A stretch of DNA of 46,485 nucleotides. Source: a virus. How positions within the stretch are numbered: position 1 is the stretch's first letter; each line of letters starts with the position of its first letter. The notes under the pieces were generated by a model. It was not told the DNA's origin. It did no database searches and saw only the letters and a list, made by a program, of their open reading frames with translations. The position numbers were made by a program, and so were the translations under genes. Location: positions 1 to 46,485 of IMG/VR virus record IMGVR_UViG_3300032086_005219. One strand, given 5' to 3'. Positions 1-46,485 of the stretch are shown here, one piece after another.

Positions 1-399
1 TTATAAGGCGTACCTAACGACTGCATACCCTGAACCACTTTTTGCATCACAGCCACAGCAAATTTCTCCCCACGAAAATTTTCCAGTTTTATAGCCTAAT
101 TCATATAATAAATTTTCAGTATCCTCAGCTCTGAGTATTTCTTTACTTTCGCTAAACTCACTCCAACTGCCACCATACTTCTCTTGGTTCGAGAGCGATA
201 TATTTAAACTACGAATCTTTTTATTAAAGAAACACAGATTGAAAATTGTAGGTTGACCGCTAATTGTAATGGCTGGAAGTGCATACCAAACATAGCCATT
301 TTTAATATCACGAACATTCACATCAGGAATTGCAGAAACCTCAGATTCCGACAATTCAGAGCTGATAGTGATGCTATTTTTTATATTTAAAGTAAACAT
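1..399 (-). CDS. Hypothetical protein, 132 aa
   Basis: I do not recognise this protein. It is a complete frame: the stop codon is the first three bases of the window and the ATG is at 399. There is no signal peptide or membrane segment. The C-terminal third holds a C-C-G-C cluster (around residues 113-116) followed by a Gly/Ser-rich stretch, which might bind a metal or be structural. It lies outside the prophage remnant and is transcribed leftwards out of the window. A long perfect palindrome lies just upstream (431-456). It could be a host gene or cargo of the decayed prophage. Confidence 0.55.
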   Translation of the reverse strand: MFTLNIKNSITISSELSESEVSAIPDVNVRDIKNGYVWYALPAITISGQPTIFNLCFFNKKIRSLNISLSNQEKYGGSWSEFSESKEILRAEDTENLLYELGYKTGKFSWGEICCGCDAKSGSGYAVVRYAL

Positions 400-430
400 A
401 TCTGCGCAATACCCATTGCCTTATAACACT

Positions 431-456
431 AAGTAGGAAGCACGTGCTTCCTACTT
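431..456. repeat. Perfect 26-bp palindrome
   Basis: AAGTAGGAAGCAC is followed directly by its exact reverse complement. As RNA it would form a strong hairpin, and on the plus strand it is followed by TTTTGTTT, so it could act as a terminator for rightward transcription. It lies 32 bp upstream of the minus-strand gene at 1-399, so an operator role is equally possible. The rest of 400-694 shows no gene. Confidence 0.7.
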
Positions 457-694
457 TTGTTTAATGACCATACTTCCTATCACTGATAATCGTAAACCAG
501 CCCAAAAATAATTGTAACCAATATTCATTAGCTAACATGCTGTCTAATTTGAGCTTTTTCCGTTCATATATCAATGATTGATGTGATTTTTTGGATGTTC
601 GTTTGACAAAGGAAGCATAGAAGATTCCATCTACTGTTTAAAAAAGAAATGAAATAATGCGCAAGCTCTTCGTAACAGCTTTCAACTATTCCAC

Positions 695-880
695 TTACCT
701 CCCCCTACCGAACACTTCTACAATCAGCGGCTTTAAACTCGTTATCGTCCTCTCTCCAAATAAGAACCCAAGAACAAATAAATTAATCACGATTAAAGCG
801 GATTGCTGTTGCTCTGTGTAAGTTGACGCCTTCGTGAACCATTCATAATCAAGATATGTCTTAGCACTGTTAACCCACAA
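695..880 (-). pseudogene. Holin (GTA_holin_3TM type) fragment, C-terminal part
   Basis: The translated end of this frame nearly matches the last 45 or so residues of the intact holin at 30601-31077, sharing for example EWFTKA, TYTEQQQSALIVINL, FLFGERTIT and PLIVEVFGRG. Similarity stops near 856, and upstream codons look unrelated, so the first residues of the open frame are chance sequence. Only the last transmembrane segment is left, so it should not work as a holin. A second broken copy lies at 1786-1990, so this region once held more than one holin end or was rearranged around the 1255 gene. Confidence 0.8.
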
Positions 881-1254
881 CCATATTTAAAAAAAACACA
901 AAAAACATCAACACCCATGGTAAACAATTAAAATATTAACCATATAAAACAAAGTATTAACTTAAGATGAAATCATTCACATGAATTAAGACAGTAAACA
1001 TCGAATGCTAATATCTTTTTCGTTTCGTTTTCCTATAATGACCACAACTTATGCATCCAGTGTCATATCTGGCTATGACTAAAAGTTAGCCACACTAACA
1101 GCATTAAGTGATTCATTACTCCCTCTCCTCCAAATGAGCCAGTACTCATATATAAGGCAAAGGCTGTATTGATTGAAAATCTATTCCATACCTTAATGCT
1201 CAACATTAAGTTTGGTGAATATCTACGTTAACTATTTAATAATTTGAGAACATT

Positions 1255-1626
1255 ATGAAAAATAAAAAAAGCTTTCTTTTCATCGCTTGTATTCTTAGCT
1301 CTTTTATATCAATGCCTTCATTTGCAGAAAGCAAAGTCTGTGTGAACCTTCCCTTTGGTGTAGGTTATTCTGCATCATTTGATGTTGAAACGCTTGATGG
1401 TCATTTTAAAACACAAAACACTTCAAAATTCAATGTTGGAGAAACTCGTTGTATTGATGTCACGCCATTGGAAACGGGTACAGACTACAAAGTTACTCTT
1501 CACCCATTCTGGGGAAAAACTATTGACTGTAGTCCAGTTCTAACAAAAGAGCAGGGTGATAGCCATATTACTTTCCGAGCAACGGGTACTACTTTGAGCC
1601 CACATTGTTCTATGTATGGTATTTAA
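1255..1626 (+). CDS. Small secreted protein, 123 aa, four cysteines after signal peptide
   Basis: I do not recognise the family. The start has a clear Sec signal peptide: a KNKK basic end, a hydrophobic stretch, and a likely cleavage after SFA near residue 24. The mature part is about 99 residues, rich in Thr and aromatic residues, with four well-spaced cysteines (VCV, TRC, IDC, PHC) that suggest two disulfides and a periplasmic or extracellular location. A GAGAA motif lies 6 bases before the ATG, and a hairpin followed by T's comes after the stop (1645-1700), so it is an independent gene. It runs opposite to the broken phage genes around it, typical of a lysogenic-conversion (moron) gene. 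About 375 bp of A+T-rich upstream sequence (881-1254) has no other visible gene and should hold its promoter. Confidence 0.8.
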   Translation: MKNKKSFLFIACILSSFISMPSFAESKVCVNLPFGVGYSASFDVETLDGHFKTQNTSKFNVGETRCIDVTPLETGTDYKVTLHPFWGKTIDCSPVLTKEQGDSHITFRATGTTLSPHCSMYGI

Positions 1627-1644
1627 TTAATCTGGAACTCGGTT

Positions 1645-1700
1645 AAGCCATTGCCATAAGCCTGTCTTTTATAAGTGGGTAATATTGGGCGATGGCTTTT
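1645..1700 (+). terminator. Likely terminator of the 1255-1626 gene
   Basis: AAGCCATTGCC (1645-1655) pairs with GGCGATGGCTT (1688-1698), with one U-G pair and a 32-base loop, and is followed by TTTT. It lies 19 bases after the stop codon. The long loop makes it less certain than a compact hairpin. Confidence 0.5.
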
Positions 1701-1785
1701 CTAATTTGAAATAAGACTATTTAAGTAAAATGACGCAGGATCTTTTCTAGATTGTAGTGGCATAGTTAGCTTGAAGTGGTTCCTC

Positions 1786-1990
1786 CTACCTTCTCTTACC
1801 GAATACTTCTACAATCAGCAGCCTCAAGAATGGCTATCTGCTTTTTCAATTCCATTTCATCTATTTTTCGCTGCAGCTCTGCTTTCTTTTCAGGAGACAT
1901 ATCCGGTGGAAAGTAATCCGTTATCAGGTCCTTGACCGAGCCAAATAATGAACCGCCAACAACATCCGTGATTTTTGTTAATAGGCTCAT
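1786..1990 (-). pseudogene. Holin fragment: N-terminus fused to the gene's extreme 3' end
   Basis: The first 58 residues match the intact holin at 30601-31077 (starting MSLLTKITDVVGG, then DYFPPDMSPEKKAELQRK and IAILEAA). After that the frame jumps into the last 30 or so bases of the same gene, read in another frame, and stops. About 270 bp coding for the transmembrane part are missing. The junction lies at short CAGC-type repeats present in both parent sequences, as expected for a microhomology deletion. The product would have no membrane segments. It still overlaps the amidase remnant start exactly as the intact genes overlap. Confidence 0.85.
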
Positions 1991-2194
1991 ATCCCACCTT
2001 CCAAAAAGTTTTTAATTCCTAAGGCGTACGCTTTAACCAGGTCATCAAATCTTTCTTGTGCTAACTCAAGCGAACTATCACTATCAATAAAGAACGGCTC
2101 TACAATTACACATGGCATTGAGGTTTTCTGAAGGAGTAAGCCCCCACGGTCGCCAGCTTTACCTTTGTAAAATGCTACACAAGGTTTGAGACCA
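1987..2194 (-). pseudogene. N-acetylmuramoyl-L-alanine amidase fragment, C-terminal part
   Basis: From GLKPCVA onward the frame matches the last 70 residues of the intact Amidase_3 gene at 31074-31634, including the catalytic-type Glu in VEPFF. The first two thirds, with both zinc-binding His residues and the first Glu, are gone. An open frame continues upstream to 2220 but those codons do not match the intact gene, so the homology break is near 2194. It should be inactive. Confidence 0.87.
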
Positions 2195-2229
2195 CTCTCT
2201 ACTGTCCAATTTTTCGGCATAGCTCGCGA

Positions 2230-2491
2230 GTCAAAACCGCTACTGACTCAAGAATCCGCATTAACTTCCCTTCAGATAGCCAAGTCGCTTTTGCTTTTAA
2301 TTAGATGACAAAAAACTATAATTTTGATTTGTTAACCATCGAATCATGTCGAATCTGAATTGATAACATGATCAGCATCATATGCATTGATATTTGTAAT
2401 AAATTTTCAGATACATAATGTATTATTTATCGTACATAACGAGCTAAAATAGCAGACAGTAAGCGTTAAGGGGATTAGTGAGGTCTTTTAC
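2230..2491. repeat. 262-bp diverged direct repeat, copy 1 (non-coding block between DnaB and lysis genes)
   Basis: This block aligns along its whole length with 33978-34239, with many point differences but almost no length change. Shared landmarks are AAACCGCTAC, AATCCGCATTAA, TTAATTAGATGACAAAAA and ACATAACGAGCTAAAAT. It carries no gene in either copy. It lies directly between the DnaB and amidase fragments, so the most likely content is a late promoter, terminator or antitermination site for leftward transcription. About 48 bp separate it from the DnaB remnant. Confidence 0.85.
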
Positions 2492-2508
2492 CCTACTAAA
2501 TCGGATAT

Positions 2509-3182
2509 TTAACATAATAGGTATAATGCGCACCACCACCATTTCCTCGCATACTTGGCAGACATTGTTTTTCTTGCCGATGGATTATCGAAAACGACAT
2601 TACAGAGAAAGTCACCAACATACCCGTTGATGAGTTCAAGGTAGGGCGTTCCAGTACCGCCATGTCTGTTGTACCGAACAATGGCTTCCATCAATTCAGG
2701 TGGGTTTGGTGAATCAGCGTGATAAACCGAGTCACGATAAAGACCAATCCAAATATCACAATCTTGCTCAATCTGACCGGTATCTTGTGAGTCAGATGGC
2801 AATGACCTTTTATCTGCACGTTCTTCCAGTTTACGATTAAGCTGGGTAACTAGGAACACAACGCAATTTAACTCCTTGGCCAGCTGCTTGAGTCGTTTGG
2901 TAATATCGCCGTAAGCCAAGTCATTACGCTCGGCCTTCTCGGTAGCTATCAGTGTTAAGTAATCCACCATGATTGCAGCCAGTGGAACTTCACGGTGCAA
3001 CCTGCGCGATTCAGCTTCGATATACGTAATCGTGACGCTGGGTGAATCATCGATATAACATTTGGTATTGTTGTATTCGCTAATTGCCATGCTAGCTTTG
3101 GCAAACTCAGTATCGAAGTTATATACATCTTCGGGGCTCTGATAGAACAAACCTGAATCGATACGGGCTCGAGAAGAAACCA
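2509..3182 (-). pseudogene. DnaB-like replicative helicase fragment, C-terminal half
   Basis: The frame matches the intact helicase (39998-41416) from about residue 265 to its end, including YIEAESRRLHREVP, the Walker B-type IMVDYLTL and TQLNRKLEERADKR. The N-terminal domain and Walker A are missing, so it cannot be a helicase. Homology starts abruptly at 3182. The normal stop codon after KYARK has changed to TGG, so the frame reads on for ten extra residues. The pieces differ from the intact copy by scattered changes, which argues for a related phage rather than a recent duplication. Confidence 0.88.
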
Positions 3183-3597
3183 GTTGCCGGAAAATAGCAA
3201 TGGCACCCGGTCATTCATGGCTAATCACGTCATATCTGTACCTTACCGCCTTACTGCCATCACACTGGATTAACACGATTTATTTAAAACTAAATTTGTT
3301 TTCTTCCCCCTATTTATTTGCGGCTATGCTTAACCACATAAAAATCATGCGTAATAGTGCCAAAAAGCCAGTAAATATAAGGGCTAGCCAGCCATTTGCT
3401 GAACGGCTATAATTCCCGCCTCCAAAGATTGAGGTCAACACATGCACACGAAAGCAACACCAATAAATAGCTATCCAAAGTACTGGGCAGGATGTTGGCA
3501 CTAAAATATTAACCAATTGTTAAACATGGAAAAATCATTATATATCAATAAACTAAAATACACTTTGATAATATTTTTTCCATTTCCAAGCGTTTTT

Positions 3598-3660
3598 TTT
3601 TGCCCCCATTTTGCCCCCAAACACCATTTTTCGATCAGTTTTGCCCCCAGTATGCCCCCA
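3598..3660. repeat. Four TTTTGCCCCCA-type direct repeats, probable integrase arm-binding sites
   Basis: Copies lie at 3598-3608, 3609-3619, 3639-3649 and 3650-3660 (the last starts GTATGCCCCCA). Within each pair the spacing is 11 bp and the pairs are 41 bp apart, so all face the same side of the helix. Helically phased short direct repeats at a prophage end are typical of arm-type sites for tyrosine integrases. Two more copies, also 11 bp apart, sit inside the integrase 3' end (46444-46463). Just upstream, at 3413-3425, ATTCCCGCCTCCA resembles the 3' end of a tRNA or tmRNA gene and might be an older attachment core. Confidence 0.6.
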
Positions 3661-3672
3661 AAATTGAGCTAA
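3601..3672 (+). pseudogene. Possible 3' tail of a lost integrase gene
   Basis: Read on the plus strand, this stretch ends FAPSMPPKLS then stop (3670-3672). The intact integrase ends with ENAPNMPLKTNKLM, encoded by a similarly spaced pair of TGCCCC repeats. Nothing upstream (3240-3600) resembles the integrase core, so only the last codons would survive. Its position at the junction of remnant and intact prophage fits an attachment region. An alternative is that this is simply the attachment arm of the intact prophage itself. Confidence 0.4.
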
Positions 3673-3752
3673 AAAAGAAGCCTTAAAACATCGTTCAAGA
3701 TGCACGTTTTCGTCCACTCGATTATTGCGAATACTGAAAATATTATTGAAAT

Positions 3753-3786
3753 AAAAAAGGGAGATGTATGACTACATCCCCCCTTA
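3753..3786 (-). terminator. Terminator after the outer-membrane protein gene
   Basis: On the minus strand GATGTA-GTCA-TACATC forms a stem extended by GGG/CCC pairs and is followed by TTTTTTA. It lies about 40 bases past the stop of the 3827-4315 gene and would end the whole leftward late transcript at the prophage edge. Confidence 0.75.
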
Positions 3787-3826
3787 TATTTAGTGCTTGA
3801 TGAGCATTACGTTTAAAAAAATATAA

Positions 3827-4315
3827 TTAGAAAATGTAATCCATTGTTAGGTATGCTTCATCATTAAACGATCCACTTTCTTGACTACTTGTATTAAGTA
3901 AACGATACCCAATTTCAGTGCTGATATTCTTGGTTATACGATAATTAAAGCCAGCTTGTCCGCCATATACGTAATGCCCTTTATTATCCAATGCTTTTGT
4001 ATCCTGGTATTTATAACCAACAGTGACACCTGTAACCAAATTGAATCTCTTTGCATCATCTAGGCTATAAAGGTAGTCATATGACCCCATATATTTTGAT
4101 AATTTGCTTTCATTTGAAAAAGTGTATGTTCCTAGAAAACGATGAGATTCATCTGCAATCACACCAGCTCGAAAAATATAAGTTTCGTTACTACTACCAA
4201 GAATATGATTGTTGTCAGCACTTAGGCCAAGACCAACACTGTATTCTAAATCTGAAGCCTGAACTTGAGCAGCTGCTGCTGATAACATAATAAGTACGAT
4301 AGCTGTTTTTTTCAT
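3827..4315 (-). CDS. Outer-membrane beta-barrel protein (Lom/Ail-like position)
   Basis: The 162-aa protein has a signal peptide (MKKTAIVLIMLSAAAAQVQA) cleaved near residue 20. The rest alternates short amphipathic strands with polar turns (YSVGLGLSA, YIFRAGVIA, FNLVTGVTVGYKY, YGGQAGFNYRI, STEIGYRLLN) and ends in phenylalanine, the usual signature of an outer-membrane barrel; about eight strands fit. Lambda and relatives carry lom at the same place beyond the tail fibre genes, where it alters the lysogen surface. The role here (adhesion, serum resistance or blocking superinfection) is inference. It is the last gene of the leftward late block and is followed by a terminator. The 216 bp to the fibre gene and the 130 bp upstream of its ATG are A+T-rich and could hold its own promoter, needed for expression in the lysogen. 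Confidence 0.8.
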   Translation of the reverse strand: MKKTAIVLIMLSAAAAQVQASDLEYSVGLGLSADNNHILGSSNETYIFRAGVIADESHRFLGTYTFSNESKLSKYMGSYDYLYSLDDAKRFNLVTGVTVGYKYQDTKALDNKGHYVYGGQAGFNYRITKNISTEIGYRLLNTSSQESGSFNDEAYLTMDYIF

Positions 4316-4531
4316 AAATCACCCTTAAATAAAACACTGTTTCTTTCGTTGGGGGCAAGATAACAAATGAAGCTGAACGAATGCTGAATATTTGAAAGCG
4401 AAAATGTAAGCATTTATTAATGAAATTATCGTTTAAAAACAGCACTTTAATATCATCATTATAAATTGCGCAATACGCTCATTAATCGTACCGTGATTAT
4501 TGAGAAAGCCTAACTAACACCGTTTCCGTTA

Positions 4532-6736
4532 TTAATCCTTCACCTTGATAAACGTGTACTTCTTAATGTTCGGTGCAATATCAGCGACAGGAATGTTGGG
4601 ATAATTACCACTAGGAAACATCTGCTTTAATCCATAATAAAATGGCGGGATCGTTGAACCATCACATTGGTGATAACGTCCACCAGCAGGCACACCTACC
4701 TGCTGCCCATCTTCGATAACAACCTCAATCAGGCATCCAACCCAGATACCACCAATTTGAGAGGATTGTGGCGGATTAGCTTGTGTGAAAAAGTCATAAG
4801 TATGGCGGCTATCCCTTCTCCATTTTGGAACCAGTTTACTAACCACCTCCATCTGCATGTCTTGATCACCTAATATGAGCTTGCCGTTACTCACAACGAG
4901 GATATAGCTTCGGTTGTATTTAATCCCATGTACACCAAGCTCTAGGTCAGAATCCAGCGCCCCCCCTAGGCTCGCAATACCACCGCCCCCTGATGATGGT
5001 TCTATCCACGTTGAAGACCAGCCCCCCGTAAACTCAAGCAATTCATACACGCCATCAACCGTGTGGTACTCAATCAGGCTCCCATTGGTACTATTAAAGC
5101 CCTTTTTGATTTCCATTAAGCCAACGTAATTGTTACTCGGTAATGTTGGCGCACCGGTAAACTTACCATTGACGTAATAGAGCCCCGCTTTTTTAGTCTT
5201 TGGATCATCGCCAACACTAATAAGCCCACCACCTTCCAACAGCCGTCTTGTCAGTTCATACAACTGAGAGAGTAAAACGAGCGAATCATCTTTTCCATTA
5301 ACCTCAATACTGGGTGCTTCTTTGGCCGCTAAGTGAAGCGACATATCAGCATCACCCACATTAACAGTTTGATCTCCATCTAATGCATGGACACCAAAGA
5401 CTTCTTTTATACCAGTACTGGTTCTATATTGAAGTAATGCCCCACCAGACCCAAACCAGGTAAAGGGGCCTGTCATGGTTCCGCCGTTCGGATCTAGAAA
5501 GTTCAAAGAGGATAAATCAACCGTCTTGTCATCACCGGTTGAGTAGAACTTCGCCGTGACAGCGTCATAATGTATTTCACTGCCATTCTCGACCGTGGCG
5601 TAATCAGTCCCGACTAAATCACCGTCCGTATAGGTAAATTTCAATCCTTTTGGTAACAGTACCCACCAGATGGTTGATAGTACCGGTGTATCTGGATAAG
5701 GCTTTTCAACTGTCGGCGTAAACACTCCACCGTCTTGTATTGCCCCAGCAGCGGCAGATTGTGCACTCACGGCAGCTTTTTCCGCTTTATTTTTCGCGAC
5801 GTCAGTATCTTGCTTCAATGCAATGACAGCTTGACGATCTGCACGCACCGCGACTTTATCTCCGGATACCTGAGAGGCAGCAGCCTGCACATCCACTCCT
5901 ACTTGCGGAATGTTCATCGCATCAATAGCGGTTTTATCGACTGCCATTTGACGAGCAATATCCGCAGCTTTTTGTGCGTAGTGATACGACGAATACTTGC
6001 CAGGCTCTACAGCCACATTTTCAGGGTTTATCGCCCATTTTTTGGCTTTGGGTATTTCAATCGCCAGCGCGGCCAAATCCGGTAGGTTCGTAATCTGTGA
6101 TGCGTCAGGTGGGTTATCTTCTGTGAAGATCTTTACTGCGGCCTCGGTACCTTTAGCATGCCATAAAAATCCTTCCCCAATTAAAAAGGATTCCTGACTA
6201 TTCGGTAGACTGGTGTGGTGAGAAATAACCGTTTTAGTGCCATCTGATGTGAGTGACATTTCCCCCGCGCCCCAAGCGTAAGGTTGGTTAATCACTGCTT
6301 TCTTTATTCCATAAGACTGAACCGCACTCGATCGCTCACTACCAATCATCATCGCGTTATTAGGTAACGCAATATCACCATTAGGGTCGAGGATACTTAA
6401 ACGATGAGTCGGTTTGATATTTGAAATATCAGAGACCAGCTCATAGAGATTCGATTTGTCGACGTTCCTGACTTTGATATTGAGCCGGCTATATTCTTGA
6501 TTGGGTGTGACAATCGTTACCTGGTAAAAGGTCTCGGGAATGGTTTGCAGTTCATTGGGCCATAAGTCGAGTAATGCGATGCCTGCAGCATCGGTATTCT
6601 TAACGATAACTTCAGGAATAATGATCCCATTATAAATGACCACATCATTCAATTGCGCCATCACCGTCGCATTTTCGATGGGGGTTCCATCCGCAGTGGT
6701 TACTGTCGCCTTCACTTCACACGTTGTAATTGCCAT
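4532..6736 (-). CDS. Tail fibre protein, 734 aa
   Basis: The N-terminus (residues 1-100) looks like an Ig-type or carboxypeptidase-regulatory-like fold (TTADGTPIENATVMA, NTDAAGIALLDLWP), as in several phage fibre base domains. Residues around 250-335 are rich in Ala, Lys and Asp (DTDVAKNKAEKAAVSAQSAA) and should form a trimeric coiled coil. After that come beta-rich repeats (GGTMTGPFTWFG, SLHLAAKEAPSIEVNG) and a tip ending RYHQCDGSTIPPFYYGLKQM, similar in style to tail-collar domains. It probably trimerises and binds host surface receptors. It is separated by 39 bp from the adhesin gene upstream in the same leftward operon. No host-range partner such as a chaperone is obvious. Confidence 0.87.
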   Translation of the reverse strand: MAITTCEVKATVTTADGTPIENATVMAQLNDVVIYNGIIIPEVIVKNTDAAGIALLDLWPNELQTIPETFYQVTIVTPNQEYSRLNIKVRNVDKSNLYELVSDISNIKPTHRLSILDPNGDIALPNNAMMIGSERSSAVQSYGIKKAVINQPYAWGAGEMSLTSDGTKTVISHHTSLPNSQESFLIGEGFLWHAKGTEAAVKIFTEDNPPDASQITNLPDLAALAIEIPKAKKWAINPENVAVEPGKYSSYHYAQKAADIARQMAVDKTAIDAMNIPQVGVDVQAAASQVSGDKVAVRADRQAVIALKQDTDVAKNKAEKAAVSAQSAAAGAIQDGGVFTPTVEKPYPDTPVLSTIWWVLLPKGLKFTYTDGDLVGTDYATVENGSEIHYDAVTAKFYSTGDDKTVDLSSLNFLDPNGGTMTGPFTWFGSGGALLQYRTSTGIKEVFGVHALDGDQTVNVGDADMSLHLAAKEAPSIEVNGKDDSLVLLSQLYELTRRLLEGGGLISVGDDPKTKKAGLYYVNGKFTGAPTLPSNNYVGLMEIKKGFNSTNGSLIEYHTVDGVYELLEFTGGWSSTWIEPSSGGGGIASLGGALDSDLELGVHGIKYNRSYILVVSNGKLILGDQDMQMEVVSKLVPKWRRDSRHTYDFFTQANPPQSSQIGGIWVGCLIEVVIEDGQQVGVPAGGRYHQCDGSTIPPFYYGLKQMFPSGNYPNIPVADIAPNIKKYTFIKVKD

Positions 6737-6775
6737 ATATCCACACCTATTCGCAAGACGCCTAAACCCTATAAA

Positions 6776-7699
6776 TCAAACGACGCTACCGTTAATCGTA
6801 CCGTGGTTATTTACAGATACTGTGTGGCCATGTTTATTTATAGCGTAGCCACCTCGCCCACCAGAATTACCACCAGCATGGCCCCACGTACCACCATTGG
6901 TCGCTTTTGATGTGCCATAACCCTGCCCTCTACCACCAACAACAACCTTTGATCTCCAAATGGCATTATTTAAAGTGTGAGGTTTAACATTAACTAAATG
7001 GCTTGTCCCTTTGTGATACGTCCATCCACTTTTATACCAAGAACTACTGCTTGAAAATGGGCCGGAATAACTCGTGCTATTTGTCTTATAAAATAAACGT
7101 GAACCTTTCCACCAAACCTCTATTTGATATCTCTTATTTTGAGTAAATTGTTTAGTGTAAATACCTGTTCTATAGCTTGATGACGCATAGCTTGCAGTGT
7201 ATTCCTCACCACTTGATGGCTCGCGAGAGGTCGTTGACCCACCACCTCCACCTCCTCCACGAATCGCACCATAGTTATTAATGGTTACATTAGCGTTGGC
7301 CACAACAGCATCACCACCCGCTTTACTTGGTGCTCCACTCGCACCTTGAATTTCGCCGTGGTTATCAACCGTCAAGCTGCCTCTTAATCCTGTTCCTATT
7401 TCAAGTAACCGCCGTGTGACACCTTTATTAATCACTGCTCTTTTAGGTATATTTGCCGTCCAAAAAGAACCAAATGAGTCTTTTAGCCCTCCGGTCGTAA
7501 TTGTTATTACCATTTCATTCACGGAGCCATAAAAGTCAGTAATGCTTATGTCACCAGATGTCGGTATTTTGTTATTCTGCGGAATATCAGGAACCCGTCC
7601 TGCACCACGATAATACTCAGTTAATGAGTGTGGAGCGTCTCCCCCAAACTCATTAACAATATCTTGGATACTGATCGTTCCTGCAGCCTTAATAGTCAT
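6776..7699 (-). CDS. Glycine-rich tail tip / receptor-binding protein, 307 aa
   Basis: The first 60 residues (SIQDIVNEFGGDAPHSLTEY, then IPTSGDISITDFYG) form a conserved base seen in many phage tip proteins. The second half has two Gly/Ser-rich blocks (GGGGGGGS near 150; GGRGQGYGTSKATNGGTWGH and GGNSGGRGGYAIN near 255-290), the kind of polyglycine sandwich found in T-even gp38-type adhesins, where host range is decided in the loops between them. Asn/Gly/His repeats (VDNHGEIQG, INNYGAIRG, VNNHGTING) suggest a short beta-helix. The start overlaps the stop of the next gene upstream by 4 bp. Adhesin function is inferred from composition and position. Confidence 0.8.
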   Translation of the reverse strand: MTIKAAGTISIQDIVNEFGGDAPHSLTEYYRGAGRVPDIPQNNKIPTSGDISITDFYGSVNEMVITITTGGLKDSFGSFWTANIPKRAVINKGVTRRLLEIGTGLRGSLTVDNHGEIQGASGAPSKAGGDAVVANANVTINNYGAIRGGGGGGGSTTSREPSSGEEYTASYASSSYRTGIYTKQFTQNKRYQIEVWWKGSRLFYKTNSTSYSGPFSSSSSWYKSGWTYHKGTSHLVNVKPHTLNNAIWRSKVVVGGRGQGYGTSKATNGGTWGHAGGNSGGRGGYAINKHGHTVSVNNHGTINGSVV

Positions 7700-8127
7700 A
7701 ATGTCTTCTTGGCAGACACATCCTGCTCTGCACTGATATTACCCGCAGCATCAAGTTGCCATATTATGTTTTGGCCATTGAGTATTTGTAACTTTCCTCC
7801 ACTCTCTCTCATCGTAAACGCACCAAACGTACCTCGCTTATCAAGCTCTCCTTGCAAGCCAGGAATATCTTCAATACCAGAGGGAAGTAGTGATAGTGAG
7901 TCGAATATTTTCTCTTCACTGCCATTAGCTAATCGGTTATAAATTTCTAGATGCTTTTTTGTCTTTACCGTTTTAAAGACATGCCTTTTCATTCCAGTCA
8001 CTAGCCCACCCATTCCTCGATAATCAGCGGTCCATAAACGAGAAATATGCGCTCTAATAGTTTGTAATACCTCAGTTGAATAATTACTGCTTATATCTGG
8101 CTTTGATAAATTATTTTGATCAGACAT
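7696..8127 (-). CDS. Minor tail / fibre-associated protein, 143 aa
   Basis: I do not recognise a named family. The start is placed at the ATG at 8127 because GGAGGT lies 7 bases upstream; a longer frame from a TTG is less likely. The protein is mostly polar and helical at first (TEVLQTIRAHISRLW), then turns beta-like with GTFGAFTMRESGGKLQILNG and IIWQLDAAGNI, reminiscent of fibre or tip proteins. It lies between the J-like protein and the tip adhesin, with 4-bp overlap to the latter, so it is likely part of the tail tip or needed for fibre attachment. Confidence 0.7.
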   Translation of the reverse strand: MSDQNNLSKPDISSNYSTEVLQTIRAHISRLWTADYRGMGGLVTGMKRHVFKTVKTKKHLEIYNRLANGSEEKIFDSLSLLPSGIEDIPGLQGELDKRGTFGAFTMRESGGKLQILNGQNIIWQLDAAGNISAEQDVSAKKTL

Positions 8128-8128
8128 G

Positions 8129-11100
8129 CTAATAACCTCCAAGTAATATTGATACGGTTCCGCCGATACGAACGTTATGTGTATCCCAAGCCATTACTTT
8201 AACCACTGGTGTACTTCCACTATCGTCAATGATGACGTTAGTTCTCGCTATGGCAGGACTGTTCTGAGGGGTAACAATGGCACTTACGATATCGAGCCAT
8301 TTTTTTGTGGGCGTAAAAATTGTTCCATTCGTATCCGTCGATTTCAAAACGAAGCGACCTGATTCAGTTTTATCTTCGACACGGATATCAACATCAATGG
8401 ATGTTATGACAATAAGATCATCACGATCTTGGCCTGTAGCAAAAACACTGATTCGGATATAACGTACATTATTTGCCTGAACTTCTATTGCACCTTCTGG
8501 TGCAGAGGCCCAACTTGCATTATTACTGCTCCATTCAATTTTTATTTTTGCTGAAACATTACCAATGTGGTGAGATTGAGCAATTCTGACAGAGATTGTT
8601 GCGGCAGATAAAGTTTTCCCTAAGTCTTTTGTACTCACAAGAGACGCACTTTCAGTACCTGGTTGAAAATAAATTGGGAAGTGGGCATTAATCTGATCTT
8701 GTACCGTACTCCAATGACGAGATTTAAAATGTTGGTCCCATGTTTCCGCTGTATTTAACGGCATCAATAACTCACCATCGATATACTCTGCATTGCTTAA
8801 CACCGCACCTCTCGATGCGTCATAGTTAAGCGCAATAGCAAAGTTAGCGGGTAATGCAGCAGTTACATCGATGTGCCTTATATTACTGATATTCCCAGCA
8901 ACATCTTCCACCGACATGAACACTCTAAAATCACCGCCAGAAGTAAATATTATTACGTCTGAACGAGAATCTGCACCTGCTTTTCCATAGAAAGTGGCTG
9001 TTGTTATATCACCCGTTATTGAACCGATATTTATCGTATAACTTTTTATTGGCTGGCTTGTTTTTGCGTCTTCCCACGATAATGACAACGCGTTAACTTG
9101 CATCGATGAGCGAGATATTTTCACATCTGATGGGGGCGCAACATTCAAATTCACAGATGCTGCGGTTGCACTGGGTAATGATGGATTCCAATGTCGAGCC
9201 CAGAACCGATTATTACCTGCAGGTAGCCATTTGCTTAAGAATGTATTTCCCTTTACCTCGGTAATGACCTCGGCAGTTTCAAAGGTTGCACCAAATCTTA
9301 GCTCTGTCTTCACATAGTCAGGATCAAGCGAATCATCCCATGAAATGATGACACCATTATTTGAAATATCGGCCTTTAGACCAAAGACATCTGATGCTTT
9401 AAAGGCAGCATCTTCAATTGTGAATGAAATAGGGCTTGGCTGAGTTAACCTTCCATCTTTAAGGACAGCAGTAACATTGGCATCATATATTCCCTTAGAG
9501 GCATCAAATGATACATCTTGATATTCAGTTCTTATTTCACGCCATGTTCCACCGTCATTATTTTTATATTTAAATAGATATATTTCAGCATTAAGAAGGG
9601 CCATCCAGGATGCATTCGCAGTCGGTAACCTTACGTTCTCTCTGGTAAGCCTACGCCCTTCAATAACATTAAGGCCGACAACGTGTTCCGTGACTGTCGA
9701 ACCAAGATCTACCGTTGTTGATGAGAAACCACGGTGGTATATATAGGGATTAGATTCAGCAAGAAAATAATCGTTTGTATAATCAATGGCAGTAAATTTA
9801 AACCCTTCACTTCCCATCGATACAACATCTACGATTTTAACCTTTCGACCAGGGCTCGCCGCTGAGTCATAAAACCACATGTAATCACACGCCGGATATG
9901 TGCCGTCACCGGGTAACGGATTCTCTGCTGATGACGGTATGGGGGCTTTAAGAGATACCTTATTACCGTCTACTGCTGAAACCATGTATGTTTCATAGTG
10001 CCCATTAGGGTAGCGAATGCCAAGGACTGCTGAGTTTGCTGATGCTGGTTGAGGAACATCAGCATCAAGATAAATAGTAAAGTGATCACCACCATCAATC
10101 ATTCGGCCTGAATTTGACCAACTGACCATGTCATGGCTTAACAGAACAACATCACCTTTAGATGCCACCAGCCCTTCAATATCAGTTTCCCAATGGGTTC
10201 GACGTTTAAAAAATTCCTGTGATGCTGCAAGCAATGAGGCTTCACGTCCCGCTTGGTCTTTATTAGTACAACCAATGAAATCTATTTCAACAGGGTTATC
10301 TGGATCGCTAATACCGCCAACTGTCGCTCTTACACTTTCAGCCGCCCAATTACTTTCAGCATTCTTAAAATTTACGATAAATTCATCAGCAAGTTTCCCT
10401 GAAACGTAATCAATCGAAAATGTTCCAGACTTGATATTTGACGGACTAAAAACGGCAATATGTGATAAATCGTCGGCATCCCATATGACGCCATATTTAC
10501 CGGTCTGCCATGTCGTTTGCCCTCGCCCACATCGAGATATAATTTCAGCCACATTTTTAACTGACTGACTTGAATTGATGACAGCATTACACTCCAGATT
10601 TTTTCTGTTACACCATGCTGCAAATGCTTTTATCGAATCCATGTCAATTCGGGAATCTGGTAACCCAGCGCCATATTGACGCCTACCAGCCGAATCTTTA
10701 CTCCCCCTGAACCACCACAATAGCCACCATGCAGGGTTTGATGTGAATTGTTTTACCCATGTTGAACCTGTCCAAACGGGAATAGTCGACTGACAAATAG
10801 CATTAAACTGATCGACCTGTCCTGATAGCTGACCACTCGCCTTTATTGATACGCCAACACGCCTTTGACCCGAGTAATCAGCATTATCTTCTTGGAATGC
10901 TTTCAGGCTTACCCACGAGAGTCGTCTTGTTTTTTTTGTGCTTTCAACATCAATGGATGTCTTTCTCACTTTGACTAAATACTCACCACTATCATTGATA
11001 TGAATTCGATGCGTTGTTCTTACCGAACTGATTTTCATGCCAGTTAGGCTTAACGTTAACGTGTCGTATAGTGTTTGAGTTCCATCTGCCGCTATTGTGT

Positions 11101-12007
11101 AAACCTCGATAGAAACAGCAATTGATTTAGAATCAACACCACCCTCATCAAGCGTATCAAAGGCAATCACCTGAAAATCTAGCTCAAGACCAACCGTATG
11201 CCCTTTTGTTGATCGAGAAACCCAGCCATCGCTCTTTTTTATTTCCACACCCTGAATGGTATCGATATTGCCAAATTTTTCCGGTAAAACACCATCTGCA
11301 CCAGCGGTTTGAATATTGATATTGTTATAATTGCTAACATCTGCAGTACCAATTCTAAAGTCAGTTAATGTCAGATCGGATTGAATACCAAAGTTAAATG
11401 CTTGATATAGGTACTGCTCACTATTAATAAATTCGGTATAAAAATTTGAGGCGACATCAGGAAAAACGCGCATTTTACCAATGACAATCATCATTGGCTC
11501 AAAAAGACGGATGCTATTTTTTAGGCCGGAAATAACATAACGTTTCTGCTCATTCACCTCTTGAGCATTCCCACCACCTCTTGCTGGCGGTGGTGGTACT
11601 AATGAATTGATTACAAGACTAGCGCCAACCAATACAGCAGCGGTAACAAGAGCACTGCCAACGGTACCAACGGCAAACCCACCAGCAGCCGCTAGGGCCG
11701 GTGGAAAATAAATAGAAATTGCCACTAATGCAATCATGCCTATAATTTGACCGGCTTTCCCACGAACTGCAGCTCTGACATTGATGACATCGTTATTTTT
11801 TATAACGTAATCTTCCCACCCTGAAACAAGCTTTTCATCGTTAATGAATACAACGACAGGGTGGCCATCATAAATTTCAATCCCAGCGCGAGATAAATAA
11901 GATGAAAGAGTCTCGCCTTCAATAAATGATAGGTTGTACTCCTTTCTATTATCAGTCAGTAGCGGATTGGGCAGATACGTAAGCATTGCATCTTTTAACT
12001 CAGCCAT
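8129..12007 (-). CDS. Tail tip / host specificity protein J-like, 1292 aa
   Basis: This is the longest protein in the prophage and sits where lambda J does, after the K-like gene. The N-terminus (FIEGETLSSYLSRAG, VVVFINDEKLV) resembles a ubiquitin-like start seen in gpI/J-type proteins. A hydrophobic Gly/Ala-rich stretch at about 85-140 (IGMIALVAISIYFPPALAAAGG) may insert in a membrane during DNA entry. The centre matches the phage tail hub type (SGQRRVGVSIKASGQLSGQV, WWLLWWFRGSKDSAGR, DIEGLVASKGDVVLLSHDM). The C-terminal half is built of fibronectin-III-like segments (FKASDVFGLKADISNNGVII; SDVKISRSSMQVNALSLSWE). It overlaps the upstream gene by 13 bp. It forms the tail tip and contacts the receptor. 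Confidence 0.92.
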   Translation of the reverse strand: MAELKDAMLTYLPNPLLTDNRKEYNLSFIEGETLSSYLSRAGIEIYDGHPVVVFINDEKLVSGWEDYVIKNNDVINVRAAVRGKAGQIIGMIALVAISIYFPPALAAAGGFAVGTVGSALVTAAVLVGASLVINSLVPPPPARGGGNAQEVNEQKRYVISGLKNSIRLFEPMMIVIGKMRVFPDVASNFYTEFINSEQYLYQAFNFGIQSDLTLTDFRIGTADVSNYNNINIQTAGADGVLPEKFGNIDTIQGVEIKKSDGWVSRSTKGHTVGLELDFQVIAFDTLDEGGVDSKSIAVSIEVYTIAADGTQTLYDTLTLSLTGMKISSVRTTHRIHINDSGEYLVKVRKTSIDVESTKKTRRLSWVSLKAFQEDNADYSGQRRVGVSIKASGQLSGQVDQFNAICQSTIPVWTGSTWVKQFTSNPAWWLLWWFRGSKDSAGRRQYGAGLPDSRIDMDSIKAFAAWCNRKNLECNAVINSSQSVKNVAEIISRCGRGQTTWQTGKYGVIWDADDLSHIAVFSPSNIKSGTFSIDYVSGKLADEFIVNFKNAESNWAAESVRATVGGISDPDNPVEIDFIGCTNKDQAGREASLLAASQEFFKRRTHWETDIEGLVASKGDVVLLSHDMVSWSNSGRMIDGGDHFTIYLDADVPQPASANSAVLGIRYPNGHYETYMVSAVDGNKVSLKAPIPSSAENPLPGDGTYPACDYMWFYDSAASPGRKVKIVDVVSMGSEGFKFTAIDYTNDYFLAESNPYIYHRGFSSTTVDLGSTVTEHVVGLNVIEGRRLTRENVRLPTANASWMALLNAEIYLFKYKNNDGGTWREIRTEYQDVSFDASKGIYDANVTAVLKDGRLTQPSPISFTIEDAAFKASDVFGLKADISNNGVIISWDDSLDPDYVKTELRFGATFETAEVITEVKGNTFLSKWLPAGNNRFWARHWNPSLPSATAASVNLNVAPPSDVKISRSSMQVNALSLSWEDAKTSQPIKSYTINIGSITGDITTATFYGKAGADSRSDVIIFTSGGDFRVFMSVEDVAGNISNIRHIDVTAALPANFAIALNYDASRGAVLSNAEYIDGELLMPLNTAETWDQHFKSRHWSTVQDQINAHFPIYFQPGTESASLVSTKDLGKTLSAATISVRIAQSHHIGNVSAKIKIEWSSNNASWASAPEGAIEVQANNVRYIRISVFATGQDRDDLIVITSIDVDIRVEDKTESGRFVLKSTDTNGTIFTPTKKWLDIVSAIVTPQNSPAIARTNVIIDDSGSTPVVKVMAWDTHNVRIGGTVSILLGGY

Positions 12008-12387
12008 TTGTAGAATCCCTCTACGCCACCATGAGCATCTATCCGCATTCTGCTCATGCGTTCCATCACAACACCCATTCCGGTCAAATTATGTAAGCAT
12101 TGCCATTGCCCATTGACGAACGTCGCCACACCAATGTGAGATGGCACACCACGGTCATATAAAATAACCGGATGCCCTTCTATTGGCTCATCAACACGAA
12201 TAGCAAAATCATGCTTCATTGTATTAATTGCAGCCCCTTGCTCCTGATTCTCTATGGGTCTGTCAGCGTGCTCTGGCGAGATGATTTTCAACTTCAACTC
12301 ATCTCTAGCGACATCAACAGCCAGATCCAAACAGTCATATGTCAGCGGATCAAAGTTCCTACCTATATATTTTTCTGACCAATGCAT
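11995..12387 (-). CDS. Tail assembly protein, NlpC/P60 peptidase type (K-like)
   Basis: The 130-aa protein shows the NlpC/P60 cysteine peptidase arrangement: YDCLDLAVDVARDEL with Cys19, SHIGVATF with His84, and a polar His near residue 99 (CLHN). The family cuts peptidoglycan stem peptides. In lambda, gpK has the same fold and helps tail tip assembly and possibly cell wall penetration. Its start abuts the stop of the DUF1833-type gene and its end overlaps the J-like start. A separate gpI-like protein is not visible; the J-like N-terminus may cover that role. Confidence 0.85.
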   Translation of the reverse strand: MHWSEKYIGRNFDPLTYDCLDLAVDVARDELKLKIISPEHADRPIENQEQGAAINTMKHDFAIRVDEPIEGHPVILYDRGVPSHIGVATFVNGQWQCLHNLTGMGVVMERMSRMRIDAHGGVEGFYKWLS

Positions 12388-12863
12388 TAGAACAATCCAG
12401 GTGATCTTTCTGGTGTAAATTTAATGGTAACGGCTGGCTTGTTTAGCAAATCAACGTAGCCAAGCGTTGCGGTTATTTTTTTGGGGTCAATGGACACATC
12501 CATGATGTCTAGCTCAATCCCCCACTCAACACGCTCTGGGTTGGAGCGTAAAATTTGCATGATCATGCAACTTCCACCTTCAAACCCTCGAGAGTTATCA
12601 AGTTCATCGGTTAAGACTCGTCCAACGTTATCTATCGATAGTTGTGCTTGTGGCGTTTTCCCTTCACCCTCGTCAGGTAATGAGATTTCAATAGGAAGTG
12701 CGGTATATTGATTACCACCGTGAGTGATATCTTGCGTGTCTGCCACTATCCGTGCGGGTTCATTAAAGCTCTGATGATGAATTTCAATTAAAATTAACAT
12801 CGGCTCATCAGCAGATGTTGAATTAATATTAACCTTGGCTTTATCCGTATAATAGCGAGGCAT
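12387..12863 (-). CDS. DUF1833-family minor tail protein (L position)
   Basis: The 158-aa protein has the pattern of DUF1833 phage proteins: an early LILIEIHHQSFNEPARIVAD segment, then GNQYTALPIEISLPDE, APQ-like TPQAQLSIDNVGR, and MDVSIDPKKITATLGYVDLLNKP near the end. These proteins sit between the M-like and K-like genes and are thought to form part of the tail tip ring. The start and stop each overlap a neighbour by one base, showing strict translational coupling. Typical family length is about 150-170 aa, so it is full length. Confidence 0.82.
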   Translation of the reverse strand: MPRYYTDKAKVNINSTSADEPMLILIEIHHQSFNEPARIVADTQDITHGGNQYTALPIEISLPDEGEGKTPQAQLSIDNVGRVLTDELDNSRGFEGGSCMIMQILRSNPERVEWGIELDIMDVSIDPKKITATLGYVDLLNKPAVTIKFTPERSPGLF

Positions 12864-13222
12864 TATGTTAGTCCGATCGATTCAATCACTACATTCGCTT
12901 CCCAAATATTTCGAGCAACCATGTGCCATGAGAGCTTACCCTCTTGGAATCTTGCCGTAAGCGTACCTGAGCTACGAATAGGGTCTTTATAGGTAAACCA
13001 ACAGGCACCTTTAATATCGTTGATATACCAATGATCAAACTTAACTTTGTCATCAAACGTAGTGGCGACGACCTTTGCTCGTCTGGTCATGATTGGCATT
13101 GAAAACTTAGGCCGTTGTTTGGGTATTCCACCTTCCATTTCTGTTCGATCAATACCAAGGTCAAGATCCTCTCCATAATCCATTGCTAGCTTTATTCCAT
13201 CAGGAAAAATTGGAAGTGCCAC
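12863..13222 (-). CDS. Minor tail protein, phage tail M type
   Basis: The 119-aa protein fits the lambda gpM family in length and pattern: PDGIKLAMDYGEDLDLGIDR, RPKFSMPIMTRRAKVVATTF and a final strand block WHMVARNIWEANVVIESIGL. gpM joins the tail tip complex beneath the tape measure. It starts one base inside the tape measure stop and ends one base inside the next gene. No signal peptide or membrane segment is seen. Confidence 0.78.
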   Translation of the reverse strand: MALPIFPDGIKLAMDYGEDLDLGIDRTEMEGGIPKQRPKFSMPIMTRRAKVVATTFDDKVKFDHWYINDIKGACWFTYKDPIRSSGTLTARFQEGKLSWHMVARNIWEANVVIESIGLT

Positions 13223-15603
13223 TATCTACCTCCTAATGCGCCTTTTAACTGACCACCACGATGAATATCTTCTAAAATGACATTCACCACCATTCGCTTA
13301 AGCGTGTTGTCATATTTGGGCTGAGACTGCCTAGCCGTTACTTCATTGCTCGTCTGATTAATAACATTAACCTCAACACTGCTCATGCCATCGCCACCAC
13401 TAGATGAATTACGTACACCCAATCTTCCCTGTGCATCGCGGGTTAATGGCATAACCGCTTCTGGACCCGCTTCACCCATTAACCCAGCACCTTTGGCCAT
13501 CGGGAAAAATGTTGGTTTCGTAACGACACCGCCATTAGCAAACTTCTGAATACCACCGTCAAAAACCCCACCGTTAGCAAATAACCCAACAGCAGAACTA
13601 GCAAGAGGGCCCGTAATATTTTTTTGGATTGCTATCCGAATAAGATCACTAATAATGCTTGAGGCTAGGCTCTTAAAGTCCGCTTTTCCCGTCACGACAA
13701 AATCTGTGAGTGCATCAGTGGCACCAGACATAGCGTTTTGAATGGCTGTTCGCGCTTTCGAACTGGCTTTCTCAGCACTTAGTGCAAAATCAGCAAATCC
13801 AGTTTTATAACCAGCAAACATATCCGTCTGATCTATTTTTAAGTTCGCTAGTTCTGTTTGCGTTTTATTTTGTTCGTTTTTTGCATTCGCTAATAACTCG
13901 TTAAGTTTTAACTCCAGATCAATAGTGCTGTCTCCATGCGCTCTTCTGGCATCAATTTCTGCATTTAATTCTTTTTCTAATTTTTTGTTATATATACCTG
14001 TTATATCAATACGATCTGCTAATGCTCTTTTTTGAACATTAGTAAAATAAGCCTCTGAACGGGTACCTTTAGATTGAAGGGACGTTTGATTAGATATGAA
14101 ATCATTCAAATCACTAATTGATTTGTTATATATTATTTTTGCAGCACTTCGGGCTCGTTTAATGCTATCAATACTTTTCTTGTAAGCCTTCTCAATAGCT
14201 TCGGTCCGGAATTTATCCGGCTTATTGTTCAATTTTTTATTGAGGATGCTTATCTGCTCGCTAAGGTCTTTGGCCTTGGCTTTTAGGTTAGCAATTGATT
14301 CAGCCTGTCCATCGAACGGCTTCATCTCTTCAATCAGTTTCAGATTTCCTTCAGTCACTTTAAGCTCACTCTGAAGCTCAAGTAATGCATTAGATGGTCG
14401 GCCAAGGTTCTTTAAACCATCCCATAGGTTGGTGAAAACTGTCCCTACACTACTGGCCGCACGTTCAAGAAAACCCAAATCTTCTACCGCCTTTTTTGAA
14501 GCGTTACTGATTTCCTCGGTATACACTTTTTGAGCCAATGACGCAGCAGCAGCCTTGTCACCCATCGATGTAAAGGTGACGAGTTGTTTGTAGGTGGTCT
14601 TATCAAGAAAATTGAACTGCTTGTTTAATGCCAGAGCCGCTTTTAATGGTTTATCAGACAGAGAAGAGATGCCCTTGGCGTACTCATCCAGCGTCGATAT
14701 TCCCGCTTTCTGGGCCTTAATCCCCATAGCTATCACTTCACCAGTCACAGCCGATGCCTTTACATTCGCCCTCTCAAACACTGTAATGGCTTGTGCAGCT
14801 GCTCCTCGTGTTACACCTGCAAACTCACTCGCTGCGAGTGTTGCGTCTATCATTCCTTCCTTTGTATAACCCAGGGCTTCACCTGTTTTGTACATCTGTA
14901 CTGTGGCTTCATGTAATTCACTCTGACCTTTATAAAACGCATAAAACAAACCACCCGCAATAGCGGCAGTAACCGTTATAGGGTTAATCATCGCGCCAAT
15001 AGCTTTTGTCACCCCTCGGATAGCGGGTTTAATGCCCCCGAACATATCTTTGATCTGTCCACCTTGCTGGAAGAGCACTTGCAACGGCCTTTGGCCCCCC
15101 TGAAGTGACACAAAAATGTCCGTAAATTGTGCTGGCAGCCCCTGCATAGCGAATCTCATTTGCTTAGCTGAACGACCGGCTTTTACTTCAGCGTCTGATA
15201 GGCCGTTAAAGCCAACAGCGTTTTTCTTAATTTGGTTATTGGTATGTGACAGAGTATTGCCAAGCTTGCTATTGGCTTTCTCTGTTCTATAAATCTGATT
15301 GGTGATGCCGTCATATTTACCTTGGAGATCTTCAGGTAAGACAGAGATACCTTTAAGGATCTCTTTGGTACGTTGGTACTGTGATGACAATTTTGGCGTA
15401 TCGAGGGTTAATGCTTTATTGAGGTTAGCGGTGCCTAAACCTTTTAAGCGACGTTCGAGCTTTTTAACCTGCTCGCCAGTTAAATTCACTTCACGCTGAG
15501 CAGTTTGCCCAAATTCTTTAAATTCAGACTTTATATTCTCTAGCGTTTTATCAAGGCTAGATGCATCGCCAGTAATGGGGATATTTAAAGAATCAGACAT
15601 CAT
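13222..15603 (-). CDS. Tail tape measure protein, 793 aa
   Basis: The large, mostly helical protein follows the chaperone genes, the normal place of the tape measure. The first 130 residues are charged coiled coil (LDKTLENIKSEFKEFGQ, EVNLTGEQVKKLERRLKG). A hydrophobic segment lies near 195-225 (IRGVTKAIGAMINPITVTAA). The middle is lambda-like (MRFAMQGLPAQFTDIFVSLQ; ANGGVF and MGEAGPEAVMPLTRD at the C-terminal end, the latter a hallmark of lambda-type tape measures). It sets tail length and helps DNA entry. At about 0.15 nm per residue the tail would be near 120 nm, an estimate only. Confidence 0.93.
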   Translation of the reverse strand: MMSDSLNIPITGDASSLDKTLENIKSEFKEFGQTAQREVNLTGEQVKKLERRLKGLGTANLNKALTLDTPKLSSQYQRTKEILKGISVLPEDLQGKYDGITNQIYRTEKANSKLGNTLSHTNNQIKKNAVGFNGLSDAEVKAGRSAKQMRFAMQGLPAQFTDIFVSLQGGQRPLQVLFQQGGQIKDMFGGIKPAIRGVTKAIGAMINPITVTAAIAGGLFYAFYKGQSELHEATVQMYKTGEALGYTKEGMIDATLAASEFAGVTRGAAAQAITVFERANVKASAVTGEVIAMGIKAQKAGISTLDEYAKGISSLSDKPLKAALALNKQFNFLDKTTYKQLVTFTSMGDKAAAASLAQKVYTEEISNASKKAVEDLGFLERAASSVGTVFTNLWDGLKNLGRPSNALLELQSELKVTEGNLKLIEEMKPFDGQAESIANLKAKAKDLSEQISILNKKLNNKPDKFRTEAIEKAYKKSIDSIKRARSAAKIIYNKSISDLNDFISNQTSLQSKGTRSEAYFTNVQKRALADRIDITGIYNKKLEKELNAEIDARRAHGDSTIDLELKLNELLANAKNEQNKTQTELANLKIDQTDMFAGYKTGFADFALSAEKASSKARTAIQNAMSGATDALTDFVVTGKADFKSLASSIISDLIRIAIQKNITGPLASSAVGLFANGGVFDGGIQKFANGGVVTKPTFFPMAKGAGLMGEAGPEAVMPLTRDAQGRLGVRNSSSGGDGMSSVEVNVINQTSNEVTARQSQPKYDNTLKRMVVNVILEDIHRGGQLKGALGGR

Positions 15604-15896
15604 TAATCCTCGTTAATATTTTCCAATGCGCTCTTTTCAATCACTTGCAGGCTAGAGAAAACATCCCGTTTAACGTCTACGCCCCAGCCCTCGATATCCA
15701 TCCATGAAAAAATGACGTTATAATCAAGTCCGATAACCCCATTTTGTCCACATCGCCATTGCGTCGACATTCGGCTGAATAGTTGAACAGCAGGCCAATT
15801 TTCAGGCCATACCTCTTTACCATCATCACCTTGCTCAAAATCATCCAATGACATACCCAGCATTTTTAAAGCTGCATCAATATTTTTCCCTACCAA
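15603..15896 (-). CDS. DUF1799 tail protein, read as -1 frameshift extension (gpT-like)
   Basis: The segment VWPENWPAVQLFSRMSTQWR followed by GVIGLDYNVIFSW is the DUF1799 pattern of lambda-like phages. There is no good ATG at its 5' end; the first possible start is a TTG at 15896 with a poorly spaced AAAGG. The same frame is open back to the upstream chaperone stop, and that gene ends in the slippery heptamer GGGAAAC right before its TAA. A -1 slip there gives a joined protein of about 227 aa, as for lambda G-GT. The extension ends one base inside the tape measure start and should link the chaperone to tail tube subunits. Confidence 0.87.
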   Translation of the reverse strand: MVGKNIDAALKMLGMSLDDFEQGDDGKEVWPENWPAVQLFSRMSTQWRCGQNGVIGLDYNVIFSWMDIEGWGVDVKRDVFSSLQVIEKSALENINED

Positions 15897-15913
15897 TACC
15901 GATGCAGCCTTTG

Positions 15914-16288
15914 TTAGTTTCCCAGTCGGCGCTCAAGCAACGTACTGCGATGCTCATCAACAATCGCAGTGAATGCATCTGGATACTCATCACACAACTT
16001 AACGATATTCGCTTTAGTGAATTCAGCATCGATGTCCCATCCCACTAAAATTTGTTGCAAGACTTTGGCGTATTGATCAAATGTTTTCTTAACAACAGCT
16101 TCATTGGTTTCAGCCAACGTGGTTGTTTTCGTGTCATTATCCCCCCAGCCATCTGATAGTTTTGCATACTCCAAGCTAGTGAAATATTTGAACGTGAGTG
16201 GCAGTTCTTGGCTTGAACCGCTAGCATCAATCAGCTCAACCTTCCCCTCTAATGAATCGGGTGTTTTACCTAGTACTAATAAAGACAT
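15914..16288 (-). CDS. Tail assembly chaperone (gpG-like)
   Basis: The 124-aa acidic protein lies between tail tube and tape measure genes, as tail chaperones do. The beta-rich start (SLLVLGKTPDSLEGKVELID) and the helical second half (VKKTFDQYAKVLQQIL, NIVKLCDEYPDAFTAIVDEH) fit the Phage_TAC type. It coats the tape measure during tail assembly and is absent from the finished tail. The gene ends CTG GGA AAC TAA, giving a canonical slippery site next to the stop. Most ribosomes should stop here and a minority should read into the DUF1799 part. Confidence 0.83.
   Translation of the reverse strand: MSLLVLGKTPDSLEGKVELIDASGSSQELPLTFKYFTSLEYAKLSDGWGDNDTKTTTLAETNEAVVKKTFDQYAKVLQQILVGWDIDAEFTKANIVKLCDEYPDAFTAIVDEHRSTLLERRLGN
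15917..15923 (-). promoter_or_regulatory. Programmed -1 ribosomal frameshift site GGGAAAC
   Basis: In the chaperone frame the bases are split G GGA AAC, exactly the X XXY YYZ form, and the zero-frame stop TAA follows at once (15914-15916). After a -1 slip the next codons CTA ACA AAG continue in frame into the DUF1799 protein. Lambda uses GGGAAAG at the same place. No clear downstream stem was worked out. Confidence 0.85.
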
Positions 16289-16297
16289 CTCTTTCCC

Positions 16298-16936
16298 CTA
16301 AGCTTTTGTATAACGAGTTGGACGAACAATAAGGCTAATGGTGACGCCGATGGCCATTACCTGATCTTTAGTCATGCTGGGTGTTTCATTCACCGAGATA
16401 TAGGCGTGGTAATAGAGTGCGGCGCCATTCGGTAACGTCGCTCGGACAACCTGAGTCTCTTTTCCATCAGCCGCTTTTTTTAACGCTATATAACCAGGCA
16501 AGGTATCGTCATCAGCAATGCTCAAGGTCAGAACAACAGGTGATGTTCGCGTTGGGATCTGTGTTTCAAAGTCATTTTCAAGGAACGAATAAGTGGCGAA
16601 CTGCTGATCACCACCCGACGTCTCGGATGAGATAACCTGCGTAACCTGCTGCCACTCAGATACTTTTATCAACTTCCCAGCACTCATACCGCTAGGGAAT
16701 TGAGTCGTATCTGAGGTATCAATGCCCAACAGTTTTAATGTCGCCCCCACCTTTGCAACCCGCTCATTGATATTGCTCCACCCACTTTGAACAATAACAA
16801 TGTCGTTGGTCGCTATCGTGCTTCCGGCGACGGTTGCAACAGCATCCGTTGCATTAGTCAGAGCAGACATGACTGCAGGTGCAGCCTTCGTTTTAGCAAT
16901 CGCAAACACGACGCCATTTGGTAGTGAAACGGCCAT
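16298..16936 (-). CDS. Major tail tube protein (gpV-like)
   Basis: The 212-aa protein starts MAVSLPNGVVFAIAKTKAAP and has IVQSGWSNINERVAKVG, YSFLENDFETQIPT and a closing strand ISLIVRPTRYTK, in line with lambda gpV-type tube proteins (Phage_tail_3). These form hexameric rings stacked to make the tail tube. The C-terminal Ig domain that lambda gpV has is missing, so the tail surface should be plain. It stands alone with an upstream GAGG motif and a 9-bp gap to the chaperone gene, and should be among the most abundant virion proteins. Confidence 0.85.
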   Translation of the reverse strand: MAVSLPNGVVFAIAKTKAAPAVMSALTNATDAVATVAGSTIATNDIVIVQSGWSNINERVAKVGATLKLLGIDTSDTTQFPSGMSAGKLIKVSEWQQVTQVISSETSGGDQQFATYSFLENDFETQIPTRTSPVVLTLSIADDDTLPGYIALKKAADGKETQVVRATLPNGAALYYHAYISVNETPSMTKDQVMAIGVTISLIVRPTRYTKA

Positions 16937-16945
16937 GAAGCCTCC

Positions 16946-17305
16946 TCAATTGGTGGTAAACCACACGTTGAAATCTTGAGCTAAGATGTAAAACCCATCA
17001 GGGTTTTCATCTGCTATCGTTACGGGTTCGGTGCGTGGTGATGATAAAAATACATCGGTACCCACCATGGCTTTCTCGATCTCTTTCATTGTTGTTGCGG
17101 CTTTTATTGCCGTCGTTTCAAAGAATGTGACCCTTACGATCGCGTGCGACTTATCAGCTGCAGTGTTATCCATAAAGTAAATAGGAGTACCACCGAGCCT
17201 TTCCCAAATCGCGACCGGTGCGTGGATCGCAAACGGACCTTTTACGGGGAAGCATTGATGCACCACCGGTGACACAACGGCATACATCTTTTCTTCAAGC
17301 GTCAT
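16946..17305 (-). CDS. Tail completion / terminator protein, DUF3168 type
   Basis: The protein of about 119 residues starts MTLEEKMYAVVSPVVHQCFP, has PYAIH-like FAIHAPVAIWERLG, YFMDNTAADKSHAIVRVTFF and a closing ILAQDFNVWFTTN. This matches DUF3168, the gpU-like tail terminator family which caps the tail tube and joins it to the head. I chose the ATG at 17305 over one five codons upstream because GGCGG is better spaced. It overlaps the gp10-like gene by about 11 bp. Confidence 0.78.
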   Translation of the reverse strand: MTLEEKMYAVVSPVVHQCFPVKGPFAIHAPVAIWERLGGTPIYFMDNTAADKSHAIVRVTFFETTAIKAATTMKEIEKAMVGTDVFLSSPRTEPVTIADENPDGFYILAQDFNVWFTTN

Positions 17306-17798
17306 GTTGCCGCCTTGCATTCAGTACCTTAAAAAACCGCTCTTCAAAATTCAGTCGAGCCTGCGTTTGGCCTTTATGGACCGCAGGGAAAAAGAACGGA
17401 ACGGATTTTCTTTTGTATTCCGCTACCGTCACCTTGGTATTCGTTTTCCACTCGCCCGTCTTTCTATCCAGATACACCGGGTGATGCCTCACCTGGCCAT
17501 ACTCGATAAAGTTAAGAAAGTTAGCATTCGACGTTCCCTGTACGGCATTTTCTGATACCGTTTTGTTCCACTGGGGCATCACGTTATACACAGCGAAACC
17601 CACCTCATTAACAGAAAAACTACTGCGCCCTGAAATGATGAAATCACTGCGACCAAACCGTTTCTTTCCTTCAGCATCGAGCGACGCTTTAATCGTTTGA
17701 GCAGCCTCTTTCGTACCGGAGAACACAGCATCAACAACGTCTTCTTTGAGGCTGTCGACATAAGCATCAATGCGACTCACATCCACATGCATTTTCAT
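17295..17798 (-). CDS. Head-tail component, HK97 gp10-like
   Basis: The 167-aa protein contains VDSLKEDVVDAVFSGTKEAA, a central SNANFLNFIEYGQVRHHPVY and the late KVTVAEYKRKSVPFFFPAVH, the pattern of HK97-gp10-like proteins. FIEYGQVRHHP and the aromatic FFFPAVHKGQ are typical. It is thought to help form the tail terminator or neck. The start overlaps the upstream joining gene by 4 bp, and the stop overlaps the DUF3168 gene. It is basic at the C-terminus (LNARRQHDA). Confidence 0.8.
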   Translation of the reverse strand: MKMHVDVSRIDAYVDSLKEDVVDAVFSGTKEAAQTIKASLDAEGKKRFGRSDFIISGRSSFSVNEVGFAVYNVMPQWNKTVSENAVQGTSNANFLNFIEYGQVRHHPVYLDRKTGEWKTNTKVTVAEYKRKSVPFFFPAVHKGQTQARLNFEERFFKVLNARRQHDA

Positions 17799-18115
17799 GA
17801 ACGTTTCTCAATCAAGAGGTCCATAAATTCCATCGTTTCTTCATCAGGTAATACGTTGGTAATGGCATAGGTCATCCCTCTATAAATAAGACGCATGTCC
17901 TCATCGATGTCCTCTCTATACCGAATACGTACGCTGCCACGCCGCACAGCCGTGTCGATACCATTTCTCATGGCCTCTATTCCACGCTCAAAACGCACAT
18001 TGGCCCAGACAGAACAGAGCTCTGCATACTCTGTAATCGGCTGGCCAGCAGCATCAACATGCGATCGGTCTGTACCTTCAATCGTAATTCGATGGTTCAT
18101 TCGCCCAACGTCCAT
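17795..18115 (-). CDS. Head closure protein (phage head-tail joining family)
   Basis: The 106-aa protein starts MDVGRMNHRITIEGTDRSHV and includes ITEYAELCSVWANVRFERG and MRLIYRGMTYAITNVLPDE, the sequence plan of the Phage_H_T_join (gp16/SPP1-like, lambda FII-like) family. It plugs the portal-adaptor channel once DNA is packed and gives the tail a docking surface. One-base overlap with the adaptor gene and 4-bp overlap with the gp10-like gene show coupling. Full length for the family. Confidence 0.87.
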   Translation of the reverse strand: MDVGRMNHRITIEGTDRSHVDAAGQPITEYAELCSVWANVRFERGIEAMRNGIDTAVRRGSVRIRYREDIDEDMRLIYRGMTYAITNVLPDEETMEFMDLLIEKRS

Positions 18116-18432
18116 TACACCCCCTTAGAGTAATCAATGTACTTATCAAGCAGGTGCTCGGAAAAAGGGCTCATCGTTAATGGCTTCTCGGTTGCCAGCC
18201 GACGCTGGGCATACATTTCCAGCGTGGCCAGCTTGACCCATGAAACCAATGGCGCCGGTAAATAGCCATACTCAGTCCTCACCTCAGTAAAAGACCGAAA
18301 CAGACGCCCTTCACACAGTGCAATGGCAGCAGCCGTTAATGACTCGATATATAAATCTTCATGGTCATGATCCACGCGCAGGTGCAATTTCATGTCTTTC
18401 AAACTGATGGGTGAGGTCGCTGAATCCAACAC
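18115..18432 (-). CDS. Head-tail connector (adaptor), HK97 gp6-like
   Basis: The 105-aa helical protein begins with LDSATSPISLKDMKLHLRVD and continues HDHEDLYIESLTAAAIALCEG, then a mid segment LVSWVKLATLEMYAQR. The ISL-x2-K-x-HLR-x(5)-ED pattern is the classic gp6/YqbG adaptor signature (Phage_connect_1). It forms a ring below the portal. It lies 5 bp after the small gene at 18438-18641 and overlaps the head closure gene by one base. Confidence 0.9.
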   Translation of the reverse strand: MLDSATSPISLKDMKLHLRVDHDHEDLYIESLTAAAIALCEGRLFRSFTEVRTEYGYLPAPLVSWVKLATLEMYAQRRLATEKPLTMSPFSEHLLDKYIDYSKGV

Positions 18433-18437
18433 AGTGT

Positions 18438-18641
18438 TTACTCCAACACGTCTTGTTCTAAATTAACGGCATCTTCCTGACCCGTTGCTTTAAGCTCATG
18501 GTCAATCGCGGCTTTTGCTGTATCAACAAAGCCCAGTTCCTCTAACTCATTAATCGTTTTCTCAGGGCCGGTGATAACAATGCCTGGGCCAATATCAAAT
18601 ACACGCAGGCGTTTAAGTACGAGTGCTTTTTTGTTAGCCAT
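18438..18641 (-). CDS. Small head protein, 67 aa, unknown
   Basis: I do not recognise a named family. The N-terminus is basic (MANKKALVLKRLRVFDIGPG) and the C-terminus is acidic (TGQEDAVNLEQDVLE); the middle GPEKTINELEELGFVDTA looks like a small helical hairpin, similar to the short domains in ribosomal L21 or Rho N-terminus-like proteins. It lies 18 bp after the capsid gene and 5 bp before the adaptor gene, so it is surely expressed with them and likely is a minor head or assembly factor. Confidence 0.75.
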   Translation of the reverse strand: MANKKALVLKRLRVFDIGPGIVITGPEKTINELEELGFVDTAKAAIDHELKATGQEDAVNLEQDVLE

Positions 18642-18659
18642 TGGGATACTCCATAACAG

Positions 18660-19922
18660 TTAAGTGGCTGAGTTTTGGTAGTACTTCACAGCCCCACCCA
18701 CATCGATTAATGCACCATCAGCACGTTGATAACCAATAAAGCCTGTTTGTGCTTTTTCGGTGTACTTACTATCAGTCATGCGGAACAAGCGAAGATCCAT
18801 CACTAAACGGATACGGTATTTATTCAGCGCACCAAACAGAATGGATTTAGCGTCTGCAGCCATTTCTGCCATGTGTTGATTGACGGTGATCGGGCGATTC
18901 AAAATACGGTCAGGCGCACCACCAGGGTTCCCCGTTTCATAGCCAGGTACGAAGATAGGACGGTCATTTTTGTCTTTGATAACACGCAGAGCTTCAAGGG
19001 TCGTATCATGGAACATATAACCGACACCCGGTGAATTGCGGTAAGCGGGATCCACACTGTGTTCAAGAGATACAAGATCTTCATAGGTAACAAGTGCGGT
19101 TTGACCCGTTTTCCCCTTCTTACCCAGTGCTGCCCCAGTAACAATACCTGCAGGCTGATTTGTACCGGTTCCCACCGTGAAGTGACGATTGGTGATACGA
19201 CCTATACGCATACCCAGTAAATCTTGGATATAACCGTCAATATCAAAAAAACTGTCTTGCAGCAGTTCCCAAGGAATGGCAATGGACTTTGATGAGTACA
19301 TATATGAGCCGATAGATTTATTGCCAAAGGTGGTATCTTTGGTACCGGCAGGTGCATTTTGACCAACAATTTCACCTTCCTCTGACGTCGCATCGGTTGT
19401 CGGGAAATTGATCGTGTTACCCGTAGCTGTACGCATCACCGTCGATACGCTATACATACCGCCATACGCTTTCATCGCTTGTTCAACCTGACGGATCCAT
19501 TCCGGTGCGGTGGTATATCCCCCTTCAGTAGGTACCGTGGTGCTCATGGCATTATTGATATCCGAAGGGCTACGCGCCGTCATTAACTGATACTGCTCAG
19601 GTGTCAGGGCACTGATCCCACCCAGCATGTAAGCACGCATCGCGGCTGCCACATCTGACTGTTTATTGGGTTCTTTGGTATGTTTGTCACGCAAGGTGTT
19701 ATTCACACCGCCGTCATCGACATCGTTTTCCAACGCTAAATCAGCAACCTGCTGTTCACGGCGAATATCCCCATCAATCGCTTGGATGTCAGCCAAAATG
19801 CTATCCAGCTTTTGCCCATCTTCCGCACTCATGCGTTTGTCTGCAGGGTATTTATCATTTAGTGCATTAGCTTCTTTCGCTAATTTGTCGCGCGACTCGC
19901 GCAATGCTTTCAGCTTGGACAT
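18660..19922 (-). CDS. Major capsid protein, HK97 fold
   Basis: The 420-aa protein has two parts. Residues 1-105 or so form a charged coiled-coil delta domain (LKALRESRDKLAKEANALND, DIQAIDGDIRREQQVADLAL) that acts as built-in scaffold and is cut away by the protease gene just upstream. The rest is the HK97 fold: TTVPTEGGYTTAPEWIRQVE, TINFPTTDATSEEGEIVGQN, the long spine segment, WELLQDSFFDIDGYIQDLLG, TGTNQPAGIV and RLVMDLRLFRMTDSKY. Length and plan match the Phage_capsid family. It lies 13 bp after the protease gene, with a strong AGGAGGG motif before the ATG, fitting high expression. Confidence 0.95.
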   Translation of the reverse strand: MSKLKALRESRDKLAKEANALNDKYPADKRMSAEDGQKLDSILADIQAIDGDIRREQQVADLALENDVDDGGVNNTLRDKHTKEPNKQSDVAAAMRAYMLGGISALTPEQYQLMTARSPSDINNAMSTTVPTEGGYTTAPEWIRQVEQAMKAYGGMYSVSTVMRTATGNTINFPTTDATSEEGEIVGQNAPAGTKDTTFGNKSIGSYMYSSKSIAIPWELLQDSFFDIDGYIQDLLGMRIGRITNRHFTVGTGTNQPAGIVTGAALGKKGKTGQTALVTYEDLVSLEHSVDPAYRNSPGVGYMFHDTTLEALRVIKDKNDRPIFVPGYETGNPGGAPDRILNRPITVNQHMAEMAADAKSILFGALNKYRIRLVMDLRLFRMTDSKYTEKAQTGFIGYQRADGALIDVGGAVKYYQNSAT

Positions 19923-19935
19923 AAAGCCCTCCTAG

Positions 19936-20721
19936 TTAATTAACTGCGAGTGCGCAGCGGGTTAAAACGTTCAATCGTTGCATTTGTCTGTCACGATGCT
20001 CATCTGTGACATATTTCTGAATCTCAGGCCGATTAACTGCATTTAGGAAGGCATTACAATTCCAATTCGGACGTATTGCGTTATTGGTGTTACCTTCATT
20101 TTTCGGTGCTGGCTCTGCGTCATAAACCGTATCGGCAATCCCTGCCGCTACCGCTTCATCAGCCGTAAACCACGTTTCATTTCTCATATAATCGGAAAAG
20201 GTTTTTTCATCCCCGCCCGCACGTTTTGCATAGGTCTTAGCCAATGTGCCATCGAGTTTTTCTAGTAATGCGGCTTCAGCCAATAGATCGTCGGCATTTC
20301 CCCATGAGACTGTCCATGCCTTGTGGATCATCATCATCGCGCCTTCACCAATAATGATTTCGTCACCGGCCATCGCAAGGAACGACGCTGCAGAAGCTGC
20401 CAATCCATCAATGTGTACCGTCACGGTCGCTTTGTGCTCACGCAATGCCTGCTCCATCGTTCGAGCGGCAAAAACCGAACCGCCTGGTGAGTTAATTCGA
20501 AGGTGAATATTTTTGGCCTCGATTCCACGCACAGCATTCACGAACGTCTCGGGATCAACGCCACCCCACCACTCAGCCTCGTCTTTGTCTGAAACAATGG
20601 CGTCATAAAGAAAGATTTCAGCGTCATCACTGCCCTCTGCACTTTCAATGGCAAACTTACGATCGGCCACATGACGATTTTCAAAGAGCATCTGAAAATA
20701 TGTATTTTTAGGCATCGGCAT
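19936..20721 (-). CDS. Head maturation protease, ClpP-like (S14 family)
   Basis: About 261 residues from the ATG at 20721, chosen because GGAGAG lies 7 bases upstream and it overlaps the portal end as usual. The ClpP-type motifs are clear: LRINSPGGSVFAARTMEQAL, then the nucleophile Ser110 in GLAASAASFLAMAG, and His133 in MMIHKAW. It cuts the capsid delta domain and itself in the prohead. The C-terminal tail after 200 (DTVYDAEPAPKNEGNTN) is likely processed off. Longer starts upstream are inside the portal gene and lack a ribosome site. Confidence 0.93.
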   Translation of the reverse strand: MPMPKNTYFQMLFENRHVADRKFAIESAEGSDDAEIFLYDAIVSDKDEAEWWGGVDPETFVNAVRGIEAKNIHLRINSPGGSVFAARTMEQALREHKATVTVHIDGLAASAASFLAMAGDEIIIGEGAMMMIHKAWTVSWGNADDLLAEAALLEKLDGTLAKTYAKRAGGDEKTFSDYMRNETWFTADEAVAAGIADTVYDAEPAPKNEGNTNNAIRPNWNCNAFLNAVNRPEIQKYVTDEHRDRQMQRLNVLTRCALAVN

Positions 20722-21973
20722 TAGACTGCTCTCCATTGTTTGCCTCAGTAATTTCCGGCTTAAAGAGTTCATCCCCATCGGCAGCCGGTGCCATGTTTTC
20801 ACGCTTTCTCACTTCATTAACGCTTATCCAACCAGGTTCGCCTGCTCGCCCCAATGCACTGCGATAAGCATCAAAGCGGGACTTCATATCACCCCGCTCA
20901 AGTTGTGAGGTATTGTGATCGAGAAACCGTTTACTTCTGGCTGGCCATAACTTGTAATTGAATTCCTGCTCAATCTGGGTGAGGTGACTGAGCAAGGTAT
21001 AGCGAACAAACGTAGAGCCCATGGACTCGAGTCCCGACTGCCAGGATGTCGACTTGTTCGTATGGCCAACCATGAAAGGAAACACACCAAAAATTCGGCA
21101 AATTTCCTCTATCGTAAAAAGCCGCGAAGCCAGTATCTCTGCATCACGTGGGTTAATAGTGAGCTGAGCGGGTTTCAAACCACCCGACAATACCAAGGGC
21201 ATTCGTGAATTCTTTTCTCTGGCTATCACCGTGTCTTTAACGTCTTTCAATTGGGTGCGCGACATCTTGGCATCAGTACTCAGGGCATAATCAAACGTTG
21301 CCCCTTCATCAAAGAATTTCCCTGACCATTTCTGACCCGCAATGGCTGTACCTATTGCTTCAGATGCCGCATAAGTGATTGGACTTGGGCTTCTCAGTCC
21401 GTCATAACCCAGCGAAGTCAGCTGAATAACATCAGCCTGATCCAACACTTCTTGCTCACCATTCTCCCGAGTGACGCGGTAATATTTGATACCCGTTAAT
21501 CGATCTCTGAACGGGTCAACTTTGTCAGGATGTAATGGTTCCCAACCAATCACTTTTGAGCTTCGGTAACTGGCTCGAATAAGCTCTGCGAAACCATCAC
21601 CATGGGTAAATTTTGATGTGATCAAAAACTGCCAGGCATCTGAGCTGGTCATGTCGATATTCGCGCGGCAGTTAAACAGCCAGTTGTAGTCGTGATCGAT
21701 AGGTTGATGCGCATCCCCATTTCTTTCGTGCACATTAAAAGGCAGTACTTTAATGCTGCTACCAATGAGTTCGATACAGCGGTAAACCGTCGTTACCTTT
21801 AAGGCCGTCGTCTCAGTCACTGGCTCACCGGACGCTGTCACACCGACGCCTAACATATCGACCAGCTCGTTAATGCTCATCGCTTGAGGATCAAGTGACG
21901 TTTCCGCTTCAGGGCTCTTGTCGATCACCTCTTTAGCCGGCGCACCAAAAAAGAATCGGGCTATCTTCCCCAT
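20708..21973 (-). CDS. Portal protein, HK97 family
   Basis: The 421-aa protein follows the large terminase with no gap. It has TALKVTTVYRCIELIGSSIK, LFNCRANIDMTSSDAWQFLI, the wing segment DQADVIQLTSLGYDGLRSPS and RLFTIEEICRIFGVFPFMVG, all standard in the HK97-type Phage_portal family. Twelve copies form the DNA channel at one vertex and hold the terminase. The C-terminal tail is acidic and short. It is full length and is coupled to the protease gene by a 14-bp overlap. Confidence 0.94.
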   Translation of the reverse strand: MGKIARFFFGAPAKEVIDKSPEAETSLDPQAMSINELVDMLGVGVTASGEPVTETTALKVTTVYRCIELIGSSIKVLPFNVHERNGDAHQPIDHDYNWLFNCRANIDMTSSDAWQFLITSKFTHGDGFAELIRASYRSSKVIGWEPLHPDKVDPFRDRLTGIKYYRVTRENGEQEVLDQADVIQLTSLGYDGLRSPSPITYAASEAIGTAIAGQKWSGKFFDEGATFDYALSTDAKMSRTQLKDVKDTVIAREKNSRMPLVLSGGLKPAQLTINPRDAEILASRLFTIEEICRIFGVFPFMVGHTNKSTSWQSGLESMGSTFVRYTLLSHLTQIEQEFNYKLWPARSKRFLDHNTSQLERGDMKSRFDAYRSALGRAGEPGWISVNEVRKRENMAPAADGDELFKPEITEANNGEQSNADA

Positions 21974-23647
21974 CTACACGTCCTCCAAGTTGTACACTTG
22001 TGGCGTGGTTACACCTTCAGGGTTTTGCGCCATAATCGATGCGGCATCAAATAACGCCATGAGTGGGTCAATTTTTGCGGGGCCAGATTCTTGCTTGGTG
22101 ATCATGACAGCATTACCAACAGGTCTTGTTCGGGCGTTCCCGACACACCACTTCATCATCATCGAGCCATCATGCTCGGCACTTTTGTCGGCCAGGCGTC
22201 GCTCAACAGTCTTAATCGCACTCATCATCTTCCAGCCCTGGGAGATACCGATGATTTTATCTTCATCAATTTGTGCATCGATAAGGGCTTCCACTAGCGA
22301 TGCCAAGCCATGTTGGTCAATCCCTATTTGAACAAGCAGACCGCTATCATCCACTTCACTAACCGTTGCAACGATGTCATCCATGTCATCGCCAATTTCT
22401 TTGACCAGTGTTAAATCCCCATCCTTCTCAAATCCCTTGAAGCGTGGCGCTTGTGCTTTACGTCGCTTCAGGACAATGGGATGCGCCCAGGCATGCGTCC
22501 AAAACATCCATCGTTGTGTTTCGGCATGGCGTCCAATCACGGCCAAACCATATAAGTCATCCAAACCGCCACCATCAATGCCAATTGAAATGGCATCTGA
22601 CTCCTCAAGAATGCGTGCGAGTGTCACGTCCGTTGCACAGTCAGACCAAAAATCAGCCCCAACCCATCGGTCATTACGCAGGTTCATGTCGATTTCAATA
22701 TTGAGGTGTTTAGCCAGGAAGCCGATGAGGCTTTCATCCCCATCTTCCTGGGCTTTTGCCAACTCACGAATTAGAAAGCTTTCAGAAACACTGAGTCCCA
22801 TATTCGGGTTCGTTAACTTGAAATACTTCTGCTCGAGATAAGATTTATCCTTAATCATGCTTTGGGGAAATTCGTAAAGCACAGGGAGGAAATAAGGATC
22901 ATTCGTTTTACCGTCACGCACTTTCCGCGCGTACTCTAGCTTGGTTCTAAACACACCAGCCGGTGGTTTATCTGATTGTGTGGTGAGATAAATCACGAAC
23001 CCTTCAGGGCGTGATGCCAAACCACCGGTTGCTTCACGCAGCATGTTTTCAGCATTAGGCTTTGAACCAAATAACCAAAGCTCGTCCACCAGCACGACGG
23101 AAGCTTTCTTACCTGACACAGAATCTGATTCAGCCGCCACCACCTTGAGAGTCGAGCCGGTTTCAATATCCGTAATCGTTCTGACGTGATCTTGTACTTT
23201 AAGAATGCGCTCAAGTTCAGGGTCCGCTTTTATCATGTCCCGAGCAGGTTGATAGGAGTTGTTGGCCACCTCGATAGTCGGCGCCAAAATCAAAAACTCG
23301 GCAGACGCCCGCGTATTAAGAATCAACAGAGTCAGCATGATGCCGGCTGCAGTCGATGATTTAGAATTCTTCTTGGAGATAAGCAGCAAGATCTCTTTGA
23401 TGATCTGCTCTTCTGCTTCAATGTCATAAGAGCCAAAGATGGCATCACAGAACTGGCGTAACCATGGCAGGTGAGACTCACCAATCGTTGGCTGCCTCAG
23501 GGCATCAACAACCTTCAATTCCTTCAAAATTTCCCAAGCTTCATCAGCAAGGGACTGGTTATACGTATCAAAGGGAATAATGCTTTCACCTGCAAGGATC
23601 CTTTTTTCCCAATCCAGGTTGGCTGTAGACTGCAGTGGCATCATCAC
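21974..23647 (-). CDS. Terminase large subunit
   Basis: The 557-aa packaging motor shows an N-terminal ATPase domain with Walker A-like SKKNSKSST (91-99) and Walker B VVLVDELWLFGS (184-194). The nuclease domain starts with SIGIDGGGLDDLYGLAVIGR, including the metal-binding Asp, and has IGIDQHGLASLVEALIDAQI and the late NAVMITKQESGPAKIDPLMA. This is the Terminase_1 type used by HK97-like cos phages. It starts within the stop of the small subunit gene (4-bp overlap) and abuts the portal. The ATGATGATG start gives three possible first codons. Confidence 0.95.
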   Translation of the reverse strand: MMMPLQSTANLDWEKRILAGESIIPFDTYNQSLADEAWEILKELKVVDALRQPTIGESHLPWLRQFCDAIFGSYDIEAEEQIIKEILLLISKKNSKSSTAAGIMLTLLILNTRASAEFLILAPTIEVANNSYQPARDMIKADPELERILKVQDHVRTITDIETGSTLKVVAAESDSVSGKKASVVLVDELWLFGSKPNAENMLREATGGLASRPEGFVIYLTTQSDKPPAGVFRTKLEYARKVRDGKTNDPYFLPVLYEFPQSMIKDKSYLEQKYFKLTNPNMGLSVSESFLIRELAKAQEDGDESLIGFLAKHLNIEIDMNLRNDRWVGADFWSDCATDVTLARILEESDAISIGIDGGGLDDLYGLAVIGRHAETQRWMFWTHAWAHPIVLKRRKAQAPRFKGFEKDGDLTLVKEIGDDMDDIVATVSEVDDSGLLVQIGIDQHGLASLVEALIDAQIDEDKIIGISQGWKMMSAIKTVERRLADKSAEHDGSMMMKWCVGNARTRPVGNAVMITKQESGPAKIDPLMALFDAASIMAQNPEGVTTPQVYNLEDV

Positions 23648-24081
23648 TTAACACTCCGTAATCCAGACTTTCTGAACTTGCCCGTTTTACCGGCTCTCGC
23701 CGCATCTTCTTTCTCAAATTCTTTCTTGGTTTTGGTCTTTTTCGACGGTGGCCGTTGATCAACCTCATCATAAAAAGGCATGGTCTTCAGGAACGTGGTC
23801 ATGACCGGTGCCCCTTTACCAATGGCGAATAAATGCATTATTTTTGCGTCGAAAGTGAGCTTACAATTCACCTTTGTGAGCCCAATTGCAGTCATATCTT
23901 TCACCTTTACACCTAGCCAGTTGGCTATCTTTGCCGAGGTATAACCCGCCACAAAAAGGTATTCGGCGCGAAGATAATCTGTTTCAGAAACAGCAACTTC
24001 ACCGATCATAATGACTTTTACTTCTGGCTCATCGCCGTCATTATTTTCGTGAGCCTTGCCATTTTTATCGTGATTATTCAT
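23644..24081 (-). CDS. Terminase small subunit (probable)
   Basis: The 145-aa protein immediately precedes and overlaps the large terminase, the usual small-subunit place. Residues 38-80 (YLRAEYLFVAGYTSAKIANW, then GVKVKDMTAIGLT) look like a helix-turn-helix DNA-binding part. The C-terminus is very basic (PPSKKTKTKKEFEKEDAARA and GKFRKSGLRSVK), which may contact DNA or the large subunit. The N-terminal 25 residues are Asn/Asp/Glu-rich and disordered. No direct family match could be made by eye, so the name rests mainly on context. Confidence 0.75.
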   Translation of the reverse strand: MNNHDKNGKAHENNDGDEPEVKVIMIGEVAVSETDYLRAEYLFVAGYTSAKIANWLGVKVKDMTAIGLTKVNCKLTFDAKIMHLFAIGKGAPVMTTFLKTMPFYDEVDQRPPSKKTKTKKEFEKEDAARAGKTGKFRKSGLRSVK

Positions 24082-24253
24082 ACGACCCCCATTACCTGTG
24101 CTTTTTTTTCTCTACGTGAGAGCAAGGTGAGGTTACCGACCCAACCCGTACCACTATGACCGCCCCCCCTTGCCTATCCACACGCATTGTGCAGGGTTAC
24201 CTAGAGACAAAAGCTATACAGTCGAGCATGGCGTCACTGACTTATTGCATCTC
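24082..24253. other. Non-coding gap between HNH and terminase genes; candidate cos region
   Basis: In HK97-like phages carrying an HNH gene next to the terminase, the cohesive end site commonly lies in this gap. This one has a C-rich block GACCGCCCCCCTTGCC (24159-24174), a TGCACAATGCG-type inverted element on the minus strand near 24182-24193, and no open frame. No exact nick position can be read from sequence alone. Confidence 0.4.
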
Positions 24254-24574
24254 TCAGTCGCGTTTATGGTCACGATTACGCAAGGTGTTTTCGGTTGTCG
24301 TTTTGAATTGGTGACAAAGAAAACATAACGGTTGTAAGTTTAACTTCTCATCAGTACCACCCAAGTGCAGTGGGATAATGTGGTCAACCTCCACTGCTTG
24401 CTGTGTGATCCCTGCAGATAGGCATAACCTGCACAGTGGTTCATCCGTTAATACCGCCTTACGTATCCGTTGCCATTTACCACCATAAGTACGGGCTGTC
24501 GCTGAACGGTTCCCATTCTTTCGTGTGACTGATGGATCTAGCGTCTTCGTGATCCTCGGCTTAAGCGCTTTCAT
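24254..24574 (-). CDS. HNH endonuclease of the packaging module
   Basis: The 106-aa protein has the HNH core VEVDHIIPLHLGGTDEKLNL followed by QPLCFLCHQFKT. Two CxxC pairs (LCRLC and LCFLC) bind structural zinc, and DHI-Pl-H-N-H supplies the catalytic residues. Such small HNH proteins beside terS/terL work with the terminase to cut DNA at cos in HK97-type phages. It is the first gene of the packaging/head/tail block. The upstream 70 bp hold an ACCCCTTA-type A/G-rich ribosome site on the minus strand (TAAGGGG). Confidence 0.9.
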   Translation of the reverse strand: MKALKPRITKTLDPSVTRKNGNRSATARTYGGKWQRIRKAVLTDEPLCRLCLSAGITQQAVEVDHIIPLHLGGTDEKLNLQPLCFLCHQFKTTTENTLRNRDHKRD

Positions 24575-24643
24575 TATTACCCCTTAGTTGCATTAATCGC
24601 AATCACTACCTTATCAGATGTATAAAATGCAACACTGAGAAAC

Positions 24644-24667
24644 AAAAAAACCCAGCGTTTAGCTGGG
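24644..24667 (-). terminator. Rho-independent terminator (leftward)
   Basis: On the minus strand GCCCAGC-TAAAC-GCTGGG is followed by TTTTTTTG. The stem is six perfect GC-rich pairs with a five-base loop. It would end transcription of the methyltransferase/DUF262/AAA operon before the packaging genes, so late transcription must read through it or begin after it. Confidence 0.85.
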
Positions 24668-25228
24668 CAAGTGGTCAACGTGAGAGTTAATACATGAGAT
24701 TTATCATTCATAGCAATGGTTCACATCACACAAATGCACACCGTTTCTTTGTAACTTTATTCAACATACCACTTTTAACAGAAAAGATTTTTTATTGGAC
24801 TATTTAACAATCTAAAAAATCATTCAACAACTGTTGTTCTCTATAAGTACCAAGTAGTAACAAGCGAGATCGAGATAATGGTGAAGCGTATTTAACGTTT
24901 AACGAAATTATTGAAGTTGTACGTTCTAACTAATATAAAATAATATACATTGAAGAAATAATTCAGGCAGGACCCTCGTGTCTATGATGCAAATGATGTA
25001 ATTATTCGTCACTCGTTACCTTCGCGGAAGGTTTTATCATAATTTTCATCTGGACTAGAGTTATAAAACACTTTATATGAAAACTTGATGAAACCAGTTT
25101 TTACAAATAGAAACTGTTGAACGTATGCGACAACAGCTTCTTCAGACATGGCTAAATAAATGCGCAATATTTTAACTCGTCCAGCAGCCCAAAAGATCAT
25201 TTAATATTTACAACATACAGATAAAAAA
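24668..25228. other. A+T-rich intergenic stretch without a convincing gene
   Basis: This stretch lies between the terminator and the stop of the unknown gene at 25229. One frame of 63 codons exists on the minus strand (25009-25200) but neither of its ATGs has a ribosome site. Composition is like the cassette to its right, so the inserted cargo probably reaches to about 24.7 kb. Confidence 0.5.
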
Positions 25229-26194
25229 CTATTTTATTGTAATCTTCGGCCCGATGTAACATATAGCCATAGTTTTAGAATCTGCGCTAATAGGAAACTC
25301 AAAATGAATACGGTAATATCTGCTTGAAATCTTTGCATGCCAAGGACAAAATATCTTATTTTTTTTATTCCTAGGATCTTTGAAAGTCATTTCATCTTTA
25401 AATTTACCCTTGTTAGTTTTTGATTCATCTGTTATTTTCGCTCCATCACCTAAAAAATATTCCTTTAAAATATCATGACCTTCTTTTGTATATTCGCCAT
25501 TGTCATTTCGACTATCCACAAGATCATTTAATATTTTCATTATGTTAATAACCTGAGAACAAATAACCAAGCTAAATGGATGAGGACTTAAAAAATTTAT
25601 AATATCATCACTAATAGATAAACTAGGGTATATTTCATTTATCGTGTCAATCATACACTGCCAAGATTTTGGCATACCTCTCTTAGACTCAATATCTAAA
25701 ACAAGATTATCAACATCCCAAAAATTATCAATTTGATAAGCAATAACTTCAAGCTCATTTGTAATCTGATTAACAATCAAACGAGTTGTATTACATGGCC
25801 AATCAGGAGTTTCCAAACTATATAATGCAGAGTAATTGCCTAATATTTTCTGTCTAACAGCTTCTCCTGCACCTAGATTAGTCACAACTTTATCAAACAG
25901 TTCAAAGTCATCATTTTCAATATTTTGACGTATATCATCTAAGAAAGGACCTTTTTTATCAATCCATTCAAGCACTAATTTTTTAAGCACAGGATCACGT
26001 TGAGCATTAACAACATCTCGAACAGTTAAGTCATCAACTACTTTTAAAGATGGTAACAACCTAGAACAATAAAGTTTATCTTTAACTGCAGCATTTTGAC
26101 TTCTTAATTTTAATAGACCCTTTAGGTGATACAAAAAAGAATCTTGATTATCAAATTGTCCCGTAAATGATAACTCATTTATAAACCATGCCAT
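25229..26194 (-). CDS. Unknown protein of the methyltransferase/DUF262/AAA cassette, 321 aa
   Basis: I do not recognise a named domain. The first 200 residues are helical and polar. The C-terminal 60 residues stand out: CPWHAKISSRYYRIHFEFPI, then a closing AICYIGPKITIK. A W-H-x-K ... R-I-H-F ... Y-x-G-P-K-I-T layout looks like a compact catalytic or RNA/DNA-binding module with conserved His, Lys and Arg. Its position, five bases after the AAA ATPase stop, suggests that the ATPase and this protein act together, with this one as the possible effector. A+T-rich codon use sets it apart from the phage structural genes. It is the last gene of the operon. Confidence 0.78.
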   Translation of the reverse strand: MAWFINELSFTGQFDNQDSFLYHLKGLLKLRSQNAAVKDKLYCSRLLPSLKVVDDLTVRDVVNAQRDPVLKKLVLEWIDKKGPFLDDIRQNIENDDFELFDKVVTNLGAGEAVRQKILGNYSALYSLETPDWPCNTTRLIVNQITNELEVIAYQIDNFWDVDNLVLDIESKRGMPKSWQCMIDTINEIYPSLSISDDIINFLSPHPFSLVICSQVINIMKILNDLVDSRNDNGEYTKEGHDILKEYFLGDGAKITDESKTNKGKFKDEMTFKDPRNKKNKIFCPWHAKISSRYYRIHFEFPISADSKTMAICYIGPKITIK

Positions 26195-26199
26195 TTATA

Positions 26200-27339
26200 T
26201 TACCATCCAACTAATTCTGACATATCTTTCTCTGCTTGATCAAAAAAACCTTCTGGCCATTCACTTAAGTTGCCATTTTCATCTACAAACGGAGATATTA
26301 TATCTGAGTGTGTAGAGTTAAAAAAATGTATACTTATTTCTTTTCGATCAATCAATGTTCGATACACTGCTAACCGAATGCCATTGAGCATATGATCACT
26401 ATGTGTTTCTATTATAATTTGAACTCCAGCACTACTCATAATAGATAAAAATTCACCCATTTTTGATTGTCCTTGAGGATGCAAATGGGCTTCAGGGCTA
26501 TCAATAATGATTATATCTCCAGGTTTAGCTAATAGCGCTGAAACTACTATAGGAAAAGCATAAGATAATCCATAACCAATATTACTCGGGGTTCTCCACT
26601 CACTAACTTTATTATTTCTAAACATAAGTTTAACAAAATTAGTATTATCTATGGATAATGTGTCAGCCTCTGCATTAGGGAAAATATCACCAAACCAAGC
26701 ATTAAATTGACGTCTAAAATTAGAAGCCACTTCATCAGGGTGCATTTTATCTTGATGCACCATATCATCTTTGAATACTTCAAAAAGCCAAGGAGCAAAT
26801 TCTCCTTTAGTACCTACATGATGGCTAGTACTACTGTCTGAAATTGGATACAAACTATCTAACTCTAGTCGTGATATTCCCAAATAATCAATATTAGAAA
26901 TTGACTTATATAATAAATTAGGAGAGTCTAATTGTGATAACTTTGAAAATAGTTGAGAAGTACTAAAAAAATCCTCTTTATTATCGCCAGTCTCAACAGT
27001 CAGGCTTTTTATATCAATAGTACGATCTGAATTTCTATTATCTAAGCCTAGTGCCAATTTTATACAGGCTGACTCATCCTCAACATCTATTCTTATGATA
27101 TTTGTATCAGAATCCTCATTTAGAACATCACCAGGAGTCCCTAAACGGATCGATTTTCCATTTAGAGTCACTTTACCATCAGGTCTATTTTCTCTGAAAT
27201 TTTGAGAAAGTAATAACAAAGACTGTAAAGTCGATGTTTTTCCTGATGCATTAAAACCTGTCAATGCTGTCAAGTTTGAAAATGGCAGGCTTAATTTTTT
27301 GAAACATTTAAAATTTTCTAGTTCTAATCTTTTAATCAT
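26200..27339 (-). CDS. AAA/ABC-type ATPase, DUF3696-like
   Basis: The 379-aa protein is an ABC/SMC-like ATPase of the OLD-related kind. Walker A is GFNASGKT (28-35), the signature-like SNIGYGLSYAFPIV lies at 252-265, Walker B IIIIDSPEAHLHP at 276-287 and the H-loop-type ETHSDHMLNGIR at 311-322. The end WPEGFFDQAEKDMSELV is the pattern of DUF3696. No Toprim nuclease domain is attached, unlike Gabija GajA. Such stand-alone ATPases are common in anti-phage operons, where they sense or control an effector. It overlaps the DUF262 gene by 4 bp and is followed after 5 bp by the unknown protein. Confidence 0.87.
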   Translation of the reverse strand: MIKRLELENFKCFKKLSLPFSNLTALTGFNASGKTSTLQSLLLLSQNFRENRPDGKVTLNGKSIRLGTPGDVLNEDSDTNIIRIDVEDESACIKLALGLDNRNSDRTIDIKSLTVETGDNKEDFFSTSQLFSKLSQLDSPNLLYKSISNIDYLGISRLELDSLYPISDSSTSHHVGTKGEFAPWLFEVFKDDMVHQDKMHPDEVASNFRRQFNAWFGDIFPNAEADTLSIDNTNFVKLMFRNNKVSEWRTPSNIGYGLSYAFPIVVSALLAKPGDIIIIDSPEAHLHPQGQSKMGEFLSIMSSAGVQIIIETHSDHMLNGIRLAVYRTLIDRKEISIHFFNSTHSDIISPFVDENGNLSEWPEGFFDQAEKDMSELVGW

Positions 27340-28955
27340 CTAAATTTATCCAAACATTCTAAAATTTTAGAAAATCGTACTATGACTTTTTTTCTACTAT
27401 TTGTACCTATAGAAATAGAATCGATAAAATCTTCATCAAAAAGAAGACCTTCCAAACTGTTTTTTAATTCTTGTTTATCTATAGCGTTCAAATTAACAGT
27501 AGATAAAGCAAAGCTAAAGACATCAAATAATGAAATATTGATTACTGATCGCGCAGTATTATTTCCCGCACCAAATAAAGACTTTCTAAATGCATGCCCA
27601 GAAAAAAGTTCATAATTACTTTCCATTGCCAAGATAAACTTATTTTCAAGAATTTCTATATTATCATTACTCATCTCATTTATGGCTTTTAAAGCTCGAG
27701 CTAGAAAGTCATCCATATCACCTTTATAAGACCTATACTCAAATAGAGAAAATGCTAAAAATCTATTAATAATTTCTCTATCTCTCATAGTCTTAGTTTC
27801 TAAGCTGCCTCCTGTAGCCACTTTAAATATTTTAAGTTCAGATAGTCTCTTGACCAACTGTGTTCCTCTTCCATTATATAGACAATTTCTCATCTGCTGA
27901 CGAGTTAATGGAGTCCCCCCGTTAACACGGTCAAAAATATCCAATTTAGCTCTTTCTGGTGCTTTTTCATCTAAGATATATAATATCAGCTGCGTATCTT
28001 CTATCCTTTCTTGGAGCTTTATAGGTAGTTCACTAAATTTTTTTCCATTTAAACTAAGCCCTTTTAAGGAAAATTCATCATTTAAATATCGAGTAAAAGT
28101 GGTTAACCTTTGTAAACCATCAACAACAACAATCTTACCTTCTTGATCCTCTGCAACATAAAATACAGGCAAAGGAATACGCATTAGACAAGACTCTATT
28201 AATTTGGACTGCATAATTGGCGTCCATACAAAATCTCGTTGGAAATCTGGGTCCAATTTAAAACGATTATTTTTTATTCGTTCTACTACGTTATTAACAG
28301 TTCGTTGTTCTGTTCTTATTAAGACAGTGTTTAACGGGTACTCATCCCCCCAGCCAAAACTATGAGCCATTTCCTCACTTTCAGTTTCATACCCTTCTAA
28401 TTCATCACCTTCAGATTCAATTAAGCTTAATAAATCATTAGCATTACGAGCTAAATCAAGTCTAAAGCCTCGATACAACGTGTTAACAGCATTAATCAGA
28501 GACTGCGTATCTTGTTTATTGTCACCTTTAACATACTGAATAGCATTGTTTCTCGAACTTTGGAGACCAATTACAGGGTACTGGCTAAACTCTCTATAAA
28601 ATTTAGGGGTAATCTCTAAAAAGTCACTTGAATTCAAACTACTTGGGAAAATACTTAAAATTTCTATCTCAATCGTTGCTTCAGACTGAAAACTAAACCT
28701 TCCTGAAATAGATATAACTTTGCCTAATGCTCGAATACCTTTTTTCCAACTAGTAGGTATTCCTTTGCTATTATCAGAACCAAGATATATAAAACAATAA
28801 ACCACTTCCTTATCATATTTGTCGACAATAGCCTGCTCTACTTGGCAACATTTAAAGATAAGTTTCTTCGGTTTAGATATAGCACCGACGTAAGTATCAA
28901 GCATTTTTATGTCAACTACACTGTCTTTACCCAATCTAATAACAACAAAGTTCAT
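27336..28955 (-). CDS. DUF262 (ParB/Srx-like) protein with extra N-terminal domain, 539 aa
   Basis: Residues about 220-390 form a DUF262 domain: FKLDPDFQRDFVWTPIMQSK, then VVVDGLQRLTTFTRYL with the DGxQR nucleotide-binding motif at 279-283, and IFDRVNGGTPLTRQQMRNCL. DUF262 occurs in GmrSD/BrxU-type enzymes that restrict modified DNA and in SspE. The DUF1524 HNH nuclease that normally follows is absent; the C-terminal 150 residues are helical and unrecognised. The first 190 residues form another unrecognised domain rich in beta segments. It lies 14 bp after the methyltransferase, so it may read the methylation state made by its neighbour, which is inference. Confidence 0.87.
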   Translation of the reverse strand: MNFVVIRLGKDSVVDIKMLDTYVGAISKPKKLIFKCCQVEQAIVDKYDKEVVYCFIYLGSDNSKGIPTSWKKGIRALGKVISISGRFSFQSEATIEIEILSIFPSSLNSSDFLEITPKFYREFSQYPVIGLQSSRNNAIQYVKGDNKQDTQSLINAVNTLYRGFRLDLARNANDLLSLIESEGDELEGYETESEEMAHSFGWGDEYPLNTVLIRTEQRTVNNVVERIKNNRFKLDPDFQRDFVWTPIMQSKLIESCLMRIPLPVFYVAEDQEGKIVVVDGLQRLTTFTRYLNDEFSLKGLSLNGKKFSELPIKLQERIEDTQLILYILDEKAPERAKLDIFDRVNGGTPLTRQQMRNCLYNGRGTQLVKRLSELKIFKVATGGSLETKTMRDREIINRFLAFSLFEYRSYKGDMDDFLARALKAINEMSNDNIEILENKFILAMESNYELFSGHAFRKSLFGAGNNTARSVINISLFDVFSFALSTVNLNAIDKQELKNSLEGLLFDEDFIDSISIGTNSRKKVIVRFSKILECLDKFR

Positions 28956-28969
28956 ATGTAATCCTAATA

Positions 28970-30256
28970 TTATGCTACTTTCTTACGCTGAGCTAAAACG
29001 ACTAGCGCTTCATAAAGTGGGCCAAATAACTTTCTATTTTGACTCTTTACTCTTCGCAATATCCCTTCTGCTGCATTAGCACTAATGAAATACTTCTCAT
29101 TAATGTCCAAATTTTTATCAATAACATCAATAAGTTTAGAATGAATAATCTCTTGAGGGTACTCAGTTGCTTTAAAATCAATACAAACATTGTTGAATGC
29201 AAGACCGCCAGACATCCATTTCAACTTATGAGATTTATCTTCAGGATCCAAAACAAGGTCAAGTAGTTCTTGCTCTCTAAGGCTTTGTAGTACTGAACCA
29301 TATTCCTCTTTAATCTTTCCTATCATTTCATTTTCGGAAAAGTAGCTATTATCTACTCGAAGTAACTCACCTTTCAATCGCTTAGCTATCCAGGCGACAA
29401 CAGGGACAGAAACCGCATTTCCTAATGCATGATATCTATCAGTATCAAAATCGTTAGTAGAATGATTTTCAGTAACAGTCCAATTAGTAGGGAAACCTTG
29501 AATGCCTTCACATTCTAACGGTGTCAGTCTCCTTACTGCGTTTGGATATGAAACATAAGTACGACTCCAGTCAGTCCCAGTATGTCGACCAGATGTTGCA
29601 GCTAAACAATAAGCTATCTGTGCAACTTTGACATTAGAAGTTTGACACTCACTAACATCAAGAAAAGAACGTCTTAAATTCTTTGGCTTAGTCCCAACAT
29701 TTTTCTCATACAACGTAGAAAAAGCCTTTAATGGGTCACCTTTAAACGCACAGATGAAAACTCGAGGTCTTGATTGAGGAGCTCCAAAAAAACGACTATT
29801 TACTACTCTCCAAGAAACTGCATAACCAATACTCGTCAACTTCTCAAGAATAACCCTAAAATCTTGGCCGTTATGTGAACTTAATAATCCAACTACATTT
29901 TCAATTATTAAAACTTGAGGTCTATGGGCATCAATCAAATCAAAAAAAGGATAGAAAAGACCTGAATTACGGCCACGTAATCCATCCCGCCCCTTTGAAC
30001 CTCTAGCAACGGATACATCCTGACATGGAAAACCTCCACACCATATTTGTGCCTTAGGAATGTCACCTGCATTTAAGCTAGTTATATCGTCACATAAAGG
30101 AACATCGGGCCAATGTTTTTTTAGAACTCGTTGGCAGAAGCTATTCACCTCACACTGAAATTTCGGGTTAAACCCTTGTTTCTCTAACGCTAAATCAAAT
30201 CCACCGATACCAGCAAAAAAAGAATTGAAGTTAAGAGCAGAAACCTTCTGTACCAT
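28970..30256 (-). CDS. C5-cytosine DNA methyltransferase with C-terminal extension
   Basis: All key m5C methyltransferase motifs are present: motif I NSFFAGIGGFDLA, motif IV GGFPCQDVS with the catalytic Cys near residue 78, motif VI ENVVGL, motif VIII QSRPRVFICAF, and motif X YHALGNAVSVPVVAWI. The target recognition region between VIII and X is short. About 120 residues after motif X (from YFSENEMIG on) are not part of the usual fold and may dock a partner. I prefer the ATG at 30256, ten codons before motif I; an in-frame ATG at 30331 would add 25 hydrophobic residues. It is the first gene of the four-gene A+T-rich operon and should protect host DNA or mark it. Confidence 0.93.
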   Translation of the reverse strand: MVQKVSALNFNSFFAGIGGFDLALEKQGFNPKFQCEVNSFCQRVLKKHWPDVPLCDDITSLNAGDIPKAQIWCGGFPCQDVSVARGSKGRDGLRGRNSGLFYPFFDLIDAHRPQVLIIENVVGLLSSHNGQDFRVILEKLTSIGYAVSWRVVNSRFFGAPQSRPRVFICAFKGDPLKAFSTLYEKNVGTKPKNLRRSFLDVSECQTSNVKVAQIAYCLAATSGRHTGTDWSRTYVSYPNAVRRLTPLECEGIQGFPTNWTVTENHSTNDFDTDRYHALGNAVSVPVVAWIAKRLKGELLRVDNSYFSENEMIGKIKEEYGSVLQSLREQELLDLVLDPEDKSHKLKWMSGGLAFNNVCIDFKATEYPQEIIHSKLIDVIDKNLDINEKYFISANAAEGILRRVKSQNRKLFGPLYEALVVLAQRKKVA

Positions 30257-30600
30257 TCGAACACAACCACAAGTTAAAGAGATAAAAGCGATCTGGAAGT
30301 ATACTTGGTAATCGAGAGAATAGAAACTCATTGACTATAATGTCCCCAATCCTTAACACCAACTCCCCCTAGAAACCAGTGTTGTCCCTGCTTACAAGAT
30401 TTCATCAATACATAATCGCCAATAGTTAAAGATCAGAATCTGTAAAGAAAAATTAAAGAATCACCACCTTTCTGGTTATAATTCAAACCTAGATTTAGTA
30501 CATCTTATTTATTCTGTCATGCTCAAGGAATAATTAGCTAAATTCCACTAATAAAATAAAAAATGATAATTATAAAAGCAAATTTTGATGAAATTTATCC
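30257..30600. other. Intergenic region between holin and methyltransferase genes
   Basis: No gene seen. The sequence is very A+T-rich and lies just after the lysis block, so it should hold the promoter of the methyltransferase operon. TTGAATTATAACC-like elements on the minus strand near 30472-30488 are possible promoter parts, not certain. Nothing palindromic with a T-run was found. Confidence 0.35.
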
Positions 30601-31077
30601 TCACTTTCCCCTACCGAATACCTCCACAATCAGCGGCTTTAAATTGGTTATCGTTCTCTCTCCAAATAAGAAGCCAAGAACCAACAAATTAATAACGATT
30701 AAAGCTGATTGCTGTTGTTCAGTGTATGTAGGAGCCTTCGTGAACCATTCAAAATCAATGTACATAACAAAAAATCCCCACATAGGACGCTGAAGACCAC
30801 GTAGAAAAAGGACTATCCGCCCAACGATTGGCAATTGCTTTAAATCACTTGCCGTTCCCTCTTGCTCAGCGATACGTTGGTTAAGCGTTTTCTCAGCATC
30901 CGCAGCAGCTTCAAGAATGGCTATCTGCTTCTTAAATTCCATTTCATCAATTTTTCGCTGTAACTCTGCTTTCTTTTCAGGGGACATATCCGGTGGGAAG
31001 TAATCTGTTATCAGCTCTTTTACTGAACCAAATAATGAACCGCCAACAACATCCGTGATTTTTGTTAAGAGGCTCAT
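30601..31077 (-). CDS. Holin, GTA_holin_3TM family
   Basis: The 158-aa protein begins with amphipathic helices (LLTKITDVVGGSLFGSVKEL, MSPEKKAELQRKIDEMEFKK) and has two or three membrane segments in the second half: FLRGLQRPMWGFFVMYI, ALIVINLLVLGFLFG and the end helix LKPLIVEVFG. This is the layout of the three-TM holins first noted in gene transfer agents. It opens the inner membrane for the amidase, whose gene overlaps its start by 4 bp. Broken pieces of a near relative lie at 695-880 and 1786-1990. Confidence 0.87.
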   Translation of the reverse strand: MSLLTKITDVVGGSLFGSVKELITDYFPPDMSPEKKAELQRKIDEMEFKKQIAILEAAADAEKTLNQRIAEQEGTASDLKQLPIVGRIVLFLRGLQRPMWGFFVMYIDFEWFTKAPTYTEQQQSALIVINLLVLGFLFGERTITNLKPLIVEVFGRGK

Positions 31078-31634
31078 ATCTCATCTCCCAAAAAGCTTTT
31101 GATTCCTAAAGCGTATGCTGTAGCTAGGTCATCAAACCTTTCTTGTGCTAGCTCAAGCGAACTATCGCTATCAATGAAGAACGGCTCAACAATCACACAT
31201 GGCATTAAGGTTTTCTGAAGGAGTAAGCCCCCACGGTCACCAGCTTTGCCTTTATAAGATGCTACGCAAGGTTTGAGACCACGATCTTTTAAGCCAAGGC
31301 ATTGAACTACTTCTTTCTGTATTGCTGAGGCAAGAAGAATGCCTTTCACACTATCTTTATAGTAAAGCGTCTCTGAGCCATTCGATTTATCATTAAAGGC
31401 ATTACAGTGGAAGGATACCGCGATGTCTGCACCCGTTTGATTCACCTTCTTGGGCAGTTTTGAATAAGAACAATCACGATAAATAATAATCGGATCGAAT
31501 TCATACAGCATCAGCTTTTCAGCAACACAATGAGCAAGCGGCCCATTAAATTGAAATTCATTGATACCGTGAGTTCTATTTGCTGCTCCGCCACTTTTCG
31601 CTGAGTGGCCAATAATTAAAGCAATAGCCTTCAT
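31074..31634 (-). CDS. Endolysin, N-acetylmuramoyl-L-alanine amidase (Amidase_3)
   Basis: The 186-aa protein has the Amidase_3 zinc site: His10 (IIGHSA), Glu26 (INEFQFN), His76 (SFHCNAF) and the catalytic Glu150 (VIVEPFF). Other landmarks are GSETLYY and GLKPCVASYKGKAGDRGGL. It cuts the bond between muramic acid and the stem peptide. I place the start at the ATG at 31634 since GGAG lies 6 bases upstream. There is no signal peptide, so it depends on the holin to reach the wall. A C-terminal copy lies at 1987-2194. Confidence 0.93.
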   Translation of the reverse strand: MKAIALIIGHSAKSGGAANRTHGINEFQFNGPLAHCVAEKLMLYEFDPIIIYRDCSYSKLPKKVNQTGADIAVSFHCNAFNDKSNGSETLYYKDSVKGILLASAIQKEVVQCLGLKDRGLKPCVASYKGKAGDRGGLLLQKTLMPCVIVEPFFIDSDSSLELAQERFDDLATAYALGIKSFLGDEI

Positions 31635-31675
31635 TACATGCTCCAAAGTTCATGAGATTAATTCATGCCCTAGCT

Positions 31676-31927
31676 TTATGGTTTAGAGGCATGGTTATAG
31701 AGCCATTCGGCCTTCTCCCTGGATACAGCGGTATCAATTTCAATCTTATGCAGTGTTGTTGCGATGTCTTTAGTGTTTAACTCAAGCTGGTGGATGTGCT
31801 CAGCATTAACTTTAATCTGACGGCTGTTCTCTCCATCATGAAATGATGAATATGACACGCTACCAAGAAGTGCTACACCAGCGCTGATGGCCCCGACTAA
31901 AACGGTTACTCCTGCATGAATAGTCAT
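31676..31927 (-). CDS. Small membrane protein with coiled coil (XhlA-like), 83 aa
   Basis: A hydrophobic N-terminal segment (VTVLVGAISAGVALLGSV) is followed by a charged heptad-like part (INVN-type VNAEHIHQLELNTKDIATTL, HKIEIDTAVSREKAEWLYNH). The layout, one membrane helix next to a coiled coil, resembles XhlA and other holin-associated proteins, though the order is inverted compared with XhlA. It is 41 bp upstream of the amidase in the same direction, so a role in lysis is likely. It might be an antiholin or spanin-like protein; no lipobox is present. Confidence 0.72.
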   Translation of the reverse strand: MTIHAGVTVLVGAISAGVALLGSVSYSSFHDGENSRQIKVNAEHIHQLELNTKDIATTLHKIEIDTAVSREKAEWLYNHASKP

Positions 31928-32087
31928 GATCTACCCCTGTATGTATACACAGTAAAAATAACAGCAAAGATAAATCACTACAAGAAGGTGACTGTGGTTT
32001 TGTGGAAAGCTTTTAATCATTTTTGAAAATTAGGCGGGCATTAATCAAAGGAGAAAGCTCACCTATAATTAGCGGAATTAGACTTGA

Positions 32088-32282
32088 TTACTTAATGCAT
32101 TGCTCAATAATCTGGGCAATGATAATTTGATTGTTTTTGATGTGGTTAATGTACGTACCAATGGTTTCAACATCGACGTAATCTATAAGCAACCCCTCAA
32201 GTACCAATATCTCCAACACTTCTAGCATTGCTACTGATGAACTAAGCATCTCATCAACATTTCTTATGTTATGTTCCGGCAT
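32088..32282 (-). CDS. Small hypothetical protein, 64 aa
   Basis: The start at 32282 is chosen over one further upstream because GGAGAGG lies 7 bases before it. The protein is acidic and helical (VDEMLSSSVAMLEVLEILVL, then IGTYINHIKNNQIIIAQIIE) with no membrane span strong enough to be certain. It is the first gene of the leftward lysis group. Function unknown; similar small helical proteins in this place can be late regulators, but nothing here shows DNA binding. Confidence 0.65.
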   Translation of the reverse strand: MPEHNIRNVDEMLSSSVAMLEVLEILVLEGLLIDYVDVETIGTYINHIKNNQIIIAQIIEQCIK

Positions 32283-32456
32283 GATGCAGCCTCTCCATAA
32301 TATTAAACGTTGTTTGATTATGCTTAACAAAACAATTAGAGCCACCAGCACTGATTGTTTTCGTCATATTTAATGACTATGGCGCGCTTTAAAAACGCTT
32401 TAGAGTGTATTTGGCTTAAAGCGATCGCGATGACTTTAAACCATATATCGACAGAA

Positions 32457-32484
32457 GCAAGTTAGGACATTTGATCTAACTTGC
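32457..32484. repeat. Inverted repeat in the divergent region before the SIR2 gene
   Basis: GCAAGTTAG (32457-32465) and CTAACTTGC (32476-32484) are perfect 9-bp arms around a 10-base spacer. It lies in the 383-bp region between the leftward small gene and the rightward SIR2 gene, 180 bp before the SIR2 start. It may be an operator or, as RNA, a hairpin. TTGCTATATATTGATAAAAT (32592-32611) downstream could be a promoter -10 region for the SIR2 gene. Confidence 0.55.
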
Positions 32485-32665
32485 GTATCTGGGATTAGAC
32501 AAATTACTTGAAACCTTAAACGCTTATTATGTTTTCTAACTATTAAACTTTCCTGTTGCATAACTAAATATCAACATCTTACTACCAATTATTGCTATAT
32601 ATTGATAAAATGCGGCAGAACGCCATAAAGTTGGCAATTAAGATAGACAATAACGTATCCAAACT

Positions 32666-33694
32666 ATGAAAGTGATTATTTTATCAGGTGCCGGACTTTC
32701 TGTCCCGTCAGGTCTACCTGCGTATGAAGACATTAAAGATACACCTGAATACCAAGCATTCCAAAGTGCTGAACCTAGTGAATTATTGGAGCTTGTAAAA
32801 AAAATCGGTCATAAGTATGAACAATTTACACCGAATCGAGCGCACTACGAGTGCATGTATCTCGAAACATACTGTCAATCACTAGGTGTTGAGTTTCAGC
32901 ATTACACTTTAAATCTAGATGACCTAATTGAGAAAGCTGGAGGGCATGCTGTACATCTTCATGGCTGTGTAAACGAGCCAGACAGCATTGTTCAATGCAA
33001 AGATGTTCCTTGCGTAGACCTTTTCAATCTTGAGTGGGAAGCTAACGACCTCTTAATCGTACTTGGTGTTAGCAACAGTGGATTTCCTCTAGCTGCAATA
33101 GAGGCAAATGCTCTAGCGTCTGGAGCTAAATTCTTAAACTACAACATTATTTCGAATAGTGAAACTAGCACCCAAACTTCAATCGGTGATGTTTCAGAAA
33201 CATTCAAGTTCTTAGATCATCGGAACTTACCACCTATCGAGTTAACAGAAGTTGATTTAGGCTTTACCGTCTATCAAATAGAATGCAATATCATGGGTAA
33301 CGAGTATACTGTTTATCTAACTCCGTCGACTGAAGGTGACTTTAGTGATGGTAGGCTTGAAGATACAGAAGCTCGGATAGGAATGAAGCTCAACGATAAT
33401 TGTTTTGAGATCAAGTTTGACTTAAAGTTGAACATCGACAATGATACACTCTTTGAGCAACCAGAAACATCGATCACTAGACGACAATTGAACCTTTTAG
33501 GACGAGTCATCGCAGCCCTCATACTGTCGCATTCTAGAAGTAAAAATGTGACCGTTTACACAGCTTCTGCTGTGGATGAAAGACTTGTATTGTTCTATAA
33601 TTTGCTTGCAAGGAAGTATGCAGATCAACTAGAATATGAATCATGGTGTAGTTTTGGCACTGAAGGAATAAATTATGCGTTCAAAAAAAAATGA
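32666..33694 (+). CDS. SIR2-like domain protein, 342 aa
   Basis: Residues 1-190 form a SIR2-type NAD-binding domain. The motifs are SGAGLSVPSGLPAY (7-20; the family has GAGxSxxSGIPxF), TLNLDDLIEKAGG (81-93; family TQNID), and HLHG (97-100) with the catalytic-type His99. LIVLGVSNSGFPLAAIEANA (about 129-148) matches the GTS strand region. The zinc-binding Cys quartet of sirtuin deacetylases is not evident, so NAD hydrolysis rather than deacetylation is likely. Residues 200-342 are a second, unrecognised alpha/beta domain. SIR2 domains are the NADase part of several anti-phage systems. It is oriented against the lysis genes with its own upstream region, and the next small ORF overlaps its end. 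The absence of a known partner such as HerA, Ago or a macro-like protein is notable. Confidence 0.85.
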   Translation: MKVIILSGAGLSVPSGLPAYEDIKDTPEYQAFQSAEPSELLELVKKIGHKYEQFTPNRAHYECMYLETYCQSLGVEFQHYTLNLDDLIEKAGGHAVHLHGCVNEPDSIVQCKDVPCVDLFNLEWEANDLLIVLGVSNSGFPLAAIEANALASGAKFLNYNIISNSETSTQTSIGDVSETFKFLDHRNLPPIELTEVDLGFTVYQIECNIMGNEYTVYLTPSTEGDFSDGRLEDTEARIGMKLNDNCFEIKFDLKLNIDNDTLFEQPETSITRRQLNLLGRVIAALILSHSRSKNVTVYTASAVDERLVLFYNLLARKYADQLEYESWCSFGTEGINYAFKKK

Positions 33695-33800
33695 AGTAAC
33701 AAACAAGCGTAAGCTTGAAGCAATGCGTAAGTTGTCGCAAGCTTGTAATGCTGCTATTAAAGCTGGTAAAGCAAAGAAAACCATCCTTGCTCCGCAATAA
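33675..33800 (+). CDS. Small basic protein overlapping the SIR2 gene end, 41 aa
   Basis: The frame MRSKKNEVTNKRKLEAMRKL... runs 41 codons to TAA at 33798-33800. It starts 20 bp before the SIR2 stop, in another frame, with GAAGGA 7 bases upstream of the ATG. Twelve of 41 residues are Lys or Arg, and residues 9-35 should make one basic helix. A terminator follows 24 bases later, so the two genes form a compact unit. It could bind nucleic acid or neutralise/regulate the SIR2 protein; its function is unknown. It is too short to be certain without expression data. Confidence 0.62.
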   Translation: MRSKKNEVTNKRKLEAMRKLSQACNAAIKAGKAKKTILAPQ

Positions 33801-33823
33801 GCTACTACCTTTATCTGATTCAG

Positions 33824-33850
33824 AAAGCCGACCATTGAGTCGGTTTTTTT
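33824..33850 (+). terminator. Rho-independent terminator of the SIR2 unit
   Basis: AAAGCCGAC-CATTGA-GTCGGTTT forms a stem with five GC-rich pairs extended by A-T pairs, followed by a run of seven T's. It lies 24 bases after the small basic ORF. Confidence 0.9.
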
Positions 33851-33977
33851 GTGCCTAGAAACATAATAGCTAATTCCAATAGTCAAGGTTCATGACATAA
33901 CTAGTAATAGTATTTACTCAAGAAAATTCCATGCACATTGCGTCAGTTACGCCTTAGTCAGCAGCTGCTGAATTGGG

Positions 33978-34239
33978 GTCGAAACCGCTACAGACTCAAA
34001 AATCCGCATTAACCGCCCTTCAGACAGCCAAGTTGCTTTTGCTCTTAATTAGATGACAAAAACTATAATTTTAATTTATTTACCCTAAAATCATGACGAG
34101 TATGAATTAAGAACATGATTAACATCATACGAACTGATATCAGCGGTGAATTTTCAGGCATGTTTTGTATTACTTCCCATACATAACGAGCTAAAATGAC
34201 AGTCAGTAAGCATTAAAGTGCTTAGTGTGGTGTTTTACG
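33978..34239. repeat. 262-bp diverged direct repeat, copy 2 (conserved non-coding block)
   Basis: The counterpart of 2230-2491, equal in length and clearly similar throughout. There is no gene in it. Here it lies between the SIR2 terminator and the HEPN operon. In the decayed copy it is flanked directly by DnaB and amidase. Conservation between two diverged phages suggests a function, most likely late gene control. Confidence 0.85.
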
Positions 34240-34305
34240 AACTCGCAGGTGAACAAGGGCGTTATGTTATTAATCAAACTATATGGAATCTCCTAAGAGG
34301 GACTT

Positions 34306-35220
34306 ATGCCATCTAAAAATTACAATTTTGACTTTTATGAATGTTCTACATTCAATTCAAGTGCCAATGCACTTCCAAGAACTTCATTTGAAATATTAAA
34401 TAGAATGCTCACAAGGTTCGGACAGGGTGATAGTAGCGTCAAACAAATTGGCTCTAATAGCTATGAGTTAAGACAAATAGAATCAACTGACTATGGTTTT
34501 AAAGGTATCATTGGCAAGCATCGAGAAAATGACCTTCCACATGCAGCTGTAATCGGCGGTGATGAAAGAGAGATATCTCTTGCTGCAAACGAAAACTTAT
34601 TGGAAAAAGCATATTTTTCTTATCACTCTGATTACTCTGTTTTGATCATTCAACGTAACCACCTGTGTATTAGCAATAATAACATGGGTAAATACTTAAC
34701 AGAATCCGCTTATGTAACTACACTGAACCCTGTAATTGAGCCCGCGGATCTTCAATGGTTATTGAATAACCATGTACAAATTCGTACAGCTGAATTTGCA
34801 ATTGCTCGACCAACAAACCCTGATTTATTTAATGACATTGAGCACGATTTTAACAACTCGATAATTTCCACATTAAACGGAACGGGAACTGCGCAATTAA
34901 ACTTAACTTTGAGAGGCAATGCTAGATCAGATGTTGCTGAGGAACGATACCTTGCATCAACAATGAAAGGAGCTTTGCGTGAACTACAAACCAAGTTTGA
35001 TGTTAAAAAGTGTAAATTACTTTTAGAGAATGATGAAACACTTATAACACATCCAGTAGACTTAGTTTCTGATCGTTTATTCTATAATAAACAGATTGAA
35101 GTGGAAGGTAGATATCCTCCTGCTTTTGAAATGTGGGCAGCTCTTGATGAAGCTAGAACAGAAAAACAAGGTGAATTAGCAAATTATTTCGGTGAATTAA
35201 ATCAGGAGCGATTGGCTTAA
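34306..35220 (+). CDS. Unknown soluble protein, first gene of the HEPN operon, 304 aa
   Basis: I cannot name the family with confidence; the general look (NYNFDFYECSTF start, a central strand-rich part with YSVLIIQRNHLCISNNNMG, then DLQWLLNNHVQIRTAEFAIA) recalls DUF6731-type prophage proteins from memory only. Residues 150-230 contain mixed alpha/beta segments and a conserved-looking NLTLRGNARSDVAEERYLAS. There is no membrane segment or HTH. It has a GAGGG ribosome site before the ATG and is followed after 4 bp by the membrane protein gene, so the two are translated together. It may be the sensor of a three-gene anti-phage or toxin system; this is inference from context. Confidence 0.72.
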   Translation: MPSKNYNFDFYECSTFNSSANALPRTSFEILNRMLTRFGQGDSSVKQIGSNSYELRQIESTDYGFKGIIGKHRENDLPHAAVIGGDEREISLAANENLLEKAYFSYHSDYSVLIIQRNHLCISNNNMGKYLTESAYVTTLNPVIEPADLQWLLNNHVQIRTAEFAIARPTNPDLFNDIEHDFNNSIISTLNGTGTAQLNLTLRGNARSDVAEERYLASTMKGALRELQTKFDVKKCKLLLENDETLITHPVDLVSDRLFYNKQIEVEGRYPPAFEMWAALDEARTEKQGELANYFGELNQERLA

Positions 35221-35224
35221 TGCT

Positions 35225-35686
35225 ATGGATAAATTAAAGCGTTATTATTACTTATTGGTCATATTAATTACTCTGTTTATTTGCTGGAGTGCATGGCCTG
35301 TTGTATCCAAATTTACATCAAAAGAAATACAGCCTATTGCTTCAGCAATATCAACCTTGTCTGGCATACTTTTTGGTTTTGTAATGGCTTCAATTTCTCT
35401 TTTCGCTTCGGCAAAAGATAACAAATTAGTTAAAAATACAACTCTAACTGGTTATTTACCTAAGCTTGTAAATCGACTTCATATAACTATGGGGTTGCTG
35501 TTATTCGTTTGTTTTACCTTTTTATTAGTCTTGTTTATTCCTGATTCATTAACTTTCACTATAAGCAACACAAGTTATAAATATTCAGTCGTTGTAGTAA
35601 TGTTTGGCATATTTTTAGGTTTAAATTCATTTATTCAATTTTACTTGTCTTGGAACGGATTTAAAGACTTCTCTAAACATATGTAG
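35225..35686 (+). CDS. Four-TM membrane protein of the HEPN operon, 153 aa
   Basis: Four hydrophobic segments are visible: 9-27 (LLVILITLFICWSAWPVV), 40-62 (AISTLSGILFGFVMASISLF), 88-107 (TMGLLLFVCFTFLLVLFI) and 121-142 (SVVVVMFGIFLGLNSFIQFY). A basic loop (AKDNKLVKNTTLTGYLPKLV) lies between the second and third. The 5-base link to the upstream gene shows an operon. Small four-TM proteins are common partners in anti-phage systems such as Kiwa, where KwaA is of this kind, but I see no sequence reason to call it KwaA. It would place the system at the inner membrane. Confidence 0.78.
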   Translation: MDKLKRYYYLLVILITLFICWSAWPVVSKFTSKEIQPIASAISTLSGILFGFVMASISLFASAKDNKLVKNTTLTGYLPKLVNRLHITMGLLLFVCFTFLLVLFIPDSLTFTISNTSYKYSVVVVMFGIFLGLNSFIQFYLSWNGFKDFSKHM

Positions 35687-35745
35687 CAATACAAGACAAA
35701 AGACTGTTAACAGGCCGTAGGGCTTAAATGAATCAGGAGAGATAA

Positions 35746-37131
35746 ATGAGTTTTGAAGTGTCAATAAAAAAGCTGTTTCTGAATATTGAAAAGGCGCTTT
35801 CTGGAAATCATGATGATAACTCAGTTCCAGATTTTACAACAACAAATTGCGGGAAGCAGATCTTATTTAATAAAGAATCAAAATTATCAATTCTTGACAT
35901 ATTTGATCTACTCAATTTAAACGAAAAAGACTTTGAAAATAAAATTGGAAAAGATGTACTTTTGGGGCTGATAAGACAAAATATTGCAGAGTTGTTTGTA
36001 AGGTTTCGTGGCCAAGATATTTGCCATAAACAGTTGAAAAAAGAACTTAAAGCACAATTATTCTCTGATATTGAAGATAGACAGTTAGAATATACTCATC
36101 ATTTCCCAGCTTCAAGTTTATTTATACTATATGCGAATAGCCGAGGTGAGTTCACTCTAGGTCCAGTAAGAATACAATCTCGTCTTGATTGGTTAGATAG
36201 CGTAGATTTTCATCACCAATTGATTGAAAATCACGCTAATGAAAAGGAGAAAAATAGACGCTGGAAATCTGATATGCGAGAAATATTGACAAACAAAAAT
36301 AGTGATGTTGATTGTGGATTTTTGACTAATAGTCTCCATAATGCCATAGAAAAAAGTTGGTGCCTTGTTTCAATATCTATAAATGGGTATGAATATAGTG
36401 CATCTAAAAAATATGCAGAAATCATAGCCAAGTCAGCACTTGATTCGATTTCCCTTGTACTTGGTGATAGTTCTTATTTTTTTCAACAGGTACTCTACAG
36501 TCAAGCACTTCCTCCTATCTCAACTTCATCAATCGTTAGCCATGGCGGATATTTGGATCTGCCAGGAATGGAGCTAGGAAAACAAATTCCTATTATTGAA
36601 CCAAAGCAAGTTAATAAGATGATTGACCATTCAAAGAACTTCGTAAGTCATATTGAATTAGCATTACATGATGCTGTTAATGTTGTTGAAGGAACCCATA
36701 CTCCTTTATATCGACGTTGGTTTACAGCTTTAGACTGGTATGCAGAGGGTTGTAGGGAAAATAATGATTCTATTGCGCTAGCAAAGATAGCTACTTCACT
36801 AGATGTTTTGTCCAACGGTGGAAAGTTTGGTGGGATTTTAGATATGGTGAGTGATATTCTTCAGGTGAAAGATGTACATAGCCAGATGACATTTAAAAAT
36901 AGAGAGTATTCATTGAATGAAGTGGTCAAAGAAATATATGACAATGGAAGATCAAAAATTCTACATGGTAACCAAATCGATCGTATGAAATCTCATTGTA
37001 TGATAAGAGAATTAGCAGAAATAATAACTCGTAATGTACTTATTCATGCAGTTGAACTTATCGATGCATACAAAGGAAAAGACAAAGATAACGCCTTTAA
37101 AAATATAAGATCAAAGCCAAAAGGTATTTAA
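35746..37131 (+). CDS. HEPN-domain protein (Apea-like), 461 aa
   Basis: The C-terminal part (about 310-450) is an Apea-like HEPN domain. LYRRWFTALDWYAEGCRENN and IALAKIATSLDVLSNGG form the first helices, and YDNGRSKILHGNQ carries the R-x4-H motif of HEPN ribonucleases (Arg402, His407), followed by MIRELAEIITRNVLIHAVEL. The N-terminal 300 residues are unrecognised; they include a helical part (FENKIGKDVLLGLIRQNIAE) and a mixed part. HEPN proteins with this motif usually cut RNA and are toxins or effectors of defence systems. An AGGAG motif lies 6 bases before the ATG; a 59-bp gap separates it from the membrane protein, so it can be expressed with it. Codon use is A+T-rich. It is the most likely effector of this operon. 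Confidence 0.83.
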   Translation: MSFEVSIKKLFLNIEKALSGNHDDNSVPDFTTTNCGKQILFNKESKLSILDIFDLLNLNEKDFENKIGKDVLLGLIRQNIAELFVRFRGQDICHKQLKKELKAQLFSDIEDRQLEYTHHFPASSLFILYANSRGEFTLGPVRIQSRLDWLDSVDFHHQLIENHANEKEKNRRWKSDMREILTNKNSDVDCGFLTNSLHNAIEKSWCLVSISINGYEYSASKKYAEIIAKSALDSISLVLGDSSYFFQQVLYSQALPPISTSSIVSHGGYLDLPGMELGKQIPIIEPKQVNKMIDHSKNFVSHIELALHDAVNVVEGTHTPLYRRWFTALDWYAEGCRENNDSIALAKIATSLDVLSNGGKFGGILDMVSDILQVKDVHSQMTFKNREYSLNEVVKEIYDNGRSKILHGNQIDRMKSHCMIRELAEIITRNVLIHAVELIDAYKGKDKDNAFKNIRSKPKGI

Positions 37132-37166
37132 ACTGTAGTGGTACGGTGAATTTGGCCACCTAGTTA

Positions 37167-37273
37167 GAGGTGATATCATCACCTCATAAATCGATAGGTG
37201 AGATAATAAAGTAACCGATGACATGATTAACCGTTGGTAAGAACGACCACTGATGAAGATTACAATCAGTGGT
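37167..37273. repeat. Two hairpins between HEPN and HNH genes
   Basis: GAGGTGAT-ATC-ATCACCTC (37167-37185) is a perfect 8-bp stem with a 3-base loop. ACCACTGAT (37246-37254) and ATCAGTGGT (37265-37273) form a perfect 9-bp stem with a 10-base loop, followed by TTTGTC. The second may terminate the HEPN operon weakly. The remaining bases of 37132-37405 hold no gene I can support. Confidence 0.55.
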
Positions 37274-37405
37274 TTGTCTAAATTACTTTTGTCCCTTTCA
37301 TTAGTAGCAAGCACGTAACACCCATTTTCATGAATTGCCATTTGACCAAGGTTTTCTAATGAATATAGTGTCTAGAGAATATTAGTTGATTCACTGTGAT
37401 AGGTC

Positions 37406-37901
37406 ATGAACTACAAAACACTATATGGTAAAGAACTAAGCAATCCGAGTACGAATTTTTTTATCTTTGAAACTAAAGGAAGCGGCGTAAAGCATGATGA
37501 TGTAGAGTATGACAATGAAGCAGCTACCGAAGCTCTTCAGGATATCCAAAACGAAAACTACCATGTCGATGACCAAAAAAGCGAAGCTCCACGTCGTTCG
37601 AAGCAGAGTGTATTTTCAAATAAAGTAAAGAATAACTATGGGAATACTTGCGCTATGTGCGGTATTAAAACCAAAGTCCTATTAATCGGTTCGCATATTA
37701 TCCCGTGGGCCACAAGGAAAGACATTCGGCTTGACCCTTCGAATAGTTATTTCTAATGAAGTAAATACTGATCCAACGCTGAAAGCTATTACTGATCTTA
37801 TTAAAGAAGCCAAGCTTAGTAAGCCAAAAAAATCCCCTCCGAAAGAAGAGTATTTAAAACACCACCGGGATATCGAATTTGAAAAGTTTTTAAAAGACTA
37901 A
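37406..37901 (+). pseudogene. HNH nuclease gene with internal deletion (HNH_2 type)
   Basis: The first 112 codons are an HNH_2-type protein: the linker, then FSNKVKNNYGNTCAMCGIKT, LLIGSHIIPWATRKDIRLDP with the first His pair. At RLDPSN the frame breaks into stop (37754-37756). From the next frame, RIVISNEVNTDPTLKAITDL and on to a stop at 37899-37901 matches the usual C-terminal end of such proteins. About 60-80 codons with the second Asn/His of the motif are missing. The gene has a normal start but the product would lack the catalytic helix. It could still make a truncated protein of 116 aa. Confidence 0.77.
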
Positions 37902-38160
37902 TTCTTTTTCGTAAATACCTTGTAGGTGATATCTTCCTACGATGAAGCTGGTATGAGAGTTTAGATACTATAGTGGATTTTTCCAAATTCATACTGACAA
38001 GGGACGTAACTCAAAACAGTCCATTGTGTAGCAGGCTAAAATAATCCCTACACCTAAACTCCATACAGTTTTTTAGATATGCGAACTAATGTTAGAATCA
38101 CAAATCTATAACTAGTTTGACGTTGTTGAAGAGGAGTAATAAACTCCTCACCTCACTCAG
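37902..38160. other. Convergent intergenic region with a hairpin
   Basis: No gene seen between the broken HNH gene and the KAP-like gene, whose 3' ends face each other. GAGGAGT-AATAA-ACTCCTC (38131-38149) forms a perfect 7-bp stem, 12 bases past the KAP-like stop. There is no T-run after it on the minus strand, so it may only stabilise the message end. Confidence 0.5.
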
Positions 38161-39888
38161 TTATAACTTAAATTTACCAAGGCGACTTTTGTTCAATGGA
38201 TTTTCTTTACCAATTTCCGATAAAGCTTTTTTAGTGTTCTCCATTAACAAGTCACTACTACCAGCAAGCATTAAACATGCACGAATTTTATGAGTTAATT
38301 CTTCGCCTTTAAACGTTTTAAATAATGCTTTAAGGTCATCTGAGCTTAACTTTTCAAGCACTTTAACTTCTGACTGATTATATGAGCTTTGCTCGCTTCT
38401 ACGTTGAAGTATCTCATTTGGTGTATCTTCTGTTTGATTTGAGTCATAATAACCTTGAACTTTCGATTCAAAATTAGAGTCTTTCACTCCAAAATGATTA
38501 ATATTAAAATCATTTAGATTTAGCTTTTTTATATTTAATTTGTTCTGCTCGATATATAAATCAGTTAACTCCTCAGCTAATCCATCATTGCCAAGCTCTC
38601 TAATCAGTTTTACTCCTTCACTATATCGTGAAGCCGGTAGATTTTTAGCTGCACTTCGCAACCCTTCGTTCATTGCATTTATTACTTCTTCGACGTTAGT
38701 ATCGAAAGAGTTATGAAATACTTTCCATCCGTAATTATACTTTTCCTCTGCTTTCCTGATTTCAATATCTGTTTGGTCTTTGTCGCAAATTTCTTTGAGT
38801 TTTTCGTTATCTACAAAGCCTTGTTCAATACTAGAGATCAAAATAACGGATAAAGGATGCATACTTTGGTAATTATAACTATTAAGCGTATTTTCCCAGC
38901 CTTTTTCTTTCTTTTGCTCCTCAGTCATTTTCGCTTCGTCCGTTTCAAATTCATCATCAGAAAGGTCAAATATTTCTGAATTAAAGTTCTGATTGGTTAT
39001 TTTCTTAATAAACTTTAGGTCTGGAATATTCTTTTCATCCGCACTGTGACAATAATGGCTCCAACATAGAATAATGATCGTTTGGATAATTTGACCTTTT
39101 ATCTTCTCATCATATGAGGTTGCTACACTAAGAGCGGTTTCTATATGGTTGTAGATTTTCTTTAGCACACGAATATTTCGGATATCTAATCGTAAACAAA
39201 CATCTTTAACTTGTTTATATTTATCTATATTGTCATTTTTCATCGCGATATTAAAACAATGTTCTGCACTTGGTTCATAATGCAATTGCTTGTCAATTAC
39301 CTTCTCTTTGTATAATTGGTATTCTTTTAAATCATGACTATCTTCATTTAGCAAAATTACGATTTGACATTTTTTCTGCTCTTTGAGATATGAGACTAAG
39401 CCAAGGAAATCTCGAAGTGAAACTGACTTGCTATGTCGCTCAATGTCATCAAAACAAATAAGAGTTTTCGAAAGCATTGAAGTAGCAATTGATTCGTATA
39501 TTTTATCGACAGAAGAACCAAGACCTTTTAGTGCAAAGTTAGCTGCCACACTACTTAAGTCCTTGATAAAAACAGACGATTTTCTTCCATATCGCTTCCC
39601 TAATTCTTTATAATTTTTCTTCAAAGACTCAAGGTCATTTGATTCACCAATAAGATCTACATCGATAGAACTTTCAAATACAGAACGCTTAATATCATTG
39701 ACAGAGTTAATACCAAACAGACTTACATACGAGTATTTTTTCAACTCAATATCTTCTTTAAAATCTTGTATATAGGTGTTCCATGCATGAGTTTTACCAA
39801 TACCCCATCGGCCTTTTATTGCCATTACTTGTGGTTCATCATTTTCAACAAATCGTTTTACTTGCTCTTTAACCAATTCAATTGTCAT
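38161..39888 (-). CDS. KAP-like P-loop NTPase, 575 aa
   Basis: The N-terminus holds Walker A AIKGRWGIGKTHAW (GRWGIGKT at 26-33) and Walker B KTLICFDDIERHSKS (142-151). GxWGxGKT plus DDxER is the KAP family pattern, related to STAND ATPases. A sensor-like strand QIVILLNEDSHDLKEYQLYK follows at 174-193. The region 205-300 looks like a winged-helix/helical lid, and 330-575 is a charged helical tail with no catalytic domain I recognise. PifA and several anti-phage ATPases are of this type. It stands alone in the same direction as DnaB, with a 109-bp gap, in the cargo zone. A role in phage exclusion is inference. Confidence 0.83.
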   Translation of the reverse strand: MTIELVKEQVKRFVENDEPQVMAIKGRWGIGKTHAWNTYIQDFKEDIELKKYSYVSLFGINSVNDIKRSVFESSIDVDLIGESNDLESLKKNYKELGKRYGRKSSVFIKDLSSVAANFALKGLGSSVDKIYESIATSMLSKTLICFDDIERHSKSVSLRDFLGLVSYLKEQKKCQIVILLNEDSHDLKEYQLYKEKVIDKQLHYEPSAEHCFNIAMKNDNIDKYKQVKDVCLRLDIRNIRVLKKIYNHIETALSVATSYDEKIKGQIIQTIIILCWSHYCHSADEKNIPDLKFIKKITNQNFNSEIFDLSDDEFETDEAKMTEEQKKEKGWENTLNSYNYQSMHPLSVILISSIEQGFVDNEKLKEICDKDQTDIEIRKAEEKYNYGWKVFHNSFDTNVEEVINAMNEGLRSAAKNLPASRYSEGVKLIRELGNDGLAEELTDLYIEQNKLNIKKLNLNDFNINHFGVKDSNFESKVQGYYDSNQTEDTPNEILQRRSEQSSYNQSEVKVLEKLSSDDLKALFKTFKGEELTHKIRACLMLAGSSDLLMENTKKALSEIGKENPLNKSRLGKFKL

Positions 39889-39997
39889 TTTTTTCTTAGA
39901 TTAATAAAACCATAATAATAATAAGGGTTTGGTTGTCATAAATAAAAGGAAATGTGAAATAATGTAGGAAACGATTTCAACTCATTTTTGTCCATAA

Positions 39998-41416
39998 TCA
40001 TTTCCTCGCGTACTTGGCAGACATTGTTTTTCTTGTCGATGGATTATCGAATACAACGTTGCTAAGGAAGTCACCAACATACCCGTTGATTAATTCGAGA
40101 TACGCAGTTCCTGTACCGCCATGTCTGTTGTACCGAACAATCGCTTCCATCAATTCAGGTGGATTTGGTGAATCAGCGTGATAAACCGAGTCTCGGTAAA
40201 GCCCAATCCAAATATCACAATCTTGCTCAATTTGACCAGTATCTCGTGAATCAGATGGCAATGGCCTTTTATCTGCGCGTTCTTCCAGTTTACGATTGAG
40301 CTGGGTAACTAGGAACACAACGCAATTTAACTCCTTGGCCAATTGCTTGAGTCGCTTAGTGATATCGCCATAAGCCAAGTCATTACGCTCCGCCTTCTCA
40401 GTGGTCATCAATGTTAAGTAATCCACCATGATTGCAGCCAATGGAACCTCACGGTGCAACCTGCGCGATTCAGCCTCAATATAGGTAATCGTAACGCTGG
40501 GTGAATCATCGATGTAACACTTGGTATTGTTGTATTCGCTAATGGCCTGGCTAGCTTTGGCAAACTCAGTATCGAAGTTATACACATCCTCGGGGCTCTG
40601 ATAAAACAAACCTGAATCGATACGGGCTCGAGAAGAAACCATACGCTCATAAATTTGCTCTTTGGGCATTTCCAGTGAGAACGTTGCAATCCCCTTCCCT
40701 TCTTCAATCGCAACATATTCAGCAATTTTTAAGGTGAATGCGGTTTTGCCCATCTTAGGTCGTGCACCAATGGCCACTAGCGAACCAGGTAAAATGTTTT
40801 TCGGGACTAAGATTTTATCGAGGTTAGTCAGTCCTGTTTTTAACCCAATAGCCGCCTCTCCGTTAAACCTCGCTTCGACACCCTTAAGCCACTCTTTTCC
40901 GATATCAGACATACGGGATAGACCACCAGCACTCACTCCAACAGCAGAATTTCTAGCACGCTCAAGGGACGAGATCACAAGACCAAGACGTTCGGTTGGT
41001 GTCCCTTCCGATGGGTCAGACATCAACACCAAACCTGACTCAAGCAAACTTAACGTCTCACGCTCGACAGCTGCATTTTTCACAATGGTCACATAAGCCA
41101 TTACGTTACGAGGCGATGGTGTGTTATTGACGAGATCAACAAGGTACGACAGATGGAAATCAATCTGGTTGCTACCAATGCCTAGCAGGTTACGTAATTC
41201 AGCTTCAACAGTGATCAAGTCAATGCGAGAGCCTGTTTGAGCAACGTTGTTAATTGCTCGATAAATATCACGATGCATGGCCTCACCAAAACTGCCTATT
41301 TTTAGCGAGTAGAATATTTTACTGACTGCAGGTGCTTTCGGGTCGCCAATCAAAAATAATGCTCCTAACACTGATTGCTCTGCAGCATTGGCTTGGGATT
41401 GATAATTGATATCCAT
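39998..41416 (-). CDS. dnaB: Replicative DNA helicase, DnaB family
   Basis: The 472-aa protein has both DnaB domains. Residues 1-150 form the helical N-terminal domain (SQANAAEQSVLGALFLIGDP, ISLVDLVNNTPSPRNVMAYV-type YLVDLVNNTPSPRN). The RecA-like domain has Walker A GARPKMGKTAF (217-227), Walker B AAIMVDYLTLM, and FLVTQLNRKLEERADKR with the arginine-rich switch. It unwinds phage DNA at the fork and probably replaces the host helicase, since the O-like initiator gene lies just upstream (2-bp gap). A lambda P-type loader is absent. Its C-terminal half is duplicated at 2509-3182. Confidence 0.94.
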   Translation of the reverse strand: MDINYQSQANAAEQSVLGALFLIGDPKAPAVSKIFYSLKIGSFGEAMHRDIYRAINNVAQTGSRIDLITVEAELRNLLGIGSNQIDFHLSYLVDLVNNTPSPRNVMAYVTIVKNAAVERETLSLLESGLVLMSDPSEGTPTERLGLVISSLERARNSAVGVSAGGLSRMSDIGKEWLKGVEARFNGEAAIGLKTGLTNLDKILVPKNILPGSLVAIGARPKMGKTAFTLKIAEYVAIEEGKGIATFSLEMPKEQIYERMVSSRARIDSGLFYQSPEDVYNFDTEFAKASQAISEYNNTKCYIDDSPSVTITYIEAESRRLHREVPLAAIMVDYLTLMTTEKAERNDLAYGDITKRLKQLAKELNCVVFLVTQLNRKLEERADKRPLPSDSRDTGQIEQDCDIWIGLYRDSVYHADSPNPPELMEAIVRYNRHGGTGTAYLELINGYVGDFLSNVVFDNPSTRKTMSAKYARK

Positions 41417-41418
41417 GT

Positions 41419-42297
41419 CTAATCCTTAATCGATGTCACTTCATCGTAGGTTGAAGGTCGTAGTGCGTATTCTAAATTTGCTATCCAGCCACGGTCGTTC
41501 AGACCACGATGATGATCGGTGATGTAATTACTAAACCCCTGAACCAGATAAACACACACCCACATGGTAATTCCCTTGGGTACCTTCCCTCGTTTTTTGC
41601 ACTCGTTACCATATTTCGTATAACCGACCTTAATGTGCTTCATGCACTTGTCGGTTATCTTCCGATGCTGTTTGAGATCCATTTCATTCCAGACTGCAAG
41701 AATTTCTTCCTCGTCGATTTTGCTAATCGACAAAGGGATCTTTTGATCTTTTCTTTCTTTCTTACATTCTTTGTTAGTCGTCACCCGCTCGTCGCTTACC
41801 TGTCTTTGGTCTGTCACTTGCCTGTCAGCTTGTCCGTCAGCTTCATCAGAATCATCACTGTAACCAACTGTATTTTCATCACTTTCGCCTGTCTCTTTGT
41901 CCGTCACCTTGTTCGACTCTGGACTGACGCCGTGTGACACTGATCTGTCACAAGTGCCCGTCTCTTGTCTGTCCCCTTGTCCGTCACCCTCTCCATGATT
42001 TATATCGTAAACCTTTGAATTAGAAATAGTTCCGACTGTCCCTTTGTTCGTCCCTTTAAAATCAGCCAACCCCCAATCTTGTAACTGTTTTTTAGCCGTT
42101 CGATACGCCCTTTCTGTTAATCCAAGGCTTCTAAAATCCCCCAAAAAACACTGACCCGCTTTCAAGCCATTCATCGGATGATCTGTTCTTCTAGCCCTAT
42201 ACGCCATGACCATCAGTAAGTGATTGGCATGCGGATGACCCAACAGAAACTCTGCTTCTTCAGTTCGCCTATATTTAATAAAACCAGCATCAGCCAT
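41419..42297 (-). CDS. Replication initiator (O-like), 292 aa
   Basis: Residues 1-110 form a winged-helix DNA-binding domain (FIKYRRTEEAEFLLGHPHAN, RSLGLTERAYRTAKKQLQDW, GTVGTISNSKVYDI), as in lambda O and phage replisome organisers. The middle (112-185) is a hydrophilic linker rich in Gly, Asp, Gln and Arg (DGQGDRQ, ADGQADRQVTDQ); it comes from repeated DNA that looks like an origin. The C-terminal 100 residues (EILAVWNEMDLKQHRKITDK, GKVPKGITMWVCVYLVQGF) should bind the helicase, similar to phage DnaT/DnaC-like ends. The next gene is DnaB with a 2-bp gap. It starts after a small protein gene. Confidence 0.85.
   Translation of the reverse strand: MADAGFIKYRRTEEAEFLLGHPHANHLLMVMAYRARRTDHPMNGLKAGQCFLGDFRSLGLTERAYRTAKKQLQDWGLADFKGTNKGTVGTISNSKVYDINHGEGDGQGDRQETGTCDRSVSHGVSPESNKVTDKETGESDENTVGYSDDSDEADGQADRQVTDQRQVSDERVTTNKECKKERKDQKIPLSISKIDEEEILAVWNEMDLKQHRKITDKCMKHIKVGYTKYGNECKKRGKVPKGITMWVCVYLVQGFSNYITDHHRGLNDRGWIANLEYALRPSTYDEVTSIKD
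41806..41987. other. Probable replication origin: TTGTC(C/T)GTCAC iterons inside the initiator gene
   Basis: At least seven similar copies occur on the plus strand: 41806-41817 (TTGGTCTGTCAC), 41818-41828, 41829-41840 (CTTGTCCGTCAG), 41897-41907, 41943-41951, 41965-41975 and 41977-41987 (TTGTCCGTCAC). Two of them are exactly the same. They are read in different codon frames (DGQ in some, VTDK or TDQ in others), so the DNA, not the protein, is what is conserved. Lambda has its origin iterons in gene O at the same relative place. A more A+T-rich stretch next to it (41997-42030) could be the melting site. Confidence 0.77.
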
Positions 42298-42303
42298 GCT
42301 TAC

Positions 42304-42480
42304 CTACTTAGCCTTTATGGCTGTCATATAAATGAGCTCGTAAGCCAGCTTTGGATCACGAGAAGCCAGCTCTTTAATCTGCTGTAGACCTAGAAAAATA
42401 GCGACATCAATAATCATTGAGTCATTGCAATCAAGTACATTCGCTAAGTCAGATACCTGCTGTTTATCAAGAGTCGACAT
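42304..42480 (-). CDS. Small phage protein, 58 aa, unknown
   Basis: The start at 42480 is preferred because GAGGAA lies 7 bases upstream; an earlier start would lie inside the Cro-like gene. The protein is helical (MSTLDKQQVSDLANVLDCND, then IIDVAIFLGLQQIKELASRD). It lies between the Cro-like and initiator genes, where lambda has cII, but it is shorter and no clear HTH is visible. It is in the early leftward operon. Function unknown. Confidence 0.68.
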   Translation of the reverse strand: MSTLDKQQVSDLANVLDCNDSMIIDVAIFLGLQQIKELASRDPKLAYELIYMTAIKAK

Positions 42481-42490
42481 AACCAGTTCC

Positions 42491-42712
42491 TCAAGATTTA
42501 TACTCACCAAAGATATCGGGACGTAACATCTCTTTTGGGTAACCACATGCGAGCTCAATTTTTAAGGCAAGACTAGGACTTGGCTGTACATCGTTTGTAG
42601 CCATATTTCGTAAATGGAGAAATGAACATTGAGAGTTTCTTGCCAACGCTTTACGCTCACTCAATGATTTCGATCGCCAGTATTCTTTCCATACTGGGAA
42701 TTTATCTTTCAT
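42491..42712 (-). CDS. Cro/YdaS-like DNA-binding protein, 73 aa
   Basis: The protein contains SLSERKALARNSQCSFLHLR, NDVQPSPSLALKIELACG and PKEMLRPDIF, the pattern of YdaS/Cro-like HTH proteins (the last motif, 'MLRPDIF', is typical). It is the first gene of the leftward early operon and divergent from the repressor-like gene, with operators between them. By position it should be the Cro analogue, turning off repressor transcription in the lytic cycle. Confidence 0.8.
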   Translation of the reverse strand: MKDKFPVWKEYWRSKSLSERKALARNSQCSFLHLRNMATNDVQPSPSLALKIELACGYPKEMLRPDIFGEYKS

Positions 42713-42726
42713 ATTATGAACCTCAA

Positions 42727-42825
42727 GTAATCAATTATTGATTCTGGTGAAAATGTAATCAGTATTTGATAACTTGTCAACTCCATTCAATAGCACACAA
42801 TAGTAGGTAATCACAAAAGAGTTAC
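42727..42825. promoter_or_regulatory. Operator cluster between cro-like and repressor genes (OR-like)
   Basis: Three 19-bp sites follow the plan GTAATCA-N5-TGATAAC: 42727-42745 (GTAATCAATTATTGATTCT), 42755-42773 (GTAATCAGTATTTGATAAC) and a weaker one at 42807-42825 (GTAATCACAAAAGAGTTAC). The second is palindromic at six of seven positions per arm. They fill the 127-bp divergent promoter region. The same sites recur at 43310-43347. Confidence 0.82.
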
Positions 42826-42839
42826 TCGGAGATGTTAAC

Positions 42840-43169
42840 GTGAAATCGATCTACGACTACAGATGCGAAAACCTACAGAGCGTAAGATTAAAATTTAAAA
42901 CAATTAGTGAAATGGCCGAATTCATAGGAACCTCAAAACAGTCAATGGGGCAACTACTTAATGGCAACAGGAAATTAGGCGCTAATCTGGCAAGAAAAAT
43001 AGAAGAACTATTAGATTTACCAAGAAATCAATTAGATCAACCCGACGCTTCAACACCAGAAGAAGTCGACGAACTATCCAAAGAGATTGCTAGAAGAATA
43101 ATTAAAAGTAATATTCCTCCCAGAAAAATATTGGCTATGATTGATGCTTTACTTGTTGAAGACGAATGA
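42840..43169 (+). CDS. CI-like repressor without peptidase domain, 109 aa
   Basis: Residues 22-62 form an XRE-type HTH (TISEMAEFIGTSKQSMGQLL, then NRKLGANLARKIEELLDL). The C-terminal 45 residues (STPEEVDELSKEIARRIIKS, then RKILAMIDALLV) are a short helical dimer part. There is no S24/LexA-like protease domain, so RecA-driven self-cleavage cannot release it. It is divergent from the Cro-like gene, with operators in between, and is followed by a terminator, so it is the best candidate for the prophage repressor. Induction would then need an antirepressor or other signal. Start ATG at 42840? The sequence before is GGAGATGTTAACG then TTG/GTG-like; the GTG at 42840 serves as start, with GGAG 8 bases upstream. 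Confidence 0.8.
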   Translation: MKSIYDYRCENLQSVRLKFKTISEMAEFIGTSKQSMGQLLNGNRKLGANLARKIEELLDLPRNQLDQPDASTPEEVDELSKEIARRIIKSNIPPRKILAMIDALLVEDE

Positions 43170-43270
43170 GTGAAGGTAAATAAGTAAATATTCATCCAAT
43201 CACAAAAGAAAGTAATCAAAAAAAGTAATCAAACTTCCGAGTATTATCCTAACTTTTTCAAACCCTCATC

Positions 43271-43299
43271 AAAAAAAAGTGCGAAAAGCACTTTTTTTT
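43271..43299. terminator. Bidirectional terminator after the repressor gene
   Basis: AAAAAAAAGTGC-GAAAA-GCACTTTTTTTT is a perfect 12-bp stem with eight T's, symmetrical enough to act in both directions. It separates repressor transcription from the operator-controlled int operon. Confidence 0.92.
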
Positions 43300-43309
43300 C
43301 ACTTGCAAT

Positions 43310-43347
43310 GTAATCACTTTCTGATAACGTAATCGTAAATTGATTAC
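43310..43347. promoter_or_regulatory. Two adjoining 19-bp operators before the int operon (OL-like)
   Basis: Sites 43310-43328 (GTAATCACTTTCTGATAAC) and 43329-43347 (GTAATCGTAAATTGATTAC) lie directly next to each other and match the OR-like sites in the cro/repressor region. TTGCAA at 43303-43308 could be a -35 element. Two further half sites (AGTAATCAAA) lie near 43214 and 43227. A repressor dimer pair bound here would shut off the rightward operon ending in xis and int. Confidence 0.83.
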
Positions 43348-43364
43348 ATCAAGTGGAGAGGGCT

Positions 43365-43517
43365 ATGCAAGCAGAATTGAACTCAACCATCCAAAAACGC
43401 CGTGAACGGCGAGATGCAATTCTCGCAGGTATCGCGCTCTTCTTGCTTACAGCGTTCCTTACGCTTGCTGATTTGGACGCACTGCTGGTGGCCCTAATTC
43501 ATGACACCCATTTTTAA
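43365..43517 (+). CDS. Small membrane protein, 50 aa, first gene of the int operon
   Basis: The frame starts at the ATG at 43365 with GGAGAGG 3-6 bases before it and ends at 43517. The N-terminus is basic (QKRRERRDA); residues 18-45 form one hydrophobic segment (AILAGIALFLLTAFLTLADL, then ALLVALI). It lies 17 bp after the second operator, at the place where lambda has the first pL gene. It may be a superinfection or membrane-effect protein; the function is unknown. The gene is short but the ribosome site, position and hydropathy support it. Confidence 0.72.
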   Translation: MQAELNSTIQKRRERRDAILAGIALFLLTAFLTLADLDALLVALIHDTHF

Positions 43518-43600
43518 TTTGTCCTACGTGGGACATGGCTAGTGCGTGAACGGCAAGCGTAACTAGCCATACTTTCTTCGAAATTAGTGAGGCGTGAACA

Positions 43601-44386
43601 ATGAAACTCTTCTCATGTAAATTTATCACTCTCGAGTGTCACCCTGACCATGTGATGCTGGGTACTGAACAACAACTCACCGTGTTCGTTACGTGCAAGT
43701 ATCAAAAAGAGGTTCGAGAGCTTGCTGAAAGAGAGTTGTCATTTTGGGATCGTGAACATCATCAGAACTACAAAATATCGAAAATTGGTACCGCCAAAAC
43801 CAGCCAATATAAAAACTACCTATCGGAACGAGAACAAGCTGGTTATAAAAACTATACCGCACTAACTGAAATGGATGATCCTGTCTTGTTCTCTTACCTA
43901 GGGTTGGTACAAGACGCGCTTTATCGTCTCGACAATGATTTTGCTGATACCTGCCCTATTGAAACTCGCCAAGAGATGGCTGAAAAGCTGGAGTGTGCTT
44001 TCAATGAACATATCGAAAACACGCCTGATTTTAATATCGATGCCACCAAACGCGAATTTCTTGAAATCGAATGGGATGATTATGAGGCCGTCCGGCAGAC
44101 TCTACTCAACCTACGCTGCTTGCGCGTTCTTCTCCGCGAAGTCGCCCACATCAATACCAAGGGCAACCAACCAGCACTCACTGAGCCCGCTAAGCATAAA
44201 CACACTGACCATCTTGATTATGGCCACTTTGCTGATATTAAGAAGCAACCTAGCCAATACACCACAGATGTCGCTGCAAATAAGATCCACTTTCTAATGG
44301 GTGGCAGTGTTGAAATGGATGACATCCGCATGATCGTCAGTTTTATCAAAGACTATCAAGTGCCATACATCATGTTCACAAAATAG
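43601..44386 (+). CDS. Unknown early phage protein, 261 aa
   Basis: I do not recognise this protein. It is soluble, with no signal peptide or membrane segment. The first 50 residues are strand-rich (KLFSCKFITLECHPDHVMLG, QQLTVFVTCKYQKEVRELAE). The centre is helical and acidic, and a late part has KHKHTDHLDYGHF with clustered His and Asp, which could bind metal. The end HFLMGGSVEMDDIRMIVSFI is a neat alpha/beta finish. The gene lies in the operator-controlled rightward operon, 83 bp after the small membrane protein and 10 bp before the AlpA-like gene. It might be an early regulator or recombination accessory. Confidence 0.75.
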   Translation: MKLFSCKFITLECHPDHVMLGTEQQLTVFVTCKYQKEVRELAERELSFWDREHHQNYKISKIGTAKTSQYKNYLSEREQAGYKNYTALTEMDDPVLFSYLGLVQDALYRLDNDFADTCPIETRQEMAEKLECAFNEHIENTPDFNIDATKREFLEIEWDDYEAVRQTLLNLRCLRVLLREVAHINTKGNQPALTEPAKHKHTDHLDYGHFADIKKQPSQYTTDVAANKIHFLMGGSVEMDDIRMIVSFIKDYQVPYIMFTK

Positions 44387-44396
44387 AAGGTGTCGC

Positions 44397-44588
44397 ATGG
44401 GAAAAGGATACATGACGAATGCTCAGGTATGCCGTTACTTCTGTATTGAACGAACAACATTATGGCGCTGGTGCCGCAGTGGTTACTTCCCAAAACCTGA
44501 TACCTACGGAACGTTAAAGCGTTGGAAGATAGAAACTGTTGAGCAGTTTGAGCAAAACAACAAACGCCGCACTGATTCGAGGTGCTGA
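44397..44588 (+). CDS. AlpA/MerR-like HTH protein, 63 aa
   Basis: The sequence MTNAQVCRYFCIERTTLWRW followed by RSGYFPKPDTYGTLKRWKIE is the AlpA-type winged HTH (x-V-x-x-x-F-x-I-x-R-T-T-x-W-R-W). The tryptophan-rich recognition helix and the FPKP wing are typical. AlpA-like proteins regulate prophage excision or act as excisionase cofactors. It lies 10 bp after the unknown gene, with AAGGTG before the ATG, and two genes ahead of the excisionase. Confidence 0.84.
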   Translation: MGKGYMTNAQVCRYFCIERTTLWRWCRSGYFPKPDTYGTLKRWKIETVEQFEQNNKRRTDSRC

Positions 44589-44622
44589 TATGACCACCAG
44601 CAATCACATTTAAGGGACGAAC

Positions 44623-44937
44623 ATGCAACGATTTATCACTGATAGAAAAGCGCTGGCGCAACGTATTCGTGTAGCAAGAGAGTGCAGAGAGTTAACTCAA
44701 GTCAGAATGGCCAAATATTTAGGGCTTGCTCGTCAAACCTACCTGGATATTGAAACCGGCAAAACTGAACCGAAAGCGGGCACCCTACTCGCTATCGCTC
44801 AGATATTAAAAACGGATTATCGGTTTCTATTAACGGGTGAAAAATATAACGATGGGATCCCGTTAACCATCGATGATGTTAATCAATACTTCGCGAGGAA
44901 TTGCGGGGATATACATTTGCAGATAACCCAGAATTAA
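44623..44937 (+). CDS. XRE-family transcriptional regulator, 104 aa
   Basis: Residues 10-70 are a classic HTH_3 domain: KALAQRIRVARECRELTQVR, MAKYLGLARQTYLDIETGKT, EPKAGTLLAIAQILKT. The last 30 residues (GIPLTIDDVNQYFARNCGDI) are short and have no peptidase. It has a GGGACG-type ribosome site 4-9 bases before the ATG. It is part of the int operon, so it may be a second switch protein or an antirepressor-type factor for the short repressor. It is not the immunity repressor by position. Confidence 0.83.
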   Translation: MQRFITDRKALAQRIRVARECRELTQVRMAKYLGLARQTYLDIETGKTEPKAGTLLAIAQILKTDYRFLLTGEKYNDGIPLTIDDVNQYFARNCGDIHLQITQN

Positions 44938-44980
44938 TCCTACTTTGGCCAACATATAAAAAGACTCCATGAGGTGAGAT

Positions 44981-45238
44981 ATGAATAAGGACATAAAGGA
45001 AAGCGACCCACGTGTGATCATTACCCTCCCACAAAGCAAATGGGTAGGCGAAAACATCATTCAAGCCGTTTATGGACTCACTAGCACGGCTATCACGAAT
45101 TACCGGTTAAAAGCATGGCAACAAGGTGTCCACTATCGAAAAGTTGGCATTACAGGGGTACCATCAGGCAGCAAAGCAAAAGTCCTCTACAACATCCATT
45201 CAATTAATGAGTGGATAGACGCTTATCCCCAAATGTAA
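44981..45238 (+). CDS. xis: Excisionase (DUF1233-like)
   Basis: The 85-aa basic protein has LPQSKWVGENIIQAVYGLTS, TNYRLKAWQQGVHYRKVG and LYNIHSINEWIDAY, in line with DUF1233 excisionases (winged helix, closing helix with NEWI). It should bind near the attachment site to turn the integrase towards excision. It lies directly before the integrase (11 bp) in the same operon, with GAGGTGAG before the ATG. Confidence 0.87.
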   Translation: MNKDIKESDPRVIITLPQSKWVGENIIQAVYGLTSTAITNYRLKAWQQGVHYRKVGITGVPSGSKAKVLYNIHSINEWIDAYPQM

Positions 45239-45249
45239 GAGTAGGATCG

Positions 45250-46485
45250 ATGAAGAAGCTACCTACCGGTGTTGAGGTCCATTCAGGAAAGCTGAGGATC
45301 TGGTTCATGTTCAGAGGCAAGCGGTGCAGAGAAAGCTTATATTCTCCGCCAACGCCAAGAAACATCAAAATTGCCTTTGAGAAAAGAACCTCGGTTTGCC
45401 ACGCGATCCGACTGGGTACTTTTGACTATCTGGAATGGTTTCCTCATTCAACCAATCACCAAGATATGGTCAACATCAACACGCTTACAGTAAAGGGGCT
45501 ATTCGAGCGATGGTTAACACTCAAAAGAATTGAAGTCACAGAAGCGACGTTAACGAACTACCATAACCGACTCAAACAAACGCTGGCTTACCTTGATCCA
45601 GAGCTGCTTGTCAGCCATCTGACTCAAGAGCACATCTTAGATCTACGGTTGGCCTTATTAAGTACGTGTTCGGCCTCAACGGTAAACACCTACATGCGAA
45701 CAATAAAAGGGGTGCTGAGCTTTGCCATTACAAATGAATACTGCAGCCCTCGAGTAATAAGCGGTATCAAAGATTTAAAACAATCCAAGTCGCCCCCTAC
45801 GCCCCTTAGCCGTGATGAATTTTTTCGGCTTATCGAGGCCTGTAAAAATGAGCAGGATAAACACTTGTGGGCATTAGCCGTTTACACTGGGTTACGACAT
45901 GGCGAATTAATGGCGCTTGCGTGGGAAGATATTGATCTCAATAAAGGCCTTATTTATGTAAAACGTAATTTAACGTTAAAAGGTATTTTTAAATTACCTA
46001 AAACCACAGCGGGTGAAAGGGTAATTAACTTATTAGATCCCGCGATTAAAGCATTAATAAAACAAAAGCCTTTAACTTATATGATGTTGCCGGAAAATAT
46101 TACGGTTCAACAACGAGAGCATGGGAAAATAGAAATAGAAACCGTGCACTTTATTTTCTCTCCTCGTGTTACTGCTACAAAAGAAACGAAAAGTTATTAC
46201 TTTCATACTAGTATTCATGATAAGTGGACGGCAGCGATAAGACGTGCAAGAATCGCCTACCGAAAACCCTATCAGACCCGACATACGTTTGCTTGTTGGA
46301 TGTTATCTGCGGGTGCGAACCCTACATTTATAGCAAAACAAATGGGACATTCTAGTGCTAAAGAAATATATCAAACGTACGGAGATTGGGTTAGCGAGCA
46401 TACCCAAAATCAGCTTGATGTACTGAACAAAAAATACGGCGAGAATGCCCCCAACATGCCCCTAAAAACTAACAAGTTAATGTAA
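45250..46485 (+). CDS. int: Tyrosine site-specific integrase, 411 aa
   Basis: The N-terminal arm domain (LPTGVEVHSGKLRIWFMFRG, KRCRESLYSPPT) is the DUF3596-type start of phage integrases; this fixes the start at the ATG at 45250 rather than one 39 bp earlier. A SAM-like core-binding domain follows (TVKGLFERWLTLKRIEVTEA). The catalytic domain has TGLRHGELMALAWEDID (Arg), KTTAGER (Lys), TRHTFACWMLSAGA (Arg and His), KQMGHSS (His) and YQTYGDW (Tyr nucleophile). The last codons contain two TGCCCC repeats that may be arm-type sites. It integrates and, with the excisionase, removes the prophage. The stop codon is the last base of the window. Confidence 0.95.
   Translation: MKKLPTGVEVHSGKLRIWFMFRGKRCRESLYSPPTPRNIKIAFEKRTSVCHAIRLGTFDYLEWFPHSTNHQDMVNINTLTVKGLFERWLTLKRIEVTEATLTNYHNRLKQTLAYLDPELLVSHLTQEHILDLRLALLSTCSASTVNTYMRTIKGVLSFAITNEYCSPRVISGIKDLKQSKSPPTPLSRDEFFRLIEACKNEQDKHLWALAVYTGLRHGELMALAWEDIDLNKGLIYVKRNLTLKGIFKLPKTTAGERVINLLDPAIKALIKQKPLTYMMLPENITVQQREHGKIEIETVHFIFSPRVTATKETKSYYFHTSIHDKWTAAIRRARIAYRKPYQTRHTFACWMLSAGANPTFIAKQMGHSSAKEIYQTYGDWVSEHTQNQLDVLNKKYGENAPNMPLKTNKLM
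46444..46463. repeat. Two TGCCCC repeats in the integrase 3' end
   Basis: AATGCCCCCA and CATGCCCCTA are spaced 11 bp apart within the codons for NAPNMPL. They match the four repeats at 3598-3660 in sequence and spacing, at the opposite prophage end. They are probably integrase arm-binding sites that overlap the gene. Confidence 0.6.

Follow-up and report, generated by a model that had tools for sequence, protein, structure and literature searches.

Remains of related prophages beside an intact prophage at the 5' end of ygiQ in Photobacterium: probable repeated integration of Rac-like phages at a single site

The Rac prophage of Escherichia coli is integrated by IntR in the 5' end of ttcA, whose N-terminus is thereby replaced (PMC4632033), and in dusA-associated genomic islands and prophages island-supplied sequence replaces the 5' end of dusA (PMC4482086). 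In Shiga-toxin E. coli, several tandem prophages, some of them degraded, occupy one locus (PMC8112680). For genomic island Chr1.8 of strain SS9, with integrase PBPRA1336, the available part of the report gives the coordinates 1,482,130-1,528,980, leaves the integration site unspecified, calls the island absent from 3TCK and DSJ4 and makes no mention of relics (PMC1239915).

The locus described here lies in a stretch of viral DNA of 46,485 nucleotides (the window), in which an intact prophage adjoins the remains of older ones. As with Rac, integration hits a conserved housekeeping gene in its 5' coding end, the host N-terminus is altered and the native 5' end is displaced to the far side (PMC4632033). 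In E. coli, a relative of the window integrase (42%) has its end immediately before ttcA, with a similar TGCCCC pair after it. Unlike Rac, the target is ygiQ, several related relics lie at one locus, and phage-type starts of ygiQ persist in species without an adjacent intact integrase. The dusA islands differ in integrase family and target gene, and serial relics are not described for dusA in the available part of that source (PMC4482086); the Shiga-toxin E. coli arrays differ in hosts and sites, and many of them are prophage-in-prophage insertions (PMC8112680). The literature searched contained no paper joining ygiQ, a prophage and an integration site. Since 5'-end integration (Rac, dusA) and tandem degraded prophages (E. 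coli) are already known, the phenomenon is not new in kind, and the Photobacterium ygiQ locus is a well-documented example of it.

Most of the window is an intact prophage, and the record ends at the stop codon of its integrase:

3491-46485, no strand assigned: intact siphovirus-like prophage with terminase, portal, major head protein, tape measure, tail fibre J, excisionase and integrase
30601-31646, minus strand: lysis-module gene and endolysin, counterparts of relic blocks 1 and 2
33978-34240, plus strand: copy of the dispersed element
39998-41416, minus strand: intact dnaB
44981-45238, plus strand: excisionase
45211-46485, plus strand: tyrosine integrase, with a TGCCCC pair (46446/46457) in its 3' end

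The integrase, at the prophage end, has Arm-DNA-bind_2 (N-terminal arm-binding) and Phage_integrase domains. A relative of it in Vibrio also precedes ygiQ, and others lie at the 5' ends of genes that we take to be ettA, ttcA and a ybdL-like gene. The prophage also carries an accessory block at 25229-30331, encoding a C5 cytosine methylase, a GmrSD-type restriction protein, an AAA/DUF3696 ATPase and an unknown protein, which is possibly a defence or restriction system, and a Sir2-like protein (32666-33694), whose family match is weak and whose gene is divergent from the lysis genes.

The attachment core could be placed by comparison with relatives. An integrase search yielded Photobacterium profundum ATCC BAA-1252 (G001) and P. 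indicum ATCC 19614 (G002), whose integrases are nearly identical, and a genus search added the further relatives G035 and G016. In G001, G002 and G035 the integrase stop is followed by ATGAATTTAATGAAGATAAACGAATAC-CCTAAATACTGGGCAG and then by a long open frame, that of YgiQ, which belongs to the radical-SAM family. At ygiQ, the prophage of G035 overlaps the coordinates given for Chr1.8 and is probably the same prophage, so that G035 is probably strain SS9 (PMC1239915). The features at the junction are:

3364-3490, plus strand: native promoter of the host ygiQ with the first codons of the gene (ATG at 3442), severed from ygiQ by the intact prophage; identity to the region upstream of ygiQ is 81-91% in 11 genomes and 91% in G016
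3481-3490, plus strand: left attachment core, TACTGGGCAG, found at both prophage ends in G001, G002 and G035 and once in G016
3601-3658, no strand assigned: two TGCCCC pairs, predicted integrase arm sites

The core is set at 3481-3490, inside the first codons of ygiQ, because the prophage-bearing relatives share TACTGGGCAG at both ends, at attL and attR in the 5' end of the host gene, and G016, without an intact prophage at the site, reads uninterrupted across the same core with the native MHTKATPINSYPKYWAECYG. Positions 3475-3490 of the window read CCAAAGTACTGGGCAG and are the left copy; the window's own right end is beyond the record, and by comparison with G001 the right core copy should lie about 40 bp past it. 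In the relatives the phage-supplied 5' coding end, MNLMKINEYPKYW, replaces MHTKATPINSYPKYW, showing at the sequence level that the phage gives ygiQ a new start. An exact-pattern scan for the core with the phage left end returned only G001, G002 and G035 within the genus and no match among viral contigs.

The original prediction had put the shared attachment site at 3.6-3.75 kb, which proved to be the left end of the intact phage itself. Part of this region, 3601-3672, resembles the integrase 3' end because both carry TGCCCC pairs 11 bp apart (3601/3612 and 3642/3653, and a third pair at 46446/46457), and we considered it as an integrase 3' end relic; it was rejected, as in G001, G002 and G035 the stretch is found on the right side of the core, where it forms the left end of the intact prophage. 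The pairs are better read as predicted arm-type sites of the integrase, present on both arms. Similar closely spaced CCCC motifs occur at or just past the integrase end in several distant relatives.

Left of the native promoter, comparison of window positions 1-5000 with the entire window, which includes the proposed comparison of 1-3700 with 30000-46485, revealed four strong blocks on one strand that keep the order and orientation of positions 30600-40641 of the intact prophage, with 81-91% identity and E values of 1e-43 to 0. Block 1 (694-852, matching 30600-30758 at 87%) belongs to a lysis-module gene beside the endolysin, block 2 (1816-2200, matching 30903-31287 at 90%) to the endolysin, block 3 (2230-2491, matching 33978-34238 at 81%) to a non-coding element, and block 4 (2533-3182, matching 39992-40641 at 91%) to the C-terminal part of dnaB. 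Five colinear segments had been claimed: four are borne out, and the fifth, at 3.60-3.67 kb, is not a relic. Three of the four consist of phage genes, whereas block 3 is a dispersed promoter-like repeat whose place in the order says little about phage colinearity and gives no independent support. The claimed span of 695-3672 likewise holds in part: the blocks reach 3182 and 3601-3672 belongs to the intact phage, and the relic probably starts further left than 695, because 424-682 matches (83%) the SS9-like prophage of G035 just left of its lysis genes. The region is made up as follows:

424-852, minus strand: relic; stretch left of the lysis module (424-682, 83% to the G035 prophage) and 3' end of a 158-aa lysis-module gene (87% to 30600-30758)
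853-1750, no strand assigned: DNA without a match inside the relic, with a single open frame (1255-1626, plus strand)
1751-2200, minus strand: relic; second lysis-gene 3' end, joined to the 5' part of the lysis gene and the 3' part of the endolysin, from the block matches
2189-2535, plus strand: copy of the dispersed promoter-like element
2533-3182, minus strand: relic; C-terminal part of dnaB, frame open, DnaB_C domain, 91% to 39992-40641, dN/dS 0.05

Two lysis-gene 3' ends are thus present, at 689-746 and at about 1751-1838 (matching 30569-30652 at 70%, range 70-78%), and the 898 bp that separate them, 853-1750, match nothing in any of the relatives' loci compared. The duplicate 3' end and the unmatched DNA suggest that more than one relic, likely two, is joined in the 424-3182 region. 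The original picture of a single decayed sister in tandem is right about a related phage in the same orientation; the relics are probably more than one, and a native ygiQ promoter intervenes. At the left edge of the relic, 431-456 form a perfect 26-bp palindrome, probably a terminator. Two open frames of the relic, 1-399 and 1255-1626, the latter with a signal-peptide-like start, match no family, and the loci searched contain no relative of either.

The ygiQ locus of related genomes holds either one or two relics with an intact prophage or relics only. In G002 the old prophage is longer (locus positions 26065-36181) and is followed by the intact one; its blocks stand in the same order as in the window. 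In G001 two dnaB relics follow one another, separated by P'-arm and left-end pieces, and the intact prophage comes next; G016 has only relics, between the left host gene and an uninterrupted ygiQ. Comparison of relatives that differ in prophage content, also proposed with the original prediction, thus gave both states. At the extreme left of the relics in G001 and G002, a phage left end is joined to a 36-bp piece of the ygiQ promoter (97%), which supports a position of the older phage, too, in ygiQ; G035 has part of the ygiQ upstream region in that position. The relic side has left-end DNA homologous to the intact phage's own; in G001 it includes part of the TGCCCC arm, of which G016 keeps a trace. 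The cores of the older prophage have been deleted, and the promoter piece and the phage left end are what the relatives keep. At 94% identity, the left ends of the relics in G001 and G002 look orthologous; the dnaB relics of these two genomes are 80-94% identical by segment, mostly below the 97% of the hosts' ygiQ, and strictly vertical inheritance of one relic was rejected on this ground. In G002, near 274.1 kb (L151, about 19050-19210), the left ygiQ promoter piece has an insert of ~160 bp that is absent in G001; it has short inverted ends, TACCATCC/GGAGTGGTA, and is possibly a small transposable element.

From the observed homology and order of the blocks, the core, the replaced ygiQ start and the relic series in sister genomes, we read 424-3182 as what is left of one, more likely two, prophages that belonged to the family of the intact one and lay in the 5' end of ygiQ, with the intact phage integrated later at the core (probability roughly 0.85), that is, a series of integrations of Rac-like phages at one site. 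Earlier prophages of the family would have inserted in the 5' end of the host ygiQ, and deletions would then have shrunk them, sparing lysis genes, the promoter-like element and dnaB and removing structural genes, regulators and the integrase. The intact phage would next have integrated at the core, 3481-3490, immediately right of the relics, its integrase probably binding the TGCCCC arm sites that flank the core, and its right end would now provide the start codon and N-terminus of ygiQ. The window's own relic presumably used the ygiQ core as well, its left edge falling beyond the window.

How did a native ygiQ promoter (3364-3490) come to lie between the relics and the intact prophage? Its presence there argues against plain tandem integration, because the old phage's own ygiQ start would be expected at this place, and judging from the left pieces in G001, G002 and G035 the old prophage is flanked on both sides by native ygiQ upstream sequence. 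The simplest proposal, which we put forward tentatively, is that an empty-site allele, supplied by a sister chromosome or a donor, recombined with the locus and took the place of the right half of the old prophage. Alternatively, the right end of the older phages could have included a long copy of the ygiQ promoter and start; the promoter right of the relics would then be phage-borne, and integration alone would account for a promoter on both sides of them. We think this rather unlikely: all phage-type ygiQ starts that were read are short and stand behind an integrase end or its trace, and the promoter copy is 95-99% alike among G001, G002, G016 and G035, as expected of host DNA. Unequal recombination between the dnaB genes of relic and newcomer, which would repeatedly turn newcomers into relics and restore the native promoter and attachment site, would explain why the relic dnaB ends near its start codon beside the ygiQ upstream region in several genomes. 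It predicts a mosaic dnaB with an N-terminus common to the relics, but no clear mosaic was seen in the dnaB N-terminus at this resolution, at which such a sign of relic-newcomer recombination is unsupported, and the junctions vary between genomes; we hold it to be distinctly unlikely. The position of the relics left of the native promoter would also suit an older phage that integrated elsewhere, upstream of the ygiQ promoter, and shared only modules with the intact phage. The junction of a ygiQ promoter piece with a phage left end at the extreme left of the relics in G001 and G002, and the homologous left-end DNA with its arm sequence in G001 and G016, make this improbable.

The relic dnaB bears on the nature of the older phage. 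Over 213 codons it differs from the intact dnaB by 45 synonymous and 10 non-synonymous changes (dS 0.41, dN 0.02) and contains 0 stop codons. With a dN/dS of 0.05 and no stops, its source was a separate functional phage, and purifying selection acted on dnaB before its loss; the gene was broken by deletion, recently in mutational terms. The dN/dS is 0.012-0.050 among intact copies and 0.049-0.077 for pairs with the window relic, so that only a slight relaxation of selection is visible; in the old dnaB of G002, by contrast, the alignment shows three in-frame stops. The claim that a related phage used the same site, and that this is no recent duplication, is upheld by the dN/dS and by sister genomes with the same arrangement, but the many substitutions taken as a sign of decay are mostly synonymous and arose while both phages were functional. 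That the relic is instead a partial copy of the intact prophage that has decayed, as the colinear blocks in one orientation might suggest, is highly improbable: the substitution pattern rules it out unless the divergence arose under selection, which is impossible for a relic, and in dnaB the relic shares more identity with the intact prophages of G001 (93.4%) and G035 (92.4%) than with the one next to it (91.4%).

The non-coding third block was followed with a sequence-only model in 52 Photobacterium and 150 family genomes. The element is ~300 bp long and has 29 copies in four P. profundum-clade genomes (7-8 per genome), with one weak hit elsewhere. A same-strand ORF of at least 100 aa starts within ~220 nt of 22 of the 29 copies, compared with 7 in the mirrored test and ~10% at random points. 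The conserved part contains palindromic stretches and ends in ACATAACGAGCTAAAAT, which looks like a putative promoter -10 region; neither a significant Rfam match nor a match in phage or plasmid collections was found. Copies lie in tailed prophages, near filamentous-phage secretin-like genes and on chromosomes, usually just upstream of accessory genes. Some of these match antiphage families, and they include genes for KwaA, a DUF2971 protein, a PifA-like KAP ATPase and a ThsB-like TIR protein accompanied by a caspase-domain protein; behind many of the remaining copies the gene has no match to a defence family. It is conceivable, though doubtful, that the element is a clade-specific promoter cassette of ~300 bp, mobile or repeatedly acquired with accessory genes, several of them antiphage, under one shared regulator. 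It is a separate lead on the regulation or exchange of prophage cargo.

Beyond these relatives, the genus search found a phage-type ygiQ start in 21 of 51 Photobacterium genomes, the matches beginning inside the phage-type 5' end, and all 17 of the 21 that were read directly have the short phage-type start. Among the genomes examined with 1.5 kb upstream, a full integrase of the same kind is present only in G001, G002 and G035, with fragments in two others; in several of the remaining genomes the usual upstream genes are nearby and a native ygiQ promoter was not found. The phage-supplied start therefore appears to outlast the prophage. The native-type start is found in 9 of 10 other family genomes sampled, and phage relics beside a native ygiQ were absent from 11 other Photobacterium genomes. 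Hence, ygiQ is a marker of past lysogeny across Photobacterium, and the locus is a readable history of repeated integration, in relics, in an intact prophage and, in other species, in nothing but a phage-supplied ygiQ start. It lets one ask whether expression of ygiQ is altered by the phage-supplied start and what makes native promoters reappear next to relics.

Follow-up and report, generated by a model that had tools for sequence, protein, structure and literature searches.

A phage-borne SIR2/GNAT-like fusion gene and its small overlapping partner: a candidate effector-antidote module

INTRODUCTION

Bacterial defence proteins such as ThsA (of Thoeris) and DSR1/DSR2 combine an N-terminal SIR2 domain that has no zinc site with a C-terminal domain that may regulate it. 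In DSR2 the catalytic pair is N133/H171 and the C-terminal domain is the sensor (PMC10973363). Other systems place the SIR2 effector in a two-gene unit, as do SIR2-HerA (Nezha) and the SIR2-APAZ short Argonaute systems. Type II toxin-antitoxin (TA) systems, including pairs with a GNAT toxin (TacAT type), are likewise composed of two small overlapping genes, with oppositely charged products, and are found on mobile elements. Antidotes are usually encoded first in such pairs, the second place being usual for the toxin.

Here we describe a locus that shares features with each of these. The window (the whole stretch of DNA that was analysed, 46,485 nucleotides of an IMG/VR virus record) encodes a protein that, like ThsA and DSR1/DSR2, has a zinc-less SIR2 domain at its N-terminus and another domain at its C-terminus, and whose gene is overlapped by that of a tiny basic protein. 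The apparently lone SIR2 gene turns out to be a member of a conserved two-gene family of phages, phage-plasmids, plasmids and chromosomes of Gammaproteobacteria. Neither this family nor the C-terminal partner domain appears to have been recognised before. Loci are designated by L numbers, and the large and small genes of each pair are termed gene 1 and gene 2.

RESULTS

The fusion gene

The larger gene of the window (32666..33694, plus strand), identified as an open reading frame and by homology, encodes a fusion protein of 342 aa with a pI of 4.7. About residues 1–185 (32666..33220, plus strand) make up a SIR2-like NAD-binding domain, of which residues 3–103 were aligned by phmmer to archaeal and bacterial sirtuins (E 2.4e-4), the aligned part including the GAGxS motif (GAGLS, residues 8–12), N83 and D85, and the HLHG motif with H99. 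The PHROG Sir2 profile matches the protein at 8e-16 and the Pfam SIR2 model at 22.1 bits (cut-off 24). The sirtuin CxxC...CxxC zinc module is absent: ∼25 residues lead from HG (residue 100) to the second Rossmann half (residue ∼125), and no cysteines or Cys pairs are conserved in this stretch among the six fused members aligned. A previous reading of this DNA from its letters alone (the sequence-only reading) had described the SIR2 motifs as complete and the zinc site as missing, and was right on both counts.

GAGLS, N83 and D85 are invariant in the alignment of all six SIR2-fused members. The catalytic His of the HG motif (H99) is found in the window, L004, L006 and L007, and is replaced by Tyr in L001 and L028. 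By analogy, N83 and H99 of the window are likely equivalents of the DSR2 catalytic pair. This exchange, in two of six SIR2 domains, means that not every member can depend on hydrolysis by SIR2; in L001 and L028 either hydrolysis would have been lost or SIR2 would serve as a sensor of NAD or ADP-ribose. The earlier judgement that NADase activity is likely was therefore stated too strongly. The window copy has the residues needed, and we term it a putative NADase. No PADLOC family was matched, the best hits being LmuA for the window protein (E 0.011) and Dsr1 for L028 (E 0.05). IMG/VR, scanned with the SIR2 protein and with the fused-protein alignment, yielded no relatives, so the SIR2-fused form appears to be rare in viral contigs.

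The C-terminal domain (about residues 186–342; 33221..33691, plus strand), which stands alone elsewhere, has a predicted GNAT-like fold without the acetyl-CoA loop. An AF2 model of the SIR2-less domain from L024 (pLDDT 72.6, pTM 0.72) has the secondary-structure order E-E-E-H-E-H-H-E-H-E-E, and the C-terminal half of the window protein is modelled with the same order; the full-length window model has a pLDDT of 55 overall, with a SIR2 half too weak to use. Almost all of the best 50 PDB structure matches are GNATs (SpeG, RimL), with probabilities up to 1.0 but E values of at least 1e-3 and TM ∼0.4. Because the domain alignment shows no Q/RxxGxG/A acetyl-CoA loop where the long helix begins, we call the domain only GNAT-like, a prediction of fold that makes no claim of acetyltransferase activity. 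No Pfam, NCBIfam or PADLOC family covers it, a PDB sequence search was also empty, and PADLOC had no match for any of the GNAT-like proteins or small proteins. Weak BFVD matches include phage proteins without characterisation and, besides these, larger ones annotated as zeta-toxin or ADP-ribosyltransferase.

The small gene and its signals

Gene 2 of the window (33675..33800, plus strand) overlaps the fusion gene by 20 nt and encodes a 41-aa protein of pI 10.8 and net charge +10 with the conserved core K-x-E-A-M-R-K-L-x-x-A-x-x-x-A. Its Shine-Dalgarno (SD) sequence AAGGA (33663..33667, plus strand) lies within the C-terminal codons of the fusion gene, 7 nt before the ATG, in agreement with the sequence-only reading of a basic ORF that begins inside the SIR2 gene with a good ribosome site. 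No SD precedes the ATG of the SIR2 gene, and anti-SD duplex energies are –5.7 kcal/mol for the small gene versus +0.6 kcal/mol for the fusion gene. Upstream of the fusion gene a segment (32631..32665, plus strand; TTGGCAATT.AGATAGAC..AACGTA...AAACT) that is conserved with Enterovibrio L004 in a DNA alignment is a candidate promoter or leader. On the 3′ side of the small gene is an intrinsic terminator (33828..33850, plus strand), CCGAC-CATTGA-GTCGG followed by T7. This hairpin was not listed by a simple terminator scanner, which probably allowed the stem into the T tract. The terminator noted earlier thus exists, but it terminates both genes, not the small one alone.

Outside the overlap, the small genes of the window and L004 differ by 15 synonymous versus 3 nonsynonymous codon changes, with 18 of the 21 differences at codon position 3, and none of 20,000 random placements was equally conservative. 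Eight of nine further pairs were also conservative in the codon test (P < 0.01); the exception, L010/L011 (P = 0.12), has just 7 changed codons. A chance ORF is ruled out by the codon-position and random-placement tests and by conservation, and the codon patterns indicate that the small gene is real and under purifying selection.

The window small protein has no Pfam match, and sequence searches found no solved relatives of it or of the C-terminal domain. Mimicry of a bS21 helix was considered and dropped: several small proteins align to bS21 residues 15–36 in the same register, with p 0.003–0.06 for some and none for that of the window, the hhalign probability is 25%, and the small-protein profile, run against ten genomes, did not return bS21 at E ≤ 10.

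Distribution of the pair

The nearest relative in genome contigs, L004 of Enterovibrio coralii, is 78% identical and shares the 20-nt overlap, with a 41-aa product (88% identical) and a terminator of its own. An Alteromonas plasmid (L001, about 35% identity) has a 42-aa basic ORF with a 23-nt overlap, and a small ORF is also found beside the SIR2 gene in L006 (89%), L007 (45%) and L028 (43%). Lack of the small ORF beside related SIR2 genes had been set beforehand as refuting the pair; the ORF is present in five of five intact SIR2 relatives, down to about 35% identity.

When 297 Vibrionaceae genomes were searched with a profile, three proteins (L009–L011) matched in the C-terminal part only; they are SIR2-less, 173–188 aa long and each overlapped by a small basic ORF. 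Plasmid searches added loci from Yersinia, Serratia and Klebsiella, several of them on phage-plasmids, and IMG/VR contributed phage-plasmids (L024–L026) and 14 Pasteurellaceae-type prophages (L033–L046). Order-wide genomes yielded L028–L032, with 5 of 395 carrying the family, and searches at the class (369 genomes) and phylum (299 genomes) levels returned the query genome itself only. The distribution is patchy. SIR2-less GNAT-like domains are encoded by phage-plasmids, Pasteurellaceae prophages, plasmids and Vibrio chromosomes.

A second ORF lies at the 3′ end of every intact gene 1, both SIR2-fused (window, L001, L004, L006, L007, L028) and SIR2-less (L009–L011, L017–L022, L024–L026, L029–L032, L033–L045), starting in all these cases between –98 and +6 nt from the stop of the large gene. 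It encodes 29–30 aa in prophages, 41–64 aa in most others and 139 aa in L022; apart from this one lineage, its product is basic and of 29–64 aa throughout. Five of the SIR2-fused members form one clade, the placement of L001 not being firm. Of 19 loci, 17 have a terminator after gene 2; of 14, 13 have a stronger SD at gene 2 than at gene 1, some gene-1 starts being assumed. The large proteins are acidic (pI 4.6–6.2) and the small ones basic (pI 9.9–11.9), so the two genes have products of opposite charge as well as unequal ribosome sites. Distances of large and small proteins correlate (Mantel r 0.93–0.95), as expected for any linked genes.

Since the small ORF is kept beside SIR2-less C-terminal domains, these loci identify the C-terminal domain and the small protein together as the conserved unit, to which SIR2 is an optional N-terminal addition. 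The small ORF as partner of SIR2 itself is ruled out, the pair occurring without SIR2 at many loci. The idea of a two-part unit is thus retained, in that two genes form a self-contained whole, with its membership corrected: the small ORF goes with the GNAT-like domain.

The small gene without the large one

The small-protein profile had 11 matches in the 297 Vibrionaceae genomes, 6 beside gene 1 and 5 alone, and 2 of the lone genes are visibly decayed. Prophage L046 has a frameshifted large gene and an intact small gene. No intact large gene without the small ORF was found among the recovered loci, the copies that lack it being truncated (L008, L023). The dependence is evidently one-sided, the large gene needing the small one and not the reverse. 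At the sequence level, then, the loci establish both genes as real and their pairing as conserved, with SIR2 optional and one-sided dependence.

The core motif is also encoded alone, among control genes, by a-gt.2/DUF5486 of T4-like phages and by a gene of phage KBNP1711. The a-gt.2 proteins (Pfam DUF5486; PHROG 2140, 17354) are short basic peptides like those of the module, with the common core K-x-E-A-M-R-x-x-K-x-x-Y-x-x-A-x-x-x-G-T; T4 a-gt.2 differs in standing alone next to gene 55, without a GNAT-like gene. Against DUF5486 (PF17588, gathering score 27 bits) the best module protein, from L010, scores 21.1 bits (E 2.8e-4), versus 40–130 bits for T4-like a-gt.2, and the small proteins match a DUF5486-type PHROG at 1e-5 to 3e-6, T4-like tblastn giving only 0.007–0.1. 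The match is weak and the suggested link of the small protein to DUF5486 rests on a short motif. A literature search for DUF5486 or a-gt.2 found no papers.

Two observations concern particular copies. The a-gt.2 motif gene lies just downstream of the gene 55 region in T4-like phages (L058–L062), and in phage PM2 it is annotated as a head maturation protease, probably wrongly. Two Vibrionaceae genomes (L081, L082) have in common a segment of 450 bp or more, almost identical between them, that contains an orphan small ORF and has unrelated flanks; by its sequence this segment moved recently and took with it only the antidote-like gene.

Genomic context

The viral record is of a lambda-like siphophage (HK97-type capsid, portal, TerL, tape measure, gpJ, DnaB) whose late genes are mainly on the minus strand, with the SIR2-like gene and 41-aa ORF on the plus strand. 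In phage-plasmids the unit is opposite in strand to the adjoining portal/head-protease genes, and the Haemophilus-type prophages have a LexA-like repressor in its vicinity. Chromosomal copies are solitary insertions: that of Enterovibrio interrupts qmcA, and others have trxB, a BCCT transporter or a TonB-type receptor as neighbours (genes named by eye from their sequences). In all these settings the unit behaves like cargo. In line with the sequence-only reading, which had noted no known SIR2 partner nearby, a HerA, Ago or Thoeris-type gene is absent beside it. The Enterovibrio coralii insertion (L004, 7712–10030; ∼2.3 kb), which splits the qmcA/SPFH gene, has a 19-bp direct repeat (TGTTTAGTATTT...AACT) near both ends; an integron or IS origin was rejected upon examination of the repeats, the ends being unconvincing.

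Other genes of interest were seen in the window. Three on the minus strand (25229–28955) match PADLOC NsnC, NsnB and NsnA (E 2e-109, 1e-111, 3e-120), by these matches a complete Menshen-type defence system, and after them comes a C5 cytosine methyltransferase (28970–30331). Right after the SIR2 unit, genes for a DUF6731 protein, a small membrane protein (phrog_8552) and a 461-aa phrog_38039 protein (34306–37131, plus strand) have the appearance of a further cargo operon. Positions 37406–37756 hold an HNH-type fragment, and a 575-aa KAP-family P-loop NTPase (38161–39888, minus strand), possibly a further defence gene, adjoins the DnaB helicase gene. In genome G452 the SIR2-fused unit adjoins regular repeats resembling type I-F CRISPR (L028 1060–1305, also L050; translated SLPHRQLRK), and in G062 a 1190-aa gene beside such a unit (L049 8035–11607) has an N-terminus that by eye only is metallo-beta-lactamase-fold-like.

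DISCUSSION

We tentatively favour, with somewhat less than even confidence, the reading of this unit as a translationally coupled effector-antidote (TA or abortive-infection-like) module that phages carry as cargo. The effector would be the product of gene 1, its constant part being the GNAT-like domain; here its SIR2 domain would bind NAD, and the window copy has the residues needed for hydrolysis. The product of gene 2, a short basic helical peptide, would attach to the C-terminal domain of the acidic gene-1 protein and hold this effector inactive. Because its ribosome site and start codon lie inside gene 1, the peptide would accompany any translation of gene 1, and the stronger ribosome site would put it in excess. 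A competing phage that disturbs expression or the complex would free the effector, such that growth of the lysogen stops or NAD is lost. Where the peptide stands alone (T4-like a-gt.2/DUF5486, Vibrio orphans), it would act as an antidote for counter-defence or against addiction.

The one-sided dependence, the charges and the ribosome sites of the loci fit the pattern of an antidote toward its effector, and the pair has the two linked overlapping genes, one dependent on the other, that mark TA systems. Counted against the effector-antidote reading are the second place of the small gene and the Tyr-bearing SIR2 domains. The TA- or abortive-infection-like character first suggested for the locus is upheld by these sequence features; binding, inhibition, NAD loss and phage defence by the pair, and hence the role itself, we infer.

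The small protein could otherwise be a required co-factor that brings the effector to DNA, RNA or a phage component, this docking being the trigger for the SIR2 NADase or the GNAT-like domain in a two-subunit abortive-infection system. A basic helical peptide in obligate pairing with an intact gene 1 would suit this, as would the SIR2 plus C-terminal sensor architecture, shared with ThsA and DSR2 (PMC10973363). Lone copies in phages and Vibrio are however harder to explain when the enzyme is absent, and the excess predicted from the SD sequences is not needed for a subunit; we consider this explanation unlikely.

Modification of host RNA polymerase by phage GNATs has been described (PMC7824862), and this, together with the GNAT-like fold and the place of DUF5486 among T4 control genes adjoining gene 55, would accord with a host-takeover or lysogenic-conversion pair that is not phage-directed, for example one that modifies or binds RNA polymerase or the ribosome, as Rac and other phage GNATs are said to. 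Yet the acetyl-CoA loop is absent from the alignment and the unit is also found alone on chromosomes far from phage genes, which leaves such a pair quite improbable. We are similarly doubtful, and strongly so, of reversed roles, with the small basic peptide as toxin and the acidic GNAT-like or SIR2-GNAT-like protein as its antidote: the usual antitoxin-first order, the overlap and the opposite charges would be accounted for, but the small gene stands alone on chromosomes and outlives a broken gene 1, as a toxin should not, and its helix is not notably hydrophobic. An acetylation switch within one polypeptide, the GNAT-like domain acetylating lysines of the Lys-rich small protein and SIR2 removing the acetyl groups, has a precedent in a known GNAT toxin whose antitoxin is acetylated, and deacetylated by the sirtuin CobB (PMC5449658), but is highly improbable given a GNAT-like domain without the Q/RxxGxG/A loop, a SIR2 without the zinc module of deacylases, and most members having no SIR2.

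Returning to the effector-antidote reading, few known candidate antidotes would be as small as the gene-2 product, with SIR2 as an exchangeable part. Through the motif that it shares with T4 a-gt.2/DUF5486, one can ask directly whether unexplained small genes of lytic phages act as antidotes against effectors that prophages carry. A broader proposal, which we regard as possible though rather unlikely, is that of an undescribed toxin-antidote/abortive-infection family with a GNAT-like domain lacking the acetyl-CoA loop, an optional SIR2 and an antidote of 29–64 aa, in which the lone T4-like a-gt.2/DUF5486 copies are dedicated counter-defence proteins; if true, this would be a first function for the DUF5486 family.

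Set against the described systems, the window protein differs from ThsA and DSR1/DSR2 in that its C-terminal domain is GNAT-like, rather than SLOG or the long DSR helical domain, and in its size of only 342 aa, its pairing with a 41-aa overlapping gene and the lack of a PADLOC match to ThsA or DSR. Compared with SIR2-HerA and SIR2-APAZ, no HerA or APAZ/Ago gene adjoins and the partner is a tiny basic protein. Type II TA and TacAT pairs are alike also in one-sided dependence and, by prediction, a GNAT-like fold, whereas in the module the small gene comes second, not first, the acetyl-CoA loop is absent, and the partner is far smaller than RHH antitoxins. As far as established the module belongs to no named family, and from its sequence features we infer that it works like a TA or abortive-infection module.
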